From: Lachnospiraceae bacterium
Lineage (GTDB): Bacteria; Bacillota; Clostridia; Lachnospirales; Lachnospiraceae
Length of the DNA: 52,073 nt
Assembly (NCBI GenBank): GCA_015057435.1
Contig: SVEJ01000023.1
Span: 1 to 52,073, forward strand
Reading direction: 5' to 3'
In this document: piece after piece, positions 1-52,073 of the stretch
Layout: each line of letters opens with the position of its first letter
How positions within the stretch are numbered: the first letter of the stretch is position 1
Translations under genes and position numbers: made by a program
The notes under the pieces: generated by a model
The model's database searches: none
Seen by the model: only the letters and a program-made list of their open reading frames with translations
What the model was told of the DNA's origin: nothing

Positions 1-2393
1 AATGGCGTAAGAATTGGGAAGCAAACCCAATCAATGTAGAAGATGGTAAGAAACCAAAGTATTATTGTTTGGATATGTTCCCATATCCATCAGGTAATGG
101 ACTTCATGTAGGACACTGGAGAGGATACGTAATCTCTGATGTGTGGAGCCGTTATAAGATGATGCAAGGGTATTACTTGATTCACCCAATGGGATGGGAT
201 GCATTTGGTCTTCCGGCTGAGAATTATGCGATTCAGAATGGAGTACATCCAAGTGTAGCAGTTGAGCGTAATGTTGCAAACTTTAAGCGTCAGATGAATG
301 AGATTGCTGCAATCTATGACTGGGATAGAGAAGTGAATACCACAGATCCGGAATACTATAAGTGGACACAGTGGATTTTTGTAAAAATGTTCAAGGAAGG
401 TCTTGCTTATGAGAAGGAGATGCCAATTAACTGGTGTCCATCATGTAAGACAGGTCTTGCAAACGAAGAGGTTGTAGATGGTAAGTGTGAGCGTTGTCAC
501 AGCGAAGTTACCAAGAAGAATCTTCGTCAGTGGATGTTGAAGATTACAGCTTATGCAGACCGTTTGTTATCTGATCTTGATAAGCTTGATTGGCCAGAGA
601 AGGTTAAGAAGATGCAGTCTGACTGGATTGGTAAGTCTTATGGTGCAGAGGTTGACTTTAAGGTGGATGGTATGGATGAGAGCATTACAGTCTATACTAC
701 ACGTCCGGATACATTATGGGGTGCGACATTTATGGTTCTTGCACCAGAGCATGCAATGGCTGCGAAGCTTGCTACAGATGAGACGAGAGAAGCGGTTGAG
801 AAGTATATTTTCGATTCTTCTATGAAGTCAAATGTAGATCGTATGCAGGATAAAGAAAAGACAGGTGTGTTTACAGGTTCTTATGCAATCAATCCATTGA
901 ACGGTAAGAAGACACCAATCTGGTTGGCAGATTATGTATTAGCAGATTATGGTACAGGTGCAATCATGTGTGTACCTGCTCATGATGATAGAGACTTTGA
1001 GTTTGCAAAGAAATTTGATTTGCCAATTATTCAGGTTATCGCAAAAGACGGCGTAGAAATCGAGAATATGGAAGAAGCTTACACAGAGGCTGTTGGTACC
1101 ATGATTAATTCCGGTGATTGGAATGGAATGGAGTCTTCTGTATTGAAGGTGGAAGCACCAGCTATGATTGAGAAGATGGGCTATGGTAAGAAGACCACCA
1201 ATTACAAGTTGCGTGACTGGGTATTCTCTCGTCAGCGCTACTGGGGTGAGCCAATTCCTATTATTCACTGTCCAGATTGTGGAGCAGTTGCAGTTCCAGA
1301 GGAGCAGTTACCAGTATTGCTTCCAGATGTAGAAAAGTATGAGCCGACAGGAACAGGTGAATCACCACTTGCAGCCATTGACTCATGGGTGAACACCACA
1401 TGTCCATGCTGTGGTAAGCCGGCAAAACGTGAGACCAACACAATGCCACAGTGGGCTGGTTCTTCATGGTATTTCTTGCGTTATGTAGATAACAAGAATC
1501 CGAATGAATTAGTCAATAAGGAAAAGGCTGATAAGTACTTGCCGGTTGATATGTATATCGGTGGTGTAGAGCATGCAGTATTGCATTTGTTATATGCACG
1601 TTTCTATACCAAGTTCTTAAATGATATTGGTGTAGTTGATTTTGACGAACCATTTACCAAGTTGTTTAACCAGGGTATGGTTTGCGGTCGTGATAAGGTA
1701 ACAGGAGCAGCTACCAAGATGAGTAAGTCTCTTGGTAACATCGTTTCTCCTGATGATATGGTAAACGATTATGGTTGCGATTCTTTGAGACTTTACGAGT
1801 TGTTCATCGGACCACCAGAGTTAGATTCTATCTGGGATGACAGAGGAATTGATGGTGTATATCGTTTCCTTACACGTCTCTATACGATGGCAGTTAAGAA
1901 TATTGAAAATCCTGGCGCAGAGACACCGGAACTTATCAAACTTCGTAACCGCATGGTTTACGATATTACAACCCGTTTGGAGAGCTTCTCTTTGAATACA
2001 GTTATTTCCGGTTTCATGGAGTACAATAATAAGTTAGTTGACCTTACAAAGAACGGTGGCGTTGATAGAGAAACCGTTAAGACATTGGTTCAGTTGATTG
2101 CTCCATTTGCACCTCACATGGGTGAAGAGCTTTGGGAGATGTTAGGAGAGAGCGGTTCTGTATTCCATACAACATGGCCAACCTTTGATAAGGTAGCTAT
2201 GGAGGATGATGTCATTACCATTCCGGTTCAGATTAATGGTAAGACAAAGGGAACCATCGATATTGCTAAGGATGCAGCAAAAGATGATGTAATTGCCAAG
2301 GGTAAGGAAGCAATTGCAGATAAGCTTGAGGGATTAAATGTAATCAAGGAAATCTATGTTCCTGGTAAGATTGTGAATATTGTTGCAAAATAA
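1..2393 (+). CDS. leuS: Leucyl-tRNA synthetase, 5' end cut by window edge
   Basis: Class I aminoacyl-tRNA synthetase charging tRNA-Leu in the cytoplasm. The reading frame is open from base 3, and its first residues (WRKNWEAN...) are typical LeuRS N-terminus, so only a few codons are missing and the TTG at 69 is not the start. Visible landmarks are the class I HIGH motif as HVGH (105-116), a Cys4 zinc knuckle CPSC...CERC (about 435-500), the CP1 editing domain with TTRPDTLWG (from about 696), a second CPDC/CPCC cysteine pair (1268-1420), and KMSKS (1716-1730). The C-terminal anticodon-binding and tail regions are complete. About 797 codons are visible against roughly 805 for bacterial LeuRS. 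The next gene starts 72 bases downstream. Confidence 0.98.
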   Translation, partial: WRKNWEANPINVEDGKKPKYYCLDMFPYPSGNGLHVGHWRGYVISDVWSRYKMMQGYYLIHPMGWDAFGLPAENYAIQNGVHPSVAVERNVANFKRQMNEIAAIYDWDREVNTTDPEYYKWTQWIFVKMFKEGLAYEKEMPINWCPSCKTGLANEEVVDGKCERCHSEVTKKNLRQWMLKITAYADRLLSDLDKLDWPEKVKKMQSDWIGKSYGAEVDFKVDGMDESITVYTTRPDTLWGATFMVLAPEHAMAAKLATDETREAVEKYIFDSSMKSNVDRMQDKEKTGVFTGSYAINPLNGKKTPIWLADYVLADYGTGAIMCVPAHDDRDFEFAKKFDLPIIQVIAKDGVEIENMEEAYTEAVGTMINSGDWNGMESSVLKVEAPAMIEKMGYGKKTTNYKLRDWVFSRQRYWGEPIPIIHCPDCGAVAVPEEQLPVLLPDVEKYEPTGTGESPLAAIDSWVNTTCPCCGKPAKRETNTMPQWAGSSWYFLRYVDNKNPNELVNKEKADKYLPVDMYIGGVEHAVLHLLYARFYTKFLNDIGVVDFDEPFTKLFNQGMVCGRDKVTGAATKMSKSLGNIVSPDDMVNDYGCDSLRLYELFIGPPELDSIWDDRGIDGVYRFLTRLYTMAVKNIENPGAETPELIKLRNRMVYDITTRLESFSLNTVISGFMEYNNKLVDLTKNGGVDRETVKTLVQLIAPFAPHMGEELWEMLGESGSVFHTTWPTFDKVAMEDDVITIPVQINGKTKGTIDIAKDAAKDDVIAKGKEAIADKLEGLNVIKEIYVPGKIVNIVAK

Positions 2394-2405
2394 TGAATGA
2401 GAAAG

Positions 2406-2442
2406 ATACACTTCCTATGACATTATGTCGTGGGAAGTGTAT
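2406..2442 (+). promoter_or_regulatory. Near-perfect 17-bp hairpin between leuS and the next gene
   Basis: Arms ATACACTTCC and GGAAGTGTAT pair perfectly, and the stem continues inward through two G-T pairs to GACA/TGTC around a TTA loop, giving 17 pairs in 37 bases. No T-run follows, so it is not an ordinary intrinsic terminator. It ends about 10 bases before the AGGGGG ribosome binding site of the downstream gene. It could be an RNA-processing or stability hairpin or a protein-binding dyad. Confidence 0.6.
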
Positions 2443-2464
2443 TGTAATGATAGGGGGATTTTTC

Positions 2465-4177
2465 ATGAGGTTGAGAAATAAGTGTTTACTCACATTTATG
2501 ATGTTTGGATTGATATTAAGTTGTTTGACTTTATCGGTTCATGCTACGAGTGTGAATCCGGATAGAGACAAGGTGCATAATCCGGTGCATAACTGCTCCG
2601 TGCATGATGCATATCATAACAGCAATTGGTCTACAGTGAAATTTGGTTCGTATCCTCAAAGTATTGTGACTGATAAAACGCTTCAAGCAGCAATTGATGC
2701 ACAATTAATTGCGAACGGAAGTTATGTGGGAAAAGCCAAATACGTTGTTGGAGACTGTGTTGTCAATGGTGTCAAATATCGCAAAGTAAGAATTGGGGAT
2801 ATTGGACCTAACGATACAGATAATTTTGAGGATCTTTTCATGACGGATGAAGAGAATAAACATTTGACTTATGGATATTTTCGTTTTGAGCCAATTAGAT
2901 GGAGAGTATTATCTGTGGATAATGCGAACAATAAGATGCTGTTGATTTCTGATCAGGCGATTGATGCATATGGTGGCATGTCACTTTGGAAGGATAGTGC
3001 AACTCGCGAATTTTTGAATTGCTATAATGAAGTTAAGAAACCGGATGCGTCAACGCCTTTTGACCGTTTTAAAGAGGTTGCATTTAGTGAAGAAGAAGCG
3101 AGTGCGATATTAAAAACATCCGGAATTACAGGAACAAATCCGGATCAGCATTACCAAACGGCTGAAAGAAATGCACCGGTTGATGACTATATTTTCCTGT
3201 TATCATGGGAACAGATATATAATTCGAACTATGGCTTTTGTTCAAAAGAAGGAATGTCTGATAGTAGAATTATATGGGGAACGCCGTATGCAGTTGCAAA
3301 AGGATGTCAAGCACAAATAAAAAGTGGAACAATCGAAAAAAGTAATTGTACATGGTGGTTATGTACAGATAATGGGTCCTTGGCTCCGGGACAATATAGT
3401 GTTTGGAATAACGGCTCTTTGGGTGTGCAAGGCACATGGGAAAAACACGGTGTTGTTCCTGCAATGTGGATTTCTATGGATTCACTTTGTTATTCTTATG
3501 CAGGGGAAACAGCAGGTGGAAACCATGATTATATATACCGGGGAAAGAAATTTATATCAGGTAAATTGCGTTTTTGGATTACAGATGTGGAAAAACGAGA
3601 AGTAAGTTACTATGGTACTGCGGTAAAAGGTTTGAAAACTGTCAAGATACCGAATACTGTGAAGGATAATGGATATACATACAAAGTGACGAACATATCT
3701 GACAATGTGCATAAGGATGATAAGAATTTGAAATCTCTTACCATTGGGAATTATGTCAAGGAGATTGATACAAAAGCATTTTATAATTGCAAGAATCTAA
3801 CCTCAGTTAAATTTGGCAAGAATGTGCAGAGAATTAGTATGAGTGCATTTGAGAATTGTAAAAAGTTAAAGTCAGTCACGCTGGGAAATCGTGTTGAATA
3901 TATTGATACGCAGGCATTTAAAAATTGTAAGAGTATTAAAACGGTTACTATAGGAAAAAGTCTTAAGAATGTTGGTTTTGAAGCATTTGCAAACTGTGGT
4001 AAACTTAAGAAAGTAACAATCAAATCCAAAAAGTTATTTCAATTAGGAGAAAAGTCATTTGCAAAGATGGCGAAGAAATCAACCATCACTCTGCCGAAAA
4101 AGTACAAAAAGGCAGAATATAAATGGATGAGACAGAATTGTTGTACGAAGAGTAGAACAAAGATTAAGTATAAATGA
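2465..4177 (+). CDS. Secreted DUF6273 protein with BspA-type leucine-rich repeats
   Basis: Exported protein of about 570 residues. I choose ATG 2465 over the in-frame ATG at 2393 because AGGGGG lies just upstream and a clear signal peptide follows directly (hydrophobic core, cleavage probably after VHA). The first two thirds resemble DUF6273, a domain common in clostridial surface proteins (FGSYPQS near the start, WRVLSVD, LLISDQ, a WKDSATREFLN stretch). The last 180 residues hold three to four LRR_5/BspA-like units of about 23 residues with the IDTKAFYNCKNL pattern, then a basic tail. BspA repeats usually mediate binding to host or surface ligands; the ligand here is unknown. No LPXTG motif or transmembrane anchor is seen, so it is probably released or held by charge. 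The domain name is from memory of the family. Confidence 0.8.
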   Translation: MRLRNKCLLTFMMFGLILSCLTLSVHATSVNPDRDKVHNPVHNCSVHDAYHNSNWSTVKFGSYPQSIVTDKTLQAAIDAQLIANGSYVGKAKYVVGDCVVNGVKYRKVRIGDIGPNDTDNFEDLFMTDEENKHLTYGYFRFEPIRWRVLSVDNANNKMLLISDQAIDAYGGMSLWKDSATREFLNCYNEVKKPDASTPFDRFKEVAFSEEEASAILKTSGITGTNPDQHYQTAERNAPVDDYIFLLSWEQIYNSNYGFCSKEGMSDSRIIWGTPYAVAKGCQAQIKSGTIEKSNCTWWLCTDNGSLAPGQYSVWNNGSLGVQGTWEKHGVVPAMWISMDSLCYSYAGETAGGNHDYIYRGKKFISGKLRFWITDVEKREVSYYGTAVKGLKTVKIPNTVKDNGYTYKVTNISDNVHKDDKNLKSLTIGNYVKEIDTKAFYNCKNLTSVKFGKNVQRISMSAFENCKKLKSVTLGNRVEYIDTQAFKNCKSIKTVTIGKSLKNVGFEAFANCGKLKKVTIKSKKLFQLGEKSFAKMAKKSTITLPKKYKKAEYKWMRQNCCTKSRTKIKYK

Positions 4178-4195
4178 TGAAACGGAGTAGATTAA

Positions 4196-5788
4196 ATGGC
4201 AGATTTAAAGAAAGAGATTGAAAAAAGAAGAACGTTTGCGATTATTTCCCATCCGGATGCCGGTAAAACCACTTTGACAGAGAAGTTCTTGTTGTTTGGT
4301 GGTGCGATTAACACTGCGGGTTCTGTTAAGGGAAAGGCAAATTCTAAGTATGCAGTTTCTGACTGGATGGATATTGAGAAGGAGAGAGGTATTTCTGTAA
4401 CATCTTCTGTATTGCAGTTTGAGTATGATGGATATTGTATCAACATTTTGGATACACCGGGACATCAGGATTTCTCAGAGGATACTTATAGAACTCTTAT
4501 GGCGGCAGACTCTGCGGTAATGGTAATTGATGCTTCTAAGGGTGTTGAGGCACAGACCATTAAGCTTTTCAAGGTTTGTGTGATGCGTCATATTCCAATT
4601 TTTACATTTATTAATAAGATGGACCGAGATGCAAAGGATACCTTTGAATTGCTAGATGATATCGAAACAGTACTTGGAATTCAGACTTGTCCGGTTAACT
4701 GGCCAATTGGTTCCGGTAAAGAATTCAAGGGTGTATACGATAGAGAAACACGTGTGGTTTCGAAGTTCCAAGCTGTGTCTACCGGTGGAGCAAAGAAGGC
4801 TGCGGAAACAGATTATTCCATTGATGATAAGGACTTACAAAATGATATTGGAGAAATGCTTTATAATCAGTTGATGGAAGAGGTAGAACTTCTAGATGGT
4901 GCCAGTGAACCACTTGATTTAGAAAAGGTGAACCGTGGTGAATTGTCGCCCGTATTCTTTGGTTCAGCTCTTAATACATTTGGTATTGAAACCTTTTTAA
5001 ATCATTTCTTGGCTATGACAACATCACCACTTCCAAGAATGTCTAATGAGGGTGAAATTGATCCAATGTCAGAGGACTTTTCTGCATTTGTATTTAAGAT
5101 TCAGGCAAACATGAATAAAGCACACCGTGATCGAATTGCATTTATGAGAGTTTGTTCCGGTAAGTTTGATGCGAGTAAGGACGTGTACCATGTACAAAGT
5201 AAGCGTAAGCTGAAATTATCTCAGCCACAGCAGCTTATGGCACAGGATAGAAAGATTGTAGATGAGGCCTATGCAGGAGATGTGATAGGTGTTCATGATG
5301 CCGGTTTGTTCTCTATTGGAGATACGGTATGTCAGCCTGGTAGGAAGTTCGAGTATGAAGGTATTCCAACCTTTGCACCGGAACATTTTTGTCGTGTTGT
5401 GCAGATGAATACCATGAAACGTAAGCAATTTGTACAGGGTGTTACCCAGATTGCACAAGAAGGTGCGATTCAGATTTTCCAGGAGTATACAGCAGGAATG
5501 TCTGAGATTATCGTGGGCGTAGTAGGTGTACTTCAGTTCGAAGTATTGAAATATCGCTTGGAAAATGAGTATGGCTGTGAAATTAAGCTTGAACCATTAC
5601 CGTATAACTTTATTCGCTGGATTAAGGATCCGTCTACGGATGTGAATTCTTTGAAACGTGTCAATGAGGTTAAGAAGGTAAAGGACATGAAGGGCAATCC
5701 GCTTTTGTTGTTTACGAATCAGTGGACAATCAATACGGTGTTAGAGCATAATGAAGGATTGGAACTTCTTGAATTTAGAAAGAACTAA
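4196..5788 (+). CDS. prfC: Peptide chain release factor 3
   Basis: Translational GTPase that removes RF1/RF2 from the ribosome after termination. The 530 residues match RF3 length. The P-loop HPDAGKTT is at residues 19-26, the switch II DTPGH at 86-90, and NKMD at 140-143. The RF3-specific SDWMDIEKERGISVTSS stretch lies in switch I, followed by the EF-Tu domain 2-like region and the RF3 C-terminal domain. It starts 18 bases after the preceding gene with a GGAG Shine-Dalgarno sequence, so it is probably read through from upstream. Nothing looks damaged. Confidence 0.97.
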   Translation: MADLKKEIEKRRTFAIISHPDAGKTTLTEKFLLFGGAINTAGSVKGKANSKYAVSDWMDIEKERGISVTSSVLQFEYDGYCINILDTPGHQDFSEDTYRTLMAADSAVMVIDASKGVEAQTIKLFKVCVMRHIPIFTFINKMDRDAKDTFELLDDIETVLGIQTCPVNWPIGSGKEFKGVYDRETRVVSKFQAVSTGGAKKAAETDYSIDDKDLQNDIGEMLYNQLMEEVELLDGASEPLDLEKVNRGELSPVFFGSALNTFGIETFLNHFLAMTTSPLPRMSNEGEIDPMSEDFSAFVFKIQANMNKAHRDRIAFMRVCSGKFDASKDVYHVQSKRKLKLSQPQQLMAQDRKIVDEAYAGDVIGVHDAGLFSIGDTVCQPGRKFEYEGIPTFAPEHFCRVVQMNTMKRKQFVQGVTQIAQEGAIQIFQEYTAGMSEIIVGVVGVLQFEVLKYRLENEYGCEIKLEPLPYNFIRWIKDPSTDVNSLKRVNEVKKVKDMKGNPLLLFTNQWTINTVLEHNEGLELLEFRKN

Positions 5789-5806
5789 AGAATAGGAGAT
5801 TGCAAT

Positions 5807-7069
5807 TTGAAAAAAATTATTACAAGCTGGTTGTTTCTTTGTGTGATACTCTCATTAAGTATGACAGATACGATTTTCGCAGCATCCAATATGCAGGTAA
5901 GTGTCACGAAACAACCAGATGATAAGGTGAAAGTTGTTTGGTCATCTGTAGAACAGGCAGCTCAATATGTTGTTCAGTTATCTGTGAAGGATGAAAAACA
6001 TTATAAGACGAAGGTAAAAATTTCTGTCAAAGACGATGCAGTGACTACATATGAAAAGGAGCTTACAAAGGTAAATAAGACAGAAAGGTATTATATACGC
6101 GTTCGTGCATTAGATAACAATGGCGATGTAATGGAAGAAGATGTCATACATTTTTTTAATGGCGACATTGTTTCTGCAAGTAAGCAAAAGTATTCATACA
6201 AAGATATGAAAAAGGATATCGAAGAGTTAGAAAGTAAATATGCAGATTATGTGGATGTGCAGATTATAGGAAAAACGGTAGATAATCGAAATATCTATGA
6301 TGTGATTCTTGGTAATCCTGATGCAGAAAAAGCAGTGATTTTTCAGGCAAGCATTCATGCACGAGAATATATGACCTCACAGCTTGTTATGGAGCAGATT
6401 GAATATTATCTCGATCATTATGATGAGGAATATAAAGAAAAGACATATCGTGAGATCTTTGATAAAGTATGTGTGCATGTAGTCGCAATGGCTAATCCGG
6501 ATGGTGTGACTATTTCCCAGGAGGGAATAAGTGGAATCAGAAAAGCTTCGCTTCGCAAGAAATTGAAGAAAATGTATGGTGCGAATCGTACAACGATATG
6601 GAAAGCGAACGCAAGAGGCGTTGATTTGAATCGGCAGTTTGATTACAAATTCGAATATAAAATCAAAAAGAAGTATAAAAAAGGTGCATATGCATTATAT
6701 GGCGGTAAAAAACCGGTTTCGGAAAAGGAAACGAAGACTTTGGTTAAGCTTGTGAATGAGGTTAAACCGAAAGCAGTTGTGAATTATCATGCGATGGGAA
6801 ATGTAATATATTGTAATTACGGTGGTAAGAAGAAAGTTCAAAAGAAAGTTTACAAACTAGCGGGCGAAATCAGAAGTCTAACCGGATATTATTACATGGG
6901 ATTAGATAAATCTCCCGGGTTTGCGAATTGGTTGGTCTGTAAAAAGAAAATTCCGTCTTGTACAGTGGAAATCGGTAGAAACACGACACCGGTTCCAATT
7001 AGTCAGTTTGGAACTGTTTGGAAACAGAACAAAGAAGTAATGGTTGCAACAGCCAGATTATATTATTAA
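5807..7069 (+). CDS. Secreted M14-family zinc carboxypeptidase
   Basis: Extracellular peptidase of 420 residues starting at TTG 5807, supported by AGGAGA at 5794-5799 and an immediate signal peptide (KKIITSWLFLCVILSLS, cleavage near IFAAS). Residues about 30-115 look like a fibronectin type III/beta-sandwich domain. The M14 catalytic part follows, with zinc ligands HxxE at H184 and E187, NPDG, the substrate-binding DLNRQFD segment, third zinc ligand H328 in NYHAMG, and the general-base glutamate E388 in VEIGR. All key residues are present, so it should be active. It probably trims C-terminal residues from peptides or cell-wall peptides outside the cell; substrate choice between the A/B and DL-endopeptidase types cannot be read here. 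It is last in the leuS-prfC gene run and ends at a terminator. Confidence 0.9.
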   Translation: MKKIITSWLFLCVILSLSMTDTIFAASNMQVSVTKQPDDKVKVVWSSVEQAAQYVVQLSVKDEKHYKTKVKISVKDDAVTTYEKELTKVNKTERYYIRVRALDNNGDVMEEDVIHFFNGDIVSASKQKYSYKDMKKDIEELESKYADYVDVQIIGKTVDNRNIYDVILGNPDAEKAVIFQASIHAREYMTSQLVMEQIEYYLDHYDEEYKEKTYREIFDKVCVHVVAMANPDGVTISQEGISGIRKASLRKKLKKMYGANRTTIWKANARGVDLNRQFDYKFEYKIKKKYKKGAYALYGGKKPVSEKETKTLVKLVNEVKPKAVVNYHAMGNVIYCNYGGKKKVQKKVYKLAGEIRSLTGYYYMGLDKSPGFANWLVCKKKIPSCTVEIGRNTTPVPISQFGTVWKQNKEVMVATARLYY

Positions 7070-7143
7070 AAAAGAGATAACGTACGGATATGATATTTTT
7101 CTGTTTTTACAGAAGAAATCATGTTCTACGTTATCTCTTTTTG
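7070..7143. terminator. Bidirectional terminator between convergent genes
   Basis: Arms AAAAGAGATAACGTA (7070-7084) and TACGTTATCTCTTTTT (from 7127) form a perfect 15-bp stem with A-run and T-run on either side. It can end the M14 peptidase transcript on + and lies immediately beyond the stop codon of the minus-strand gene. Confidence 0.85.
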
Positions 7144-7144
7144 A

Positions 7145-7411
7145 TTAATGAAAAAATCCCATAAGCATATCAACTTTTGCTTGTTCTTCTTTTGACATGC
7201 CTTCTTTTAGGATACTGATTAACAGAGCAGTTTCATCTTTTGTGAAATTAAGATTGCGTCTCGAAAGCTCTTTGTTGATAGACATAATCTTTGGCAGCAT
7301 AGTTTCAATGCTTGCATTTTGACTGCTGTTTGCTACTTCTTTGATGATTTGTTGTTTTAAAGGATTTAACCTTTGAAATTCCGGGGTTAGAAATAATGCG
7401 TCATGATTCAT
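7145..7411 (-). CDS. Small conserved helical protein of unknown function
   Basis: An 88-residue, soluble, probably all-helical protein with no signal peptide, membrane segment or recognisable catalytic motif. The start is supported by a perfect AGGAGG just upstream on the minus strand. The C-terminal third (KEGMSKEEQAKVDMLMGFF) has the look of an amphipathic helix. It follows another small gene (7444-7875) on the same strand with a 32-base gap, so the two are probably co-transcribed. The pair may act together, but I do not recognise either and assign no function. Confidence 0.7.
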   Translation of the reverse strand: MNHDALFLTPEFQRLNPLKQQIIKEVANSSQNASIETMLPKIMSINKELSRRNLNFTKDETALLISILKEGMSKEEQAKVDMLMGFFH

Positions 7412-7443
7412 GTAAGACCTCCTGTTTTTGATTCATATTTTAC

Positions 7444-7875
7444 CTAATCAGCAAAATGATTCTCTTGTTCTGCGTCATATCTTGCGAAAATATCGTGAAT
7501 GTTATCTTCAAAATGATTGGTATCGGTTGCAGTGTGATATGAATTTTCTCCCGGTGTGTTTTGGAAGAAGTTTTGGAACATGGAAGTTTGGTCACCATCC
7601 ATCATGGCAAACAGGGTTGTAAGCATTTCTTTAGACATTCCGGTCATTGTACAGACGATGTCCAATGGGTCGCTTGATGGATTATGTAAACCAAGTCGTA
7701 TCAGATTTTCTGTTGACTGAAAGGCGTGCATAATCAGTTTGGTTTCGTTATATTTAATAAAAAGTGCAAGAGGTAGTTTTAGAGAGGGTTCCACAAATGG
7801 AATCAGCATTTCTAACATAGAATAGTGATCGTATCCTTCAATGGCACTGAAAGGGCGACGGCTTGTAAAATCCAT
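7444..7875 (-). CDS. Conserved hypothetical protein, first gene of a minus-strand pair
   Basis: A 143-residue cytoplasmic protein with a good GAGGAG ribosome binding site. It is rich in Met and Phe, mostly helical in appearance, and ends in an acidic, disordered-looking tail (DIFARYDAEQENHF). It contains no motif that I can name. It is divergent from glgB, sharing a roughly 130-base promoter region, and is followed by the 88-residue gene at 7145. A regulatory or scaffolding role is possible but unsupported. Confidence 0.7.
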   Translation of the reverse strand: MDFTSRRPFSAIEGYDHYSMLEMLIPFVEPSLKLPLALFIKYNETKLIMHAFQSTENLIRLGLHNPSSDPLDIVCTMTGMSKEMLTTLFAMMDGDQTSMFQNFFQNTPGENSYHTATDTNHFEDNIHDIFARYDAEQENHFAD

Positions 7876-7916
7876 ATGAACTCCTCTTGTCTTTTCTTTT
7901 CAGTATATGCACGAAG

Positions 7917-7945
7917 TTGACGATTATGAAAGATTTTCATATAAT
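7917..7945 (+). promoter_or_regulatory. Sigma-A promoter of glgB
   Basis: TTGACG (7917-7922), 17-base spacer, TATAAT (7940-7945). The start codon of glgB is 62 bases downstream of the -10 box. The opposite strand carries a weaker TATACT near 7903 for the divergent gene. Confidence 0.8.
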
Positions 7946-8007
7946 GGCAGATGGTAAGATCTATTCTGTCTGTGTTAGATTGCAGAACAAAGAATAAGGA
8001 GCGTAAC

Positions 8008-9798
8008 ATGAATTTAGAAAGTTTTTACAGTGGAAATGAATGGTTTGCATATCGTTTTTTTGGCGCACATTTAGAACGGGATGGTGTGCGTTTTTGTGTG
8101 TATGCTCCTATGGCAAAAAAAGTCACATTGATTGGTGAATTTAGTCATTGGCATGATCTTGAGATGACAAATAGCGGACGTGGTGGTATCTATAGTCTTT
8201 TGGTGCAGAATGCGCAAGTTGGACAGATGTATAAGTATCGCATCTATCATCATGACGGTACGGTAACCGACAAAGCAGATCCGTATGGATATGGTATGGA
8301 ATTGCGTCCTTGTTCGGCATCCATCATTCGCGATATGGAGGCATTTACTTTTACAGATAATATGTGGATGTGTGAGCGTGATAAGAATTATGATAAGCCG
8401 ATGAACATATATGAAATTCACTTTGGCTCTTGGAAAAGCAATGGTGATAGATGGTATCGCTATGAAGAACTCGGAGATGTATTGATACCATATTTGCAGG
8501 AAATGGGATACACGCACGTGGAGCTTATGCCAATTGCAGAATATCCGCTTGATGAATCATGGGGATATCAGCAGACAGGTTTTTTTGCACCTACGGCAAG
8601 ATATGGAGATTGTGATGGATTAAAAGCCTTTGTGAATCAATGTCATATGGCAGGAATTGGTGTTTTGCTTGATTTTGTTCCTGTCCATTTTGCGGTAGAT
8701 GATTATGGACTAAGTGATTTTGATGGTACGAACCTCTATGAAATGCCGTTTTCGGATGTGGAGAAAAGCCAGTGGGGTTCTTTCCAATTTGCGCATGGCA
8801 AAGGGGAAGTAGCAAGCTTCTTGAAATCGTGTGCTAATTACTGGTTATCTGAATATCATTTTGACGGGCTAAGAATGGATGCGATTTCGAATATGATCTA
8901 TTGGGAAGGCAATCAGCAAAGAGGTGTCAATGATTCTGCTTTACATTTTGTGCAAGCGCTTAATGAAGGTTTACATAATCTTCATCCGACAGCGATGTTA
9001 ATCGCAGAGGATTCTACTAGTTTTTTGAAAGTGACTGCACCGGTTCAATATGAGGGACTTGGATTTGATTACAAGTGGGACTTGGGATGGATGCACGACA
9101 CATTGGAATTCTTCAAAATGTCACCAAAAGAACGTGAATCGCACTATCAGGATATCTTGTTTTCTATGCATTATTTTTATAATGAGTTATATTTACTTGC
9201 ATTGTCACATGATGAAGTAGTACATGGTAAGAAAACAATCTTGGATAAAATGTATGGATTATATGAGGAGAAGTTTGCACAGTGCAGAGCATTATTCTTG
9301 TATATGATGACGCATCCGGGAAAGAAACTTCAGTTCATGGGAAATGAAATTGGACAGTTTCGAGAGTGGGCGCAGTATCGTCCACAGGATTTCGATGCGT
9401 TAGAAACATATCCGATGCATCAGATGTTCAGGCGTTTTTGTAAAGATTTGAATCTGGTATACCGACATCATCCGGCACTATATGAAGGTGAGTATAACAA
9501 AGCCTGTTTTTCTTATGTGATTGCAGATCGATGTGAAGAATTGGTATATGCATACACAAGAAGTGCAGGAAATGAAAAGATACTTGCAGTGTTTAATTTT
9601 AGTGATAGAATGTATAATAATTATGAGATTCGAATAGATGGTAATCATATGTTAAAAGAGATTATGAACAGTGCAAGTGATATCTATGGAGGAGATGTCT
9701 GCAAAAAAAGTGTGCATGATATGGAGATACATGTACGAAACGGTAGTTGCAGAATGAATCTAGAGCCATATTCGGGGCGACTGTTTCAGGTACTATAG
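8008..9798 (+). CDS. glgB: 1,4-alpha-glucan branching enzyme
   Basis: GH13 enzyme making alpha-1,6 branches in glycogen. ATG 8008 is chosen because AAGGAG sits just upstream; the longer frame from 7951 would run through the promoter region. The 596-residue product has an N-terminal CBM48-like beta domain (about 25-110), the catalytic TIM barrel with nucleophile D291 in GLRMDAISN, acid/base E334 in LIAEDS, and the transition-state Asp D402 in SHDEVVHGK, then the all-beta C-terminal domain. It is on the short side for GlgB because the N1 domain is absent, which is common in Firmicutes. No other glg genes are in the window, so this branching enzyme is encoded alone with its own promoter. Confidence 0.95.
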   Translation: MNLESFYSGNEWFAYRFFGAHLERDGVRFCVYAPMAKKVTLIGEFSHWHDLEMTNSGRGGIYSLLVQNAQVGQMYKYRIYHHDGTVTDKADPYGYGMELRPCSASIIRDMEAFTFTDNMWMCERDKNYDKPMNIYEIHFGSWKSNGDRWYRYEELGDVLIPYLQEMGYTHVELMPIAEYPLDESWGYQQTGFFAPTARYGDCDGLKAFVNQCHMAGIGVLLDFVPVHFAVDDYGLSDFDGTNLYEMPFSDVEKSQWGSFQFAHGKGEVASFLKSCANYWLSEYHFDGLRMDAISNMIYWEGNQQRGVNDSALHFVQALNEGLHNLHPTAMLIAEDSTSFLKVTAPVQYEGLGFDYKWDLGWMHDTLEFFKMSPKERESHYQDILFSMHYFYNELYLLALSHDEVVHGKKTILDKMYGLYEEKFAQCRALFLYMMTHPGKKLQFMGNEIGQFREWAQYRPQDFDALETYPMHQMFRRFCKDLNLVYRHHPALYEGEYNKACFSYVIADRCEELVYAYTRSAGNEKILAVFNFSDRMYNNYEIRIDGNHMLKEIMNSASDIYGGDVCKKSVHDMEIHVRNGSCRMNLEPYSGRLFQVL

Positions 9799-9829
9799 GT
9801 ATGTGACGATTGGAAAGGGATAGAATAAT

Positions 9830-10402
9830 ATGTTGAGTGATTGGATTACAAAGATGGATTTGAATATATTGAACTGGATACAGGAGAATATGAAATGTGA
9901 TGTATTAGATACCATTTTGCCCGCAATTACGTTTCTTGGAGATAAAGGCTGGTTGTTTATTGTATTTGCAATTGTTTTCGCACTGATTTCCAAGATAAGA
10001 TTATGGGGAGTAAAGCTTGGTACAAGTTTAATTCTCGGATTGGTATTTGGGAATATGCTGTTAAAAAATGTCGTGGCAAGAATACGTCCATATGATGTGG
10101 TGGAGAATGTAACACTTTTGGTTGACAAGCTGAGTGATTATTCTTTTCCGTCCGGTCATACGATGGCATCCTTTGAATTCTTCACTGTGATTTGTTTTAT
10201 GCCTATAAAAAAAAGGTATAAGGTACTTGCCGGAATCCTGGCATTTACAATTGCTTTTTCGAGATTGTATCTTTATGTACATTATCCGACGGATGTGCTT
10301 GGTGGCATGTTTTTTGGTACACTGTTTGGTATTATGGGCGTAAGAATTGTAGATATGATCTATGACGAACGTATGGAGAAAAAGAACAAAGCATCACAAT
10401 GA
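9830..10402 (+). CDS. PAP2-family membrane phosphatase
   Basis: A 190-residue integral membrane protein with about five to six transmembrane helices and a complete phosphatidic acid phosphatase type 2 signature: K79-x6-R86-P87, P107-S-G-H110, and S144-R145-x5-H151-x3-D155. Family members dephosphorylate lipid pyrophosphates such as undecaprenyl pyrophosphate or phosphatidic acid at the outer face of the membrane; which substrate is used here cannot be told. It lies 31 bases after glgB with its own AAAGGGA site, so it may share the glgB transcript. A terminator follows. Confidence 0.9.
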   Translation: MLSDWITKMDLNILNWIQENMKCDVLDTILPAITFLGDKGWLFIVFAIVFALISKIRLWGVKLGTSLILGLVFGNMLLKNVVARIRPYDVVENVTLLVDKLSDYSFPSGHTMASFEFFTVICFMPIKKRYKVLAGILAFTIAFSRLYLYVHYPTDVLGGMFFGTLFGIMGVRIVDMIYDERMEKKNKASQ

Positions 10403-10440
10403 TATTATGACAGAACAGTCATTATTATATAGCAGAAGAG

Positions 10441-10472
10441 GACAAACGCTGTAATGGTGTTTGTCTTTTTTT
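10441..10472 (+). terminator. Intrinsic terminator after the PAP2 gene
   Basis: GACAAAC (10441-10447) pairs with GTTTGTC (10459-10465), followed directly by seven T residues. Confidence 0.85.
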
Positions 10473-10477
10473 GTGTG

Positions 10478-10538
10478 TTGACAAACAAAATGGAGTGTGT
10501 TATAACTGTACTATGACGAGTGGTACAGTTGGTACAGT
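10478..10538 (+). promoter_or_regulatory. Promoter and probable autoregulatory operator of the GntR/ABC operon
   Basis: A strong promoter, TTGACA (10478-10483), 17-base spacer, TATAAC (10501-10506), is overlapped by a dyad ACTGTAC (10505-10511) / GTACAGT (10523-10529). A third half-site, GTACAGT, lies at 10532-10538. The dyad covers the -10 box and start point, where a repressor would block transcription. YtrA-type GntR repressors commonly control their own ABC operons, so the gene at 10589 is the likely binder. Confidence 0.8.
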
Positions 10539-10588
10539 GAGTTGAAGGAAAAAGAAATATCTGATGAATGTTAGAAAGGAGGCAGTGT

Positions 10589-10969
10589 ATGATTTTTTTG
10601 GATTATAAAAGCAGTAAGCCAATTTACGAACAGATTATTGAACAGATTAAGTTAAATGTGATGCGACAATATCTAAAAGCGGGAGATGCAATTCCTTCCG
10701 TACGAAAGCTTGCTTTAGAATTATCCATTACACCGGGAACAGTAGCAAAGGCATATCAAGAACTGGAGCGTCAGCAGATTATTGAGACAATAAGAGGTAA
10801 GGGAACATTTATTGCTTCTGATATTGAGATAAAGCCTGATGAGAAGAAAGTGTTAGAGCTGAAGAAAAATCTGCAGTCGCTGATTATGGAGCTTAAGATG
10901 ATGGGATATGATAAGCAGAGGGTTACGAAACTGGTTGGAGAAATATATGAGGAGTTGAGTGTATGTTAG
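10589..10969 (+). CDS. GntR-family repressor, YtrA subfamily
   Basis: A 126-residue DNA-binding regulator. ATG 10589 is preferred over the ATG at 10568 because a perfect AAAGGAGG lies at 10575-10582. The winged helix-turn-helix occupies residues 8-75, with the GntR hallmark SKPIYEQI...LKAGDAIPSVRKLA and the recognition stretch TVAKAYQELERQ. The C-terminal part is a short two-helix dimerisation tail with no ligand-binding FCD or UTRA domain, which is typical of YtrA proteins. Its last 7 bases overlap the ABC ATPase gene, so the two are translationally coupled. It probably senses an antibiotic or envelope signal and controls the transporter through the operator at 10505-10538. Confidence 0.9.
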   Translation: MIFLDYKSSKPIYEQIIEQIKLNVMRQYLKAGDAIPSVRKLALELSITPGTVAKAYQELERQQIIETIRGKGTFIASDIEIKPDEKKVLELKKNLQSLIMELKMMGYDKQRVTKLVGEIYEELSVC

Positions 10970-11853
10970 AAGTGAGAAATGTATGCAAAAGTTATAATAA
11001 GAATCAGGTGTTAAAGGATGTCAGTCTAACGGTACTTCCCGGCGAGATTCATGGCTTGATTGGCGAGAATAGTGCAGGAAAGACTACCTTGATCAAATGT
11101 GTAACAGGAATATATAAAACGGATCAAGGTAGTGTGTTATACGATGAGAAACCGGTGTATGACAATCCGGAAGTGAAAGAACGAATTGGATATGTAGCGG
11201 ATTATAATGAATACATTAAGTACTATACTATTTCTCAGATGGTACATATGTATGAGAAGTTCTATCCGAAGTTTAACAAAGAAAAGTTCAACGATTTTAA
11301 TCAAATCTATCAGTTGTCTGTGGATAAGAGAATTATGACATTGTCTAAGGGGCAGAAGATGCGTCTTGCGTTTATGTTAGAGGTTTCTAAGGAACCGGAT
11401 TATCTGATTCTAGATGAGCCAACTTCAGGCTTAGATCCGGTGGCAAAGGCAAAGTTTTTTGAATTGTTAATTAATGAGGTGGAACAGCGTGACATAGGTG
11501 TGTTGATTAGTTCTCATAACTTAGACGGTTTGGAGAAGATTTGTGATTCTGTCACCATGATGCATGAAGGTGTTGTAGAACGGCAGATGTCTATGGAAGA
11601 CATGAAGAGTGAGCTTGTGAAGCTGAATGTTGTATTTGAAGGTGGAGCAGGCAAGAAAGTTTATGATTTGCCACAGATTCTCCGCATTAGCAATATTGGT
11701 AGCATTTATTCTATGGTAGTGAAAGAATATAGTGAGGAGTTTGTCGGACAGCTTCGTAATTATGGAGCAAGTCTTGTAGAACCGGTAGAGATTTCTTTAG
11801 AGGAATTGTTTGTTGTATTGGAGGAAACCAAGGAAGCACAGGAGGGATGCTGA
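10963..11853 (+). CDS. ABC-2 type transporter ATP-binding protein
   Basis: The 296-residue nucleotide-binding subunit of the transporter encoded here. Walker A is GENSAGKTT at residues 34-42, the signature is LSKGQ (Lys replaces the second Gly of LSGGQ), Walker B with D-loop is LILDEPTSGLDP, and the switch His is in SSHN. The tail of about 80 residues after the ATPase core is typical of ABC-2 exporters. It is translated from an ATG inside the repressor gene and overlaps the first permease by one base. The substrate is unknown; families with this operon order (YtrA, ATPase, permeases) respond to cell-wall-active peptides or lipid II binders. Confidence 0.92.
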   Translation: MLEVRNVCKSYNKNQVLKDVSLTVLPGEIHGLIGENSAGKTTLIKCVTGIYKTDQGSVLYDEKPVYDNPEVKERIGYVADYNEYIKYYTISQMVHMYEKFYPKFNKEKFNDFNQIYQLSVDKRIMTLSKGQKMRLAFMLEVSKEPDYLILDEPTSGLDPVAKAKFFELLINEVEQRDIGVLISSHNLDGLEKICDSVTMMHEGVVERQMSMEDMKSELVKLNVVFEGGAGKKVYDLPQILRISNIGSIYSMVVKEYSEEFVGQLRNYGASLVEPVEISLEELFVVLEETKEAQEGC

Positions 11854-13016
11854 TGAAAAGTTTTAGACGTTTATGGAATGAGTCCCGTCGATTTTATCTT
11901 TGTGTATTGATAATTGTCGCCTTTTTTGTCTTTGTTGATTGTATGTGGATTTGTATAGATAATGATATTACCTTGTCAAAGTCAGAAGTAGTGCAGATGG
12001 TGCAGAATGCGTTGTCGAAAGAAAATGGTGTTGCTATGTTAGAAAACCGTTATTTGTCCTTGGAAGATGACATTATTAATAAAGGGGCGGAATTTGGTTT
12101 GCTTCTGACGATGGTAGGTGTATTTGGATTGCTGTTGGCAAGGGAAATGGCATTTACCGATATACGTACATTAGAGTTTAGATGCACATGGCCAATGAAA
12201 AATTGGGTGCGGGAGTTGTATGATTATGTAGCTGTGTTAGGTGCAATTTTATTCGGAGTTCTTTTGCAAACAGTTATCTTGTTATTTGTTCAGAGCCGAT
12301 ATAATCATTTACTTGTTGAAGTACTAGCGGAACAGGGAATCACCTCACAGGTGACAGATGCAATGGCTTTTGGGAATCAATATTTACTAATGGGAATGCT
12401 TTATTATTTCATTGCGATTGTTGTTTCTTATACATGGATTAGTCTTGGCATGAACCTTGCAAAGAATCCTATTGTGGGAGCATTTATATCTGTAGTAGTG
12501 AAAGTGTTGTTGCAATTAGTGTGGGGAAGTCTTGCTTGGATGATGGTAGCAGGTCTCACGAATGATGTAGATGCAACGCAACTTGCTTACTATCATAATG
12601 ATTTTGCAAATTATATTGAAAGCGTAGGAGATTATTTATTGATTTATCAAGAATTCTTCTATGGTGTGGATATCCCAAGCGGAACAATTGGTGGATGTGG
12701 AGAGACTTTCACAGTGACACACTGGATGATTGGACAGATTGTTCTGTGGGGATTATTAGTAATCGGTATCGTGATATGTGCAAAGAAAAAGGATTTGGCC
12801 AAGGGGAAGTTGTTATATTTTCCGATTCTATCATATCCGTTAGGTTTTTTAGTGGGATTAGGAGTGTTTATTATATGCCTGGATTCGTTCTTTTATGATA
12901 CAACTCTAATAGGATTGCTTGTAGCTATCATACTTGGCTTTGTGTCGGCAATTGGAGTATGTCTTTTATGTCATCCATTTTCAAAGAGCAAGACTGTACG
13001 TCTGGAGGTGAAGTGA
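11853..13016 (+). CDS. ABC-2 type membrane permease subunit (first)
   Basis: An integral membrane protein of 387 residues. ATG 11853 overlaps the ATPase stop (TGATG) and has AGGAGG seven bases upstream; the ATG at 11847 sits directly on the Shine-Dalgarno sequence and is less likely. There is one helix near the N-terminus (about 16-36), a long outside loop, and six or so further hydrophobic helices. It has no enzymatic motif. It is followed one base later by a second permease, and together they probably form a heterodimeric membrane channel for the ATPase. Confidence 0.85.
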   Translation: MKSFRRLWNESRRFYLCVLIIVAFFVFVDCMWICIDNDITLSKSEVVQMVQNALSKENGVAMLENRYLSLEDDIINKGAEFGLLLTMVGVFGLLLAREMAFTDIRTLEFRCTWPMKNWVRELYDYVAVLGAILFGVLLQTVILLFVQSRYNHLLVEVLAEQGITSQVTDAMAFGNQYLLMGMLYYFIAIVVSYTWISLGMNLAKNPIVGAFISVVVKVLLQLVWGSLAWMMVAGLTNDVDATQLAYYHNDFANYIESVGDYLLIYQEFFYGVDIPSGTIGGCGETFTVTHWMIGQIVLWGLLVIGIVICAKKKDLAKGKLLYFPILSYPLGFLVGLGVFIICLDSFFYDTTLIGLLVAIILGFVSAIGVCLLCHPFSKSKTVRLEVK

Positions 13017-13017
13017 T

Positions 13018-14214
13018 ATGAGCAAATTATGGAAGCAGGAGTGGAAATATCATATTAGTTTTATAATCATAACAACGCTTGCACTATTTTTTATGTGCCA
13101 CTTCAATCTATTGAGAGAATGTCAAGATTGGTTTGGCACATCATCTAATGAGGAATTGCAATCGTGGCAGCTATCAGAATACTGTAATTGGATTATGTCG
13201 AGCCTTCAGTACTACTTTCTTGAAGGGGTGGGAATCATTGCGTTTGTATGTTTGTTGGCAAAGAAGGTTTTCATCTATTGGATAGAACAGAATAGATGCG
13301 GTAGAGAATTTATGCAAAGTCTGCCAATTAAAAAAATGAATCGCGTGCAATTTCATTTGATTATGGATTTGTTGCAGTTGGTGCTCCCTGTGCTTATTTA
13401 TGGAGTATATGAGTATGTGCAGATGAATACATTTTTAGAAACAGTAGCGAAACTTCACATTCCGTGGTTGTTAGAGTCAATGTTTGGTATGATGATAACC
13501 TCTATATGTTACACAGTGATGTTGTTAGGTGTTTTATATCTGGTCGAGGCAATCTTTGTTGATGGGAGTATGAAACTTATCGGTTTCGTTGGTGTTTATC
13601 TCATGGCGGGAACCATTTTTAATTGTGTGTTTGAGCAATTATATGCCTATAAATGGGTACAAAATATCATAGGATTTTTCACCATGGAGTCTGCAGGTGG
13701 TGCACAATATGATTTGTTAATGGCAGTAGACATGGAATTCAATGAAATATGGTCATGGGAATACGACAGCCATTTTGCTTGGTTTCATGAACATATGGAT
13801 CCGCCGCTTCAATATATGGGTGAGTGGTTTGATTATTCATCTATAGGAGCAACTGTTCCTGAGTTGGAAGTATGGTTAGATAAGCTGAATAGGGTGTACG
13901 CATTTTCAGATGTAGGTAATTATATATTGTATGCGTTGGGATATCTGGCAATTGGCCTGTTGTTATTTGGATTCGTCATGTTACTGACAGGTAAAAAAGA
14001 GTTGTCAAAGGATGGATTTTACTTTGATTTTGGAAGATATTTAGTGAGTGGGATGGCTGCTTTGACAATGTTTTGTATGTTAAATGGTTGGAGTGGAAAT
14101 GTTTTACAGATTATCTGTAATGTAGCAGCATGTATAATTGTGGATTTATTGCTACTGCATTTCTTAAATCCGGAACGGAAGAAGTTGATTGATAAGAGAG
14201 CTGTGAAGAGCTGA
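13018..14214 (+). CDS. ABC-2 type membrane permease subunit (second)
   Basis: A 398-residue polytopic membrane protein with hydrophobic stretches near residues 15-30, 70-90, 115-135, 150-215 and a cluster at 300-390. A hydrophilic, Trp/Tyr-rich outside loop of roughly 90 residues (about 225-300) separates them. It has a good GGAGGTG site and only one base between it and the first permease stop, so it is the last gene of the GntR operon. The two permeases share layout but little obvious sequence. The transported substrate cannot be read from sequence. Confidence 0.85.
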   Translation: MSKLWKQEWKYHISFIIITTLALFFMCHFNLLRECQDWFGTSSNEELQSWQLSEYCNWIMSSLQYYFLEGVGIIAFVCLLAKKVFIYWIEQNRCGREFMQSLPIKKMNRVQFHLIMDLLQLVLPVLIYGVYEYVQMNTFLETVAKLHIPWLLESMFGMMITSICYTVMLLGVLYLVEAIFVDGSMKLIGFVGVYLMAGTIFNCVFEQLYAYKWVQNIIGFFTMESAGGAQYDLLMAVDMEFNEIWSWEYDSHFAWFHEHMDPPLQYMGEWFDYSSIGATVPELEVWLDKLNRVYAFSDVGNYILYALGYLAIGLLLFGFVMLLTGKKELSKDGFYFDFGRYLVSGMAALTMFCMLNGWSGNVLQIICNVAACIIVDLLLLHFLNPERKKLIDKRAVKS

Positions 14215-14244
14215 TGTAAAAGGGGAATATCTACAAATCAATAG

Positions 14245-14273
14245 TAGAAAAACAAAATTTCTTATAGTATAAT
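14245..14273 (+). promoter_or_regulatory. Putative promoter upstream of the hydrogenase gene
   Basis: TAGAAA (14245-14250), 17-base spacer, TATAAT (14268-14273). Transcription from it would begin around 14280, inside the hairpin at 14276-14304, so the leader RNA would start within that structure. Confidence 0.5.
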
Positions 14274-14275
14274 AG

Positions 14276-14308
14276 ACAGGTGTGGCGTATTGTGCCACAC
14301 CTGTTTTA
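14276..14308 (+). terminator. Hairpin that may terminate the ABC-2 operon
   Basis: A perfect 11-bp stem ACAGGTGTGGC / GCCACACCTGT with a 7-base loop, followed by TTTTA. The T-run is short. It may double as a 5' leader hairpin of the hydrogenase transcript because a -10 box lies just upstream. Confidence 0.6.
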
Positions 14309-14374
14309 CTGTAAAAATAATGAGTTGGTAAAACAGTGGATTTTTTATTACGTATGTGAGAAGGAGAAGGTTTT

Positions 14375-15883
14375 GTGAGAAATCTAGAAACAAATGTAAA
14401 AAGACTAAGAAGACAAGTGTTTACGGAAGTTGCAAATGTAGCATACAATTCCGAAAACATTATTGACGATATTGAAGCAATTCCGTATAAGATAACACCG
14501 GGAGATACACCACAGTATCGTGAAAGTATCTATCGTGAGCGTGCGATTGCAAGAGAGAGAATTCGTCTTGCAATGGGTATGTCTTTGCGCCCGGAGGATA
14601 AGCCGGTACATCTTACACAGGGAATAGAAGAAAGTAATATTGACGAGAAGTATTATGAACCACCGCTTATGCAGGTGATTCCGGCGGCTTGTAATGCCTG
14701 TGAACATAATGTATATGAGGTGAGCAATCAGTGTAAGGGCTGTGTGGCGCATCCTTGTATGGAGGTATGTCCGGTTGGTGCAATCCGCATGGAAAAAGGA
14801 AAGTCAATTATTGATAAAAATGTATGTATTAAGTGCGGAAAGTGTAAAGCTAATTGTCCGTATGATGCGATTTCTCACAAACGTCGTCCTTGTGCAGATG
14901 CATGTGGTGCGAATGCGATTGTGAGCGATGAATTAGGAAGAGCGAAGATAGATGAAAGTAAATGTGTATCCTGTGGACAGTGCATGGTAAGTTGCCCGTT
15001 TGGCGCAATTGCTGATAAATCACAGATTTTCCAGCTTATAAGAGCATTGCGTTCAGGAAGAGAAATCTATGCAGAGATTGCACCCGCATTTGTCGGTCAA
15101 TTTGGAGACCATGCAACGCCTGACAAGATCAAAGCAGCGTTAATCAAATTAGGATTCAAAGATGTATATGAAGTTGCTATCGGTGCTGATATGGGATGCG
15201 TGGAAGAGGCAAAGCATTACGTAGAAGAAGTAGCAACCGGTAAGGTACCATTTTTGCTTACTTCATGTTGTCCGTCTTGGGCGATGCTTTCTAAGAAACA
15301 TTTTCCGGAGATGATTGACAAGATATCGAATGCATTGACACCAATGGTTGCGACAGCTCGTTTGATTAAGAAAGAGCATCCGAATGCTTCGGTCGTATTT
15401 ATCGGACCTTGTGCAGCAAAGAAGCTTGAGGCGATGAGAAGAACAGTGCGAAGTGATGTAGATTTTGTAATCACTTTTGAAGAATTAGATGCAATGTTTG
15501 TGGCACGTGATATTGAATTTGATGATTTCCGTGTCGGTGTTCCGATGGAAGATGCAACCGGTGCCGGTCGTGGATATGCCGTAGCAGGTGGTGTTGCAAA
15601 AGCGGTAGAGGCGTGTATTAACGAATATTATCCGGGAACGGAAGTGAATATTGAACATGCTGAAGGATTGGATGAATGCCGCAAGATGTTAATGCTTGCC
15701 AAGGCAGGTAAGAAAAATGGTTGTTTGATTGAAGGTATGGCATGTCCGGGTGGCTGTATTGCCGGTGCCGGAACGAATATTCCGATTAACAAAGCAACAG
15801 TACAGGTTCGTAATTTTGTGAATTCGACGAAACAGGCATTGCCGGAACAGGATGTGTTGAAGGATTACCATCCTGAAGATTAA
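14375..15883 (+). CDS. Monomeric [FeFe] hydrogenase with extra 4Fe-4S domains
   Basis: A 502-residue iron-sulfur enzyme interconverting protons and H2, probably with ferredoxin. It starts at GTG 14375 after AAGGAGAAGG. The N-terminal 100 residues are a helical region, then cysteine-rich ferredoxin-like clusters: CNACEHN, CKGC...CMEVCP, CIKCGKCKANCP, and CVSCGQCMVSCP at about residues 110-215. The H-cluster domain follows with L1 TSCCPSW (about 296-302), L2 GPCAAKK (344-350), and L3 with ACPGGC (456-461). The L2 motif starts with G rather than the M of the classical motif, as in group B enzymes. No HydEFG maturation genes are in the window. The next gene, a small membrane peptide, begins 26 bases downstream. 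Confidence 0.93.
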   Translation: MRNLETNVKRLRRQVFTEVANVAYNSENIIDDIEAIPYKITPGDTPQYRESIYRERAIARERIRLAMGMSLRPEDKPVHLTQGIEESNIDEKYYEPPLMQVIPAACNACEHNVYEVSNQCKGCVAHPCMEVCPVGAIRMEKGKSIIDKNVCIKCGKCKANCPYDAISHKRRPCADACGANAIVSDELGRAKIDESKCVSCGQCMVSCPFGAIADKSQIFQLIRALRSGREIYAEIAPAFVGQFGDHATPDKIKAALIKLGFKDVYEVAIGADMGCVEEAKHYVEEVATGKVPFLLTSCCPSWAMLSKKHFPEMIDKISNALTPMVATARLIKKEHPNASVVFIGPCAAKKLEAMRRTVRSDVDFVITFEELDAMFVARDIEFDDFRVGVPMEDATGAGRGYAVAGGVAKAVEACINEYYPGTEVNIEHAEGLDECRKMLMLAKAGKKNGCLIEGMACPGGCIAGAGTNIPINKATVQVRNFVNSTKQALPEQDVLKDYHPED

Positions 15884-15909
15884 TTGGAGTGAGAAATGGA
15901 GTGAAGAGT

Positions 15910-16074
15910 ATGTATGATATAATGCTTGCCCTGGCACAGACAGGGGATAATTCAAAACCATGGCTGATTGCAATCTGTATGATTGTATCAATTGTAATGG
16001 TGGTAGCACTCTTTATTATTGGACAAAAAGATAATTCTGATAACGATGATGATGTAGAAGATATAGAGGAGTAA
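15910..16074 (+). CDS. 54-residue single-pass membrane peptide resembling a free sorting signal
   Basis: Translation from ATG 15910 (GGAG at 15898-15901) gives a short N-terminus, LAQTGDNSKPW, one hydrophobic helix of about 20 residues (LIAICMIVSIVMVVALFII), and an acidic tail of Asp and Glu. The TGDNS-Pro-hydrophobic layout is strikingly like the C-terminal sorting signals of Lachnospiraceae surface proteins, but there is no exported domain in front and the tail is acidic instead of basic. It lies between the hydrogenase and the AEC transporter gene, 4 bases before the latter, so it is translated with the transporter. An accessory subunit of either neighbour is possible. Longer GTG starts at 15889 or 15901 are alternatives. 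Confidence 0.65.
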   Translation: MYDIMLALAQTGDNSKPWLIAICMIVSIVMVVALFIIGQKDNSDNDDDVEDIEE

Positions 16075-16078
16075 AGCA

Positions 16079-17026
16079 ATGGATAACTTTCTGTATAGTA
16101 TCAATGCAACGATGCCGGTCTTCTTGGTGATGATACTCGGATGGTGCCTGAAAAAAGCACGATTTTTGACAGATGAGTTTGTTTCAATCGCTGACAAATT
16201 AGTGTTTCGGGTTGCGTTGCCGGTTCTTGTCTTTTTGGATATTGCATCAGCTGATTTATCGAAAGATTTCGAATGGAGATTTGTTCTCTTTTGTTTTGCG
16301 GGTACCTGTGTGTTTTTTGGCGTGATATGGCTATTCGCTGAACTGTTTATTCGAGACAAAAAGATGATTGGAAGTTTTGTGCAAGGTTCTTTTAGAGGAA
16401 GTGCAGCGATTCTTGGAATTGCATTTGCCGAGAATATATATGGGGATGTTGGTCTTGTTCCGATGATGATTGTAGCATCTATTCCTTTGTTTAATATTTT
16501 TTCTGTAATTGTGCTGATGAGAAGTGCCAATGCAGGGGAAACAGATAGAAAAGCGTTGATTAAAAAGACATTGAAAGGGATTGTAACCAATCCGATTATT
16601 ATTGGTATCTTTGCCGGAATTCCGTTTGCGTTATTCAATATTGAATTTCCGGTGATGATAGACAAAGCACTTCATAGTGTAGGTAATCTGTCAACGCCTT
16701 TGGCCCTCATTGCAATCGGTGCAGGTTTTTCAACCGGAAAAGCATTGGAACAATGGAAACCGACTTTGGTCGCAGCTGTTATTAAGCTAATTATAATTCC
16801 GGGCATTTTTTTACCATTGGCTGTATGGATTGGATTTCGGAATGAGGAATTGGTAGCATTGCTTATATTGACCGGTGCGCCGACGACAGTCAGTTCTTAT
16901 ATTATGGCAAAGAATATGGGTAATGATGAGGTTTTAGCATCCGGTATTGTAGTGATGACAACCCTACTATCATCTATAACATTGACCGCTATTATTTTTA
17001 TACTGAAGAGCTGTGCTTATATATAG
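16079..17026 (+). CDS. AEC-family (auxin efflux carrier-like) transporter
   Basis: A 315-residue inner-membrane protein with about ten transmembrane helices in two five-helix halves. It begins with the family's typical LYSINATMPVFLVMILGWCLKK segment, contains ALPVLVFLDIA near residue 50 and APTTVSSYIMAKNMG near residue 270, where AEC proteins keep a conserved broken helix. AEC carriers in anaerobes usually move small organic acids such as malate or malonate; the substrate here is not determinable. It starts four bases after the small membrane peptide with a GAGGAG site, so the hydrogenase, peptide and carrier are probably one transcript ending at the terminator at 17070. Confidence 0.88.
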   Translation: MDNFLYSINATMPVFLVMILGWCLKKARFLTDEFVSIADKLVFRVALPVLVFLDIASADLSKDFEWRFVLFCFAGTCVFFGVIWLFAELFIRDKKMIGSFVQGSFRGSAAILGIAFAENIYGDVGLVPMMIVASIPLFNIFSVIVLMRSANAGETDRKALIKKTLKGIVTNPIIIGIFAGIPFALFNIEFPVMIDKALHSVGNLSTPLALIAIGAGFSTGKALEQWKPTLVAAVIKLIIIPGIFLPLAVWIGFRNEELVALLILTGAPTTVSSYIMAKNMGNDEVLASGIVVMTTLLSSITLTAIIFILKSCAYI

Positions 17027-17069
17027 GATAATGGAATGTGTTACAGAAACGATAGATTGTATGATAAGG

Positions 17070-17110
17070 AAAATGCGTGTGCTTGATAAATGAAGCATAC
17101 GCATTTTTCT
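17070..17110 (+). terminator. Intrinsic terminator after the AEC transporter
   Basis: AAAATGCGTGTGCTT (17070-17084) pairs with AAGCATACGCATTTTT with a single G-T pair, and a T-run follows. Confidence 0.85.
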
Positions 17111-17336
17111 TTGAAACAGATAGTTGAAATGGTATGAAAAACGCTGAAATATAAAACGACATAATTATGGAAAGAATGAAAAGATAAAACTTAATAATAT
17201 TAAGTTATGGATGAGGTACATTTTGAAATGGAAACAGAGCGTTGGGCGTACTTAATTTTGTTATGTCGGTTGTGTTTTTTGCTTTATAATCTATGCAAGG
17301 TGGAATTAAAAAATTAAGATTTGCATATATTTATGT
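17111..17336. other. Gene-free AT-rich stretch with dyads upstream of Re-citrate synthase
   Basis: No gene is seen. It holds an 8-bp dyad AACTTAAT-AAT-ATTAAGTT (17188-17206) and a pair of inverted 8-mers CGACATAA (17157-17164) / TTATGTCG (17261-17268) about 100 bases apart. A TATAAT at 17285-17290 has only a poor -35. The length of this region and its dyads suggest operator sites, but no known regulator motif is recognised. A 36-codon ATG frame at 17208 lacks a ribosome binding site and is not called. Confidence 0.35.
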
Positions 17337-17365
17337 TTGACACAAAGGCAAATTTCCAATAAAAT
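17337..17365 (+). promoter_or_regulatory. Sigma-A promoter of the Re-citrate synthase gene
   Basis: TTGACA (17337-17342), 17-base spacer, TAAAAT (17360-17365). The ATG at 17391 lies about 25 bases after the -10 box, giving a very short leader that still contains AGAGAGG. Confidence 0.75.
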
Positions 17366-17390
17366 AAGCGAAACGAAAGAGAGGTAAAGA

Positions 17391-18788
17391 ATGGAAAATC
17401 GATTAGTAATTAACAATGAGAAGACCAATTTATTAGAATTAGAAGAGCATATGTATCATTTGGTGGATGTGGATAAGCCGAATGTATTTCGTAACTTGTT
17501 TCCATATGATGAGGTTCCGAAGATTGCATTTAATGAAAGAATTGTACCACATAATATGCCGAAGGATATCTGGATCACAGATACAACCTTCCGTGACGGA
17601 CAGCAGTCAAGGGAACCATATACAACAGAGCAGATTGTAACCATTTATGATTATTTACATAGACTTGGCGGACCGAATGGTCTGATTCGTCAAAGTGAGT
17701 TTTTCTTGTACAGTAAGAAAGACAGAGATGCAGTATATAAATGTTTGGAGAGAGGTTACCGCTTTCCGGAAGTAACCAGCTGGATTCGTGCGACCAAGCA
17801 GGACTTTGAGTTGGTGAAAGATATTGGATTGAAGGAAACCGGTATATTGGTTTCTTGCTCTGATTATCATATTTTTTATAAGATGAAGAAGACAAGAAAG
17901 CAGGTAATGGATCAGTATTTATCGGTTATCCGGGATTGTTTGGAAATTGGTATCAGTCCAAGATGTCATTTGGAGGATATTACAAGAGCAGATATTTACG
18001 GCTTTGTTGTTCCATTTTGTTTGGAGCTTATGAAGTTGATGGATGAATATAAGATTCCGATTAAGATTCGTGCCTGTGACACTATGGGATATGGTGTGAA
18101 TTTTGCAGGTGCGGTAATTCCGCGTTCCGTGCAGGGAATTATCTATGCTTTGAATAAGCATGCAGGTGTACCAAGTGAGCAATTAGAGTGGCATGGTCAC
18201 AATGATTTCTATAAAGCGGTAACAAACTCTACAACAGCATGGTTATATGGTGCTTGCGGGGTGAATTGTTCCCTGTTTGGTATCGGTGAACGTACGGGTA
18301 ATACACCGCTTGAGGCAATGATTTTTGAATATGCACAGTTAAAGGGTAACTTGAATGGTGCAGATACCACAGTGATTACAGAACTTGCTGAGTATTACAA
18401 GAAGGAACTTGACTTTGATGTTCCGGACCAGACACCATTTGTGGGAAAGAACTTTAACATCACAAGAGCAGGTATCCATGCAGATGGTCTTTTGAAGAAT
18501 GAAGAGATTTATAACATTTTTGATACAGACAAATTTTTGAATCGTCCTGTTCAGGTAGCAGTGTCTAATACTTCCGGTCTTGCCGGAATTGCACATTGGA
18601 TTAATACACATTATAAGCTTCGCGTAGAGGATAAGATTGATAAGAGTGAACCAATTGTTGCCACAGTGAAGGAATGGGTAGATAAGGAATACGATGAAGG
18701 CCGTGTGACTGCTATCACGGATGAAGAGTTGGAAAGAGTAGTGGATGAAAATGCCAAAACTTTAAATGTAAAGTTGCCAGAACTTTGA
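17391..18788 (+). CDS. Probable (Re)-citrate synthase (isopropylmalate/homocitrate synthase family)
   Basis: A 465-residue DRE-TIM metallolyase condensing acetyl-CoA with an alpha-keto acid. It shows the HMGL-like TTFRDGQQS motif (about residues 65-72), the conserved CDTMGYG, the metal-binding HGHND, and GIGERTGNTPLEAM. The family includes isopropylmalate, homocitrate and (Re)-citrate synthases, often mislabelled. I prefer (Re)-citrate synthase (characterised in Clostridium kluyveri) because there is no LeuA-type C-terminal allosteric domain, the N-terminal extension fits, and the next gene is isocitrate dehydrogenase, which acts two steps later in making 2-oxoglutarate for glutamate. No si-citrate synthase or aconitase is in the window. 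Homocitrate synthase remains an alternative. Confidence 0.75.
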   Translation: MENRLVINNEKTNLLELEEHMYHLVDVDKPNVFRNLFPYDEVPKIAFNERIVPHNMPKDIWITDTTFRDGQQSREPYTTEQIVTIYDYLHRLGGPNGLIRQSEFFLYSKKDRDAVYKCLERGYRFPEVTSWIRATKQDFELVKDIGLKETGILVSCSDYHIFYKMKKTRKQVMDQYLSVIRDCLEIGISPRCHLEDITRADIYGFVVPFCLELMKLMDEYKIPIKIRACDTMGYGVNFAGAVIPRSVQGIIYALNKHAGVPSEQLEWHGHNDFYKAVTNSTTAWLYGACGVNCSLFGIGERTGNTPLEAMIFEYAQLKGNLNGADTTVITELAEYYKKELDFDVPDQTPFVGKNFNITRAGIHADGLLKNEEIYNIFDTDKFLNRPVQVAVSNTSGLAGIAHWINTHYKLRVEDKIDKSEPIVATVKEWVDKEYDEGRVTAITDEELERVVDENAKTLNVKLPEL

Positions 18789-18836
18789 TTTTCTGTTATC
18801 CTATATGAGGTGTTCAGAAAAGGAATTTTTATGAAG

Positions 18837-18870
18837 ATAAGCCATAAGTGAATACCTATGGCTTATTTTT
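18837..18870 (+). terminator. Intrinsic terminator between Re-citrate synthase and icd
   Basis: A perfect 10-bp stem ATAAGCCATA (18837-18846) / TATGGCTTAT (18857-18866) followed by T residues. It may be partial, since the next gene starts only 38 bases later and no strong promoter is seen between them. Confidence 0.75.
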
Positions 18871-18908
18871 CTGAAATGAGATAAAAATATTATTAGGAGG
18901 ACAATAAG

Positions 18909-20117
18909 GTGGATAAGATTAAAATGACAACCCCATTAGTGGAGATGGATGGAGACGAGATGACAAGAATTCTCTGGAAGATGATTAAGGATGAGCTTTT
19001 GGAGCCATTTATTGATTTGAAGACAGAGTATTATGATTTGGGTCTTGAATATAGAAATGAGACAAATGACCAGGTTACAATTGATTCAGCAGAAGCAACC
19101 AAGAAGTATGGTGTAGCGGTTAAGTGTGCTACTATTACACCAAATGCTGCTCGTATGACAGAGTACAACTTGAAGGAAATGTGGAAGTCACCAAACGGAA
19201 CAATTCGTGCCGCATTAGATGGAACAGTATTCCGTGCTCCAATCGTTGTAAAGGGAATTGAGCCATGTGTAAAGAACTGGGTAAAGCCAATCACTTTAGC
19301 AAGACATGCTTACGGTGATGTATATAAGAACTCAGAGATTCAGATTCCTGGTGCAGGTAAGGCTGAGTTAGTATTTACAGCAGAGGATGGAACGCAGATT
19401 CGTGAGACAATCCATGAGTTCAAGGGTCCTGGTATCATTCAGGGTATGCACAACTTAGATGAGTCAATCTCAAGCTTTGCAAGAGCATGCTTTAACTATG
19501 CATTAGATACAAAGCAGTCTGTATGGTTTGCAACAAAGGATACCATTTCTAAGAAGTATGATCATAGATTTAAAGATATCTTCCAGGAAATCTATGATGC
19601 AGAGTATGATGAGAAGTTCAAAGCTGCAGGCATTGAATATTTCTATACATTAATTGATGATGCAGTAGCTCGTGTTATGAAGGCTGAGGGTGGCTTTATC
19701 TGGGCTTGTAAGAACTACGATGGTGATGTTATGTCCGATATGGTATCATCTGCATTTGGTTCACTTGCAATGATGACATCGGTACTTGTTTCACCAACAG
19801 GTGTTTACGAGTATGAGGCAGCTCACGGAACGGTACAGAGACACTACTACAAGCATTTAGCTGGTGAGGAGACATCTACAAATTCTGTAGCAACCATCTT
19901 TGCTTGGACTGGTGCTCTTAGAAAGCGTGGAGAGCTTGACAACATTCCAGAGCTTATGACATTTGCAGATAAATTAGAGGCTGCAACACTTGGAACTATC
20001 GAGTCTGGTAGAATGACAAAGGATCTTGCTTTGATTACAAGTATTGAGAATCCGACAGTACTTAACTCTGAGAATTTCATCAAGGAGATTCGCAAGACAT
20101 TAGAGGCAAGCTTATAA
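18909..20117 (+). CDS. icd: NADP-type isocitrate dehydrogenase
   Basis: Converts isocitrate to 2-oxoglutarate, CO2 and reduced NADP. The 402-residue product belongs to the eukaryote-like homodimeric IDH type, not the E. coli type: it opens with [19 protein letters not shown] and keeps [15 protein letters not shown], the SPNGTIRA phosphate-binding segment, the metal-binding DGDVMSDM, and [13 protein letters not shown] 18909 is chosen because AGGAGG lies eight bases upstream. It is downstream of the Re-citrate synthase gene on the same strand, and together they cover two of the three steps from oxaloacetate to 2-oxoglutarate. The transcript ends at the terminator at 20145. Confidence 0.95.
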
Positions 20118-20144
20118 GGATAATAAAGTTATTATAAATGAATT

Positions 20145-20187
20145 AAAAGTGTCCGTTCTAATATGATTTAGAAGCGGACACTTTTTG
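20145..20187 (+). terminator. Intrinsic terminator of icd
   Basis: AAAAGTGTCCG (20145-20155) pairs with CGGACACTTTT (from 20175), extended inward by TTCTA/TAGAA, with a T-run. Confidence 0.88.
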
Positions 20188-20205
20188 TGTATACAATGAG
20201 CAAAG

Positions 20206-20279
20206 TAGACAAGCGTGCTTGCATGCAATTGTCTATTTGGCGAATGTACATCATCGAGCTGATAGGCGAGATGTTGTAC
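20206..20279. repeat. Composite double-hairpin element, copy A
   Basis: Hairpin 1 (20206-20235) has stem TAGACAA-GCGTGC, a TT loop, and right arm GCATGC, a 2-base AA bulge, then TTGTCTA. It is followed by GGCGAATG (20239-20246) and hairpin 2 with arms GTACATCATC (20246-20255) and GATGTTGTAC (20270-20279). The same order, TT loop, 3' two-base bulge and identical GGCGAATG linker occur at 31452-31551. It is non-coding and lies between the icd terminator and the ECF sigma gene. Confidence 0.65.
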
Positions 20280-20286
20280 GAAGTAT

Positions 20287-20304
20287 AATCGAGTTTACTC
20301 GATT
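20287..20304. repeat. AATCGAGT palindrome, copy 1
   Basis: AATCGAGT-TT-ACTCGATT is a perfect 8-bp inverted repeat. The same core begins the hairpin at 22117-22144 and a degenerate form at 49254. Here it has no long T-run, so it is not clearly a terminator. Confidence 0.6.
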
Positions 20305-20307
20305 GTT

Positions 20308-20367
20308 ATAGAAAAGTTCGTCTTTTAAAATGGAATAAAAATTTATATTTTTTTGATAGAAAAGTTC
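20308..20367 (+). promoter_or_regulatory. Paired 12-bp direct repeats upstream of the ECF sigma gene
   Basis: ATAGAAAAGTTC occurs at 20308-20319 and again at 20356-20367, 48 bases apart, in the AT-rich leader of the sigma gene. A TATAAG lies at 20381-20386, and an ECF-like CGTC directly follows the first copy. They may be tandem -35 elements or activator sites; which one cannot be decided from sequence. Confidence 0.45.
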
Positions 20368-20417
20368 ATTTTTTTGCGAATATAAGGTGTAAGAAAAACA
20401 CGAAAGAGGTCTCGAAA

Positions 20418-20981
20418 GTGAAAATTACAGAGAAAAACTTTATTAAACAATTAAATAATGGCAATGAGCGAGCCTTGGAATACGTCATGTTGCATTATGG
20501 TGGATTGGTGAAATCAGTAGTCCATCGACATCTGTACAGCTTGACACAGTATGAGGAGGATTGCATCAACGAAGTATTTTTTGCGGTATGGAATCACATT
20601 TCTTCCTACCAGCCAGAAAAAAGTATCTTTGCAAATTGGATTGGCGGAATTGCAAGATTGAAGGCTTTGGATGCGCTTAGAAAGCATTCCAAGGAGATGT
20701 GGGAAGAACGTATAGACGACCAAGTAGTTCATATTGTTGATGGAACCTGTGAGCCTAGTTTGGAATTAGAAGAACTCATTTCAGAAGAGACAGAGCAACT
20801 GCTATGTTGCCTTAAGGAAAAAGACAGAGAATTGTTCTATCGATTGTATGTGGAAGAGCAGAGCATGGATGAGGTGAGTGAGGTGATGGGCATGGAAAAA
20901 TCGGTGATTTACAACCGTTTGTCCAGAGCAAAGCGAAAGGTTCGCAAGGATATGGAAAGGAAGGGTAATTATGAAGGATAG
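20418..20981 (+). CDS. ECF-type RNA polymerase sigma factor
   Basis: A 187-residue alternative sigma factor. GTG 20418 follows AGAGGT. Region 2 spans about residues 20-90, including the YEEDCINEVFFAVWNHISSY stretch that binds core polymerase and ANWIGGIARLKALDALRK for -10 recognition. Region 4 spans about 125-180 with the helix-turn-helix SMDEVSEVMGMEKSVIYNRLSRAKRKVRK. Both domains are complete. Its last bases overlap the DUF4179-type gene by 11 bases, the usual sigma/anti-sigma arrangement, so it is probably held inactive by the membrane protein until an envelope signal arrives. Confidence 0.92.
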   Translation: MKITEKNFIKQLNNGNERALEYVMLHYGGLVKSVVHRHLYSLTQYEEDCINEVFFAVWNHISSYQPEKSIFANWIGGIARLKALDALRKHSKEMWEERIDDQVVHIVDGTCEPSLELEELISEETEQLLCCLKEKDRELFYRLYVEEQSMDEVSEVMGMEKSVIYNRLSRAKRKVRKDMERKGNYEG

Positions 20982-22020
20982 TATATATACTCTTTTAAAT
21001 GATATGGACATTCAGGTGGAAGACTACGAGATTGCAGAGGTGTTACCGGATGAAATGAAACACTGGAAAAAAGCATTTAAACAGAAGTGTAACAAAGAAA
21101 TGAGCAACAAAAAACATATTAGGCGATATATAGCTGTGGCTGCGGTGGTGTTGGTGTGTACATTGGCATTTGGCCCTTTTCGGCGTGAGACTTATGCACA
21201 GATAAAAACGATTACTTATAGTGTTCAAGAAATGTTGGGGATGGAGACGAATCTATCAAGTTATGAAACTGTGGTTGGTAAGACGATTGTAAAGGATGGA
21301 TTGACAATCACAGTCAATGATGTCGTTATGGATAGAAATGAAATGGTGGTTTCTTATACCGTGACGACTGAAAATCTAGATGAAGCTACAATGAATTGTT
21401 ATCTGGATGTGGAAGTGAATGGAAAAAGTGTATATGGAGGATCGACTGGTACATGTTGGATGGAGGATGAAAATAATATGGTAGCCCTCGACAACATTAT
21501 TTTGTCTGATGTGGATATAGAACAAAAGAATTATTATAAGCTTGTATTTTACGCTTACGAAGAGAAACCAGATGAAGAAGTCATTAATATTTTTGATGTT
21601 AGCAAGGTGGGAGCGGTGGAGTTTGCCGCATCTGGAGAGCAGTTGGCGATAGAAACCATAACCATTCCTTTAGAAGAACAATGTGAATTTCCGAATGGCG
21701 ATACAATAAATTTTACAATGTTTTCTTATAATACAATGGGGCCGAGAGTGTATTTTGAGTTGGGAAATGGTAATTTGGATTACGATGTACGGTTAAAGGG
21801 AATAGATGACCTTGGAAGCGAGATATATTTCTACTTGTCACATATCGGTGGAGATGGTGAGTGTTGGTTTGTGTTAGAAGAGGATACAGGATATGATTTT
21901 AGTGCAGAAGCAAGCCAGCTAACTCTACAAGTCTATGCAGTGGAAATGCCGGAGCAAAGTGGTGAGATAGGCAATGATTACCAAAGCATAGGAGAACCAT
22001 TTACAATTCAGTTAAAGTAA
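20971..22020 (+). CDS. DUF4179-type membrane anti-sigma factor
   Basis: A 349-residue single-pass membrane protein. The first 45 residues are cytoplasmic and charged, a transmembrane helix lies at about 50-66 (YIAVAAVVLVCTLAFG), and the rest is outside. Residues about 70-165 match the DUF4179 pattern (SVQEMLGMETNLSSYETVVGKT, then a beta-sandwich), followed by a second beta-rich domain of about 130 residues like those found C-terminal to DUF4179. Overlap with the sigma gene supports partnership: the cytoplasmic segment would bind the ECF sigma and the outer domains would sense a signal. No zinc-binding HxxxCxxC motif of ZAS anti-sigmas is present. The family name is from memory. Confidence 0.82.
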   Translation: MKDSIYTLLNDMDIQVEDYEIAEVLPDEMKHWKKAFKQKCNKEMSNKKHIRRYIAVAAVVLVCTLAFGPFRRETYAQIKTITYSVQEMLGMETNLSSYETVVGKTIVKDGLTITVNDVVMDRNEMVVSYTVTTENLDEATMNCYLDVEVNGKSVYGGSTGTCWMEDENNMVALDNIILSDVDIEQKNYYKLVFYAYEEKPDEEVINIFDVSKVGAVEFAASGEQLAIETITIPLEEQCEFPNGDTINFTMFSYNTMGPRVYFELGNGNLDYDVRLKGIDDLGSEIYFYLSHIGGDGECWFVLEEDTGYDFSAEASQLTLQVYAVEMPEQSGEIGNDYQSIGEPFTIQLK

Positions 22021-22116
22021 GTTCGCAACTTTTTTCGAAATGCTATTTTTTACCATACGTAGTAATATACAGAGAATGCTGCACATGCTTATGCATGCGA
22101 TGTGTGGTGTTAACTA

Positions 22117-22152
22117 AATCGAGTAGGAGTCAGCCTACTCGATTATTTTTTT
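22117..22152 (+). terminator. Terminator built on the AATCGAGT palindrome (copy 2)
   Basis: AATCGAGTAGG (22117-22127) / CCTACTCGATT (22134-22144), a perfect 11-bp stem with a 6-base loop, followed by ATTTTTTT. It ends the sigma/anti-sigma operon and shares its core with the palindromes at 20287 and 49254. Confidence 0.82.
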
Positions 22153-22178
22153 GTAACCATTTTCTCCATTCCTACGTC
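22152..22178 (+). promoter_or_regulatory. ECF-sigma-type promoter upstream of the second sigma gene
   Basis: TGTAAC (22152-22157) and CGTC (22175-22178) separated by 17 bases reproduce the consensus recognised by Bacillus sigma-X/W/M-like ECF factors. A TATAAT also lies at 22188-22193 without a good -35. The arrangement suggests the second sigma gene was, or is, switched on by itself or by a related ECF factor. Confidence 0.65.
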
Positions 22179-22238
22179 TAATCAGTGTATAATCAAATGA
22201 GAGAATTCCGGAACACTCATGGAAAAGAGGTGTGGTAC

Positions 22239-22796
22239 TTGTTAGATGACAAAATGATAGAAAAGCTTACAAAGAAAGCCGTACACGGTCACGCGGAAAG
22301 TTACGGTAAGCTCATAGCACATTATAAAGAATATCTGTACAAGACTGCAATGTTATCGACTAAGAATGAAGATATTGCATTAGATGTAGTTGGTGATTGT
22401 ATATTAAAAGGTTTTCAGTCTATACGAAGTTTAAAGGAAGCAAAGTATTTCAAAACTTGGATTACCAGAATTCTATATAACGCAATCAACGATTATTATC
22501 GCAAGGAATTCAGTGTCGATAATATTGAAAATGTACATATCGCAATGCCAGAGGAAGCAGTATCTAGTGAAGACAAGATGGATCTGTATCAAGCCATTGA
22601 TATGCTTTCTGAAAAATATCGAACCGTGATTATCTTAAAATATTTTGATGAGTTGAAGGTAGATGCTATTACTTGGTTAGATGAACTAAAAGGAGACTAT
22701 TGGAGACAGCCAGGTGCGCTAACGGAAGATGGCAGAACTTATCGAGAACTTTTGTTAGAACGATGTGCATATCACAAGGAAGTTGTGTTTGAGTAA
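22239..22796 (+). pseudogene. ECF sigma factor with region 4 replaced by foreign sequence
   Basis: TTG 22239, seven bases after AAGAGGT, is the likely start; the upstream GTG at 22185 lies inside the promoter. Residues 1 to about 140 read as a normal ECF sigma factor: region 2 with DIALDVVGDCILKGFQSIRSL and FKTWITRILYNAINDYYRK, and the start of region 4 with LSEKYRTVIILKYFDELKVD. From about 22671 the expected helix-turn-helix is missing, and the frame continues into an unrelated 40-residue tail (TWLDELKGDYWRQPGALTED...). I do not recognise the tail. Without region 4 it could not read a -35 element, so it is probably inactive or altered. A deletion joining a sigma gene to the end of another gene is the simplest explanation. 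Confidence 0.7.
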
Positions 22797-22813
22797 AATG
22801 TGAATTAGATTAG

Positions 22814-22875
22814 AAAAAGGATAGTGTTGTTGGTATACGGGTTTCAATGTGTACCATATTGCTATCCTTTTTCTT
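22814..22875. terminator. Bidirectional terminator between the sigma remnant and hicB
   Basis: AAAAAGGATAG (22814-22824) pairs with CTATCCTTTTT (22862-22872), with a long partly paired loop. A-run and T-run are present on both sides, and it lies between convergent genes. Confidence 0.78.
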
Positions 22876-22918
22876 TGAGATGTAGATTCCTTATATGTGT
22901 CAGTAATTGTTGTATTCT

Positions 22919-23311
22919 CTATAACTTCAATTTCTGCATAAGTGCTTCTTGTAATAATTGAGAAAAGTTAATGCCAAGTCGAGTTGCTTCGTCATTCATC
23001 CATTCGGGAATGGTTAAGGTTTTCTTCACTGCCTTATTGGAAAAACGCTTGCGGTATTCTAATGTGTCACATTTAATAAGAGACACAAATGATTGTTTGT
23101 CCGTTTGGATGGTAGAGCAATCGCTTGGAATGGGAATGGCTTTGCCATCAGTTTCATATGTGTACAGCACAAGTGAAAGTACATCTTCTGCCATTTCCAT
23201 AGCATCCTCTAATGAATCGCCACAGGTATAGCAACCATCAATATCTGGATAAAATACAGAATAGCCAGTTTCTTCCTTTTTGAATATAGCAGGATAAATA
23301 TATTTGTTCAT
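22919..23311 (-). CDS. hicB: HicB antitoxin
   Basis: A 130-residue antitoxin. ATG at 23311 is supported by AGGAGG directly upstream and by the family's standard opening KYIYPAIFKKEETGYSVFYPDIDGC; the longer upstream frame is spurious. The N-terminal two thirds form the RNase H-like HicB fold (GCYTCGDSLEDAMEMAEDVL). The C-terminal about 40 residues (KKTLTIPEWMNDEATRLGINFSQLL) are a ribbon-helix-helix DNA-binding domain for autoregulation. It is downstream of hicA with a 10-base gap, the usual toxin-first order, and shares the operator-promoter at 23521-23549. Confidence 0.92.
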   Translation of the reverse strand: MNKYIYPAIFKKEETGYSVFYPDIDGCYTCGDSLEDAMEMAEDVLSLVLYTYETDGKAIPIPSDCSTIQTDKQSFVSLIKCDTLEYRKRFSNKAVKKTLTIPEWMNDEATRLGINFSQLLQEALMQKLKL

Positions 23312-23321
23312 AGAGCACCTC

Positions 23322-23504
23322 CTAAAAGCCAGCATCTTTGCGGATGCTTTCGTATGTTCCTGTAGGGATTTCTTTTGATGAGTGTCTTGGTACAGGAAAA
23401 GTCTTTCCTGTGATAGGGCTGTACCACAGATCGTGTCGTTTTCCGTGACAGGATAGAGTACAACCATGTTTCTTTAAAATCTTTCGTAATTCGCTTGTTT
23501 TCAT
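23322..23504 (-). CDS. hicA: HicA mRNA-interferase toxin
   Basis: A 60-residue double-stranded RNA-binding-fold toxin that cleaves or blocks mRNA when not held by HicB. Start ATG 23504 follows AAAGGCG. It shows the family pattern: KTSELRKILKKHGC, the catalytic His in SCHGKRHDLWYS, and the C-terminal PRHSSKEIPTGTYESIRKDAGF. It is the normal length for HicA and undamaged. It is first in a two-gene operon with hicB under a promoter that contains a palindromic operator. Confidence 0.93.
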   Translation of the reverse strand: MKTSELRKILKKHGCTLSCHGKRHDLWYSPITGKTFPVPRHSSKEIPTGTYESIRKDAGF

Positions 23505-23520
23505 AAATCGCCTTTCTTTA

Positions 23521-23549
23521 ATTTTAATACGTATAAATACGTGTGTCAA
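23521..23549 (-). promoter_or_regulatory. hicAB promoter with palindromic operator in the spacer
   Basis: On the minus strand TTGACA (23549-23544), 17-base spacer, TAAAAT (23526-23521). The spacer contains the perfect palindrome ACGTAT-TT-ATACGT (23529-23542). A repressor there would exclude RNA polymerase, fitting self-control by the ribbon-helix-helix domain of HicB. Confidence 0.8.
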
Positions 23550-23663
23550 GTGGATAATTAATAAAATAAGAATGTTTAGAAGCAATATGTATAAATGAAA
23601 TTCAGAGTAGAGACATTGTAACATGAATTTGTGATTGATTTATGTGTGAACTGGTAGAGAATT

Positions 23664-23701
23664 AAAAATACCATCAACATAGAATTATATTGATGGTATT
23701 T
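23664..23701 (-). terminator. Terminator of the ABC-F gene
   Basis: The 12-bp stem AAATACCATCAA / TTGATGGTATTT (23666-23701), read on the minus strand, is followed by a T-rich TTTTTAATT. It lies 30 bases past the ABC-F stop codon. Confidence 0.8.
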
Positions 23702-23730
23702 CATGTTATGATTTTATTGAATAAAGGAAT

Positions 23731-25635
23731 TTACTCCTCAGAAAGTTCCTCCCACAATTCATAAAGCTGCTCCAATTCATCATTTGCAACTGCTTGTTTC
23801 TCTGCAATTTCATTCAGTTTCGCAGAGTTAGTTGCATATTCAGGTAAAGACATCTCGTCATTCAGGTCAGAGAGTAATTGTTCTAATTCTTCAATACGAG
23901 CTTCGGTCTTCTTAATATCATTCTGGCGTTTGCGTTCCTTTGCCTGTTCTTCTTTGGAACGCTTCCAGTCCTTTTTAGTTTCGGTTTCTTCTTTTATCAC
24001 AACTATTTTTTCTTCTGCTTTGGAAGTCGATACTAACTGTTGTTCAATGTAGTAATCGTAGTTACCAATATAAGAAGTGATTCCACCATCATGCAAATCC
24101 AAGATTCTGGTTGCTGTCTGATTGATGAAATAACGGTCGTGGGAAACGTAAAGAATGGTTCCACTGTAATTTTTTAGCGCATTTTCCAAAATCTCTTTCG
24201 AAGTAATATCTAAGTGGTTTGTTGGCTCATCGAGAATCAAGAAGTTTGCATTACTAAGCATAAGCTTTGCAAGGCTGACACGTCCTCGTTCACCACCGCT
24301 TAGATCTTTGATTTCCTTAAATACATCCTCGCCGGTAAATAAAAATGCTGCTAAAACATTACGGATTTTGGTATTGGTCATATTCGGATACGCATCGTGT
24401 AGTTCATCGAAGATGGTCTTATCCGGATGCAATACCTGATGCTCCTGGTCGTAGTAACCCACATGTACTTGGGCACCCAAGACAATCTTTCCGGCATCCT
24501 TTGGAATGAGTTGGTTAATAATCTTTAAAATCGTTGTTTTGCCGGTTCCGTTATTACCAATCAAAGCAACATGTTCGCCGCGTTTAATATCCATACCGAG
24601 ATTGGTGAATAGCGTATTATCTCCATAGGATTTCGCAAGGCCTTCCACTAACAATACATCGTTACCGCTTTCAATATCCGGTGTGAGGGTGAGGCGCATT
24701 TCGTCATGAACCTCTTGAGGTTTATCCAGGCGTTCAATCTTATCCAGCATTTTCTCACGGCTTTCCGCACGCTTAATGGATTTCTCGCGGTTAAATTGTT
24801 TCAGCTTTGCAATTACTTCTTCTTGATGCTTAATTTCCGCTTGTTGGTTCATATAAGCACGGTACTTAGAAAGACGCACCTCTTCGCGCTTCTTTGCATA
24901 GTAGCTGTAATTGCCGTGATAGATTGTACTCTTTGTGAGCTCTAATTCTACTACCTTTGTTACAATTTTATCTAAGAAATAACGGTCATGGGATACGATA
25001 ATCACAGCACCGTCATAGTTTTTCAAATATCCCTCCAACCACGCAATGTTATTTAGATCCAAGTGGTTGGTTGGCTCATCTAGCAATATAATATCCGGAC
25101 GGGAGAGTAGAAGTCGTCCCAGGGACACTCTGGTCTTCTGTCCGCCGGAAAGCTCCGATACTGGACGGTGAAAATCACTTTCAGTAAATCCAAGTCCCTT
25201 CAAAATTCCTGTAATCTGACTCTCAAAAGCATATCCATCCTGCTGTTCAAAGGTATGATTCATTCGAGTATAACGTTCAAGCGCATTTTCCAACTCTTGA
25301 CCTTCGAGATGTTTCATATCTTGTTCCAACTGTCGAATCTGCTCCTGTAAATCAATTACATTTTGTTTCACGCTAACTAATTCTTCATAAATGGTCTTAT
25401 CATAATAGTCATTTTGATGCTGGGCAAGATATCCGATGGAGATATCCTTCCCGATTACCACTTGACCTTCGTCTGCTTCTTCCTCTTGCATAATGATTTT
25501 TAAAAGAGTAGACTTTCCGGCACCATTTACTCCCACAATGGCAAGTTTTTCTTTTGCTTCTATATAAAAATTAATATTATTAAGTATCTCTGTTATGCCA
25601 TAAGCTTTAGAGATATTCTGACATGCTAAAACCAT
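23731..25635 (-). CDS. ABC-F family ribosome-associated ATPase (YdiF/Uup-like)
   Basis: A 634-residue soluble protein with two ABC ATPase domains and no membrane part. Walker A sequences are GVNGAGKST (first) and GNNGTGKTT (second), signatures are LSGGQKTR and LSGGERGR, and both Walker B segments carry the ABC-F double LDEPTNHLDL/LDEPTNHLDI. The linker of about 80 residues between the domains is the P-site tRNA interaction motif. A charged coiled-coil tail (about 555-634) is the YdiF/Uup-like C-terminal extension. These proteins act on ribosomes in translation quality control; antibiotic-resistance ABC-Fs have longer linkers, so a housekeeping role is more likely. It is 35 bases downstream of the serine acetyltransferase gene, probably one transcript. 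Confidence 0.92.
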   Translation of the reverse strand: MVLACQNISKAYGITEILNNINFYIEAKEKLAIVGVNGAGKSTLLKIIMQEEEADEGQVVIGKDISIGYLAQHQNDYYDKTIYEELVSVKQNVIDLQEQIRQLEQDMKHLEGQELENALERYTRMNHTFEQQDGYAFESQITGILKGLGFTESDFHRPVSELSGGQKTRVSLGRLLLSRPDIILLDEPTNHLDLNNIAWLEGYLKNYDGAVIIVSHDRYFLDKIVTKVVELELTKSTIYHGNYSYYAKKREEVRLSKYRAYMNQQAEIKHQEEVIAKLKQFNREKSIKRAESREKMLDKIERLDKPQEVHDEMRLTLTPDIESGNDVLLVEGLAKSYGDNTLFTNLGMDIKRGEHVALIGNNGTGKTTILKIINQLIPKDAGKIVLGAQVHVGYYDQEHQVLHPDKTIFDELHDAYPNMTNTKIRNVLAAFLFTGEDVFKEIKDLSGGERGRVSLAKLMLSNANFLILDEPTNHLDITSKEILENALKNYSGTILYVSHDRYFINQTATRILDLHDGGITSYIGNYDYYIEQQLVSTSKAEEKIVVIKEETETKKDWKRSKEEQAKERKRQNDIKKTEARIEELEQLLSDLNDEMSLPEYATNSAKLNEIAEKQAVANDELEQLYELWEELSEE

Positions 25636-25670
25636 GTTGTTATAACCTCTTTATCTATTTTTGTATATCT

Positions 25671-26615
25671 TTAAATTTCATACACATACTCTGTCGCTGA
25701 AAGCTCTGCTCTTGCGTCATTTTTGATTGCCAAATCCGGTGGCGTAACGGATACTCTGGTCTTTGCTGGAATGGAGCTTGTGATAAATGCACCACCACCG
25801 ATAACAGATTCGCGTCCGATAACGGTTTCGCCACCTAAGATAGTTGCATTGGAATAAATGGTTACATTATCCTCAATTGTTGGGTGACGACGTACACCTG
25901 AAAGATGCTGACCACCTCTGGTACTAAGCGCACCAAGCGTAACGCCCTGGTAGAGCTTTACGTAATCGCCGATTACGGTGGTCTCACCGATTACAATTCC
26001 GGTTCCGTGGTCCATGAAAAAGTATTTTCCGATGGTAGCACCGGCGTTGATATCAATACCTGTTTTGTTATGGGCATGTTCTGTCATGATTCTAGGAATA
26101 AATGGTACTTTCATCTTATACAATTCATGGGCAATTCTGTATACGAATATTGCGTAGAAGCCGGGATATGAGAAAATAATCTGCTCGCGACTGTCTGCTG
26201 CAGGGTCTCCATCATAACCAGCCTGTACGTCTAATAATAACATCTTTTGGATGTCCGGGATTTTTGAAAGAAAATCGCAACAGATAGATTCGGCTTGTTG
26301 CTTTATGTGGGGTGTACCGGCAGTGACTTCTTCATTACAGTCATAAGCCAGTGCGATTGCAATTTGTTTTTTGAGCTTGCGATGAAGTGTGGCTAACATC
26401 TGACCGGTGTAGTAAGATGCATTACCGGAGTCGACACGCTCTATGCTGAAGTATCCCGGAAAAATCAGTTGTTTCAAATCTTCCAAAATTTCAATAATTG
26501 TACTGCGGACAGGAAGTCGTTTGTCGCCTTTTCCGAGTAACAGATCAGATTGTGTATAGTTATTATTGATGGCATTTACAATATCAGGTAATATTTCGCT
26601 AAAATGTTGATTCAT
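25671..26615 (-). CDS. epsC: Serine O-acetyltransferase, EpsC/SatA type
   Basis: Makes O-acetylserine, the precursor of cysteine, from serine and acetyl-CoA. The 314 residues comprise an N-terminal helical domain longer than in E. coli CysE, followed by the left-handed parallel beta-helix made of hexapeptide repeats (TGIDINAGATIGKYFFMDHGTGIVIGETT and on). The catalytic His lies in MTEHAHNKTG, and the DHGTG and QGVTLG motifs are intact. The start is set by AGGAGG nine bases upstream. No cysK is nearby. It shares a 300-base divergent promoter region with cheX and lies upstream of the ABC-F gene. Confidence 0.93.
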   Translation of the reverse strand: MNQHFSEILPDIVNAINNNYTQSDLLLGKGDKRLPVRSTIIEILEDLKQLIFPGYFSIERVDSGNASYYTGQMLATLHRKLKKQIAIALAYDCNEEVTAGTPHIKQQAESICCDFLSKIPDIQKMLLLDVQAGYDGDPAADSREQIIFSYPGFYAIFVYRIAHELYKMKVPFIPRIMTEHAHNKTGIDINAGATIGKYFFMDHGTGIVIGETTVIGDYVKLYQGVTLGALSTRGGQHLSGVRRHPTIEDNVTIYSNATILGGETVIGRESVIGGGAFITSSIPAKTRVSVTPPDLAIKNDARAELSATEYVYEI

Positions 26616-26778
26616 TGAGGAATCCTCCTAATTGAAATGTTCTCTTTACAGTATATATATTCTTGTTGTGATAAAATTTTACATATGTGATCACGTGTAA
26701 AGTCGTGATTTGCGTAATTAGTATAACATAGGAAGAAAAAAGAAAAAACAAAATATTAAAAAATTGTGAAAAAAGGTC
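26616..26778. promoter_or_regulatory. Divergent intergenic region with an imperfect dyad upstream of epsC
   Basis: The stretch contains TTTACATATGTGA / TCACGTGTAAA (26678-26701), an imperfect dyad centred on the palindrome GTGATCAC. It is a plausible operator for the serine acetyltransferase gene, but it does not match a CymR or T-box pattern that I know. Several TATACT-like boxes are present on the minus strand without convincing -35 partners. No gene is seen. Confidence 0.4.
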
Positions 26779-26806
26779 TTGCAAAAAAGGAAACATTTGA
26801 TACAAT
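26779..26806 (+). promoter_or_regulatory. Upstream promoter for cheX
   Basis: TTGCAA (26779-26784), 16-base spacer, TACAAT (26801-26806). It lies about 110 bases before the cheX start codon. Confidence 0.55.
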
Positions 26807-26846
26807 AGACAAATATCAAAAAAAGTCAAAAACTTCTCTTTTTTGT

Positions 26847-26875
26847 TTGATATGTATATTGGTTTCATGTATAAT
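26847..26875 (+). promoter_or_regulatory. Main promoter for cheX
   Basis: TTGATA (26847-26852), 17-base spacer, TATAAT (26870-26875). The start codon is 43 bases downstream of the -10 box, after a GAAAGAGG ribosome binding site. Confidence 0.75.
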
Positions 26876-26917
26876 AGACTATTATGTGAATAGCAATTTA
26901 GCGGAAAGAGGATAAAG

Positions 26918-27394
26918 ATGAGAAAAGCTTTGGATGTGAATAATATTAATCCATTTTTGCAATCTACAATGAGTGTCTTTGAAAGTGTGACACAGATGAA
27001 GCTGACTGTAGGAAAGCCTGTATTGGCAGATTTTTCTTTTACAGAACCAACTTATTCTATTACAGTAGGAGTTGTGGGTCAGATGAAGGGACAGGCCGTA
27101 TTGGCAATGAATGTTGAGAATGCAAAAGTAATTGCAAGTAAGATGATGTTCGGTATGCCGATTGCAGAGTTAGATGAGATGGCTTGTTCGGCACTGAATG
27201 AGCTTAGTAACATGATTATGGGTAATACAGCAACCGTCTTTTCTACACAGGGAAAGGTGATTGATATTACGCCACCAATTTCTATGATTGGAACAGATTT
27301 GCAGATTAAGTCAGACATCGATCCAATTGCAGTACCGCTTATGTTTGACGGTGCAGAGTTTTTGAAACTTTACATTTGTGTATATGAAGAGTAA
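26918..27394 (+). CDS. cheX: CheX-family chemotaxis phosphatase
   Basis: A 158-residue CheC/CheX-type protein that removes phosphate from CheY-P. The catalytic helix is visible as CSALNELSNMIMGNTATVFSTQG (about residues 90-112), with the conserved E-x2-N and a second Asn. The flanking beta strands (SITVGVVGQMKGQAVLAM, VPLMFDGAEFLKLYICV) match CheX. There is one E/N helix, as in CheX, rather than the two of CheC. No other chemotaxis or flagellar gene is in the window; it stands alone between epsC and guaB with two promoters. It could serve a distant che operon or act on another receiver domain. Confidence 0.85.
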   Translation: MRKALDVNNINPFLQSTMSVFESVTQMKLTVGKPVLADFSFTEPTYSITVGVVGQMKGQAVLAMNVENAKVIASKMMFGMPIAELDEMACSALNELSNMIMGNTATVFSTQGKVIDITPPISMIGTDLQIKSDIDPIAVPLMFDGAEFLKLYICVYEE

Positions 27395-27418
27395 TTAGTA
27401 GCTACTTATCGGAAATGA

Positions 27419-28939
<1,521 letters not shown>

Positions 28940-28956
28940 TTATAGTTTTGATATTT

Positions 28957-28997
28957 AGGAGAAGAATCATTGTTGATTCTTCTCCTGTTCTGTTTTT
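28957..28997 (+). terminator. Terminator of guaB
   Basis: A perfect 13-bp stem AGGAGAAGAATCA (28957-28969) / TGATTCTTCTCCT (28974-28986) with a TTGT loop. A T-rich tail, GTTCTGTTTTT, follows. Confidence 0.82.
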
Positions 28998-29024
28998 GGC
29001 AATAAAAACTTGTATTATTATATA
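28996..29024 (+). promoter_or_regulatory. Putative promoter of the rubrerythrin gene
   Basis: TTGGCA (28996-29001), 17-base spacer, TATATA (29019-29024). RNA from it would start near 29031 and immediately form the hairpin at 29041-29068, an attenuator-like order. Confidence 0.5.
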
Positions 29025-29040
29025 CAAAATGTTTTGTGTA

Positions 29041-29068
29041 AGGAGTTGATAAAATTCAACTCCTTTTT
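29041..29068 (+). terminator. Second, terminator-like hairpin ahead of rubrerythrin
   Basis: The stem AGGAGTTGA (29041-29049) / TCAACTCCT (29056-29064) is followed by TTTTG. It is either a backup terminator for guaB or a leader attenuator for rubrerythrin, since a promoter-like sequence lies just upstream. Confidence 0.7.
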
Positions 29069-29094
29069 GTATATAAATGGTATAGTTTGTCAAT

Positions 29095-29121
29095 CCTTAT
29101 AGATATTAACTTATAAGGAGG
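29095..29121 (+). promoter_or_regulatory. Hairpin that can mask the rubrerythrin ribosome binding site
   Basis: CCTTATA (29095-29101) is complementary to TATAAGG (29112-29118), whose last bases are the start of the AAGGAGG Shine-Dalgarno sequence. Folding would partly hide the ribosome binding site. The pairing is only seven bases, so it is weak. Confidence 0.4.
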
Positions 29122-29126
29122 ACATT

Positions 29127-29723
29127 ATGGCAGTTAATTTCAAAGACAGCAAAACCAAAGAAAATCTAATGAAAGCATTTGCAGGAGAGTCTCAGGCAAG
29201 AAATCGATATACCTATGCGGCGCAGCAGGCACATGAGCAAAATCTTCATGTGTTAGAAGAAGTGTTCAAGTTCACTGCAGAGCAGGAGAGAGCACACGGA
29301 AAGGTATTCTATGAATTCTTAACAGATTTATCCGGTGAGAATATATCGATTGATGGAACCTATCCGATTGATATTAGCGAGTCATTAGAGGATTTACTTG
29401 GTATGGCAGCGCATAATGAAAATGAAGAGCATGACGTGGTGTATAAGGAATTTGAACAGGTGGCAAAGGAAGAAGGCTTTGATGACATAGCAAGAGCATT
29501 CTTTATGATTGGAAGAGTGGAAAAAATGCACGCTGAACGCTTCGAGAAATTCAAAAAATGGATGGAAGAGAATAAATTATTCGTATCCGATGTATCTACG
29601 GCTTGGATGTGTTTAAATTGTGGTCATACAATCGAGACAAAGCTTGCACCAACAGAGTGCCCAGTGTGTGGTGAGAATCAGGGGTATTTTGTACGCGTAA
29701 GTCTAGCTCCGTATACAGAATAA
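29127..29723 (+). CDS. Rubrerythrin
   Basis: A 198-residue non-haem di-iron peroxidase that detoxifies hydrogen peroxide in anaerobes with electrons from rubredoxin or NADH. The four-helix ferritin-like domain carries the two iron-binding helices (AGESQARNRYTYAA and EEVFKFTAEQERAHGKVF near the start, then HNENEEHDVVYKEF and IGRVEKMHAERFEKF). The C-terminal rubredoxin-like domain has MCLNCGH and CPVCGENQ. The ribosome binding site AAGGAGG is excellent. The leader contains two hairpins. It is a stand-alone gene closed by its own terminator. Confidence 0.95.
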   Translation: MAVNFKDSKTKENLMKAFAGESQARNRYTYAAQQAHEQNLHVLEEVFKFTAEQERAHGKVFYEFLTDLSGENISIDGTYPIDISESLEDLLGMAAHNENEEHDVVYKEFEQVAKEEGFDDIARAFFMIGRVEKMHAERFEKFKKWMEENKLFVSDVSTAWMCLNCGHTIETKLAPTECPVCGENQGYFVRVSLAPYTE

Positions 29724-29739
29724 AAGAGAAAGTATAATG

Positions 29740-29781
29740 AGGTGTTTGTGTAGGAAAGTAAACCTTGCAAGCACCTTTTTC
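29740..29781 (+). terminator. Terminator of rubrerythrin
   Basis: AGGTGTTTG (29740-29748) pairs with CAAGCACCT (29768-29776), with one G-T pair, followed by TTTTTC. Confidence 0.8.
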
Positions 29782-29880
29782 TTTGGTGCCATTTGGGCAG
29801 AATTGTTAATGAGAATAGTTGCTTTTCATGGTCGTTACATATAAAATATATTCAGCATATGTTGCCAGGAGGATGGATGA

Positions 29881-30372
29881 ATGAAACTAACAACTCTTTG
29901 TTATATCGAAAAGAATAACCAATATTTGATGTTACATAGAACCAAAAAAGAAAATGACCAAAGCCACGATAAGTGGTTAGGAATCGGTGGTAAGCTAGAA
30001 CAAGATGAAAGTCCGGAAGATTGTATGAAACGTGAGATTATGGAAGAAACCGGACTTACTGTCACAAGCTTTACCTTTGCAGGGGTTATCACATTTGTTT
30101 CGGATGTCTGGGAGACAGAGTATATGTTTTTATATGTAGTGGACGGATTTACCGGAGATTTGATTACCTGTGACGAAGGGGATTTGCAGTGGGTACCGAA
30201 GGAAGAAGTTATGAAACTGAAGCTCTGGGAGGGTGACCGCATTTTTATCAACCGTCTTTTGAATGAGGAATATGGTTTTTCAATACGCTATGTATATAAG
30301 GGTGATGATTTGGTAGAAGTGTCAGGAACTGTTACGGACGAGGATTGGAAAATTATAGAGGAATATCGGTAA
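29881..30372 (+). CDS. Nudix hydrolase, 8-oxo-dGTP diphosphatase-like
   Basis: A 163-residue pyrophosphohydrolase with a perfect Nudix box, GX5EX7REUXEEXGU, starting at GKLEQDESPEDC and ending EIMEETGL (about residues 37-59). The N-terminus TTLCYIEKNNQYLMLHR and the DKWLGIGGK segment are typical of the MutT/YtkD branch that cleans oxidised nucleotides. ATG 29881 follows AGGAGG by ten bases. It is preceded by rubrerythrin, another oxidative-damage gene, but a terminator separates them, so co-transcription is unlikely. Exact substrate is uncertain. Confidence 0.9.
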   Translation: MKLTTLCYIEKNNQYLMLHRTKKENDQSHDKWLGIGGKLEQDESPEDCMKREIMEETGLTVTSFTFAGVITFVSDVWETEYMFLYVVDGFTGDLITCDEGDLQWVPKEEVMKLKLWEGDRIFINRLLNEEYGFSIRYVYKGDDLVEVSGTVTDEDWKIIEEYR

Positions 30373-30380
30373 AATAACCC

Positions 30381-30408
30381 TTGTAGATAATTTCATTTAA
30401 GGTATAAT
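30381..30408 (+). promoter_or_regulatory. Promoter of the pyrF operon
   Basis: TTGTAG (30381-30386), 16-base spacer, TATAAT (30403-30408). The leader to pyrF is about 90 bases, and no PyrR-type attenuator is recognised in it. Confidence 0.7.
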
Positions 30409-30466
30409 AGAATTGCGCGAGTTGTTATATGACAAAGTAATTCGTTATATCAATATTAGTGATAAT

Positions 30467-30486
30467 AATGGACGCAAAAGTCCATT
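30467..30486 (+). promoter_or_regulatory. Small leader hairpin before pyrF
   Basis: AATGGAC-GCAAAA-GTCCATT is a perfect 7-bp stem ending six bases before the AGGAGG ribosome binding site. It may affect translation or message stability. Confidence 0.45.
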
Positions 30487-30502
30487 AACATAGGAGGATA
30501 AC

Positions 30503-31432
30503 ATGATTAACACATTAGTAAACAAAATTGCAACTTTGAATGCACCGGTTGTTGTGGGCTTAGACCCAATGCTTTCTTATGTGCCAGAACACATTCAGAA
30601 AGCAGCATTTGAACAGTATGGTGAGACTTTGGAAGGAGCAGCAGAAGCAATTTGGCAGTTCAATAAAGCTATTGTAGATGCGACTTATGATTTGATTCCG
30701 GCAGTAAAGCCACAGATTGCTATGTATGAGCAGTTTGGTATTCCGGGACTTGCAGCATTTGAAAAGACATGTGCGTACTGTAAGGAAAAGGGCTTGGTTG
30801 TAATTGGTGATATAAAAAGAGGAGATATCGGTTCTACTTCTACCGCATATGCAGTAGGACATATCGGTAAGGTACAAGTTGGCAGTAACACTTTCTCTGG
30901 TTTTTCCGAGGATTTCGTAACTGTGAATCCATACCTTGGTTCGGATGGTGTGAAACCTTTCGTAGAAGTTTGTAAGCAGGAGAACAAAGGTATCTTCGTT
31001 TTAGTTAAGACTTCGAATCCTTCTTCTGGTGAGTTCCAGGATCAGTTGGTTGACGGAACACCACTTTATGAGTTGGTTGCTAAGAAGGTTGTAGAATGGG
31101 GCGAAGAGTGTATGGGAGATACCTACAGTAATGTTGGTTGTGTAGTTGGTGCTACTTATCCGGAGATGGGTAAAGTACTTCGTAAATTGATGCCTAAGAC
31201 CTATATCTTAGTACCTGGTTATGGTGCACAGGGTGGTAAGGCTGAAGATTTGGTACACTACTTCAACGCAGATGGACTTGGTGCAATTGTGAATTCTTCA
31301 AGAGGAATTATTGCAGCTTACAAGCAGGACAAGTATGCTAAGTTTGGAGCAGAGAATTTTGCAGACGCGTCTCGTCAGGCTGTCATCGATATGGTAGAGG
31401 ATATTACAGGAGCGATCTGCGCGTTGAAATGA
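30503..31432 (+). CDS. pyrF: Orotidine 5'-phosphate decarboxylase (type 2)
   Basis: The last step of UMP synthesis: it removes CO2 from OMP. The 309 residues fit the longer type 2 subfamily. Landmarks are PVVVGLDPML near the start, AVKPQIAMYEQFG, the catalytic GDIKRGDIGSTS (about residues 96-107), and VPGYGAQGG near residue 240 for the phosphate site. AGGAGG lies six bases upstream. It heads a pyrF-pyrK-pyrD cluster, with a structured 145-base gap before pyrK. Other pyr genes are outside the window. Confidence 0.96.
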   Translation: MINTLVNKIATLNAPVVVGLDPMLSYVPEHIQKAAFEQYGETLEGAAEAIWQFNKAIVDATYDLIPAVKPQIAMYEQFGIPGLAAFEKTCAYCKEKGLVVIGDIKRGDIGSTSTAYAVGHIGKVQVGSNTFSGFSEDFVTVNPYLGSDGVKPFVEVCKQENKGIFVLVKTSNPSSGEFQDQLVDGTPLYELVAKKVVEWGEECMGDTYSNVGCVVGATYPEMGKVLRKLMPKTYILVPGYGAQGGKAEDLVHYFNADGLGAIVNSSRGIIAAYKQDKYAKFGAENFADASRQAVIDMVEDITGAICALK

Positions 31433-31451
31433 GCCATGCGTGGTTGAGCTG

Positions 31452-31551
31452 AATTGTCTGTGTGAGCTTGCTCACAATCAGACAATTTCAAGCGGAAGCA
31501 CATACGGCGAATGCCGTGACACCGAGCAAGCTTGCTTGCGTAGGGCATGGC
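31452..31551. repeat. Composite double-hairpin element, copy B, inside the pyr operon
   Basis: Hairpin 1 (31452-31487) has stem AATTGTCTG-TGTGAGC, a TT loop, and right arm GCTCACA, a 2-base AT bulge, then CAGACAATT. GGCGAATG follows at 31506-31513. Hairpin 2 has outer arms GCCGTG (31513-31518) / CATGGC (31546-31551) and inner GCAAGC-TT-GCTTGC (31526-31539). Its plan equals the element at 20206-20279. It sits between two co-directional genes of one pathway, so it is transcribed. Confidence 0.65.
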
Positions 31552-31577
31552 TTGGATAAAGAATAAGGAGAACGACA

Positions 31578-32342
31578 ATGAGTGGAGTGAAAATGACCGC
31601 GAAGGTTAGAAGTCAGGAAAAGCTTTCAAGTGATATTTATAGCTTGGTTTTGCATGCACCGGAGATTGCTAATGCATCAAAACCGGGACAGTTTGTTTCG
31701 TTATATAGCAAGAATGGAGCCAATTTGTTGCCAAGACCAATCAGTATCTGTGAGTTTGATACAGAAAAAGGGACAGTTCGTCTTGTGTATCGTGTGGTTG
31801 GTAAAGGAACAGATGAGTTTTCCAAGTTAAAAGAGGGCGATAAGATTGATGTCATGGGTCCTCTTGGTAATGGTTTTACATTAAAGGATAAGAAGGCAAT
31901 TTTGATTGGTGGTGGTATTGGTATTCCGCCAATGGTAGAGCTTGCCAAGTGGTTAGATTGTGAAAAGAGCATTGTGTTAGGGTTCCGTGACGAGACATTC
32001 TTGTTAGAAGATTTAGAGCCAAGTGGTGAGGTATATATCGCCAGTGAAGATGGTAAGCATGGTGTACAAGGTAATGTGTTAGATGCCATTCGTGAGTATG
32101 AGATTGAGGGTGATATCATTTATGCCTGTGGTCCAACACCAATGCTTCGTGCCATTAAGGAATATGCGATTGCTAATAATATTGAAGCGCAGATTTCCAT
32201 GGAAGAGAAGATGGCATGTGGAATCGGAGCATGCCTTGCATGTGTTTGTAAGTCTAAGGAAGTGGACTATCACACCAATGTGAATAATAAGCGTATCTGT
32301 AAGGATGGGCCGGTATTTGATGCACGGGAGGTGGAATTTTAA
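31578..32342 (+). CDS. pyrK: Dihydroorotate dehydrogenase B, electron-transfer subunit
   Basis: The flavin and [2Fe-2S] subunit that passes electrons from PyrD to NAD. The 254-residue product has the ferredoxin-reductase-like FAD domain (LLPRPISICEFD, VYRVVGKGTDEFS), the NAD-binding fold with GGGIGIPPMVELAK, and the C-terminal iron-sulfur motif MACGIGACLACVC plus a fourth Cys in RICKDGPVF. AAGGAG lies seven to eight bases before the ATG. Its stop codon directly abuts the pyrD start, so the subunits are made together. Confidence 0.95.
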   Translation: MSGVKMTAKVRSQEKLSSDIYSLVLHAPEIANASKPGQFVSLYSKNGANLLPRPISICEFDTEKGTVRLVYRVVGKGTDEFSKLKEGDKIDVMGPLGNGFTLKDKKAILIGGGIGIPPMVELAKWLDCEKSIVLGFRDETFLLEDLEPSGEVYIASEDGKHGVQGNVLDAIREYEIEGDIIYACGPTPMLRAIKEYAIANNIEAQISMEEKMACGIGACLACVCKSKEVDYHTNVNNKRICKDGPVFDAREVEF

Positions 32343-33245
32343 ATGAATCTTTCAGTAAATATTGCAGGAGTAGAATTTAAGAATCCGGTAACGGTTGCAT
32401 CCGGTACTTTTGGTTCCGGTGCCGAGTATGGTGATTTTGTTGATCTGAGCAAGTTAGGTGCAGTTACTACCAAGGGTGTAGCAAACATCCCTTGGCCTGG
32501 TAATCCAACGCCACGTATCGCAGAAACTTACGGTGGAATGATGAATGCAGTAGGGTTACAGAATCCGGGAATCGATGTGTTCTGTAAAAGAGATATTCCA
32601 TTTTTACAGCAGAACAATGCCAGCATTATTGTAAATGTATGTGGTAAGTCTGAACAGGATTATGTAGAGGTAGTAGAGCGATTGGCAGATGAGGATGTAG
32701 CATTACTTGAGATTAATGTTTCTTGTCCAAATGTCAAAGAAGGTGGTATTGCGTTTGGTCAAGATCCAAAGGCATTAGAGCAGATTACCAAAGCGGTAAA
32801 GGCGAAAGCAAAACAGCCAATTGTGATGAAGTTAAGTCCGAACGTGACAGATATTACAGAGATGGCAAGAGCAGCGGAAGCGGGCGGTGCAGACGCATTA
32901 TCGCTTATTAATACATTAACAGGTATGAAGATTGACATTAACCGTAGAAGCTTTGCAGTGGCAAATAAGACTGGTGGCGTGTCAGGACCGGCAATTAAAC
33001 CGATTGCGGTTCGTATGGTATATCAGGTTGCCAATGCGGTAAAGCTACCATTGATTGGAATGGGAGGTATCATGAATTACGAGGACGCAATCGAATTCAT
33101 GATGGCAGGTGCTACAATGGTATCTGTTGGTACTGCGAACTTCCATAATCCTTGTGTAACCTTAGAGATTATCGAGGGCATGAAGAAGTTCATGGTAGAA
33201 AAGGGCATTGAAGATATTAATGAGATTATTGGATGTGTGAAATAA
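32343..33245 (+). CDS. pyrD: Dihydroorotate dehydrogenase B, catalytic subunit
   Basis: Oxidises dihydroorotate to orotate with FMN and works as a heterotetramer with PyrK. The 300 residues match the class 1B type. Motifs include PVTVASGTFGSGAEY near the start, GLQNPGID, EINVSCPNVKEGG with the catalytic Cys, KLSPNVTDI, NTLTGMKIDI, and the FMN phosphate site GMGGI...GATMVSVGT. Ribosome binding site GGAGGTG lies within the end of pyrK. A strong bidirectional terminator follows. Confidence 0.96.
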   Translation: MNLSVNIAGVEFKNPVTVASGTFGSGAEYGDFVDLSKLGAVTTKGVANIPWPGNPTPRIAETYGGMMNAVGLQNPGIDVFCKRDIPFLQQNNASIIVNVCGKSEQDYVEVVERLADEDVALLEINVSCPNVKEGGIAFGQDPKALEQITKAVKAKAKQPIVMKLSPNVTDITEMARAAEAGGADALSLINTLTGMKIDINRRSFAVANKTGGVSGPAIKPIAVRMVYQVANAVKLPLIGMGGIMNYEDAIEFMMAGATMVSVGTANFHNPCVTLEIIEGMKKFMVEKGIEDINEIIGCVK

Positions 33246-33248
33246 GAT

Positions 33249-33282
33249 AAAAAAGCGAGCAGTTTATACTGCTCGCTTTTTT
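33249..33282. terminator. Strong bidirectional terminator after pyrD
   Basis: A perfect 14-bp stem AAAAAAGCGAGCAG / CTGCTCGCTTTTTT with a TTTATA loop between the convergent pyrD and the minus-strand gene at 33298. Confidence 0.92.
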
Positions 33283-33297
33283 GCGTTAATCATGTTT

Positions 33298-34143
33298 TCA
33301 CTCTTCCCAAGGAATACAATACATAAGAAAATATTCATCATTACTTCCTTGATAGAGATGATAGATTTCTGTACCATCTGGTATCTGTGAATACACCATT
33401 TTTCGAAATGAAGATAAATCGGTGACATCTGTATTATTTAATATTAGAAGCTGTGACAAGGATGAGTCTGCCTCAATTGTAAAATCTGAGTACGTAGGAA
33501 CTCGAAATTCACTGTCTAAAAAAATAATATTTTCAGCATCTGTATACTGTGCCTTATAATAGTTATTGATAGCAGCACTCCATGAACTAGATAAGCTTTT
33601 CAATGTTTCTTTTGGATGGTTATTCCGAATTGCGAGTAGTGTGCCATTTTCGGTGATTAGTACCTCGTGTATTTCATCTGTATCATATCGATAGAAGGTC
33701 ACCTTCCAATAATAAGCGGAATACGTTTGGAAAGAGGATTCGGTACATTGATAGTAATTCGTTTTCCAAGTGTACCAATTGTTGTAAGCAGAGTCAAAAT
33801 GATAAGGATATGCATTCGCAGTATGTAATTGAGAGACTGCATTTCTGGCCAATTCTACAGCCTCGACTTCACTGATGTTAGCACTAGAAGTATCTATTTG
33901 GGTTTGTGTGCTGGCCCATGAACCGGATATCAATTTCATTCGCTCGTATTCCGTAAGCTTCAAAGAAGCATTTTTTGCAATAGCGGAGTTCGATGTATTA
34001 TATAAATCTGTTGATATCGGATTAACAGCACCCAACTTGGATGAAAAAGTGACGTGTAATAAAAAGCCTGGAAGAATGATGCCAAGAATTGTAACTAATA
34101 TAAAACTGGTGATTAAAACTGTTTTGTTATGAAAAATCTTCAT
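33298..34143 (-). CDS. Membrane-anchored extracytoplasmic protein of unknown function
   Basis: A 281-residue protein with a hydrophobic N-terminal segment (about residues 8-30) that acts as an uncleaved anchor or signal peptide, followed by an outside domain rich in Ser, Thr, Tyr and Asn. I do not recognise the fold. The region about 90-180 (EAVELARNAVSQLH, YYWKVTFYRYDTDEIHEVLITENGTLLAI) has the look of a PepSY-like helix-then-sheet unit, which would suit a sensor or inhibitor. It is divergent from the lipoprotein gene at 34367, and its promoter carries the same GATGCATTTTTGA box, exactly 20 bases before the -10, as the response regulator gene at 39423. It therefore probably belongs to that regulon. 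Confidence 0.75.
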   Translation of the reverse strand: MKIFHNKTVLITSFILVTILGIILPGFLLHVTFSSKLGAVNPISTDLYNTSNSAIAKNASLKLTEYERMKLISGSWASTQTQIDTSSANISEVEAVELARNAVSQLHTANAYPYHFDSAYNNWYTWKTNYYQCTESSFQTYSAYYWKVTFYRYDTDEIHEVLITENGTLLAIRNNHPKETLKSLSSSWSAAINNYYKAQYTDAENIIFLDSEFRVPTYSDFTIEADSSLSQLLILNNTDVTDLSSFRKMVYSQIPDGTEIYHLYQGSNDEYFLMYCIPWEE

Positions 34144-34205
34144 ATGTATCTTCCTCTTCCTGTGTTGTAATGTAAATTAATGACAACAGATTTTTTTATG
34201 AAAAG

Positions 34206-34294
34206 ATTATAACATATATTTTTGTCAAAAATGCATCTGTTTGATAACTTTTTGATGCAAAGGAATTGTACATTAATATTTATAAAAAGATAAT
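34206..34294. promoter_or_regulatory. Divergent promoters with 11-bp-phased GAT repeats (site 1)
   Basis: On +, TTGATAAC (34241-34248) and TTGATGCA (34252-34259) are direct repeats exactly 11 bases apart, just before TTGTAC (34266-34271), 17-base spacer, GATAAT (34289-34294). On -, GATGCA (34237-34232) is followed 11 bases later by GACA (34226-34223), and TATAAT (34211-34206) lies exactly 20 bases from GATGCA. The divergent region at 39465-39583 repeats this design. Direct repeats one helical turn apart are typical of OmpR-family sites. Confidence 0.7.
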
Positions 34295-34366
34295 CAAATA
34301 GCAGAGGATAAGATGATAGCTATTTCACACAGTATATGTTATAAACAATTTGAAAGGGAGAGGATT

Positions 34367-35830
34367 ATGAAAAAACAAGCAAAGTTCTATGTGATTTTAG
34401 GAATGATGTCGTTAATGCTATCTGGTTGTGGACAGAAAGAGGTTGTGTATGATACGGAAAGCACAACAACAGTGGAGAACAGTGAAAGTAGAAGTGAAGC
34501 ACCTGCTAATGCAACATTAAAGGATGAATTGGGAATTGGTGAAGATGAAACATGGAAGGAAACAATTCAAATGTCCAATGGAAGTGCAGATTTTAAAACA
34601 TCCATTACAGTTCCGGAGACTCAAAATATGTATACGGTTACGGCCAAGGAATATTATTTGACATCGGAGGATAAAAAGAAAATTGCAGAGTATTTTATGG
34701 ATGCAGATAGTATCCGTGTAGATAAGGATGTGTCAGTAACAAAGGAATCCTTGCAGGATAGAATTAATATGTATGAACAGGCTATTGCGGAAGGGAAGTA
34801 TCCAAAGTTTCAAATGATTATGCCGATGGATGCGTATGAACAATTTGTATATTCTACCTTTGATTATATTCAAGTGCCAACAGATCAAGAAAAGGCAAGT
34901 TATGAAAAAGAAATATCCAGATTGACAGGTCTTGTAAATGAGGCACCTGCGGCTGCAGACCTAGATGAACTTTCTGGTGATTATTTGGCAGAGGCATATA
35001 AAGGAAAAAAGAATGATGTGGAATATGCGATTTCTTTCTTTAATGATGAAACTAGAAATCGTTCTGCCTGGTCATTGCAGGCGGTTGATAAGAATCATTT
35101 CCTAGAGATAGAAGTGGAAGATGATGAACTGACATGCTGGGAGCTAGGTGCAGGGATAGATGGGGGATTTGTACCAAGCAATAATCTTTGTCAGTTGACA
35201 CCGGAAGAGGCGAAAGAACAGGCTAAGAAACTATGTGAGGACCTAGGGATGTATCATATGATGCCTGTAACTGCCAATCCTGCACAATGGGATAATGGCT
35301 CTGTAAAGGAGCTGAATGGTTATTTTGTAAGATTAGTAAGACAAATAGAAGGGGTTTCGGTGGATTATACAACGTATTTAGATGAAGAAACGTATCTAGA
35401 TGGAGAAAATACTATGTTACCATACAGTACGGAATGTGTAGAGGTGTGTTTGAATGATAAGGGAATCATTTCTGTATTTTGTAAAGGTATGCTGAAAGAA
35501 GAGCAGATGAGTGAACCTGTAAAGTTATTAGGTATCGACGAGGTACAAGAGGTGTTCAGACAAGAATTAAAGTCTGAAACGAAGGGATATATTGAGGGGT
35601 GGCAGACATTGGAGCTTTCGTATGTCAGAGTGAAAAATGATGAAGATCCGAATCAATTCACATATATTCCTGCCTGGAGATTGCGAATCAATGCAACGCA
35701 AGCCGGTTTCGCTATGGCAAGTACACGTCATTTTGTCTGGATTAATGCTATTGATGGAAGTAGAATTGATATGGATGCAAATGGAACGCCAACCTTATTT
35801 TATGCATATGGTCTTGGGGATTACGAATAA
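34367..35830 (+). CDS. Lipoprotein, paralogue 1 of a pair (DUF6034-like)
   Basis: A 487-residue surface lipoprotein. ATG 34367 is chosen because AAAGGGAGAGG is just upstream and a lipoprotein signal follows at once (KKQAKFYVILGMMSLMLSG, lipid-anchored C21); the longer frame from 34313 overlaps the promoter. After a disordered Ser/Glu linker comes a domain starting DETWKETIQMSNG, with SITVPETQNMYTVTAKEYYLT, and near the end TYIPAWRLRINA and VWINAIDGSRIDM. These stretches recur in the next gene at about the same spacing. I recall DUF6034 for such clostridial lipoproteins, but this is from memory. Its neighbours suggest a part of the two-component/ABC block, for example a ligand-binding or maturation factor. 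Confidence 0.82.
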   Translation: MKKQAKFYVILGMMSLMLSGCGQKEVVYDTESTTTVENSESRSEAPANATLKDELGIGEDETWKETIQMSNGSADFKTSITVPETQNMYTVTAKEYYLTSEDKKKIAEYFMDADSIRVDKDVSVTKESLQDRINMYEQAIAEGKYPKFQMIMPMDAYEQFVYSTFDYIQVPTDQEKASYEKEISRLTGLVNEAPAAADLDELSGDYLAEAYKGKKNDVEYAISFFNDETRNRSAWSLQAVDKNHFLEIEVEDDELTCWELGAGIDGGFVPSNNLCQLTPEEAKEQAKKLCEDLGMYHMMPVTANPAQWDNGSVKELNGYFVRLVRQIEGVSVDYTTYLDEETYLDGENTMLPYSTECVEVCLNDKGIISVFCKGMLKEEQMSEPVKLLGIDEVQEVFRQELKSETKGYIEGWQTLELSYVRVKNDEDPNQFTYIPAWRLRINATQAGFAMASTRHFVWINAIDGSRIDMDANGTPTLFYAYGLGDYE

Positions 35831-35875
35831 AGAAGCATAATATGCAAATAACGCATACGTTAAAGAGGTATTAGT

Positions 35876-37267
35876 ATGAGAGGTAAAAAAATAGTATTGG
35901 TAGCTAGTTGTCTAGCTTTGTTGTTTACCGGTTGTGATAAAGAAGAAGTGATATATGGTATGGATAATTCTTCTAAAGAAAGCCATTTAAATGAGGTCGA
36001 TACTACAGCAGTACAGAAAATAGATGGTAATTTGGCGGAGCAATTAGGTGTTACCGATACGGTCTGGAAAGAGACCATTTCTACAGGCGAAGAAGATATA
36101 TATGTCAATGCAAGTATTAGCATTCCGGAGGTTTCGGATATGTACACCTTAGAAGTATCGGAGCATTATTATACGCCAGAAGAGAAAAAGAAGCTGGTGG
36201 AGTATTTTATGGGAACGGATTCTGTAAAAGTAAATGTGGATAAAGTACCGACAAAAGAGTGGGCTAAGAAACGAATCGAGCATTGTGATAACGTGGTGCG
36301 CTCTGATTATCCTGCAGATCAAGGCTCATATGCACAAAGCTATTTGAATGAGAAGAAACGATTAGAAAATATCATGTCTACCTTGCCTGCAAAAGAAGAT
36401 GTTTCAGATATGATTACGGATTACAGTGAGAATCATTATATCTATAACAAAGATGGTGTGGAATATACATTATCCTTTGCTGTGGATGAAGAGGAGAATC
36501 GTTCTTCATGGATGATGTCTGCAGTAAATGAAAATGATTTCGCAGATAGAAGGTTATATCCAATATATAATACAAGTGGTTTCGATAATAACCTGTCAAA
36601 AATGACCAAGGAAGAGGCTTGCAAAAAGGCGGAGGCAATATGTGAAGATATTGGTCTTACGGATATGAAAGCCTTGTCTGTTGATGACTTGTTAATTCAA
36701 AGCAGGGGATTCGCATCTGATTCGACGGAAAATAGTCGTTGTGATGGGTATTACATTGTACTAACTCGTGGTATAGAAAATATAGCAGTGAATTGTACCA
36801 GATATTACGGGGAAGATATGTATTTGGATACGGAGAGAATGAAAAATGGTTATGCTCCGGAAAAAGTAATTATAGCAATCAATGATAATGGCTTGCTTGA
36901 AATGACCTATGAAGGTTGTCTTACGAAAGAAGCGATGGGTAGGCCAGTGAAGTTATTGGAATATGAACAGATTCAGAATATTATTCGTTCGGAGTTGGAA
37001 CATTCAGAAGCGCAGTCCAATACATGGCGTGGTTTATCTTTGGAATATATCCGTGTCTGGAACGAAGTAAAGTCGGACCAATATACCTACATTCCGGCAT
37101 GGTGCTTCAGTGTAGATGCGCCTTATGAGCAATCGAATTCAAATCCGGCATCGTACACCATCTGGGTGAATGCAATAGATGGAAGTCGTATTGATCTGAA
37201 GGAAGAGGGCGTGATTTACTACCAGACGATAGATGATGAGCTAGATTTGATGATGCTATTGGAGTAG
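35876..37267 (+). CDS. Lipoprotein, paralogue 2 of a pair (DUF6034-like)
   Basis: A 463-residue lipoprotein with signal MRGKKIVLVASCLALLFTG and lipid-anchored C20, 45 bases after its paralogue. Matching segments are TVWKETISTGEED, SISIPEVSDMYTLEVSEHYYT, EEKKKLVEYFMGTDSV, TYIPAWCFSVDA and IWVNAIDGSRIDL. The two proteins therefore come from an old tandem duplication, with clear divergence in the central 200 residues. Function is unknown. The gene ends only six bases before the stop of the convergent histidine kinase gene, with no visible terminator between, so their transcripts probably overlap. Confidence 0.82.
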   Translation: MRGKKIVLVASCLALLFTGCDKEEVIYGMDNSSKESHLNEVDTTAVQKIDGNLAEQLGVTDTVWKETISTGEEDIYVNASISIPEVSDMYTLEVSEHYYTPEEKKKLVEYFMGTDSVKVNVDKVPTKEWAKKRIEHCDNVVRSDYPADQGSYAQSYLNEKKRLENIMSTLPAKEDVSDMITDYSENHYIYNKDGVEYTLSFAVDEEENRSSWMMSAVNENDFADRRLYPIYNTSGFDNNLSKMTKEEACKKAEAICEDIGLTDMKALSVDDLLIQSRGFASDSTENSRCDGYYIVLTRGIENIAVNCTRYYGEDMYLDTERMKNGYAPEKVIIAINDNGLLEMTYEGCLTKEAMGRPVKLLEYEQIQNIIRSELEHSEAQSNTWRGLSLEYIRVWNEVKSDQYTYIPAWCFSVDAPYEQSNSNPASYTIWVNAIDGSRIDLKEEGVIYYQTIDDELDLMMLLE

Positions 37268-37273
37268 GTTCTA

Positions 37274-38743
37274 TTATGTTAGCGGTAGAGTAATGGTGAA
37301 AATGGACCCTTTACCTAATTCACTTTCTATATCCATGGTAGCACCATGACGAAGAATAATTAAAGATGCTAGCGACATACCAAGTCCTGCACCGCCTTCT
37401 GCGCGGGAGCGGGACTTGTCTGCCATATAGAACTCATCACAAATGTGCTGTTTTGTTTCTTCGTCCATTCCGCAGCCATGGTCCTCTACTTGAAATACAT
37501 ATGCGTTATCCTTGGAAAAACCACGGAACCATATAGTAGATTGTTCTGGTGAGGCTTTTCTAGCATTATCAATCAGATTAATAAATACCGTCTTTAGCAA
37601 TTCCAAATCACCATAAATGATAGAAGGATCCAACTCTGTTTCGAGATGGATTTCTTTTCGATCTAAGATTGGCTGCATACTTTCTGCAATTTCTTTTGCG
37701 ATGTCTAGAGCCTGGATTTCAGATCGAACCAAATCGTTATCCTTTAAATAAATCAAATCGAAGAGCTTCATAGACATGTTTTCTAGTCGTTTGCCTTCAC
37801 TATAGATATATTGATAAGCTAATTTTTTTCGTTCTTCTGTTAGTTCTTTGGAACGTAATGTATCTGCATAACCAATAATGGTAGTCATTGGTGTTTTGAT
37901 TTCGTGTGTAAAGTCTGCCACAAATTGTTCGCGCTGCTTCACCATGAGATTGAGTTCTTCGATATGTTGAGAAATGGCAAGAGCCATATTGTTGAATTTC
38001 TCAACTAGCATTCCAATCTCATCGTCGGAGGAAATGTCAGCACGGATCTCATAATTCCCTTGTGCAATGGTGTCTGTTACTTCGTTTAATTTCTCTAATG
38101 GTTTCGTTAACTTGGTGCTAATAACATAGAGAAACAAAGAGCAAATAGCTACCACCAAAATCATTAAAAAGAGAAAATAACCAATCTGACTATAGAGCAG
38201 ATTGTATGTATCGTTGACATTTCGTTTGGTGATGATGTATAACTCTTTTTCTTCTAAGATGTTTTTGGATGCAATAAAGAGTTGATAACCGGTTTCATCC
38301 TTGCATGTGATGTAGTTCTTACCACCAAATTCCAAAGAAGAAAAAAGGGTATTTGGAATAAAGTTCTGCTTCGAAAAAGATATCTTTTTCATGGCAACAT
38401 TTTTGCCAGAAGCAGTCGTGTCATGCATAGAAGCATCATTGCTATATACTAGTTTGTCGTCATAAAAGATATACAAAAAGGAGTTTCCGGACAGAAGCTG
38501 TGTGCTGGTGTCCTTGCCAGCTTCGTAAAGACTTTTGGCAATTTTCGGGTCTCGTTCATTTAAGACATCCAATAATGGATATTCGATGGATGCCTGAATT
38601 AAGTTGTTCTCCTCAATGGCATAGCTTGTCTGTATATCGATTGCCTGGTTGAAATTCTTATAAATCATAACAAATCCTAGTACACCTAAAGCAATGGATA
38701 TAAATGCAATATTAATCATAATAACTTTGTATCGAAAACGCAT
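37274..38743 (-). CDS. Sensor histidine kinase
   Basis: A 489-residue membrane kinase. Transmembrane helices lie at about 8-28 and 189-209, enclosing an outside sensor domain of 160 residues with no recognised PAS or Cache motif. A HAMP linker (210-262) leads to the HisKA domain with phospho-acceptor H280 in DFTHEIKTPM, then the HATPase domain with N box NLIDNARKAS, G1 DHGCGM, F box DEFYMADKS and G2 GAGLGMS. All catalytic boxes are present. It follows the response regulator by 11 bases on the minus strand. It probably senses an envelope signal linked to the ABC and lipoprotein genes around it. Confidence 0.93.
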   Translation of the reverse strand: MRFRYKVIMINIAFISIALGVLGFVMIYKNFNQAIDIQTSYAIEENNLIQASIEYPLLDVLNERDPKIAKSLYEAGKDTSTQLLSGNSFLYIFYDDKLVYSNDASMHDTTASGKNVAMKKISFSKQNFIPNTLFSSLEFGGKNYITCKDETGYQLFIASKNILEEKELYIITKRNVNDTYNLLYSQIGYFLFLMILVVAICSLFLYVISTKLTKPLEKLNEVTDTIAQGNYEIRADISSDDEIGMLVEKFNNMALAISQHIEELNLMVKQREQFVADFTHEIKTPMTTIIGYADTLRSKELTEERKKLAYQYIYSEGKRLENMSMKLFDLIYLKDNDLVRSEIQALDIAKEIAESMQPILDRKEIHLETELDPSIIYGDLELLKTVFINLIDNARKASPEQSTIWFRGFSKDNAYVFQVEDHGCGMDEETKQHICDEFYMADKSRSRAEGGAGLGMSLASLIILRHGATMDIESELGKGSIFTITLPLT

Positions 38744-38754
38744 ATTGTTCTCCT

Positions 38755-39423
38755 TTATTCTTTGGAATCCAATCGATAACCGGATTTGTATAATGTCTTT
38801 AGGTGTTTTTCTATACCCACTTTTTTGCGGAGACGTTGTATATGAAGTTCCAAGGTTCTAGTGTTACCATCATGTTCTGTTTCCCATACCGCTTCGTATA
38901 TGGAATCTCTATGTAAGACCATATCCTTGTTGCGAACAAAATATACCAGTAAATCAAATTCCTTCGGAGTCAAATCGATGGTCGTGTTGTTTTGGGTAAC
39001 GGTTCTCTTATCCAAGTCGATAATAAGGTCATGAAATGCTAATATTTTTTCACTTTTGTGGAAGCGTCGCAACACTACATTCACCCGGGCTAACAATTCC
39101 GATATTTCGAAAGGTTTCACAATGTAGTCCTCTGCACCCAAATTCAAACCCTTTACGCGATCTTCTAAAGATGCTTTTGCTGTTAAGAAGATAACAGGGA
39201 TGTGAAGAGGTTTGATATAACTAAGCAGCTCATATCCGTCCACCTGTGGCAACATAATATCAAGAAGAACCAGGTCGAAATTCTGTTCTTCCAACAAATC
39301 AGCAGCAGCCAGTCCGTCGTATACGCAGGTACATTGAAATCCTTCGTCTTCTAAATTCATTTTAATTAAGTCTGAGATTGGTATCTCATCTTCAACAATT
39401 AGTACATTTGCTTGTGCTTTCAA
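38755..39423 (-). CDS. OmpR-family response regulator
   Basis: A 222-residue regulator. The receiver domain has acidic pocket E11-D12, phospho-acceptor D55 in LVLLDIMLPQVDG, Thr in FLTAKAS and Lys in IVKPFEIS. The C-terminal winged helix (about 130-222) shows ID LTPKEFDLLVYFVRNKD and the recognition helix region TRTLELHIQRLRKKVG. It is co-transcribed with the kinase downstream. Its own promoter contains three GAT units spaced 11 bases apart and the -10 TATACT, so autoregulation is likely. The same spaced units occur in the other divergent promoter of the block, making this the best candidate for the regulator of the whole locus. Confidence 0.95.
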   Translation of the reverse strand: MKAQANVLIVEDEIPISDLIKMNLEDEGFQCTCVYDGLAAADLLEEQNFDLVLLDIMLPQVDGYELLSYIKPLHIPVIFLTAKASLEDRVKGLNLGAEDYIVKPFEISELLARVNVVLRRFHKSEKILAFHDLIIDLDKRTVTQNNTTIDLTPKEFDLLVYFVRNKDMVLHRDSIYEAVWETEHDGNTRTLELHIQRLRKKVGIEKHLKTLYKSGYRLDSKE

Positions 39424-39464
39424 TCGTATTTCCTCCGCGTATTCTTTCGTTATTTTAATCCTAC

Positions 39465-39583
39465 AGTATATATCAAGATTGTATCAAAAATGCATCATTT
39501 CATAAATAGTAAATGCTGTAAATAACAGTACTTAGATAACTTTTAGATGCAATGTTTTTGTAAGATATGTAAGTTGGTTTAAT
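39465..39583. promoter_or_regulatory. Divergent promoters with 11-bp-phased GAT repeats (site 2)
   Basis: On -, GAT units lie at 39496-39494, 39485-39483 and 39474-39472, an exact 11-base period, and TATACT (39470-39465) is 20 bases from GATGCA, as in site 1. On +, TTAGATAAC (39532-39540) and TTTAGATGCA (39542-39551) give TAGAT at 39533 and 39544, again 11 apart, followed by TTTTTG, 17-base spacer, TTTAAT (39578-39583). These sites lie between the response regulator gene and the adaptor operon. Confidence 0.7.
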
Positions 39584-39608
39584 AGGTAGAGTGATAAGGG
39601 GTGTGCTG

Positions 39609-40655
39609 ATGGAGGATAGAAAGTGCGATTGGATAAATTGCAAAAATAATCAAATGAACGGAAAACAGAAGTTGTATATGTATCTTTGCATATGTTTTTT
39701 TGCGGTGATATTAACTGGTTGTAATACGAAAGGTGTGGTAAACAGCGATGCACCACAGGTAACGATCGCAGAATATCAAAAGGACATTTATCAAACCACC
39801 ATTGTGCAGTGTAAAACGATAGAACCAAAACTAGTTCTTACTTTGACACCGGATGAGTATGAGGTTAACTCCTATTCGATACAACAGGATTTATTGAAGG
39901 TAGCAGAGTGTTATGTGGAAGAGGGAGAACGCGTGGAAGCTGGAGAAGTCATGGTTACTTTTGAAAATGATGGTTTAGAGAAGGCGATTGAACAATATGA
40001 ACAGAGAAAGACAGAAGATCAATTGCTAATTGATCATTATACGAAGTTACAAAAGATTGATAGAAGCCAGAATTATAAAAAAGATATTAAGAAATTGAAA
40101 GCGGATATCAGTGTGGTACAAGCCTATATAAATGAAAAGAAAGCAATGTTGTCTGACTATCAACTGGTGGCGAGTAAGGCGGGTGTTGTTACCGATGTCA
40201 GTGAACAGTTACATCAAGGATATGCCAGAAAAGCAAGCACTTTAATTAAGGTGGCATCAGGCTCTTCGAATTATATTACAGCCACATCGGATGACTATGC
40301 GTTTCAAGTAGGAGATACCTATGATGCGACATGTAACATGGCAAGTTATGAAATGAAGGTTATAAATGTCGTAAATGAGGATGAAAAACACCAGATTGTA
40401 TTTGAACCGGTATCGGATATGACAGGAATTACAGAAACGGATGAGTTGATATTAGAGATTGCAAAAACACCGATTTCCAATGCGATTTGTGTGGAAGAAG
40501 AGGCGATTGTGACAGTGCGAGATAATAAGTATGTGTTTTTATTGGATGAACAGGGGTATAGACATGCGGTTCCTGTAACGGTTCGTGAAGTGATTGACGG
40601 GTATGCCATTCTATCAAATGGTATAGAGCAAGGAGAGCAGGTGACATTGAATTGA
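39609..40655 (+). CDS. HlyD/MacA-like lipoprotein adaptor, single unit
   Basis: A 348-residue periplasmic-adaptor-like protein of a Gram-positive ABC system. ATG 39609 has AAGGGG seven bases upstream; the lipobox ILTGC then places the lipidated Cys at 38, after an unusually long polar leader (ATG 39654 would give a standard one but has no ribosome binding site). The lipoyl-like half VAECYVEEGERVEAGEVMVTFEN, a coiled-coil hairpin (about 105-175) and the closing half LVASKAGVVTDVSEQLHQGYA form the typical barrel-sandwich hybrid. A beta-barrel and a membrane-proximal domain follow, the latter containing YVFLLDEQGYRHAVPVTV. Its stop overlaps the next adaptor start. It probably links the permease to the cell-wall space. 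Confidence 0.85.
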   Translation: MEDRKCDWINCKNNQMNGKQKLYMYLCICFFAVILTGCNTKGVVNSDAPQVTIAEYQKDIYQTTIVQCKTIEPKLVLTLTPDEYEVNSYSIQQDLLKVAECYVEEGERVEAGEVMVTFENDGLEKAIEQYEQRKTEDQLLIDHYTKLQKIDRSQNYKKDIKKLKADISVVQAYINEKKAMLSDYQLVASKAGVVTDVSEQLHQGYARKASTLIKVASGSSNYITATSDDYAFQVGDTYDATCNMASYEMKVINVVNEDEKHQIVFEPVSDMTGITETDELILEIAKTPISNAICVEEEAIVTVRDNKYVFLLDEQGYRHAVPVTVREVIDGYAILSNGIEQGEQVTLN

Positions 40656-42904
40656 GAGGAAAACAAATTGTATGTATGGTGTTATGTCTTGTTTTATTAA
40701 ATGGCTGTGGCGCAGAGCAGGAGATACCAGAGTTAATAGAACCGGTAGTTAATAATGAATCCTTTCGTCCGGTGGAGTATGGAAGTGTATCAAAAATGGA
40801 AATACAAATTGCGGATGTGGTGCCAGAGGAATATTGTCATTTTGCAACAAAAGCCGCAACATTAGATGAGATTTGCGTGGATTTGGGACAATACGTAGAG
40901 GAAGGGGATATGCTCGCGACCATTGATGTATCTGATGCCCGAATGGAACTTACGGCAAAGCAAAAGGAACTTGATTTGTGCAAGAATAATTATTCCTATC
41001 AAGAAAAAATATACAAAGAACAGATACAAATTGAGAAATATAAAAAAGCTGATTTCAAAAATAAAAAGGATAAGAAGTCTTTGAATAAATGTGATACTGC
41101 ATTGCAGGTTTTGGAAGAGAACAAACATTATGGCAAACTGCTTTATGAACATCAAATGACAATGCTAGAGGAGGAGATTACAAAATTACAGGAGAATGTT
41201 GCGGAAGGGACAATTAGAGCAACACATTCTGGTTATGTGACATATGTTAAGAATCTTGAAAAAACGAATTCCATTAGCGCGTATGAGAATGTGGTAATTG
41301 TTTCGGACTATGAAGAACTGCACTTAGAGTTATCAGAAGATATTTCGTCCCGATTTTATACACATTATATCGGAGATGTCTATAATCAAATCTATGCAAA
41401 TGTAAATGGAAAACAGCGAGAAGTGGAGGTATATGAATATTCCAATCAAGAGTTGGTTGCAATGCAAAGCGCAGGTAGCTTCTCTAGAATCCGCTTGGAG
41501 CTGGATGGTTTGAACGCAGATGTGACTGTGGGAGATAAGATGTTGGTCTATTTTACAAATTCCAACAAGGAGCATGTGCTTCGCATTGGAACAGATTCGT
41601 TGTATAGCGATGGCAAGAATCATTTTGTATATGTGAAAAAAGGGAATAGCAAAGAAAAGCGAGAAATCCAAATTGGTCATCAAGGGGAAGTTTACGTTGA
41701 AATCATAGATGGTTTGAAAGAAGGAGAATGGGTATATTATTCTTCTGGTTCCATTATGCCAGAACAGTATGAAATGTATACGGTTGAAAACAGTGACTAT
41801 ACACCAACCAATGGAGATCTTAATCTCAAAGGCTCCTTGGCATATACAAAGATGTATCCTTATACATTTGAAAAGGATGCAGTGGTGAAAGCGATTTATT
41901 TTGCAAATGGTGATGAGGTGAAAAAGGGAGATTTGATTTGTGTGCTAGATGCAAAAACCGGTAGTGCACAGTTAAAAGAAATGAAACAGAATATGTCGAA
42001 TCTCACGCAGGATTATGAATCCAATATGGATTCTTTGGATAAGCAGATTAAGGAATTAAATAAACAGATAAAAAACGGTAAAAAGAAGAAAAACGATAAA
42101 AATGAAGAAGGGCTTACGAAAGATTCAAAGGAACAAAAAACAACCCTCGTTGAGCAGCTTCAGTGTCAAAAAACGATTCTGCAGTATGAAAAGAAGAAAA
42201 TGCAGGCGCAGTACGAATATGATTATCAGATGCTACAGCAGGAGTATGAGCGCATGTTGGAAACGAATAGCGGTCAAGGCTCCCTTGAAATATACGCGGA
42301 GCAGGATGGCATTTTAAATAATCTGAATGTTTATGAAGACAAAGAATGGAAGGCTGAAGAGGGGACAATTCTATTTCATATATGTGATGCTGATAGTAAA
42401 AAACTATTCGTCAATACAAAGACGGATTATGTGGGTGTAGGCAATCAGATATCTGTGAAAAATGGAGAGGATTATAATTTGTATCATACAGGAATCGTTG
42501 TAGGTAATTCGGTGACAGAAAAGGCTTATGTTGCAATGAAAGAGGACAAGGTTTACATAACACAAAACGGTGGTATTGATAGCGATAATAAAGTATATGT
42601 TTCCATGCAAGATATTTCTATGGATGAAGAAAATTGGAGGAATGAGATTGTTGGAAATCAGGTTAGCTATTCCCTTGCCAATCTGCGTAATGTTGTTGTG
42701 ATTCCTAGCACCATGCTGTATGAGGAAGTCAATCGACAAAATTCCGAAAGTAAGCAGTATTATGTGTGGAAAATTGTTGAGGATATATTGGTAAAGCAAT
42801 ATGTACAAATTGAGGAAAACTTTGATACATCCAATCAAGTATGTATTTTAGATGGGTTAGAAACTGGCGATATCTTGGCGAAACCAAGAGTGAATGAGGA
42901 GTAA
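40652..42904 (+). CDS. Double-unit HlyD/MacA-like lipoprotein adaptor
   Basis: A 750-residue lipoprotein starting at TTG 40652, overlapping the previous stop by four bases; lipobox LLNGC gives C19. It contains two adaptor units in tandem. Unit 1: CVDLGQYVEEGDMLATIDVSD, a charged coiled coil (about 105-180), ATHSGYVTYVKN, then HFVYVKKGNSKEKREIQIG and LKEGEWVYYSS. Unit 2: KAIYFANGDEVKKGDLICVLD, a longer Lys-rich coiled coil (about 435-545), AEQDGILNNLNVYEDK, then YYVWKIVEDILVKQYVQIE and LETGDILAKP. Single-unit adaptors are about 350-400 residues, so this is an internal duplication or fusion. With the neighbouring single-unit adaptor it supplies three adaptor units per gene set, an unusual count. 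Confidence 0.83.
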   Translation: MRGKQIVCMVLCLVLLNGCGAEQEIPELIEPVVNNESFRPVEYGSVSKMEIQIADVVPEEYCHFATKAATLDEICVDLGQYVEEGDMLATIDVSDARMELTAKQKELDLCKNNYSYQEKIYKEQIQIEKYKKADFKNKKDKKSLNKCDTALQVLEENKHYGKLLYEHQMTMLEEEITKLQENVAEGTIRATHSGYVTYVKNLEKTNSISAYENVVIVSDYEELHLELSEDISSRFYTHYIGDVYNQIYANVNGKQREVEVYEYSNQELVAMQSAGSFSRIRLELDGLNADVTVGDKMLVYFTNSNKEHVLRIGTDSLYSDGKNHFVYVKKGNSKEKREIQIGHQGEVYVEIIDGLKEGEWVYYSSGSIMPEQYEMYTVENSDYTPTNGDLNLKGSLAYTKMYPYTFEKDAVVKAIYFANGDEVKKGDLICVLDAKTGSAQLKEMKQNMSNLTQDYESNMDSLDKQIKELNKQIKNGKKKKNDKNEEGLTKDSKEQKTTLVEQLQCQKTILQYEKKKMQAQYEYDYQMLQQEYERMLETNSGQGSLEIYAEQDGILNNLNVYEDKEWKAEEGTILFHICDADSKKLFVNTKTDYVGVGNQISVKNGEDYNLYHTGIVVGNSVTEKAYVAMKEDKVYITQNGGIDSDNKVYVSMQDISMDEENWRNEIVGNQVSYSLANLRNVVVIPSTMLYEEVNRQNSESKQYYVWKIVEDILVKQYVQIEENFDTSNQVCILDGLETGDILAKPRVNEE

Positions 42905-42909
42905 AGAAT

Positions 42910-45732
42910 ATGTTTGTATTTGTTAAAAGAAAAATACAGAATAAGAAATGTCTAAATGGATGCTTACTGTTAGGAATTACTTTGCTGATTGCGGTTGCTT
43001 CCTGTACGCCGATGTTTCAAAAAGGTTCGCTCAATATGCTGCTGCATAGCAAGTTTGAAACGGTTATTAGAGAAGAAAATGTATATCCGGCGGTGATATC
43101 TAGAAGTGCAAGAGTAGAAGGAGAAGATGTATCTTATGCATCCATTACGGAAAAGATAAGTGGTTATTTGCAGACTTGGAAGAAGTACATAGAAGTCCCG
43201 GAACAGGCGACGCAACAACACATTTGGATAGATGGATATTTTATTAAGCGTGAGTACGGATTAAATGCAGATTGGATGGAGATTGGTTGTATTCCAAACA
43301 TGGAGGAACATGTTGAAGTTTTAGCTACTGAGTCTTTGGATGTGTTACAGACATCAAAGCAGGTCTATCCTTGTATGATGACAGAATCTGTAATGGACAG
43401 GTTTGGATTAATACTAGGAGAAACGATTACATTTGAGGGCATTGTGGATGAGAATGAAAATCCCCTTGTGTTATGCATTTCTGGTATATTCGATGAAGGT
43501 AATGCTACTGATGTGTTTTGGCATGTGGAAGCAGATGAATATGAGAAGCAATTGTTCGTGGATGAGGAGGTCATGGATAGCATAATTGAAAAATATTCCG
43601 TTTCGGCAATTAACTATGAAGTGTATTATTTGTTGGATTATTTGAAAATGAATAGTAACAACGCTTTGGATATGCTGTATTATTTAGAACAATTTCGTGA
43701 GAAAGATGTAGCACTAGTAGAAAGCATCAGTGAGATTTTAGAGGACTATGTTACCGAGATGAAATTTGTCAATACAATTTTCTGGGTATTGGAGTTACCT
43801 ATTTTTGTTGTTTTATTGGCATTTATTTATATGGTATCCGGACAGATTTTGAATATGGAAAAGGGAGAAATAGCAATGCTTGGCAGCCGAGGACTATCGA
43901 CTGTTCAAATCATGTCAATCTATTTGCATCAATCAGGTGTCTTAGCTAGTGTTGGTGTTTTGCTAGGGTTGCCACTAGGATTTTTATTATGTAAGCTGGC
44001 AGCGTCTACGGATGCATTTTTGGAATTTTCTTGGAAGGCGACAGAGGTGTATAAGCCAACTGTTATGATGGTAGTTTATGCGATGGTAGCAGCTGTGTTT
44101 GCTATGGCGTTTGTGACGGTTCCGGTACTATTCTATGCCAAGGATTCTGTTGTAGGACAAAAGAAGAAGCGGATTTTGAATCGCAATTGCAGTTTTGTGG
44201 AGAAATATTGGCTGGATGCAATTTTGCTAATCTGCTCCCTTTACTTATTGTACAATCACAAGAAGCAATTAGATGTACTAATTGAGCAGGTTGTGACCGG
44301 ACAATACATGGATCCACTGATTTTTTTGAATGTTACATTATTTTTGTTTGGGGCTGGTTTGTTGGGCTTACGATTGCTTCGTTATAGTGCAAGTCTGATA
44401 TTTCGCTTTGGAGAGTCAAGATGGAAAACGTATACCTATGCGTCCTTTTTACAGATTATACGTGCAGATAGAACCCAGAGGTTTATTTCTGTATTTTTGA
44501 TATTTACAGTGGCGATGGGCATTTTCAACGCAACAGTGGCTGGAACGATTAATGAGAATAAAGAAAACAGGATTCGCTACAACATTGGTACAGATATCAT
44601 TGTTTCGGAACAGTGGAAACCGGAAGTATATATGGATAGCACTTTGAAAAAATCCGTACGCTACTATGTGGAGCCTGATTATCAGAAGTATGCTGGTTTG
44701 TCACCGCAATTTGTGGAGTCTATGACAAGGGTTATTAGGGATAAGAAGATTGAGATTTCCGGTGGTGGTAAAACAGTAGAAAACTGCGAGATGATGGCAA
44801 TTCACACAAAGGAGTTTGGTGAAACAGCTACTCTTAAAAATGGTCTGAATGAGATACATTGGTATCATTATCTCAATGACCTTGCTACTACCGGTTCTGG
44901 TGTGCTGATTTCGAAAAATCTTGCAGAGGAAATGGAGCTAAAGGTTGGAGATGGTATTCGTTATACAAGGCACAATGATTTGCTTGGAGAAGGAGAGGAT
45001 AATAAAACAAACTGTAATGGCATTATATGTGGGATTTTTGATTCCTGGCCGGGATTTATGCAATATCAATACAGATATGATGAAAATGGTAAGCGTGTGG
45101 AACAACAACACTATATGATTGTAACAAACTATGCTTATACAGTGAATGTATTTGGTGACACACCGTATGAAATATGGATGAAGAAAAAGAGCAACACAAG
45201 TCTTTTGGATGTAGAAGCATATCTATCAAAGAATAATATTGTGACCACATCGGTTATAGGAGCAATGGAAGAGGTGGAACAGGCAAAGAGTGAGGCAATG
45301 GTACAGATTACAAACGGTTTGTTTACCCTTAGTTTTTTGGTTAGTGTGCTTTTGTGTACGATTGGATTCTTGATTTATTGGATGACCGCTATCAAACAAA
45401 GAGGAATGCTGTATGGCATTTATCGTGCGATGGGTATGGGCATTCGGGAGGTTAGTAAGATGCTTTTGTATGAACTAAGCTTTTCCTCTCTACTTGCCGG
45501 ATTGCTTGGATGTTTGGCAGGCTTTGTTGCATCCCTATTGTATACCAATGTATTAGCAGTCGTCTATTTGCCGGAAAAACATAATATTGTTTTGCGGACA
45601 CAGTGGAGTGGTATGGATATCGTTCGTATGCTGACACTTATCGTTTGTATGGTACTGGTTTGCTTTGTGGTGTTAAAGAGACAGATTCGTAACTCTGATA
45701 TTTTGCAGGCTATTAAAATGGGGGAGGATTAA
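42910..45732 (+). CDS. Large double-FtsX ABC permease
   Basis: A 940-residue membrane protein with two FtsX-like modules. Module 1: helix at about 16-35, an outside domain of about 250 residues, then helices near 295-315, 345-375, 390-415 and further ones at 435-500, with the FtsX-type MEKGEIAMLGSRGLSTVQIMS. Module 2: helix near 535-555, an outside domain to about 800, then helices near 805-830, 855-885 and 905-925, with KQRGMLYGIYRAMGMGIREVSK. It follows the double adaptor by five bases and abuts the first ATPase, so it is the transmembrane part of the same machine. As one chain with two modules, it acts as a covalent pseudo-dimer. No peptidase domain is present. Confidence 0.88.
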   Translation: MFVFVKRKIQNKKCLNGCLLLGITLLIAVASCTPMFQKGSLNMLLHSKFETVIREENVYPAVISRSARVEGEDVSYASITEKISGYLQTWKKYIEVPEQATQQHIWIDGYFIKREYGLNADWMEIGCIPNMEEHVEVLATESLDVLQTSKQVYPCMMTESVMDRFGLILGETITFEGIVDENENPLVLCISGIFDEGNATDVFWHVEADEYEKQLFVDEEVMDSIIEKYSVSAINYEVYYLLDYLKMNSNNALDMLYYLEQFREKDVALVESISEILEDYVTEMKFVNTIFWVLELPIFVVLLAFIYMVSGQILNMEKGEIAMLGSRGLSTVQIMSIYLHQSGVLASVGVLLGLPLGFLLCKLAASTDAFLEFSWKATEVYKPTVMMVVYAMVAAVFAMAFVTVPVLFYAKDSVVGQKKKRILNRNCSFVEKYWLDAILLICSLYLLYNHKKQLDVLIEQVVTGQYMDPLIFLNVTLFLFGAGLLGLRLLRYSASLIFRFGESRWKTYTYASFLQIIRADRTQRFISVFLIFTVAMGIFNATVAGTINENKENRIRYNIGTDIIVSEQWKPEVYMDSTLKKSVRYYVEPDYQKYAGLSPQFVESMTRVIRDKKIEISGGGKTVENCEMMAIHTKEFGETATLKNGLNEIHWYHYLNDLATTGSGVLISKNLAEEMELKVGDGIRYTRHNDLLGEGEDNKTNCNGIICGIFDSWPGFMQYQYRYDENGKRVEQQHYMIVTNYAYTVNVFGDTPYEIWMKKKSNTSLLDVEAYLSKNNIVTTSVIGAMEEVEQAKSEAMVQITNGLFTLSFLVSVLLCTIGFLIYWMTAIKQRGMLYGIYRAMGMGIREVSKMLLYELSFSSLLAGLLGCLAGFVASLLYTNVLAVVYLPEKHNIVLRTQWSGMDIVRMLTLIVCMVLVCFVVLKRQIRNSDILQAIKMGED

Positions 45733-46437
45733 ATGATGAAAGACAATATTATTCGAACTTCTCACATTGTTCGCACATTTCCTGTTGCTACGGGAGAAAC
45801 ATTTCTTGCCTTAAAAGATATAGATATTGATATAGCAAGGGGAAAGTTGACAATTTTGAAAGGACGTTCCGGTTCCGGGAAAACAACACTACTTAATATC
45901 TTAAGTGCTTTAGATGATGCCACTAGCGGAGAGCTGTATTTTGAAGAGGAATCGATTGCAGAGCTTGATTGTGGAGAAAGAGAACGACTTCGCAGGCAGC
46001 AGATGGGATTTGTGTTTCAGTCGATTGCACTGATACCGATTATGAATGCATATGAAAATGTAAATTTTGCTTTGCGTTTGGCAGAATATGAGGGAAACCG
46101 TGATGCAAGAATACGAGAGGTTCTTTCTATGGTTGGATTGGAGGAACGTATGCAACATTTACCGGCTCAAATGTCCGGTGGGGAACAACAAAGGGTAGCG
46201 ATTGCAAGAGCGGTTGCTCATAGGCCAAAGGTGATTTTTGCCGATGAACCAACCGGAGCGTTGGATACGATGAATGGTTTGTCGGTGATGAAACTGTTTA
46301 GGGCCTTGATTGAGCAAGAAGGAATTACGATTGTTATGACAACCCATGACCCCAATTTGATGGAGTTTGGTGATGTAGTATATGAGATAGAGGATGGTGA
46401 GTTGATTGGACGAGAAGAACATACTCATTCGCTGTGA
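45733..46437 (+). CDS. MacB/LolD-type ABC ATPase A
   Basis: A 234-residue ATPase of the lipoprotein/macrolide-exporter group. Walker A GRSGSGKTT is at residues 44-52, the Q-loop is in FVFQSIALIPIMN, the signature MSGGEQQRV is near 147, Walker B is VIFADEPTGALD, and the switch His is in MTTHD. All motifs are intact. It starts directly after the permease stop with GGGGAGG, and its end overlaps the second ATPase gene by 32 bases. Standard length, no extra domains. Confidence 0.93.
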   Translation: MMKDNIIRTSHIVRTFPVATGETFLALKDIDIDIARGKLTILKGRSGSGKTTLLNILSALDDATSGELYFEEESIAELDCGERERLRRQQMGFVFQSIALIPIMNAYENVNFALRLAEYEGNRDARIREVLSMVGLEERMQHLPAQMSGGEQQRVAIARAVAHRPKVIFADEPTGALDTMNGLSVMKLFRALIEQEGITIVMTTHDPNLMEFGDVVYEIEDGELIGREEHTHSL

Positions 46438-47302
46438 TGGATTGGTAAAGATATACCAATGCGATGATGTGGAAGTAATGGCATTGCAGGGATTGGATTT
46501 ACAAATTGAACAAGGCGAATTGCTAGCAATTATCGGGAAAAGCGGAAGTGGAAAATCTACGCTAATGAACATGATAGGAGGGCTAGAGCGTCCTACGGCA
46601 GGAAAGCTTTACCTAGATGGTGAGGATTTGTATGCAAAAAGCGATAAGGAAATGACCATATACCGCAGAGAACAGGTTGGATTTGTATGGCAGATGAGTT
46701 CAAAAAATCTAATTCCTTATCTGCCCGCGGTGGAAAATGTGGAAGCTCCGATGCGAGGGATGGGTGTCGGGAAAGAAGCAATGAGGGAACGGGCATTATC
46801 CCTGTTAGAACGTGTAGGCTTATCCCATAAGAAAGACGCATATCCGCATCAAATGTCCGGTGGAGAACAGCAAAGAGTTGCCATTGCAGTTGCATTGGCA
46901 AATGAACCTAAAATTTTGTTGGCTGATGAACCGACCGGGGCATTGGATACAAAAACCTCAAATCAGATTCAGGATTTGTTTCGTTCCCTTAATGAAGAAC
47001 TGGGGATTACAATTATTATTGTGACCCATGATATGAAACTGGCACATAAAGTAGATCGTGTTCTTATGATATCCGATGGGAAAATCAGTACAGAAAAGGT
47101 GTTGAAAGAGGATTATCGCAAGGCGTTACAACAACTAGAAGATGACAGCATGTTGAACCTGTTCACACATGAAGAGTATTCTGTGTTAGACAAAGCAGGA
47201 AGATTGCAACTAAATGATGAAATGCTAGAGGCAGCGGGAATAGATGGTAATCGCGTGAAGGTGGAGATTATGGATGGTAAAGTGGTGATTTCAAAGGAGT
47301 AG
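46406..47302 (+). CDS. MacB/LolD-type ABC ATPase B with C-terminal extension
   Basis: The 298-residue partner ATPase starting at TTG 46406 inside the first ATPase gene. Walker A is GKSGSGKST at residues 44-52, the Q-loop is replaced in context by FVWQMSSKNLIPYLP, the signature MSGGEQQRV, Walker B ILLADEPTGALD and switch VTHD are intact. Unlike ATPase A it carries about 75 extra C-terminal residues (LKEDYRKALQQLEDDSM...VKVEIMDGKVVIS), which resemble a small regulatory add-on of unknown function. Two non-identical intact ATPases beside one double permease suggest a heterodimeric motor. A terminator follows. Confidence 0.9.
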   Translation: MDEKNILIRCDGLVKIYQCDDVEVMALQGLDLQIEQGELLAIIGKSGSGKSTLMNMIGGLERPTAGKLYLDGEDLYAKSDKEMTIYRREQVGFVWQMSSKNLIPYLPAVENVEAPMRGMGVGKEAMRERALSLLERVGLSHKKDAYPHQMSGGEQQRVAIAVALANEPKILLADEPTGALDTKTSNQIQDLFRSLNEELGITIIIVTHDMKLAHKVDRVLMISDGKISTEKVLKEDYRKALQQLEDDSMLNLFTHEEYSVLDKAGRLQLNDEMLEAAGIDGNRVKVEIMDGKVVISKE

Positions 47303-47310
47303 CAGTGATG

Positions 47311-47362
47311 AGAGAGGTCGATTTGATAACAGATTTGGTATCAAATTGACCTCTCTTTTTCT
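47311..47362 (+). terminator. Terminator of the adaptor/ABC operon
   Basis: AGAGAGGTC-GATTTGATA (47311-47328) pairs with TATCAAATT-GACCTCTCT, one mismatch in 18, followed by TTTTTC. Confidence 0.88.
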
Positions 47363-47435
47363 TTTTGGTTCTTAAGTTGAAGGAAAGCTATTGAAATGCT
47401 ATAGTAATACCATAGTAAAAGTGGGAGGGGTATTT

Positions 47436-48353
47436 ATGAATTACGATGTTTATATGCACGGACAAGTACTTGGAACGCATTCCTTTTGGTTAAAGGGGGA
47501 ATTTTTACAACCGGATGAATACTCGGAAATAAAAGAAAAGTATTTTTTGCCTGGTGGAGAAACAGGTACAGCAGCAACGGTGTTGGCATCCTTGGGTGTA
47601 AGTGTAAAAATGGATGGTACCCATATTGGAACGGAGGTAGGTCCGCTTTTAAAGGAATTTTACAAGGATAAAACTGTGGATTTATCATCTTTGTACTTCG
47701 ACCCTGAGTATGAGGGATTAATGGACTATGTGGTTATTGCAGGACTTGTGCGTTCTCCTATGGGTGTGTTTCAGTCACTATATGAACCGGGAGCAAAGAA
47801 ACGATGGAATATGCCAAAGGAAGAAGATGTTGTGGGATGTAAGGTTGCGGCAGTAGATCCGTTCTTTTTGGAGGAAACACAAACTGCTGCAGAGCTTTTT
47901 GTAAAGCATAAAAAGCCCTATGTTACAATAGACAGTAGACACGATAGTTTTCTTCACCAGCATTGTGCTGTTAATGTGGTTTCCAAAGAATGTACCAGTT
48001 CTGAGCAGTATAAGGATAAAAGTGTAGAAGAAATATATGAACTGTTGACTGAGAATACACAGGGTCTTGTCATTATTACTCGTGGGGAAAAGGAAATGCT
48101 GTACGGCAGAAAAGGTCAGCCGATGAAGAAAATGAAACCGTTCAATGTTGATGTAAAGAGTACGCTTGGTGCAGGTGATACATTTAAAGCTGGATGTGTT
48201 TTTGGCTTGCTTAATAATATGTCAGATGAGGAACTGGTGCGTTTTGCAAGTGCTTGTTCTGCACTAGCCATATCAAGATTTCCTTTGCCGCTTCATCCGC
48301 CGACTTTGGAAGAAGTAAAAAGTTTGCTTGATAGAAAGGTTGAAACAGAATGA
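47436..48353 (+). CDS. PfkB-family carbohydrate kinase
   Basis: A 305-residue ribokinase-like sugar or nucleoside kinase. ATG 47436 follows GGGAGGGG; the frame from 47391 is not used. The PfkB fold is shown by PGGETGTAATVLASLG (about residues 40-56), the substrate lid region, and the anion-hole/catalytic GAGDTFKAGCVFG near residue 250, with the catalytic Asp in GAGD. The first PfkB signature is loosely kept. The substrate is unknown. It overlaps the nucleotidyltransferase gene by four bases (ATGA), so the two are co-translated. Confidence 0.85.
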   Translation: MNYDVYMHGQVLGTHSFWLKGEFLQPDEYSEIKEKYFLPGGETGTAATVLASLGVSVKMDGTHIGTEVGPLLKEFYKDKTVDLSSLYFDPEYEGLMDYVVIAGLVRSPMGVFQSLYEPGAKKRWNMPKEEDVVGCKVAAVDPFFLEETQTAAELFVKHKKPYVTIDSRHDSFLHQHCAVNVVSKECTSSEQYKDKSVEEIYELLTENTQGLVIITRGEKEMLYGRKGQPMKKMKPFNVDVKSTLGAGDTFKAGCVFGLLNNMSDEELVRFASACSALAISRFPLPLHPPTLEEVKSLLDRKVETE

Positions 48354-49192
48354 GTGATAGATATATGAACATAAAGACCAGAATACTTGAGATTGCAGAT
48401 TCCAACGAGGACATTAAGGCGATTATAGCGATTGGGTCGTCAACTAGAAATGAACTGAAAGCGGATGAATATTCTGACTTGGATTTACTTATTGTCACAG
48501 ATGATGTCGAAAGCTGGTTGTATGGGAATATACCCGAACAGCTTGGGGATGTTAAGATTTCATTTGTTGAGTCTTCTCTTGGTGGAGCAAAGGAACGAAG
48601 AGTATTATACGAAGATGTCCTAGATGTGGACATGATTGTGTTTACACCGGAGCAATTCACGGATGCAGTTGAGGAAGGTGTAGTAGGTTGGGTGTGCAAC
48701 AGAGGTTATTTTGTATTGTATGACACAATGGAGTTAAAAAAACTGTTGGCAGAAAATGTAAGCTGTGAGATAAAGTATAATGGTTTGACGGGAAATGAAT
48801 ATAATAATATGGTAAATGATTTCTGTTTTCATGCGATATGGGCATCGAAAAAGATACTTCGGGGCGAATTATGGACAGCAAAGATGTGTATAGACGCATA
48901 CCTCAAAAATTATCTTCTGAAAGTGATGGAAATGTACACCGTATGTAAGTACAACGTGGATGTATGGCACGACGGAAGATTTCTGGATAGATGGGCAGAT
49001 GATGAAATAAAAAAGTCCTTGGAAAAATGTTTTGCTCATTATGAAAAAGAAGATATGGTATCGGCATTATTTGAAACAAAGAATTTGTTTGTGCAGTTGG
49101 CAAAATCAATAGCGAAGATGAGAGATTATGAGTTTCCTGAAACTGCGGTTGGTTATGTAGATGAAGTATTATCGATGTATTTTGGTAGATGA
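48350..49192 (+). CDS. Nucleotidyltransferase of the aminoglycoside 6-adenylyltransferase family
   Basis: A 280-residue protein with the polymerase-beta-like motif AIIAIGSSTRNELKADEYSDLDLLIV (GS...D-x-D, about residues 24-49) and the helical C-terminal domain seen in AadK/ANT(6)-type enzymes (NDFCFHAIWASKKILRGELWTAKMCIDAYLKNYLLKVMEMY). Family members transfer AMP to the 6-hydroxyl of streptomycin, but many chromosomal relatives have no shown resistance role, and sequence alone cannot settle this. It is translationally coupled to the PfkB kinase gene, an odd pairing for a resistance gene. Confidence 0.8.
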   Translation: MSDRYMNIKTRILEIADSNEDIKAIIAIGSSTRNELKADEYSDLDLLIVTDDVESWLYGNIPEQLGDVKISFVESSLGGAKERRVLYEDVLDVDMIVFTPEQFTDAVEEGVVGWVCNRGYFVLYDTMELKKLLAENVSCEIKYNGLTGNEYNNMVNDFCFHAIWASKKILRGELWTAKMCIDAYLKNYLLKVMEMYTVCKYNVDVWHDGRFLDRWADDEIKKSLEKCFAHYEKEDMVSALFETKNLFVQLAKSIAKMRDYEFPETAVGYVDEVLSMYFGR

Positions 49193-49253
49193 AAAAGAAT
49201 ATTTCTTATAAAAAATCGCTGTAGTTTTTGTGTGGCGGGTTTTGTGTTGGCTT

Positions 49254-49286
49254 AATCGAGTAGGAATTAGCTTGCTTGACTGGCTG
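49254..49286. repeat. Degenerate AATCGAGT palindrome, copy 3
   Basis: AATCGAGTAGGAATTAGC matches the left arm and loop of the 22117 copy nearly base for base, but the right arm has decayed to TTGCTTGACTGG. It lies between the nucleotidyltransferase and the immunity-like cluster, probably as a worn copy of the same dispersed palindrome. Confidence 0.5.
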
Positions 49287-49369
49287 TAAAATGTTTAGGT
49301 AAAGATGAGTGGAATGCAGGGATTGTTACATGTTGTGATGAAGAGTAAAAAATTGAAAATTCTTCATAG

Positions 49370-49474
49370 ACAACAGGGGGAGAAACTGTACAGGATTTTG
49401 CGAAACAAATACAGGGAAAAGGAGAACCGGTAGAATGGATTCCTTGTAGAATAGGAGGAGTTTTTAATGTATAA
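49370..49474 (+). pseudogene. Possible fossil tail of a polymorphic toxin
   Basis: A 34-codon open frame with no start encodes TTGGETVQDFAKQIQGKGEP then VEWIPCRIGGVFNV and ends TAA at 49472-49474, overlapping the start of the next gene at 49467. The composition and the position just before a small immunity-like gene are what the end of a toxin gene would look like after loss of its front. Upstream of 49370 the frame is closed and nothing else toxin-like remains. The toxin identity is inference from context. Confidence 0.45.
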
Positions 49475-49922
49475 GCATTGTGAAATAAATGATGAACATA
49501 TAAGTTTGCATGATTGTCATGCAACGAGTGTAACGTATGAAAAAGGTATTTTAACCTTCTATTTTGATGATGGTATATGGATTTCAAGTGATACCCTGAA
49601 TAAAACGGTACGTACAGACAAGGCATGTGTAAAGTTTTACTTGGAAACAGGAGAAGAATGTGATGTAAGTATATATGTCTTTGAGAAGAAATTTAAAAAG
49701 ACTATTCGTAAGGAGCTGCAAATTTCAAAATTGCTTGACTTTATAAATAGTAAGAAGTACACACTTGAATTTTTGTATCAATATAAAGGATATAATTCGA
49801 TGGTCATAGATTGTTGGCTTTGGTCGGATAAAAAACCTTTTCATAGAGAATGTCAAATCAAATTGCGTGTAGAAAAGGTCGAGTATTGCTGGAGCAATCT
49901 GTGTGAGGATAGAGTGTGGTGA
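49467..49922 (+). CDS. Small immunity-like protein (first of three)
   Basis: A 151-residue soluble protein with a strong AGGAGGAG site. It opens YKHCEINDEHISLHDCHATSVTYEKG, a beta-rich start that I associate with immunity proteins of polymorphic toxin systems, and is rich in aromatic residues and charge alternation. It has no signal peptide or catalytic motif. Its start overlaps the end of the toxin-tail-like frame, the arrangement expected of a toxin/immunity pair. The immunity function is inference from size, context and composition. Confidence 0.6.
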   Translation: MYKHCEINDEHISLHDCHATSVTYEKGILTFYFDDGIWISSDTLNKTVRTDKACVKFYLETGEECDVSIYVFEKKFKKTIRKELQISKLLDFINSKKYTLEFLYQYKGYNSMVIDCWLWSDKKPFHRECQIKLRVEKVEYCWSNLCEDRVW

Positions 49923-49987
49923 TTCAGAAGGTGTTATTTTGATTATACTATAGAATGGTGCGATTGATATAGGGGAGTGTTTAAGAT

Positions 49988-50350
49988 ATGACAAACGGAG
50001 AAAGAGCAAAGCAAATAATTGACAAATATGGTTTTGATTTTAAAAACATACCAAAAAACGAAGTGATTGATTTGATACAAAAGGAAATAGCTAATTTTCA
50101 ATCAGGGAGTTCTGAATATATTCGTTTGCTATGCGGATATTTGTATTGTATCGGTGATGTTTCCGATGTTCCTTTACTGGAAAAAGCAAAGTATAAAATT
50201 AGTATGGATGTGGGTTGTATGATTGATGGTGAATGGATTGAAAGCTTGAAAAATGGTGGCATTGAAACCCAATATACTAATTCGCGGCAGGAAATTATAG
50301 AAGGTTTTGTTTTATACTATAAGGATTTTCAACCTGAGGATGAGTGGTAA
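49988..50350 (+). CDS. Small immunity-like protein (second of three)
   Basis: A 120-residue soluble protein. The first 50 residues are charged helices (GERAKQIIDKYGFDFKNIPKNEV), followed by LLCGYLYCIGDVSDVPLLEKAKY and MDVGCMIDGEWIESL, a pattern that I recall from orphan immunity genes in clostridia but cannot name with certainty. It ends in EGFVLYYKDFQPEDEW. It is preceded by GGGGAG and lies 65 bases after the first small gene. No toxin gene is adjacent now, so it may be an orphan immunity gene kept against neighbours' toxins. Confidence 0.6.
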   Translation: MTNGERAKQIIDKYGFDFKNIPKNEVIDLIQKEIANFQSGSSEYIRLLCGYLYCIGDVSDVPLLEKAKYKISMDVGCMIDGEWIESLKNGGIETQYTNSRQEIIEGFVLYYKDFQPEDEW

Positions 50351-50393
50351 TAAGGAAATGCAAAGCGGCAATTTAAAACCGGAGGGGTGAATC

Positions 50394-50816
50394 ATGTCAC
50401 AGGATTTAAAAGAGCGAGTTAGAAAAGTAGTTGAGAGAAGAAATTTATGTAGTTATATGAATGACACAAAATGGAATGAATTGCGAACGGCCATGATGAA
50501 TGAGATGCCTTTTCTGCCGCCATATATTTTAAAATTCGTATTTGACGATGAGCCTATAGAAAATGCGAGCTTTTACAACAATGAGAAATGTATGACCGAC
50601 TGGTATTCTGTTTTTGCAATGTATGGTCAGTATTTTAATGGCTCTTTTGCAGTGGAATGGATTAAAATCCGTCCTAGATGCTTAAAACATCGAGGGCAAC
50701 TTGTCGAACCTGAAGTTATTGATGCAGAGGATATATTTGTAGAGATATTAAAGAAATATTCAATCCCCTATGAATGTGAAGAGGATGGAGTCTATTGTAT
50801 ATACGGATATCGATAA
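50394..50816 (+). CDS. DUF6678-like protein, probable immunity gene (third of three)
   Basis: A 140-residue soluble protein with GGAGGGG upstream. The layout RNLCSYMNDTKWNELRTAMM, PFLPPYILKFVFDDEP, AVEWIKIRPRCLKHRGQLV and ILKKYSIPYECEEDGVYCIYGY agrees with what I remember of DUF6678, a family common beside toxin/immunity loci. Its stop is followed in the same frame by an unrelated open stretch (50817-50963). Function as an immunity protein is inferred, not shown. Confidence 0.65.
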   Translation: MSQDLKERVRKVVERRNLCSYMNDTKWNELRTAMMNEMPFLPPYILKFVFDDEPIENASFYNNEKCMTDWYSVFAMYGQYFNGSFAVEWIKIRPRCLKHRGQLVEPEVIDAEDIFVEILKKYSIPYECEEDGVYCIYGYR

Positions 50817-50966
50817 AAGTTATTTGGTGAAGTTGTGAAAAATGGAGGACAAGGTGATTATGATCATTTATATATCAATATGACAACCTGTCCGGTTAAA
50901 GATAAGATTTCCAGGTTCACATTACGGCATTCTAATTTGGCGACCACCGCGACACCGAACGTCTAG
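50817..50966 (+). pseudogene. Start-less open frame, possible toxin-tail or gene vestige
   Basis: Directly after the DUF6678-like stop, in the same frame, an open stretch reads KLFGEVVKNGGQGDYDHLYI and on to TATPNV before TAG at 50964. The GGQGDYDHLYIN segment looks protein-like, resembling the ends of secreted toxins. In another frame a GGAGG followed by ATG could be the start of a truncated gene (ATG at 50861, stop after seven codons). Either way, the boundary with the mobile element lies near 50930, where the base composition becomes GC-rich. Confidence 0.35.
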
Positions 50967-51077
50967 ACGTGAGGTTCACGAGCAGAGCGAGTGTATCCGT
51001 GAACGACCATAGGGGAGTGAGCGTAGACCGGAGGGAGGAGCGAAGCGACGGCGAAAAGCATCTGCCGTATCCGGCAG
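50959..51077. other. GC-rich hairpin cluster, candidate oriT of the mobile element
   Basis: It contains the 12-bp palindrome ACGTCTAGACGT (50959-50970), the hairpin GTTCACG (50974-50980) / CGTGAAC (50998-51004), and CTGCCG-TATC-CGGCAG (51062-51077), in a stretch much richer in G and C than its surroundings. It lies directly upstream of mobC and the relaxase gene, where transfer origins of mobilisable elements usually are. No nic site can be assigned by eye. Confidence 0.5.
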
Positions 51078-51112
51078 TTTTGTAACAGTTGAATGTAGAT
51101 AGGCATATGAAG

Positions 51113-51140
51113 GAGCAGGAGTAACAATCTGCTCTTTTTT
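51113..51140 (+). terminator. Terminator-like hairpin before mobC
   Basis: GAGCAG (51113-51118) pairs with CTGCTC (51129-51134), followed by six T residues. It would stop transcription entering the mobilisation genes. Confidence 0.7.
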
Positions 51141-51162
51141 GTGTGCCGGATTGGAGGAATTT

Positions 51163-51555
51163 ATGAGAAGCACAGATAAAAAGAAAGAAAATATGGTTCT
51201 GATGTCCATGCGTATTTCGGCAGAGGATAAGGAACAGATTGAAGCAAAGGCGAGAAAGAGCGGACTTAGCACATCGGAATATATCAGGCGTTGTGCATTG
51301 GGAAGAAAGCTTCCCTGTTATGGCGATACCGGTCTGTTGAAGGAGTATTCCGTGCAACTGGGTAAGATTGGTTCTAACCTAAATCAAATAGCAAAGCACT
51401 TAAATGGTGGTGGTGATTTTTACAGCATTTATTATGAATTAAAGGAAGCCATAAGAGAACTGTTGGATTTAAAATTTAAAATACTTCCTACGCTGGAGGA
51501 TGTTGCCTGTGGAAAGAAACACAGGCGTAAAAGAAATAAGGAGGGTGAAGAATAA
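51163..51555 (+). CDS. mobC: Mobilisation protein MobC
   Basis: A 130-residue relaxosome accessory protein that helps the relaxase at oriT. ATG 51163 follows TGGAGG; the longer frame from 51139 is not used. The N-terminal part is a ribbon-helix-helix-like DNA-binding region (VLMSMRISAEDKEQIEAKARKSGLSTSEYIRRCALGR). The C-terminal half has the MobC pattern GKIGSNLNQIAKHLNGGG and a basic tail. It is the normal length. The stop overlaps the relaxase start (TAATG), so the pair is co-translated. It marks an integrative conjugative or mobilisable element, such as those of the Tn1549 group. Confidence 0.9.
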   Translation: MRSTDKKKENMVLMSMRISAEDKEQIEAKARKSGLSTSEYIRRCALGRKLPCYGDTGLLKEYSVQLGKIGSNLNQIAKHLNGGGDFYSIYYELKEAIRELLDLKFKILPTLEDVACGKKHRRKRNKEGEE

Positions 51556-51926
51556 TGGCGATTTTAAAGCATATTTCAGTAAAGAACAGATTCTATTCCT
51601 CGGCGGTGGAGTATCTCACCTGCCAGTTTGATGAATATACCAATAAGCCCATATTGGATGAAAAAGGCAGAATACAGGAGCGCGAGAATTATCTGATATC
51701 AGGTGTAAACTGTGATGTGGATAGCTTTGGTGCGGAATGTATCGAGGTCAATCGTCTGTATGGCAAGAATAATTCCGTAAAGGATGTAAAGGCACATCAC
51801 TATATCATCAGCTTTGAGCCAAATGATTCCATTACCATGGAATTAGATAAGTGGATACTATTGGCTTTATGGCGAACTGTTATATGTTGCAGTTCGCCGG
51901 TAGTAAAATGTCAGGGAATCTACTAG
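51555..51926 (+). pseudogene. Relaxase, truncated after about 97 codons
   Basis: The N-terminus of a MobA/VirD2-type relaxase that nicks oriT for transfer. It begins AILKHISVKNRFYSSAVEYL and keeps the metal-binding motif start AHHYIISFEPND, both characteristic. At about 51843, after NDSITME, the sequence stops resembling a relaxase and reads into an unrelated tail until TAG at 51924-51926. Full-length relaxases are about 400-600 residues, so most of the nuclease domain is missing. The break is probably a recombination or insertion point, and the element is not self-mobilisable unless the rest is supplied elsewhere. Confidence 0.85.
51871..51898. repeat. 9-bp hairpin after the relaxase break
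   Basis: GGCGAACTG (51871-51879) / CAGTTCGCC (51890-51898) with a 10-base loop. No T-run follows, so it is not a classical terminator. It lies between the relaxase break and the tandem repeats, possibly near the end of an inserted element. Confidence 0.6.
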
Positions 51927-51962
51927 TGTCAGGGAATCTACTAGTGTCAGGGAATCTACTAG
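51909..51962. repeat. Three perfect 18-bp tandem repeats
   Basis: TGTCAGGGAATCTACTAG occurs three times without a gap at 51909-51926, 51927-51944 and 51945-51962. All copies are identical. The unit starts with TGTCA and is repeated as are the multiple terminal repeats of IS21-family elements, where transposase binds. A promoter-like TATAAT lies at 51986-51991, 24 bases beyond. In one frame the repeat would encode SGNLLV three times. Confidence 0.9.
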
Positions 51963-52040
51963 TAGAATGCAGGTTTGTTACATGGTATAATAAATGCAGC
52001 TGACGAGATAGAAGAAAATATATAAAACTTTATTACGTAT

Positions 52041-52062
52041 CAAACTCAAAAAATCGAGTTTG
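52041..52062. repeat. Short hairpin at the window end
   Basis: CAAACTC (52041-52047) pairs with GAGTTTG (52056-52062). It lies in AT-rich sequence after the tandem repeats and before the window ends. Role unknown. Confidence 0.45.
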
Positions 52063-52073
52063 TAGAGAAAAAA

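Follow-up and report, generated by a model that had tools for sequence, protein, structure and literature searches.

Five genes form a conserved unit in this locus: a lipoprotein adaptor (Ad1, unit u1), a fused adaptor (Ad2, units u2 and u3), a permease with two FtsX domains, and two ATPases, AT1 and AT2. We propose, with moderate confidence, that they encode a type VII (mechanotransmission) ABC machine of YbbP architecture, with a fixed AT1/AT2 heterodimer, three adaptors and control by a histidine kinase/response regulator pair (HK/RR).

Results

Organization of the locus

The window analyzed here (52,073 nucleotides, the whole of contig SVEJ01000023.1 from a Lachnospiraceae bacterium) is contig 14 among the 74 that make up a 2.73-Mb genome assembly. 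All ten open reading frames named in an earlier, sequence-only reading of this DNA were recovered at their positions (Table 1). Ad1, Ad2, permease, AT1 and AT2 follow one another, tightly spaced, on the forward strand. HK and RR, an ordinary pair of a HAMP-HisKA-HATPase kinase and an OmpR-type regulator, are transcribed in the opposite direction to the adaptors out of a common gap, and a second divergent gap has S on one side and two lipoproteins, LpA and LpB, on the other. Searches of the window with Rfam (gathering cut-offs) and for tRNAs gave no matches, and promoter- or terminator-like sites were no more numerous than in shuffled sequence.

Table 1. Features of the locus, numbered from the first nucleotide of the window.
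Feature	Position	Strand	Remarks
S, 281 aa	33298..34143	-	Hydrophobic anchor at N-terminus
S/LpA divergent gap	34144-34312
Box 1, direct repeat TKYRTC-N5-KKYATC	34221..34237	+	S/LpA divergent gap
Box 2	34243..34259	-	S/LpA divergent gap; inverted relative to box 1
LpA, DUF6034 lipoprotein	34313..35830	+	72.3 bits against a cut-off of 27; start probably ATG 34367, as judged by lipobox and ribosome site
LpB, DUF6034 lipoprotein	35876..37267	+	80.2 bits
HK, histidine kinase	37274..38743	-	HAMP, HisKA and HATPase; long N-terminal part preceding HAMP
RR, OmpR-family response regulator	38755..39423	-	Profile matches
RR/Ad1 divergent gap	39424-39608
Box 3	39480..39496	+	RR/Ad1 divergent gap
Box 4	39535..39551	-	RR/Ad1 divergent gap; inverted relative to box 3
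Ad1, lipoprotein adaptor, unit u1	39591..40655	+	Alternative start ATG 39609
Ad2, fused lipoprotein adaptor	40652..42904	+	u2, 40670-41737; u3, 41762-42880
Permease, 940 aa	42910..45732	+	Two FtsX matches (Pfam); coupling helices at about 43846-43944 and about 45394-45477
AT1, ATPase	45733..46437	+	ABC_tran match; no C-terminal extension
AT2, ATPase	46406..47302	+	ABC_tran match; AbrB/MazE-like C-terminal tail, about 47171-47299

Conservation of the five-gene core

We fetched neighborhoods around search matches and labeled their reading frames with core-gene profiles built from 12-13 loci, which gave 186 loci with a permease match, the window included (168 distinct permease sequences). AT1 and AT2 both lie on the permease strand in 161 of them, AT1 alone is present in 9, AT2 alone in 1 and neither in 15. 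Within the 161 loci, AT1 is at most 100 nt from the permease in 144, and the AT1 and AT2 reading frames overlap in 131. Complete triples number 157, of which 128 remain distinct when permeases are compared at 90% identity. This arrangement is far beyond chance. At E ≤ 1e-40, permease loci occur in 47 of 397 genomes of the family, 48 of 392 of the order and 7 of 249 of the phylum; among the best 80 of 356 matches, the relatives are mostly Lachnospiraceae metagenome-assembled genomes from gut and rumen. In the annotated records examined, the core proteins carry only generic names. As a control, we examined eleven stretches around the remaining FtsX permeases of this genome, of which several are double; these stretches have at most one adjacent MacB-type ATPase, and the genome's own MacAB-like locus has a single ATPase, a single adaptor and a single short permease.

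The 25 loci in which one or both ATPases are not close by count against a fixed two-motor reading. Contig ends, judged by position, cut 12 of these, and two others (L078 and L200) are one and the same locus, interrupted by a prophage. No ATPase pair was recognized in the stretch covered for eleven loci (L276, L301, L303-L305, L308, L311-L314 and L317; that for L313 has less than 1 kb of downstream sequence), and in seven further loci the pair is distant from the permease, at about 7 kb on the downstream side or 10 kb on the upstream side. The flanking genes vary from locus to locus, which also counts against our preferred explanation, and no gene in the block gives a clue to the substrate.

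Permease

The permease is modeled as a single chain with ten long helices and two extracytoplasmic domains. It is 940 aa long in the window and 915-1004 aa in all 181 uncut relatives, and its coupling motifs differ between the halves, SRG in one and RAMG in the other, each conserved. Pfam, model and fold agree on an FtsX-type membrane unit with an extracytoplasmic domain between helices 1 and 2. The best Foldseek match of the model is YbbP-type (YbbAP), with further matches to BceB, to the YtrEF structure and, for half of the model, to the LolC and LolE chains. The protein is thus neither the short homodimeric permease of MacAB-TolC and YknXYZ nor one with the single large extracytoplasmic domain of BceABS, and corresponds to the single-chain, ten-helix pseudo-dimer with two extracytoplasmic domains of YbbAP. 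The sequence-only reading took short homodimeric permeases to be the only known relatives; the fold match and PMC12646458 correct this, since YbbP and BceB are already known as fused ten-helix pseudo-dimers.

Adaptors

Both adaptors score weakly in Pfam. With general models Ad1 is only weak (40.6 bits with RND_mfp), and Ad2 reaches 34.4 with Biotin_lipoyl_2 (cut-off 29.8) and 92.2 with RND_mfp, slightly below that model's 94.9. The lipoyl and barrel domains of HlyD/MacA-type membrane fusion proteins are present. Using profiles of the separate units, derived from the 44 three-gene loci in which no member is over-long (the window excluded), we identified Ad1 as u1 (138 bits), Ad2 residues 7-362 as u2 (229 bits) and residues 371-743 as u3 (94 bits; the profiles of the remaining two units give 66 and 35), the last being the weakest call. 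A two-gene form with one member of at least 600 aa is found in 105 loci, the doubtful L317 among them, and a three-gene form in 48, including five where one member was recognized only from its position and length; 6 single and 27 other loci, many truncated, were set aside. As judged by these sequence comparisons, the double adaptor is a gene fusion. In the split form, a lipobox-like motif (loose pattern) is present in 44 of 48 u1, 41 of 48 u2 and 39 of 48 u3 proteins, which suggests either that three separate lipoproteins preceded the fusion or that a fusion was later undone. The one adaptor type of MacAB-TolC and YknXYZ therefore does not apply, as u1, u2 and u3 are all present; a single adaptor occurs only in outgroup loci and Paenibacillus.

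Two distinct ATPases

Among ATPases uncut by a contig end, all 165 AT1 and all 161 AT2 sequences have Walker A and the Walker B DEP, and the ABC signature is present in 165 of 165 and 160 of 161, respectively; the H-loop was not recognized as TH(D/N) or SHD in four AT1 and two AT2. AT1 and AT2 form separate clades in a tree of 46 sequences each plus 12 reference rows, three of which fall inside these clades and are AT1 or AT2 of L071 and L075. Both proteins are of the MacB/LolD type of the type VII (MacB/FtsX) superfamily: the best NCBIfam models are FtsE for AT1 and LolD for AT2, both under their equivalog cut-offs, and the AT2 profile ranks Rv1281c/DppD first among PDB chains, followed by MJ0796, LolD, MacB and YbbA. 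Co-occurrence, unit profiles and clades together bear out the earlier suggestion that two ATPases, a doubled permease and three adaptor units go together.

AT2 extends a median of 90 residues past the H-loop, compared with 23 for AT1, and within the pair the AbrB/MazE-like tail motif, HEEYxVLDxAGRLQIP..., is confined to AT2. One of seven AT2 tails matches MazE_antitoxin (28.3 bits, cut-off 24.7), the others giving only weak matches to MraZ, SymE or MazE; against PDB chains the tail finds AbrB weakly (E 0.003-0.005) and with poorer scores than SRP chains, which reach about 0.001. Run against 60 relatives, the profile of the tail matches 14 genomes; 13 of these have a true permease orthologue, and the remaining match is false (Ffh). 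A tail unique to this system was considered and rejected, as actinobacterial ATPases also carry it.

Co-variation of AT1 and AT2 with the two coupling helices linked neither ATPase to a permease half, in tests that were powerless: in the low-rank analysis the clade signal was dominant and internal contacts were not convincingly recovered, mutual information behaved likewise, and with shuffling within clades the signal did not exceed that of controls. We discarded the weak hints seen, for instance between permease 333 and AT2 100 (mutual information).

Lipoproteins, S and the regulator boxes

The sequence-only reading treated nine genes as one unit, and this does not hold beyond the core. Upstream sequence of 8.5 kb or more is available for 88 fused-adaptor loci, and among these DUF6034 was found in 45, RR in 30, HK in 27 and S in 23; none of these families was found in any of the 38 split-adaptor loci with the same upstream extent, although score cut-offs may conceal diverged HK, RR, S or lipoproteins. 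In all 48 split-adaptor loci, a lipoprotein was found in one (L245) and weak matches to other two-component proteins in two. The outcome that the sequence-only reading named as refuting it, separate and random occurrence of the components, was observed for the lipoproteins but not for the ATPases and adaptors. S goes with HK/RR, both being present in 22 of the 23 S-bearing fused-adaptor loci.

LpA and LpB are 33% identical, and loci carry one to five DUF6034 copies. The structure model of LpB matches the folds of YycH, YycI and YpeB, and by this model the DUF6034 lipoproteins would be kinase regulators resembling YycH and YycI. This gives the family an initial functional interpretation; we found no mention of it in the open-licence literature (weak evidence of absence). 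A different ABC system, one with an HK/RR pair of its own, also has DUF6034 as a neighbor; with the predicted fold of LpB, this speaks against the earlier view of the lipoproteins as an outer component of the machine. S has no Pfam or NCBIfam match, and S and lipoprotein profiles found nothing useful among PDB sequences. Profile comparison, with an S alignment of six rows, gave no sign of shared ancestry between S and the DUF6034 lipoproteins.

A box pattern derived from the four window sites (Table 1) is present in both divergent promoter gaps and absent elsewhere in the assembled genome. It recurs in relatives' loci, the sole test of the pattern, and an exact match is missing from 167 of 187 fetched loci scanned. 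The common box ties the signalling genes to the transporter, as the sequence-only reading supposed, and the two most likely form one regulon.

Wider relatives

The order AT1-adaptor-permease-AT2, with one adaptor nearest u1, is found in the outgroup loci L320 and L322-L324 and in Paenibacillus cellulosilyticus (NZ_CP054609.1), whose AT2 likewise carries the tail. L320, the sole relative locus found with such neighbors, has two OEP (TolC-like) genes directly upstream, pointing to efflux; no TolC-like partner lies within the block studied here. In a plasmid collection, the permease query found one distant Paenibacillus match and the Paenibacillus AT2 query three actinobacterial ones. The latter are tailed AT2-like ATPases of Nonomuraea, Kitasatospora and Streptomyces clavuligerus that adjoin large permeases of the FtsX type. 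Kitasatospora has two such permease genes, and in S. clavuligerus the second is annotated as two pieces. A second ATPase is adjacent in Nonomuraea and Kitasatospora, and none is annotated in the S. clavuligerus stretch. Against the AT1 and AT2 profiles these second ATPases score 222.1/221.9 and 235.5/221.8 bits, so that kinship to AT1 is uncertain. When the tree is enlarged by the Paenibacillus ATPases and most of those from Actinobacteria, clade support falls to 0.85 for AT1 and 0.37 for AT2, and the deep relation of the ATPases is therefore unsure.

Discussion

From these observations we infer the ATPase heterodimer and its stoichiometry, the adaptor geometry, the substrate class, the direction of export and the binding of RR to the boxes as follows. 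The single permease chain would form both halves of the membrane domain, with one AT1 and one AT2 as a fixed heterodimer, one ATPase beneath each of the non-identical coupling helices. The lipid-anchored, non-equivalent u1, u2 and u3 may form a conduit or cap across the wall-proximal space. ATP binding would close the ATPases, draw the helices together and drive the two extracytoplasmic domains, moving an envelope substrate, hydrophobic or amphipathic, out of the outer leaflet and into the conduit formed by the adaptors; export of such a substrate is our best estimate because of YbbAP, LolCDE, MacAB and the OEP neighbors. HK/RR sensing would be tuned by S and the YycH/YycI-like lipoproteins, and RR, acting on the paired boxes in both divergent gaps, would activate its own genes, the lipoproteins and the transporter.

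AT1 and AT2 could instead be interchangeable motors, acting as alternative homodimers that give one permease two working modes. This would agree with the complete catalytic motifs of both ATPases and with YbbAP, which works with two copies of one ATPase according to PMC12646458. Co-inheritance, translational overlap and a mostly fixed order of AT1 and AT2 nevertheless make it unlikely, as do the SRG and RAMG coupling motifs, which are expected with two different partners. That AT2 is an AbrB-type DNA-binding or regulatory subunit, an ATPase by resemblance only, is suggested by the tail that exceeds the MazE_antitoxin cut-off in one of seven cases, but with Walker A/B complete in all 161 uncut AT2 sequences, and the signature in all but one, this is very improbable.

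We also give a low probability to a sensor complex, in which the permease and ATPases chiefly detect envelope damage for the kinase in the style of BceAB-BceS, with transport secondary. The linkage of HK, RR and S, the common box and the BceB fold match all fit such a role; the absence of these HK, RR and S families from the 38 split-adaptor loci, the adaptors, which suggest a conduit, and the two OEP genes of L320 do not, and the permease has two extracytoplasmic domains against one in BceB (PMC12646458). An exporter dedicated to a single product of the cell's own making, for example a bacteriocin or a lipoprotein, has precedent among MacB relatives (PMC5985334). No precursor or maturation gene was recognized among the ten block proteins, however, and the locus flanks differ, so that we regard it as improbable to a similar degree.

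Building on the heterodimeric machine, we tentatively suggest, with chances a little below even, a separate type VII subclass: a fused permease, two permanent non-equivalent ATPases, only one of them with an AbrB-like control domain, and, as a cap, a hetero-oligomeric ring of three different adaptor subunits, in which the two-ATPase plan would be old, the adaptors would have gone from one to three to two fused, and YycH/YycI-like lipoproteins would couple a private kinase. If so, two of each adaptor subunit would make a hexamer. The two-ATPase plan is seen in clostridia, Paenibacillus and Actinobacteria, where two large FtsX permeases accompany it and an adaptor was not seen. What is new is a second ATPase dedicated to the machine, the tail on AT2 and a set of three non-equivalent adaptors; the fused permease is already known. 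Neither two ATPases on one FtsX permease nor an AbrB-tailed ABC ATPase was described in the open-licence titles and abstract openings searched, which is weak evidence of absence. In the well-studied type VII machines, where one protein fills both ATPase sites, what each site contributes cannot be told apart. With a separate gene for each ATPase site, each could be disabled alone, and whether the half-cycles do different jobs becomes directly testable. The one-, three- and fused-adaptor forms offer a natural series for how adaptor sets turn asymmetric, and the boxes outline a candidate regulon around a transporter that is widespread in gut and rumen.

Comparison with known systems

YbbAP-TesA of E. 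coli shares the single ten-helix pseudo-dimeric chain with two extracytoplasmic domains and two coupling helices, but it uses one ATPase twice together with TesA, whereas two different ATPases and adaptors are encoded here; the ten block proteins include no TesA-type hydrolase. MacAB-TolC, YknWXYZ and Spr0693-0695 share an FtsX-type permease, a MacA-like adaptor and a homologous ATPase, and differ in their short homodimeric permease, one ATPase type and one adaptor type. BceAB-BceS resembles the present system in its fused ten-helix permease and linked HK/RR, with BceAB having one ATPase and no known adaptor. LolCDE also has two different membrane halves, LolC and LolE, on separate chains, with one ATPase type and no known adaptor. 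YtrBCDEF of Bacillus subtilis is not known to have adaptors or a double permease; it has two nucleotide-binding proteins in one operon, YtrB and YtrE, as here, and its membrane proteins YtrC and YtrD are separate. The pump operon of TriABC in Pseudomonas also contains more than a single adaptor gene, its two adaptors serving an RND pump and not an ABC system. YycH and YycI of WalK resemble LpB in predicted fold, and LpB too lies beside a histidine kinase, but the DUF6034 proteins are lipid-anchored and a sequence-profile search of PDB chains did not find YycH/YycI. In MacB, LolCDE, YbbAP and BceAB, both ATPases are copies of one protein.

Partial copies of the locus and interruption of the ATPase pair

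The window's own genome contains a second copy of AT2, the ATPase with the C-terminal tail, which is interrupted by the contig start (locus L341), and a search of this assembly did not find a second orthologue of the double-FtsX permease. In a genome of the same genus (G003), contig C128 carries the anchored 281-aa protein S and the DUF6034 lipoprotein LpA, together with the pair of inverted candidate regulator boxes in the gap that separates them (locus L095); this stretch adjoins the pyrD-side genes, and the contig stops there. No permease orthologue was found in G003.

An AT1 fragment and AT2 are separated by a prophage-like element of approximately 48 kb in genome G015 (loci L353 and L354 on contig C15) and also in L078/L200, which represent the same locus. 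As judged by PHROGs matches, the element encodes an integrase, an endolysin and baseplate proteins, and the ATPase gene seems to be its integration site.

Other settings of DUF6034 lipoproteins

DUF6034 lipoproteins also occur in a different recurrent cluster (L087–L094), where they are accompanied by a kinase/regulator pair and small membrane proteins, as well as by an ABC ATPase, which we read as ABC-2 type, and another membrane or secreted protein. A third setting was observed in two genomes, where a short DUF6034 lipoprotein is encoded after two genes, the first of 208 aa and the second of 368 aa. In one of these genomes (L096), a 1365-aa gene that we take to be Cas9-like lies nearby.

Flanking genes

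The gene that ends at 33245 and S are separated by a terminator-like stem, which possibly serves both strands. Close to the end of the window, genes that are presumably MobC- and relaxase-like may mark the beginning of a mobilisation module; in PHROGs, they match families of unknown function only.

Coordinates of features in the window and in other loci
Feature	Position	Remarks
Terminator-like stem	33249-33282	15 pairs, near-symmetric, A and T runs
Possible mobilisation genes	51139-51926	
Second AT2	G000:C41:1-669	Window's own genome
Third DUF6034 setting	L096:7936-10922	
Third DUF6034 setting	L097:7899-10883	
SBP_bac_1 genes	L359:9136-10698, L324:1719-3170	Directly 3' of AT2

In Paenibacillus (L359), which has the minimal AT1-adaptor-permease-AT2 form, and in one relative (L324), AT2 is immediately followed by an SBP_bac_1 gene, encoding a sugar-type solute-binding protein.
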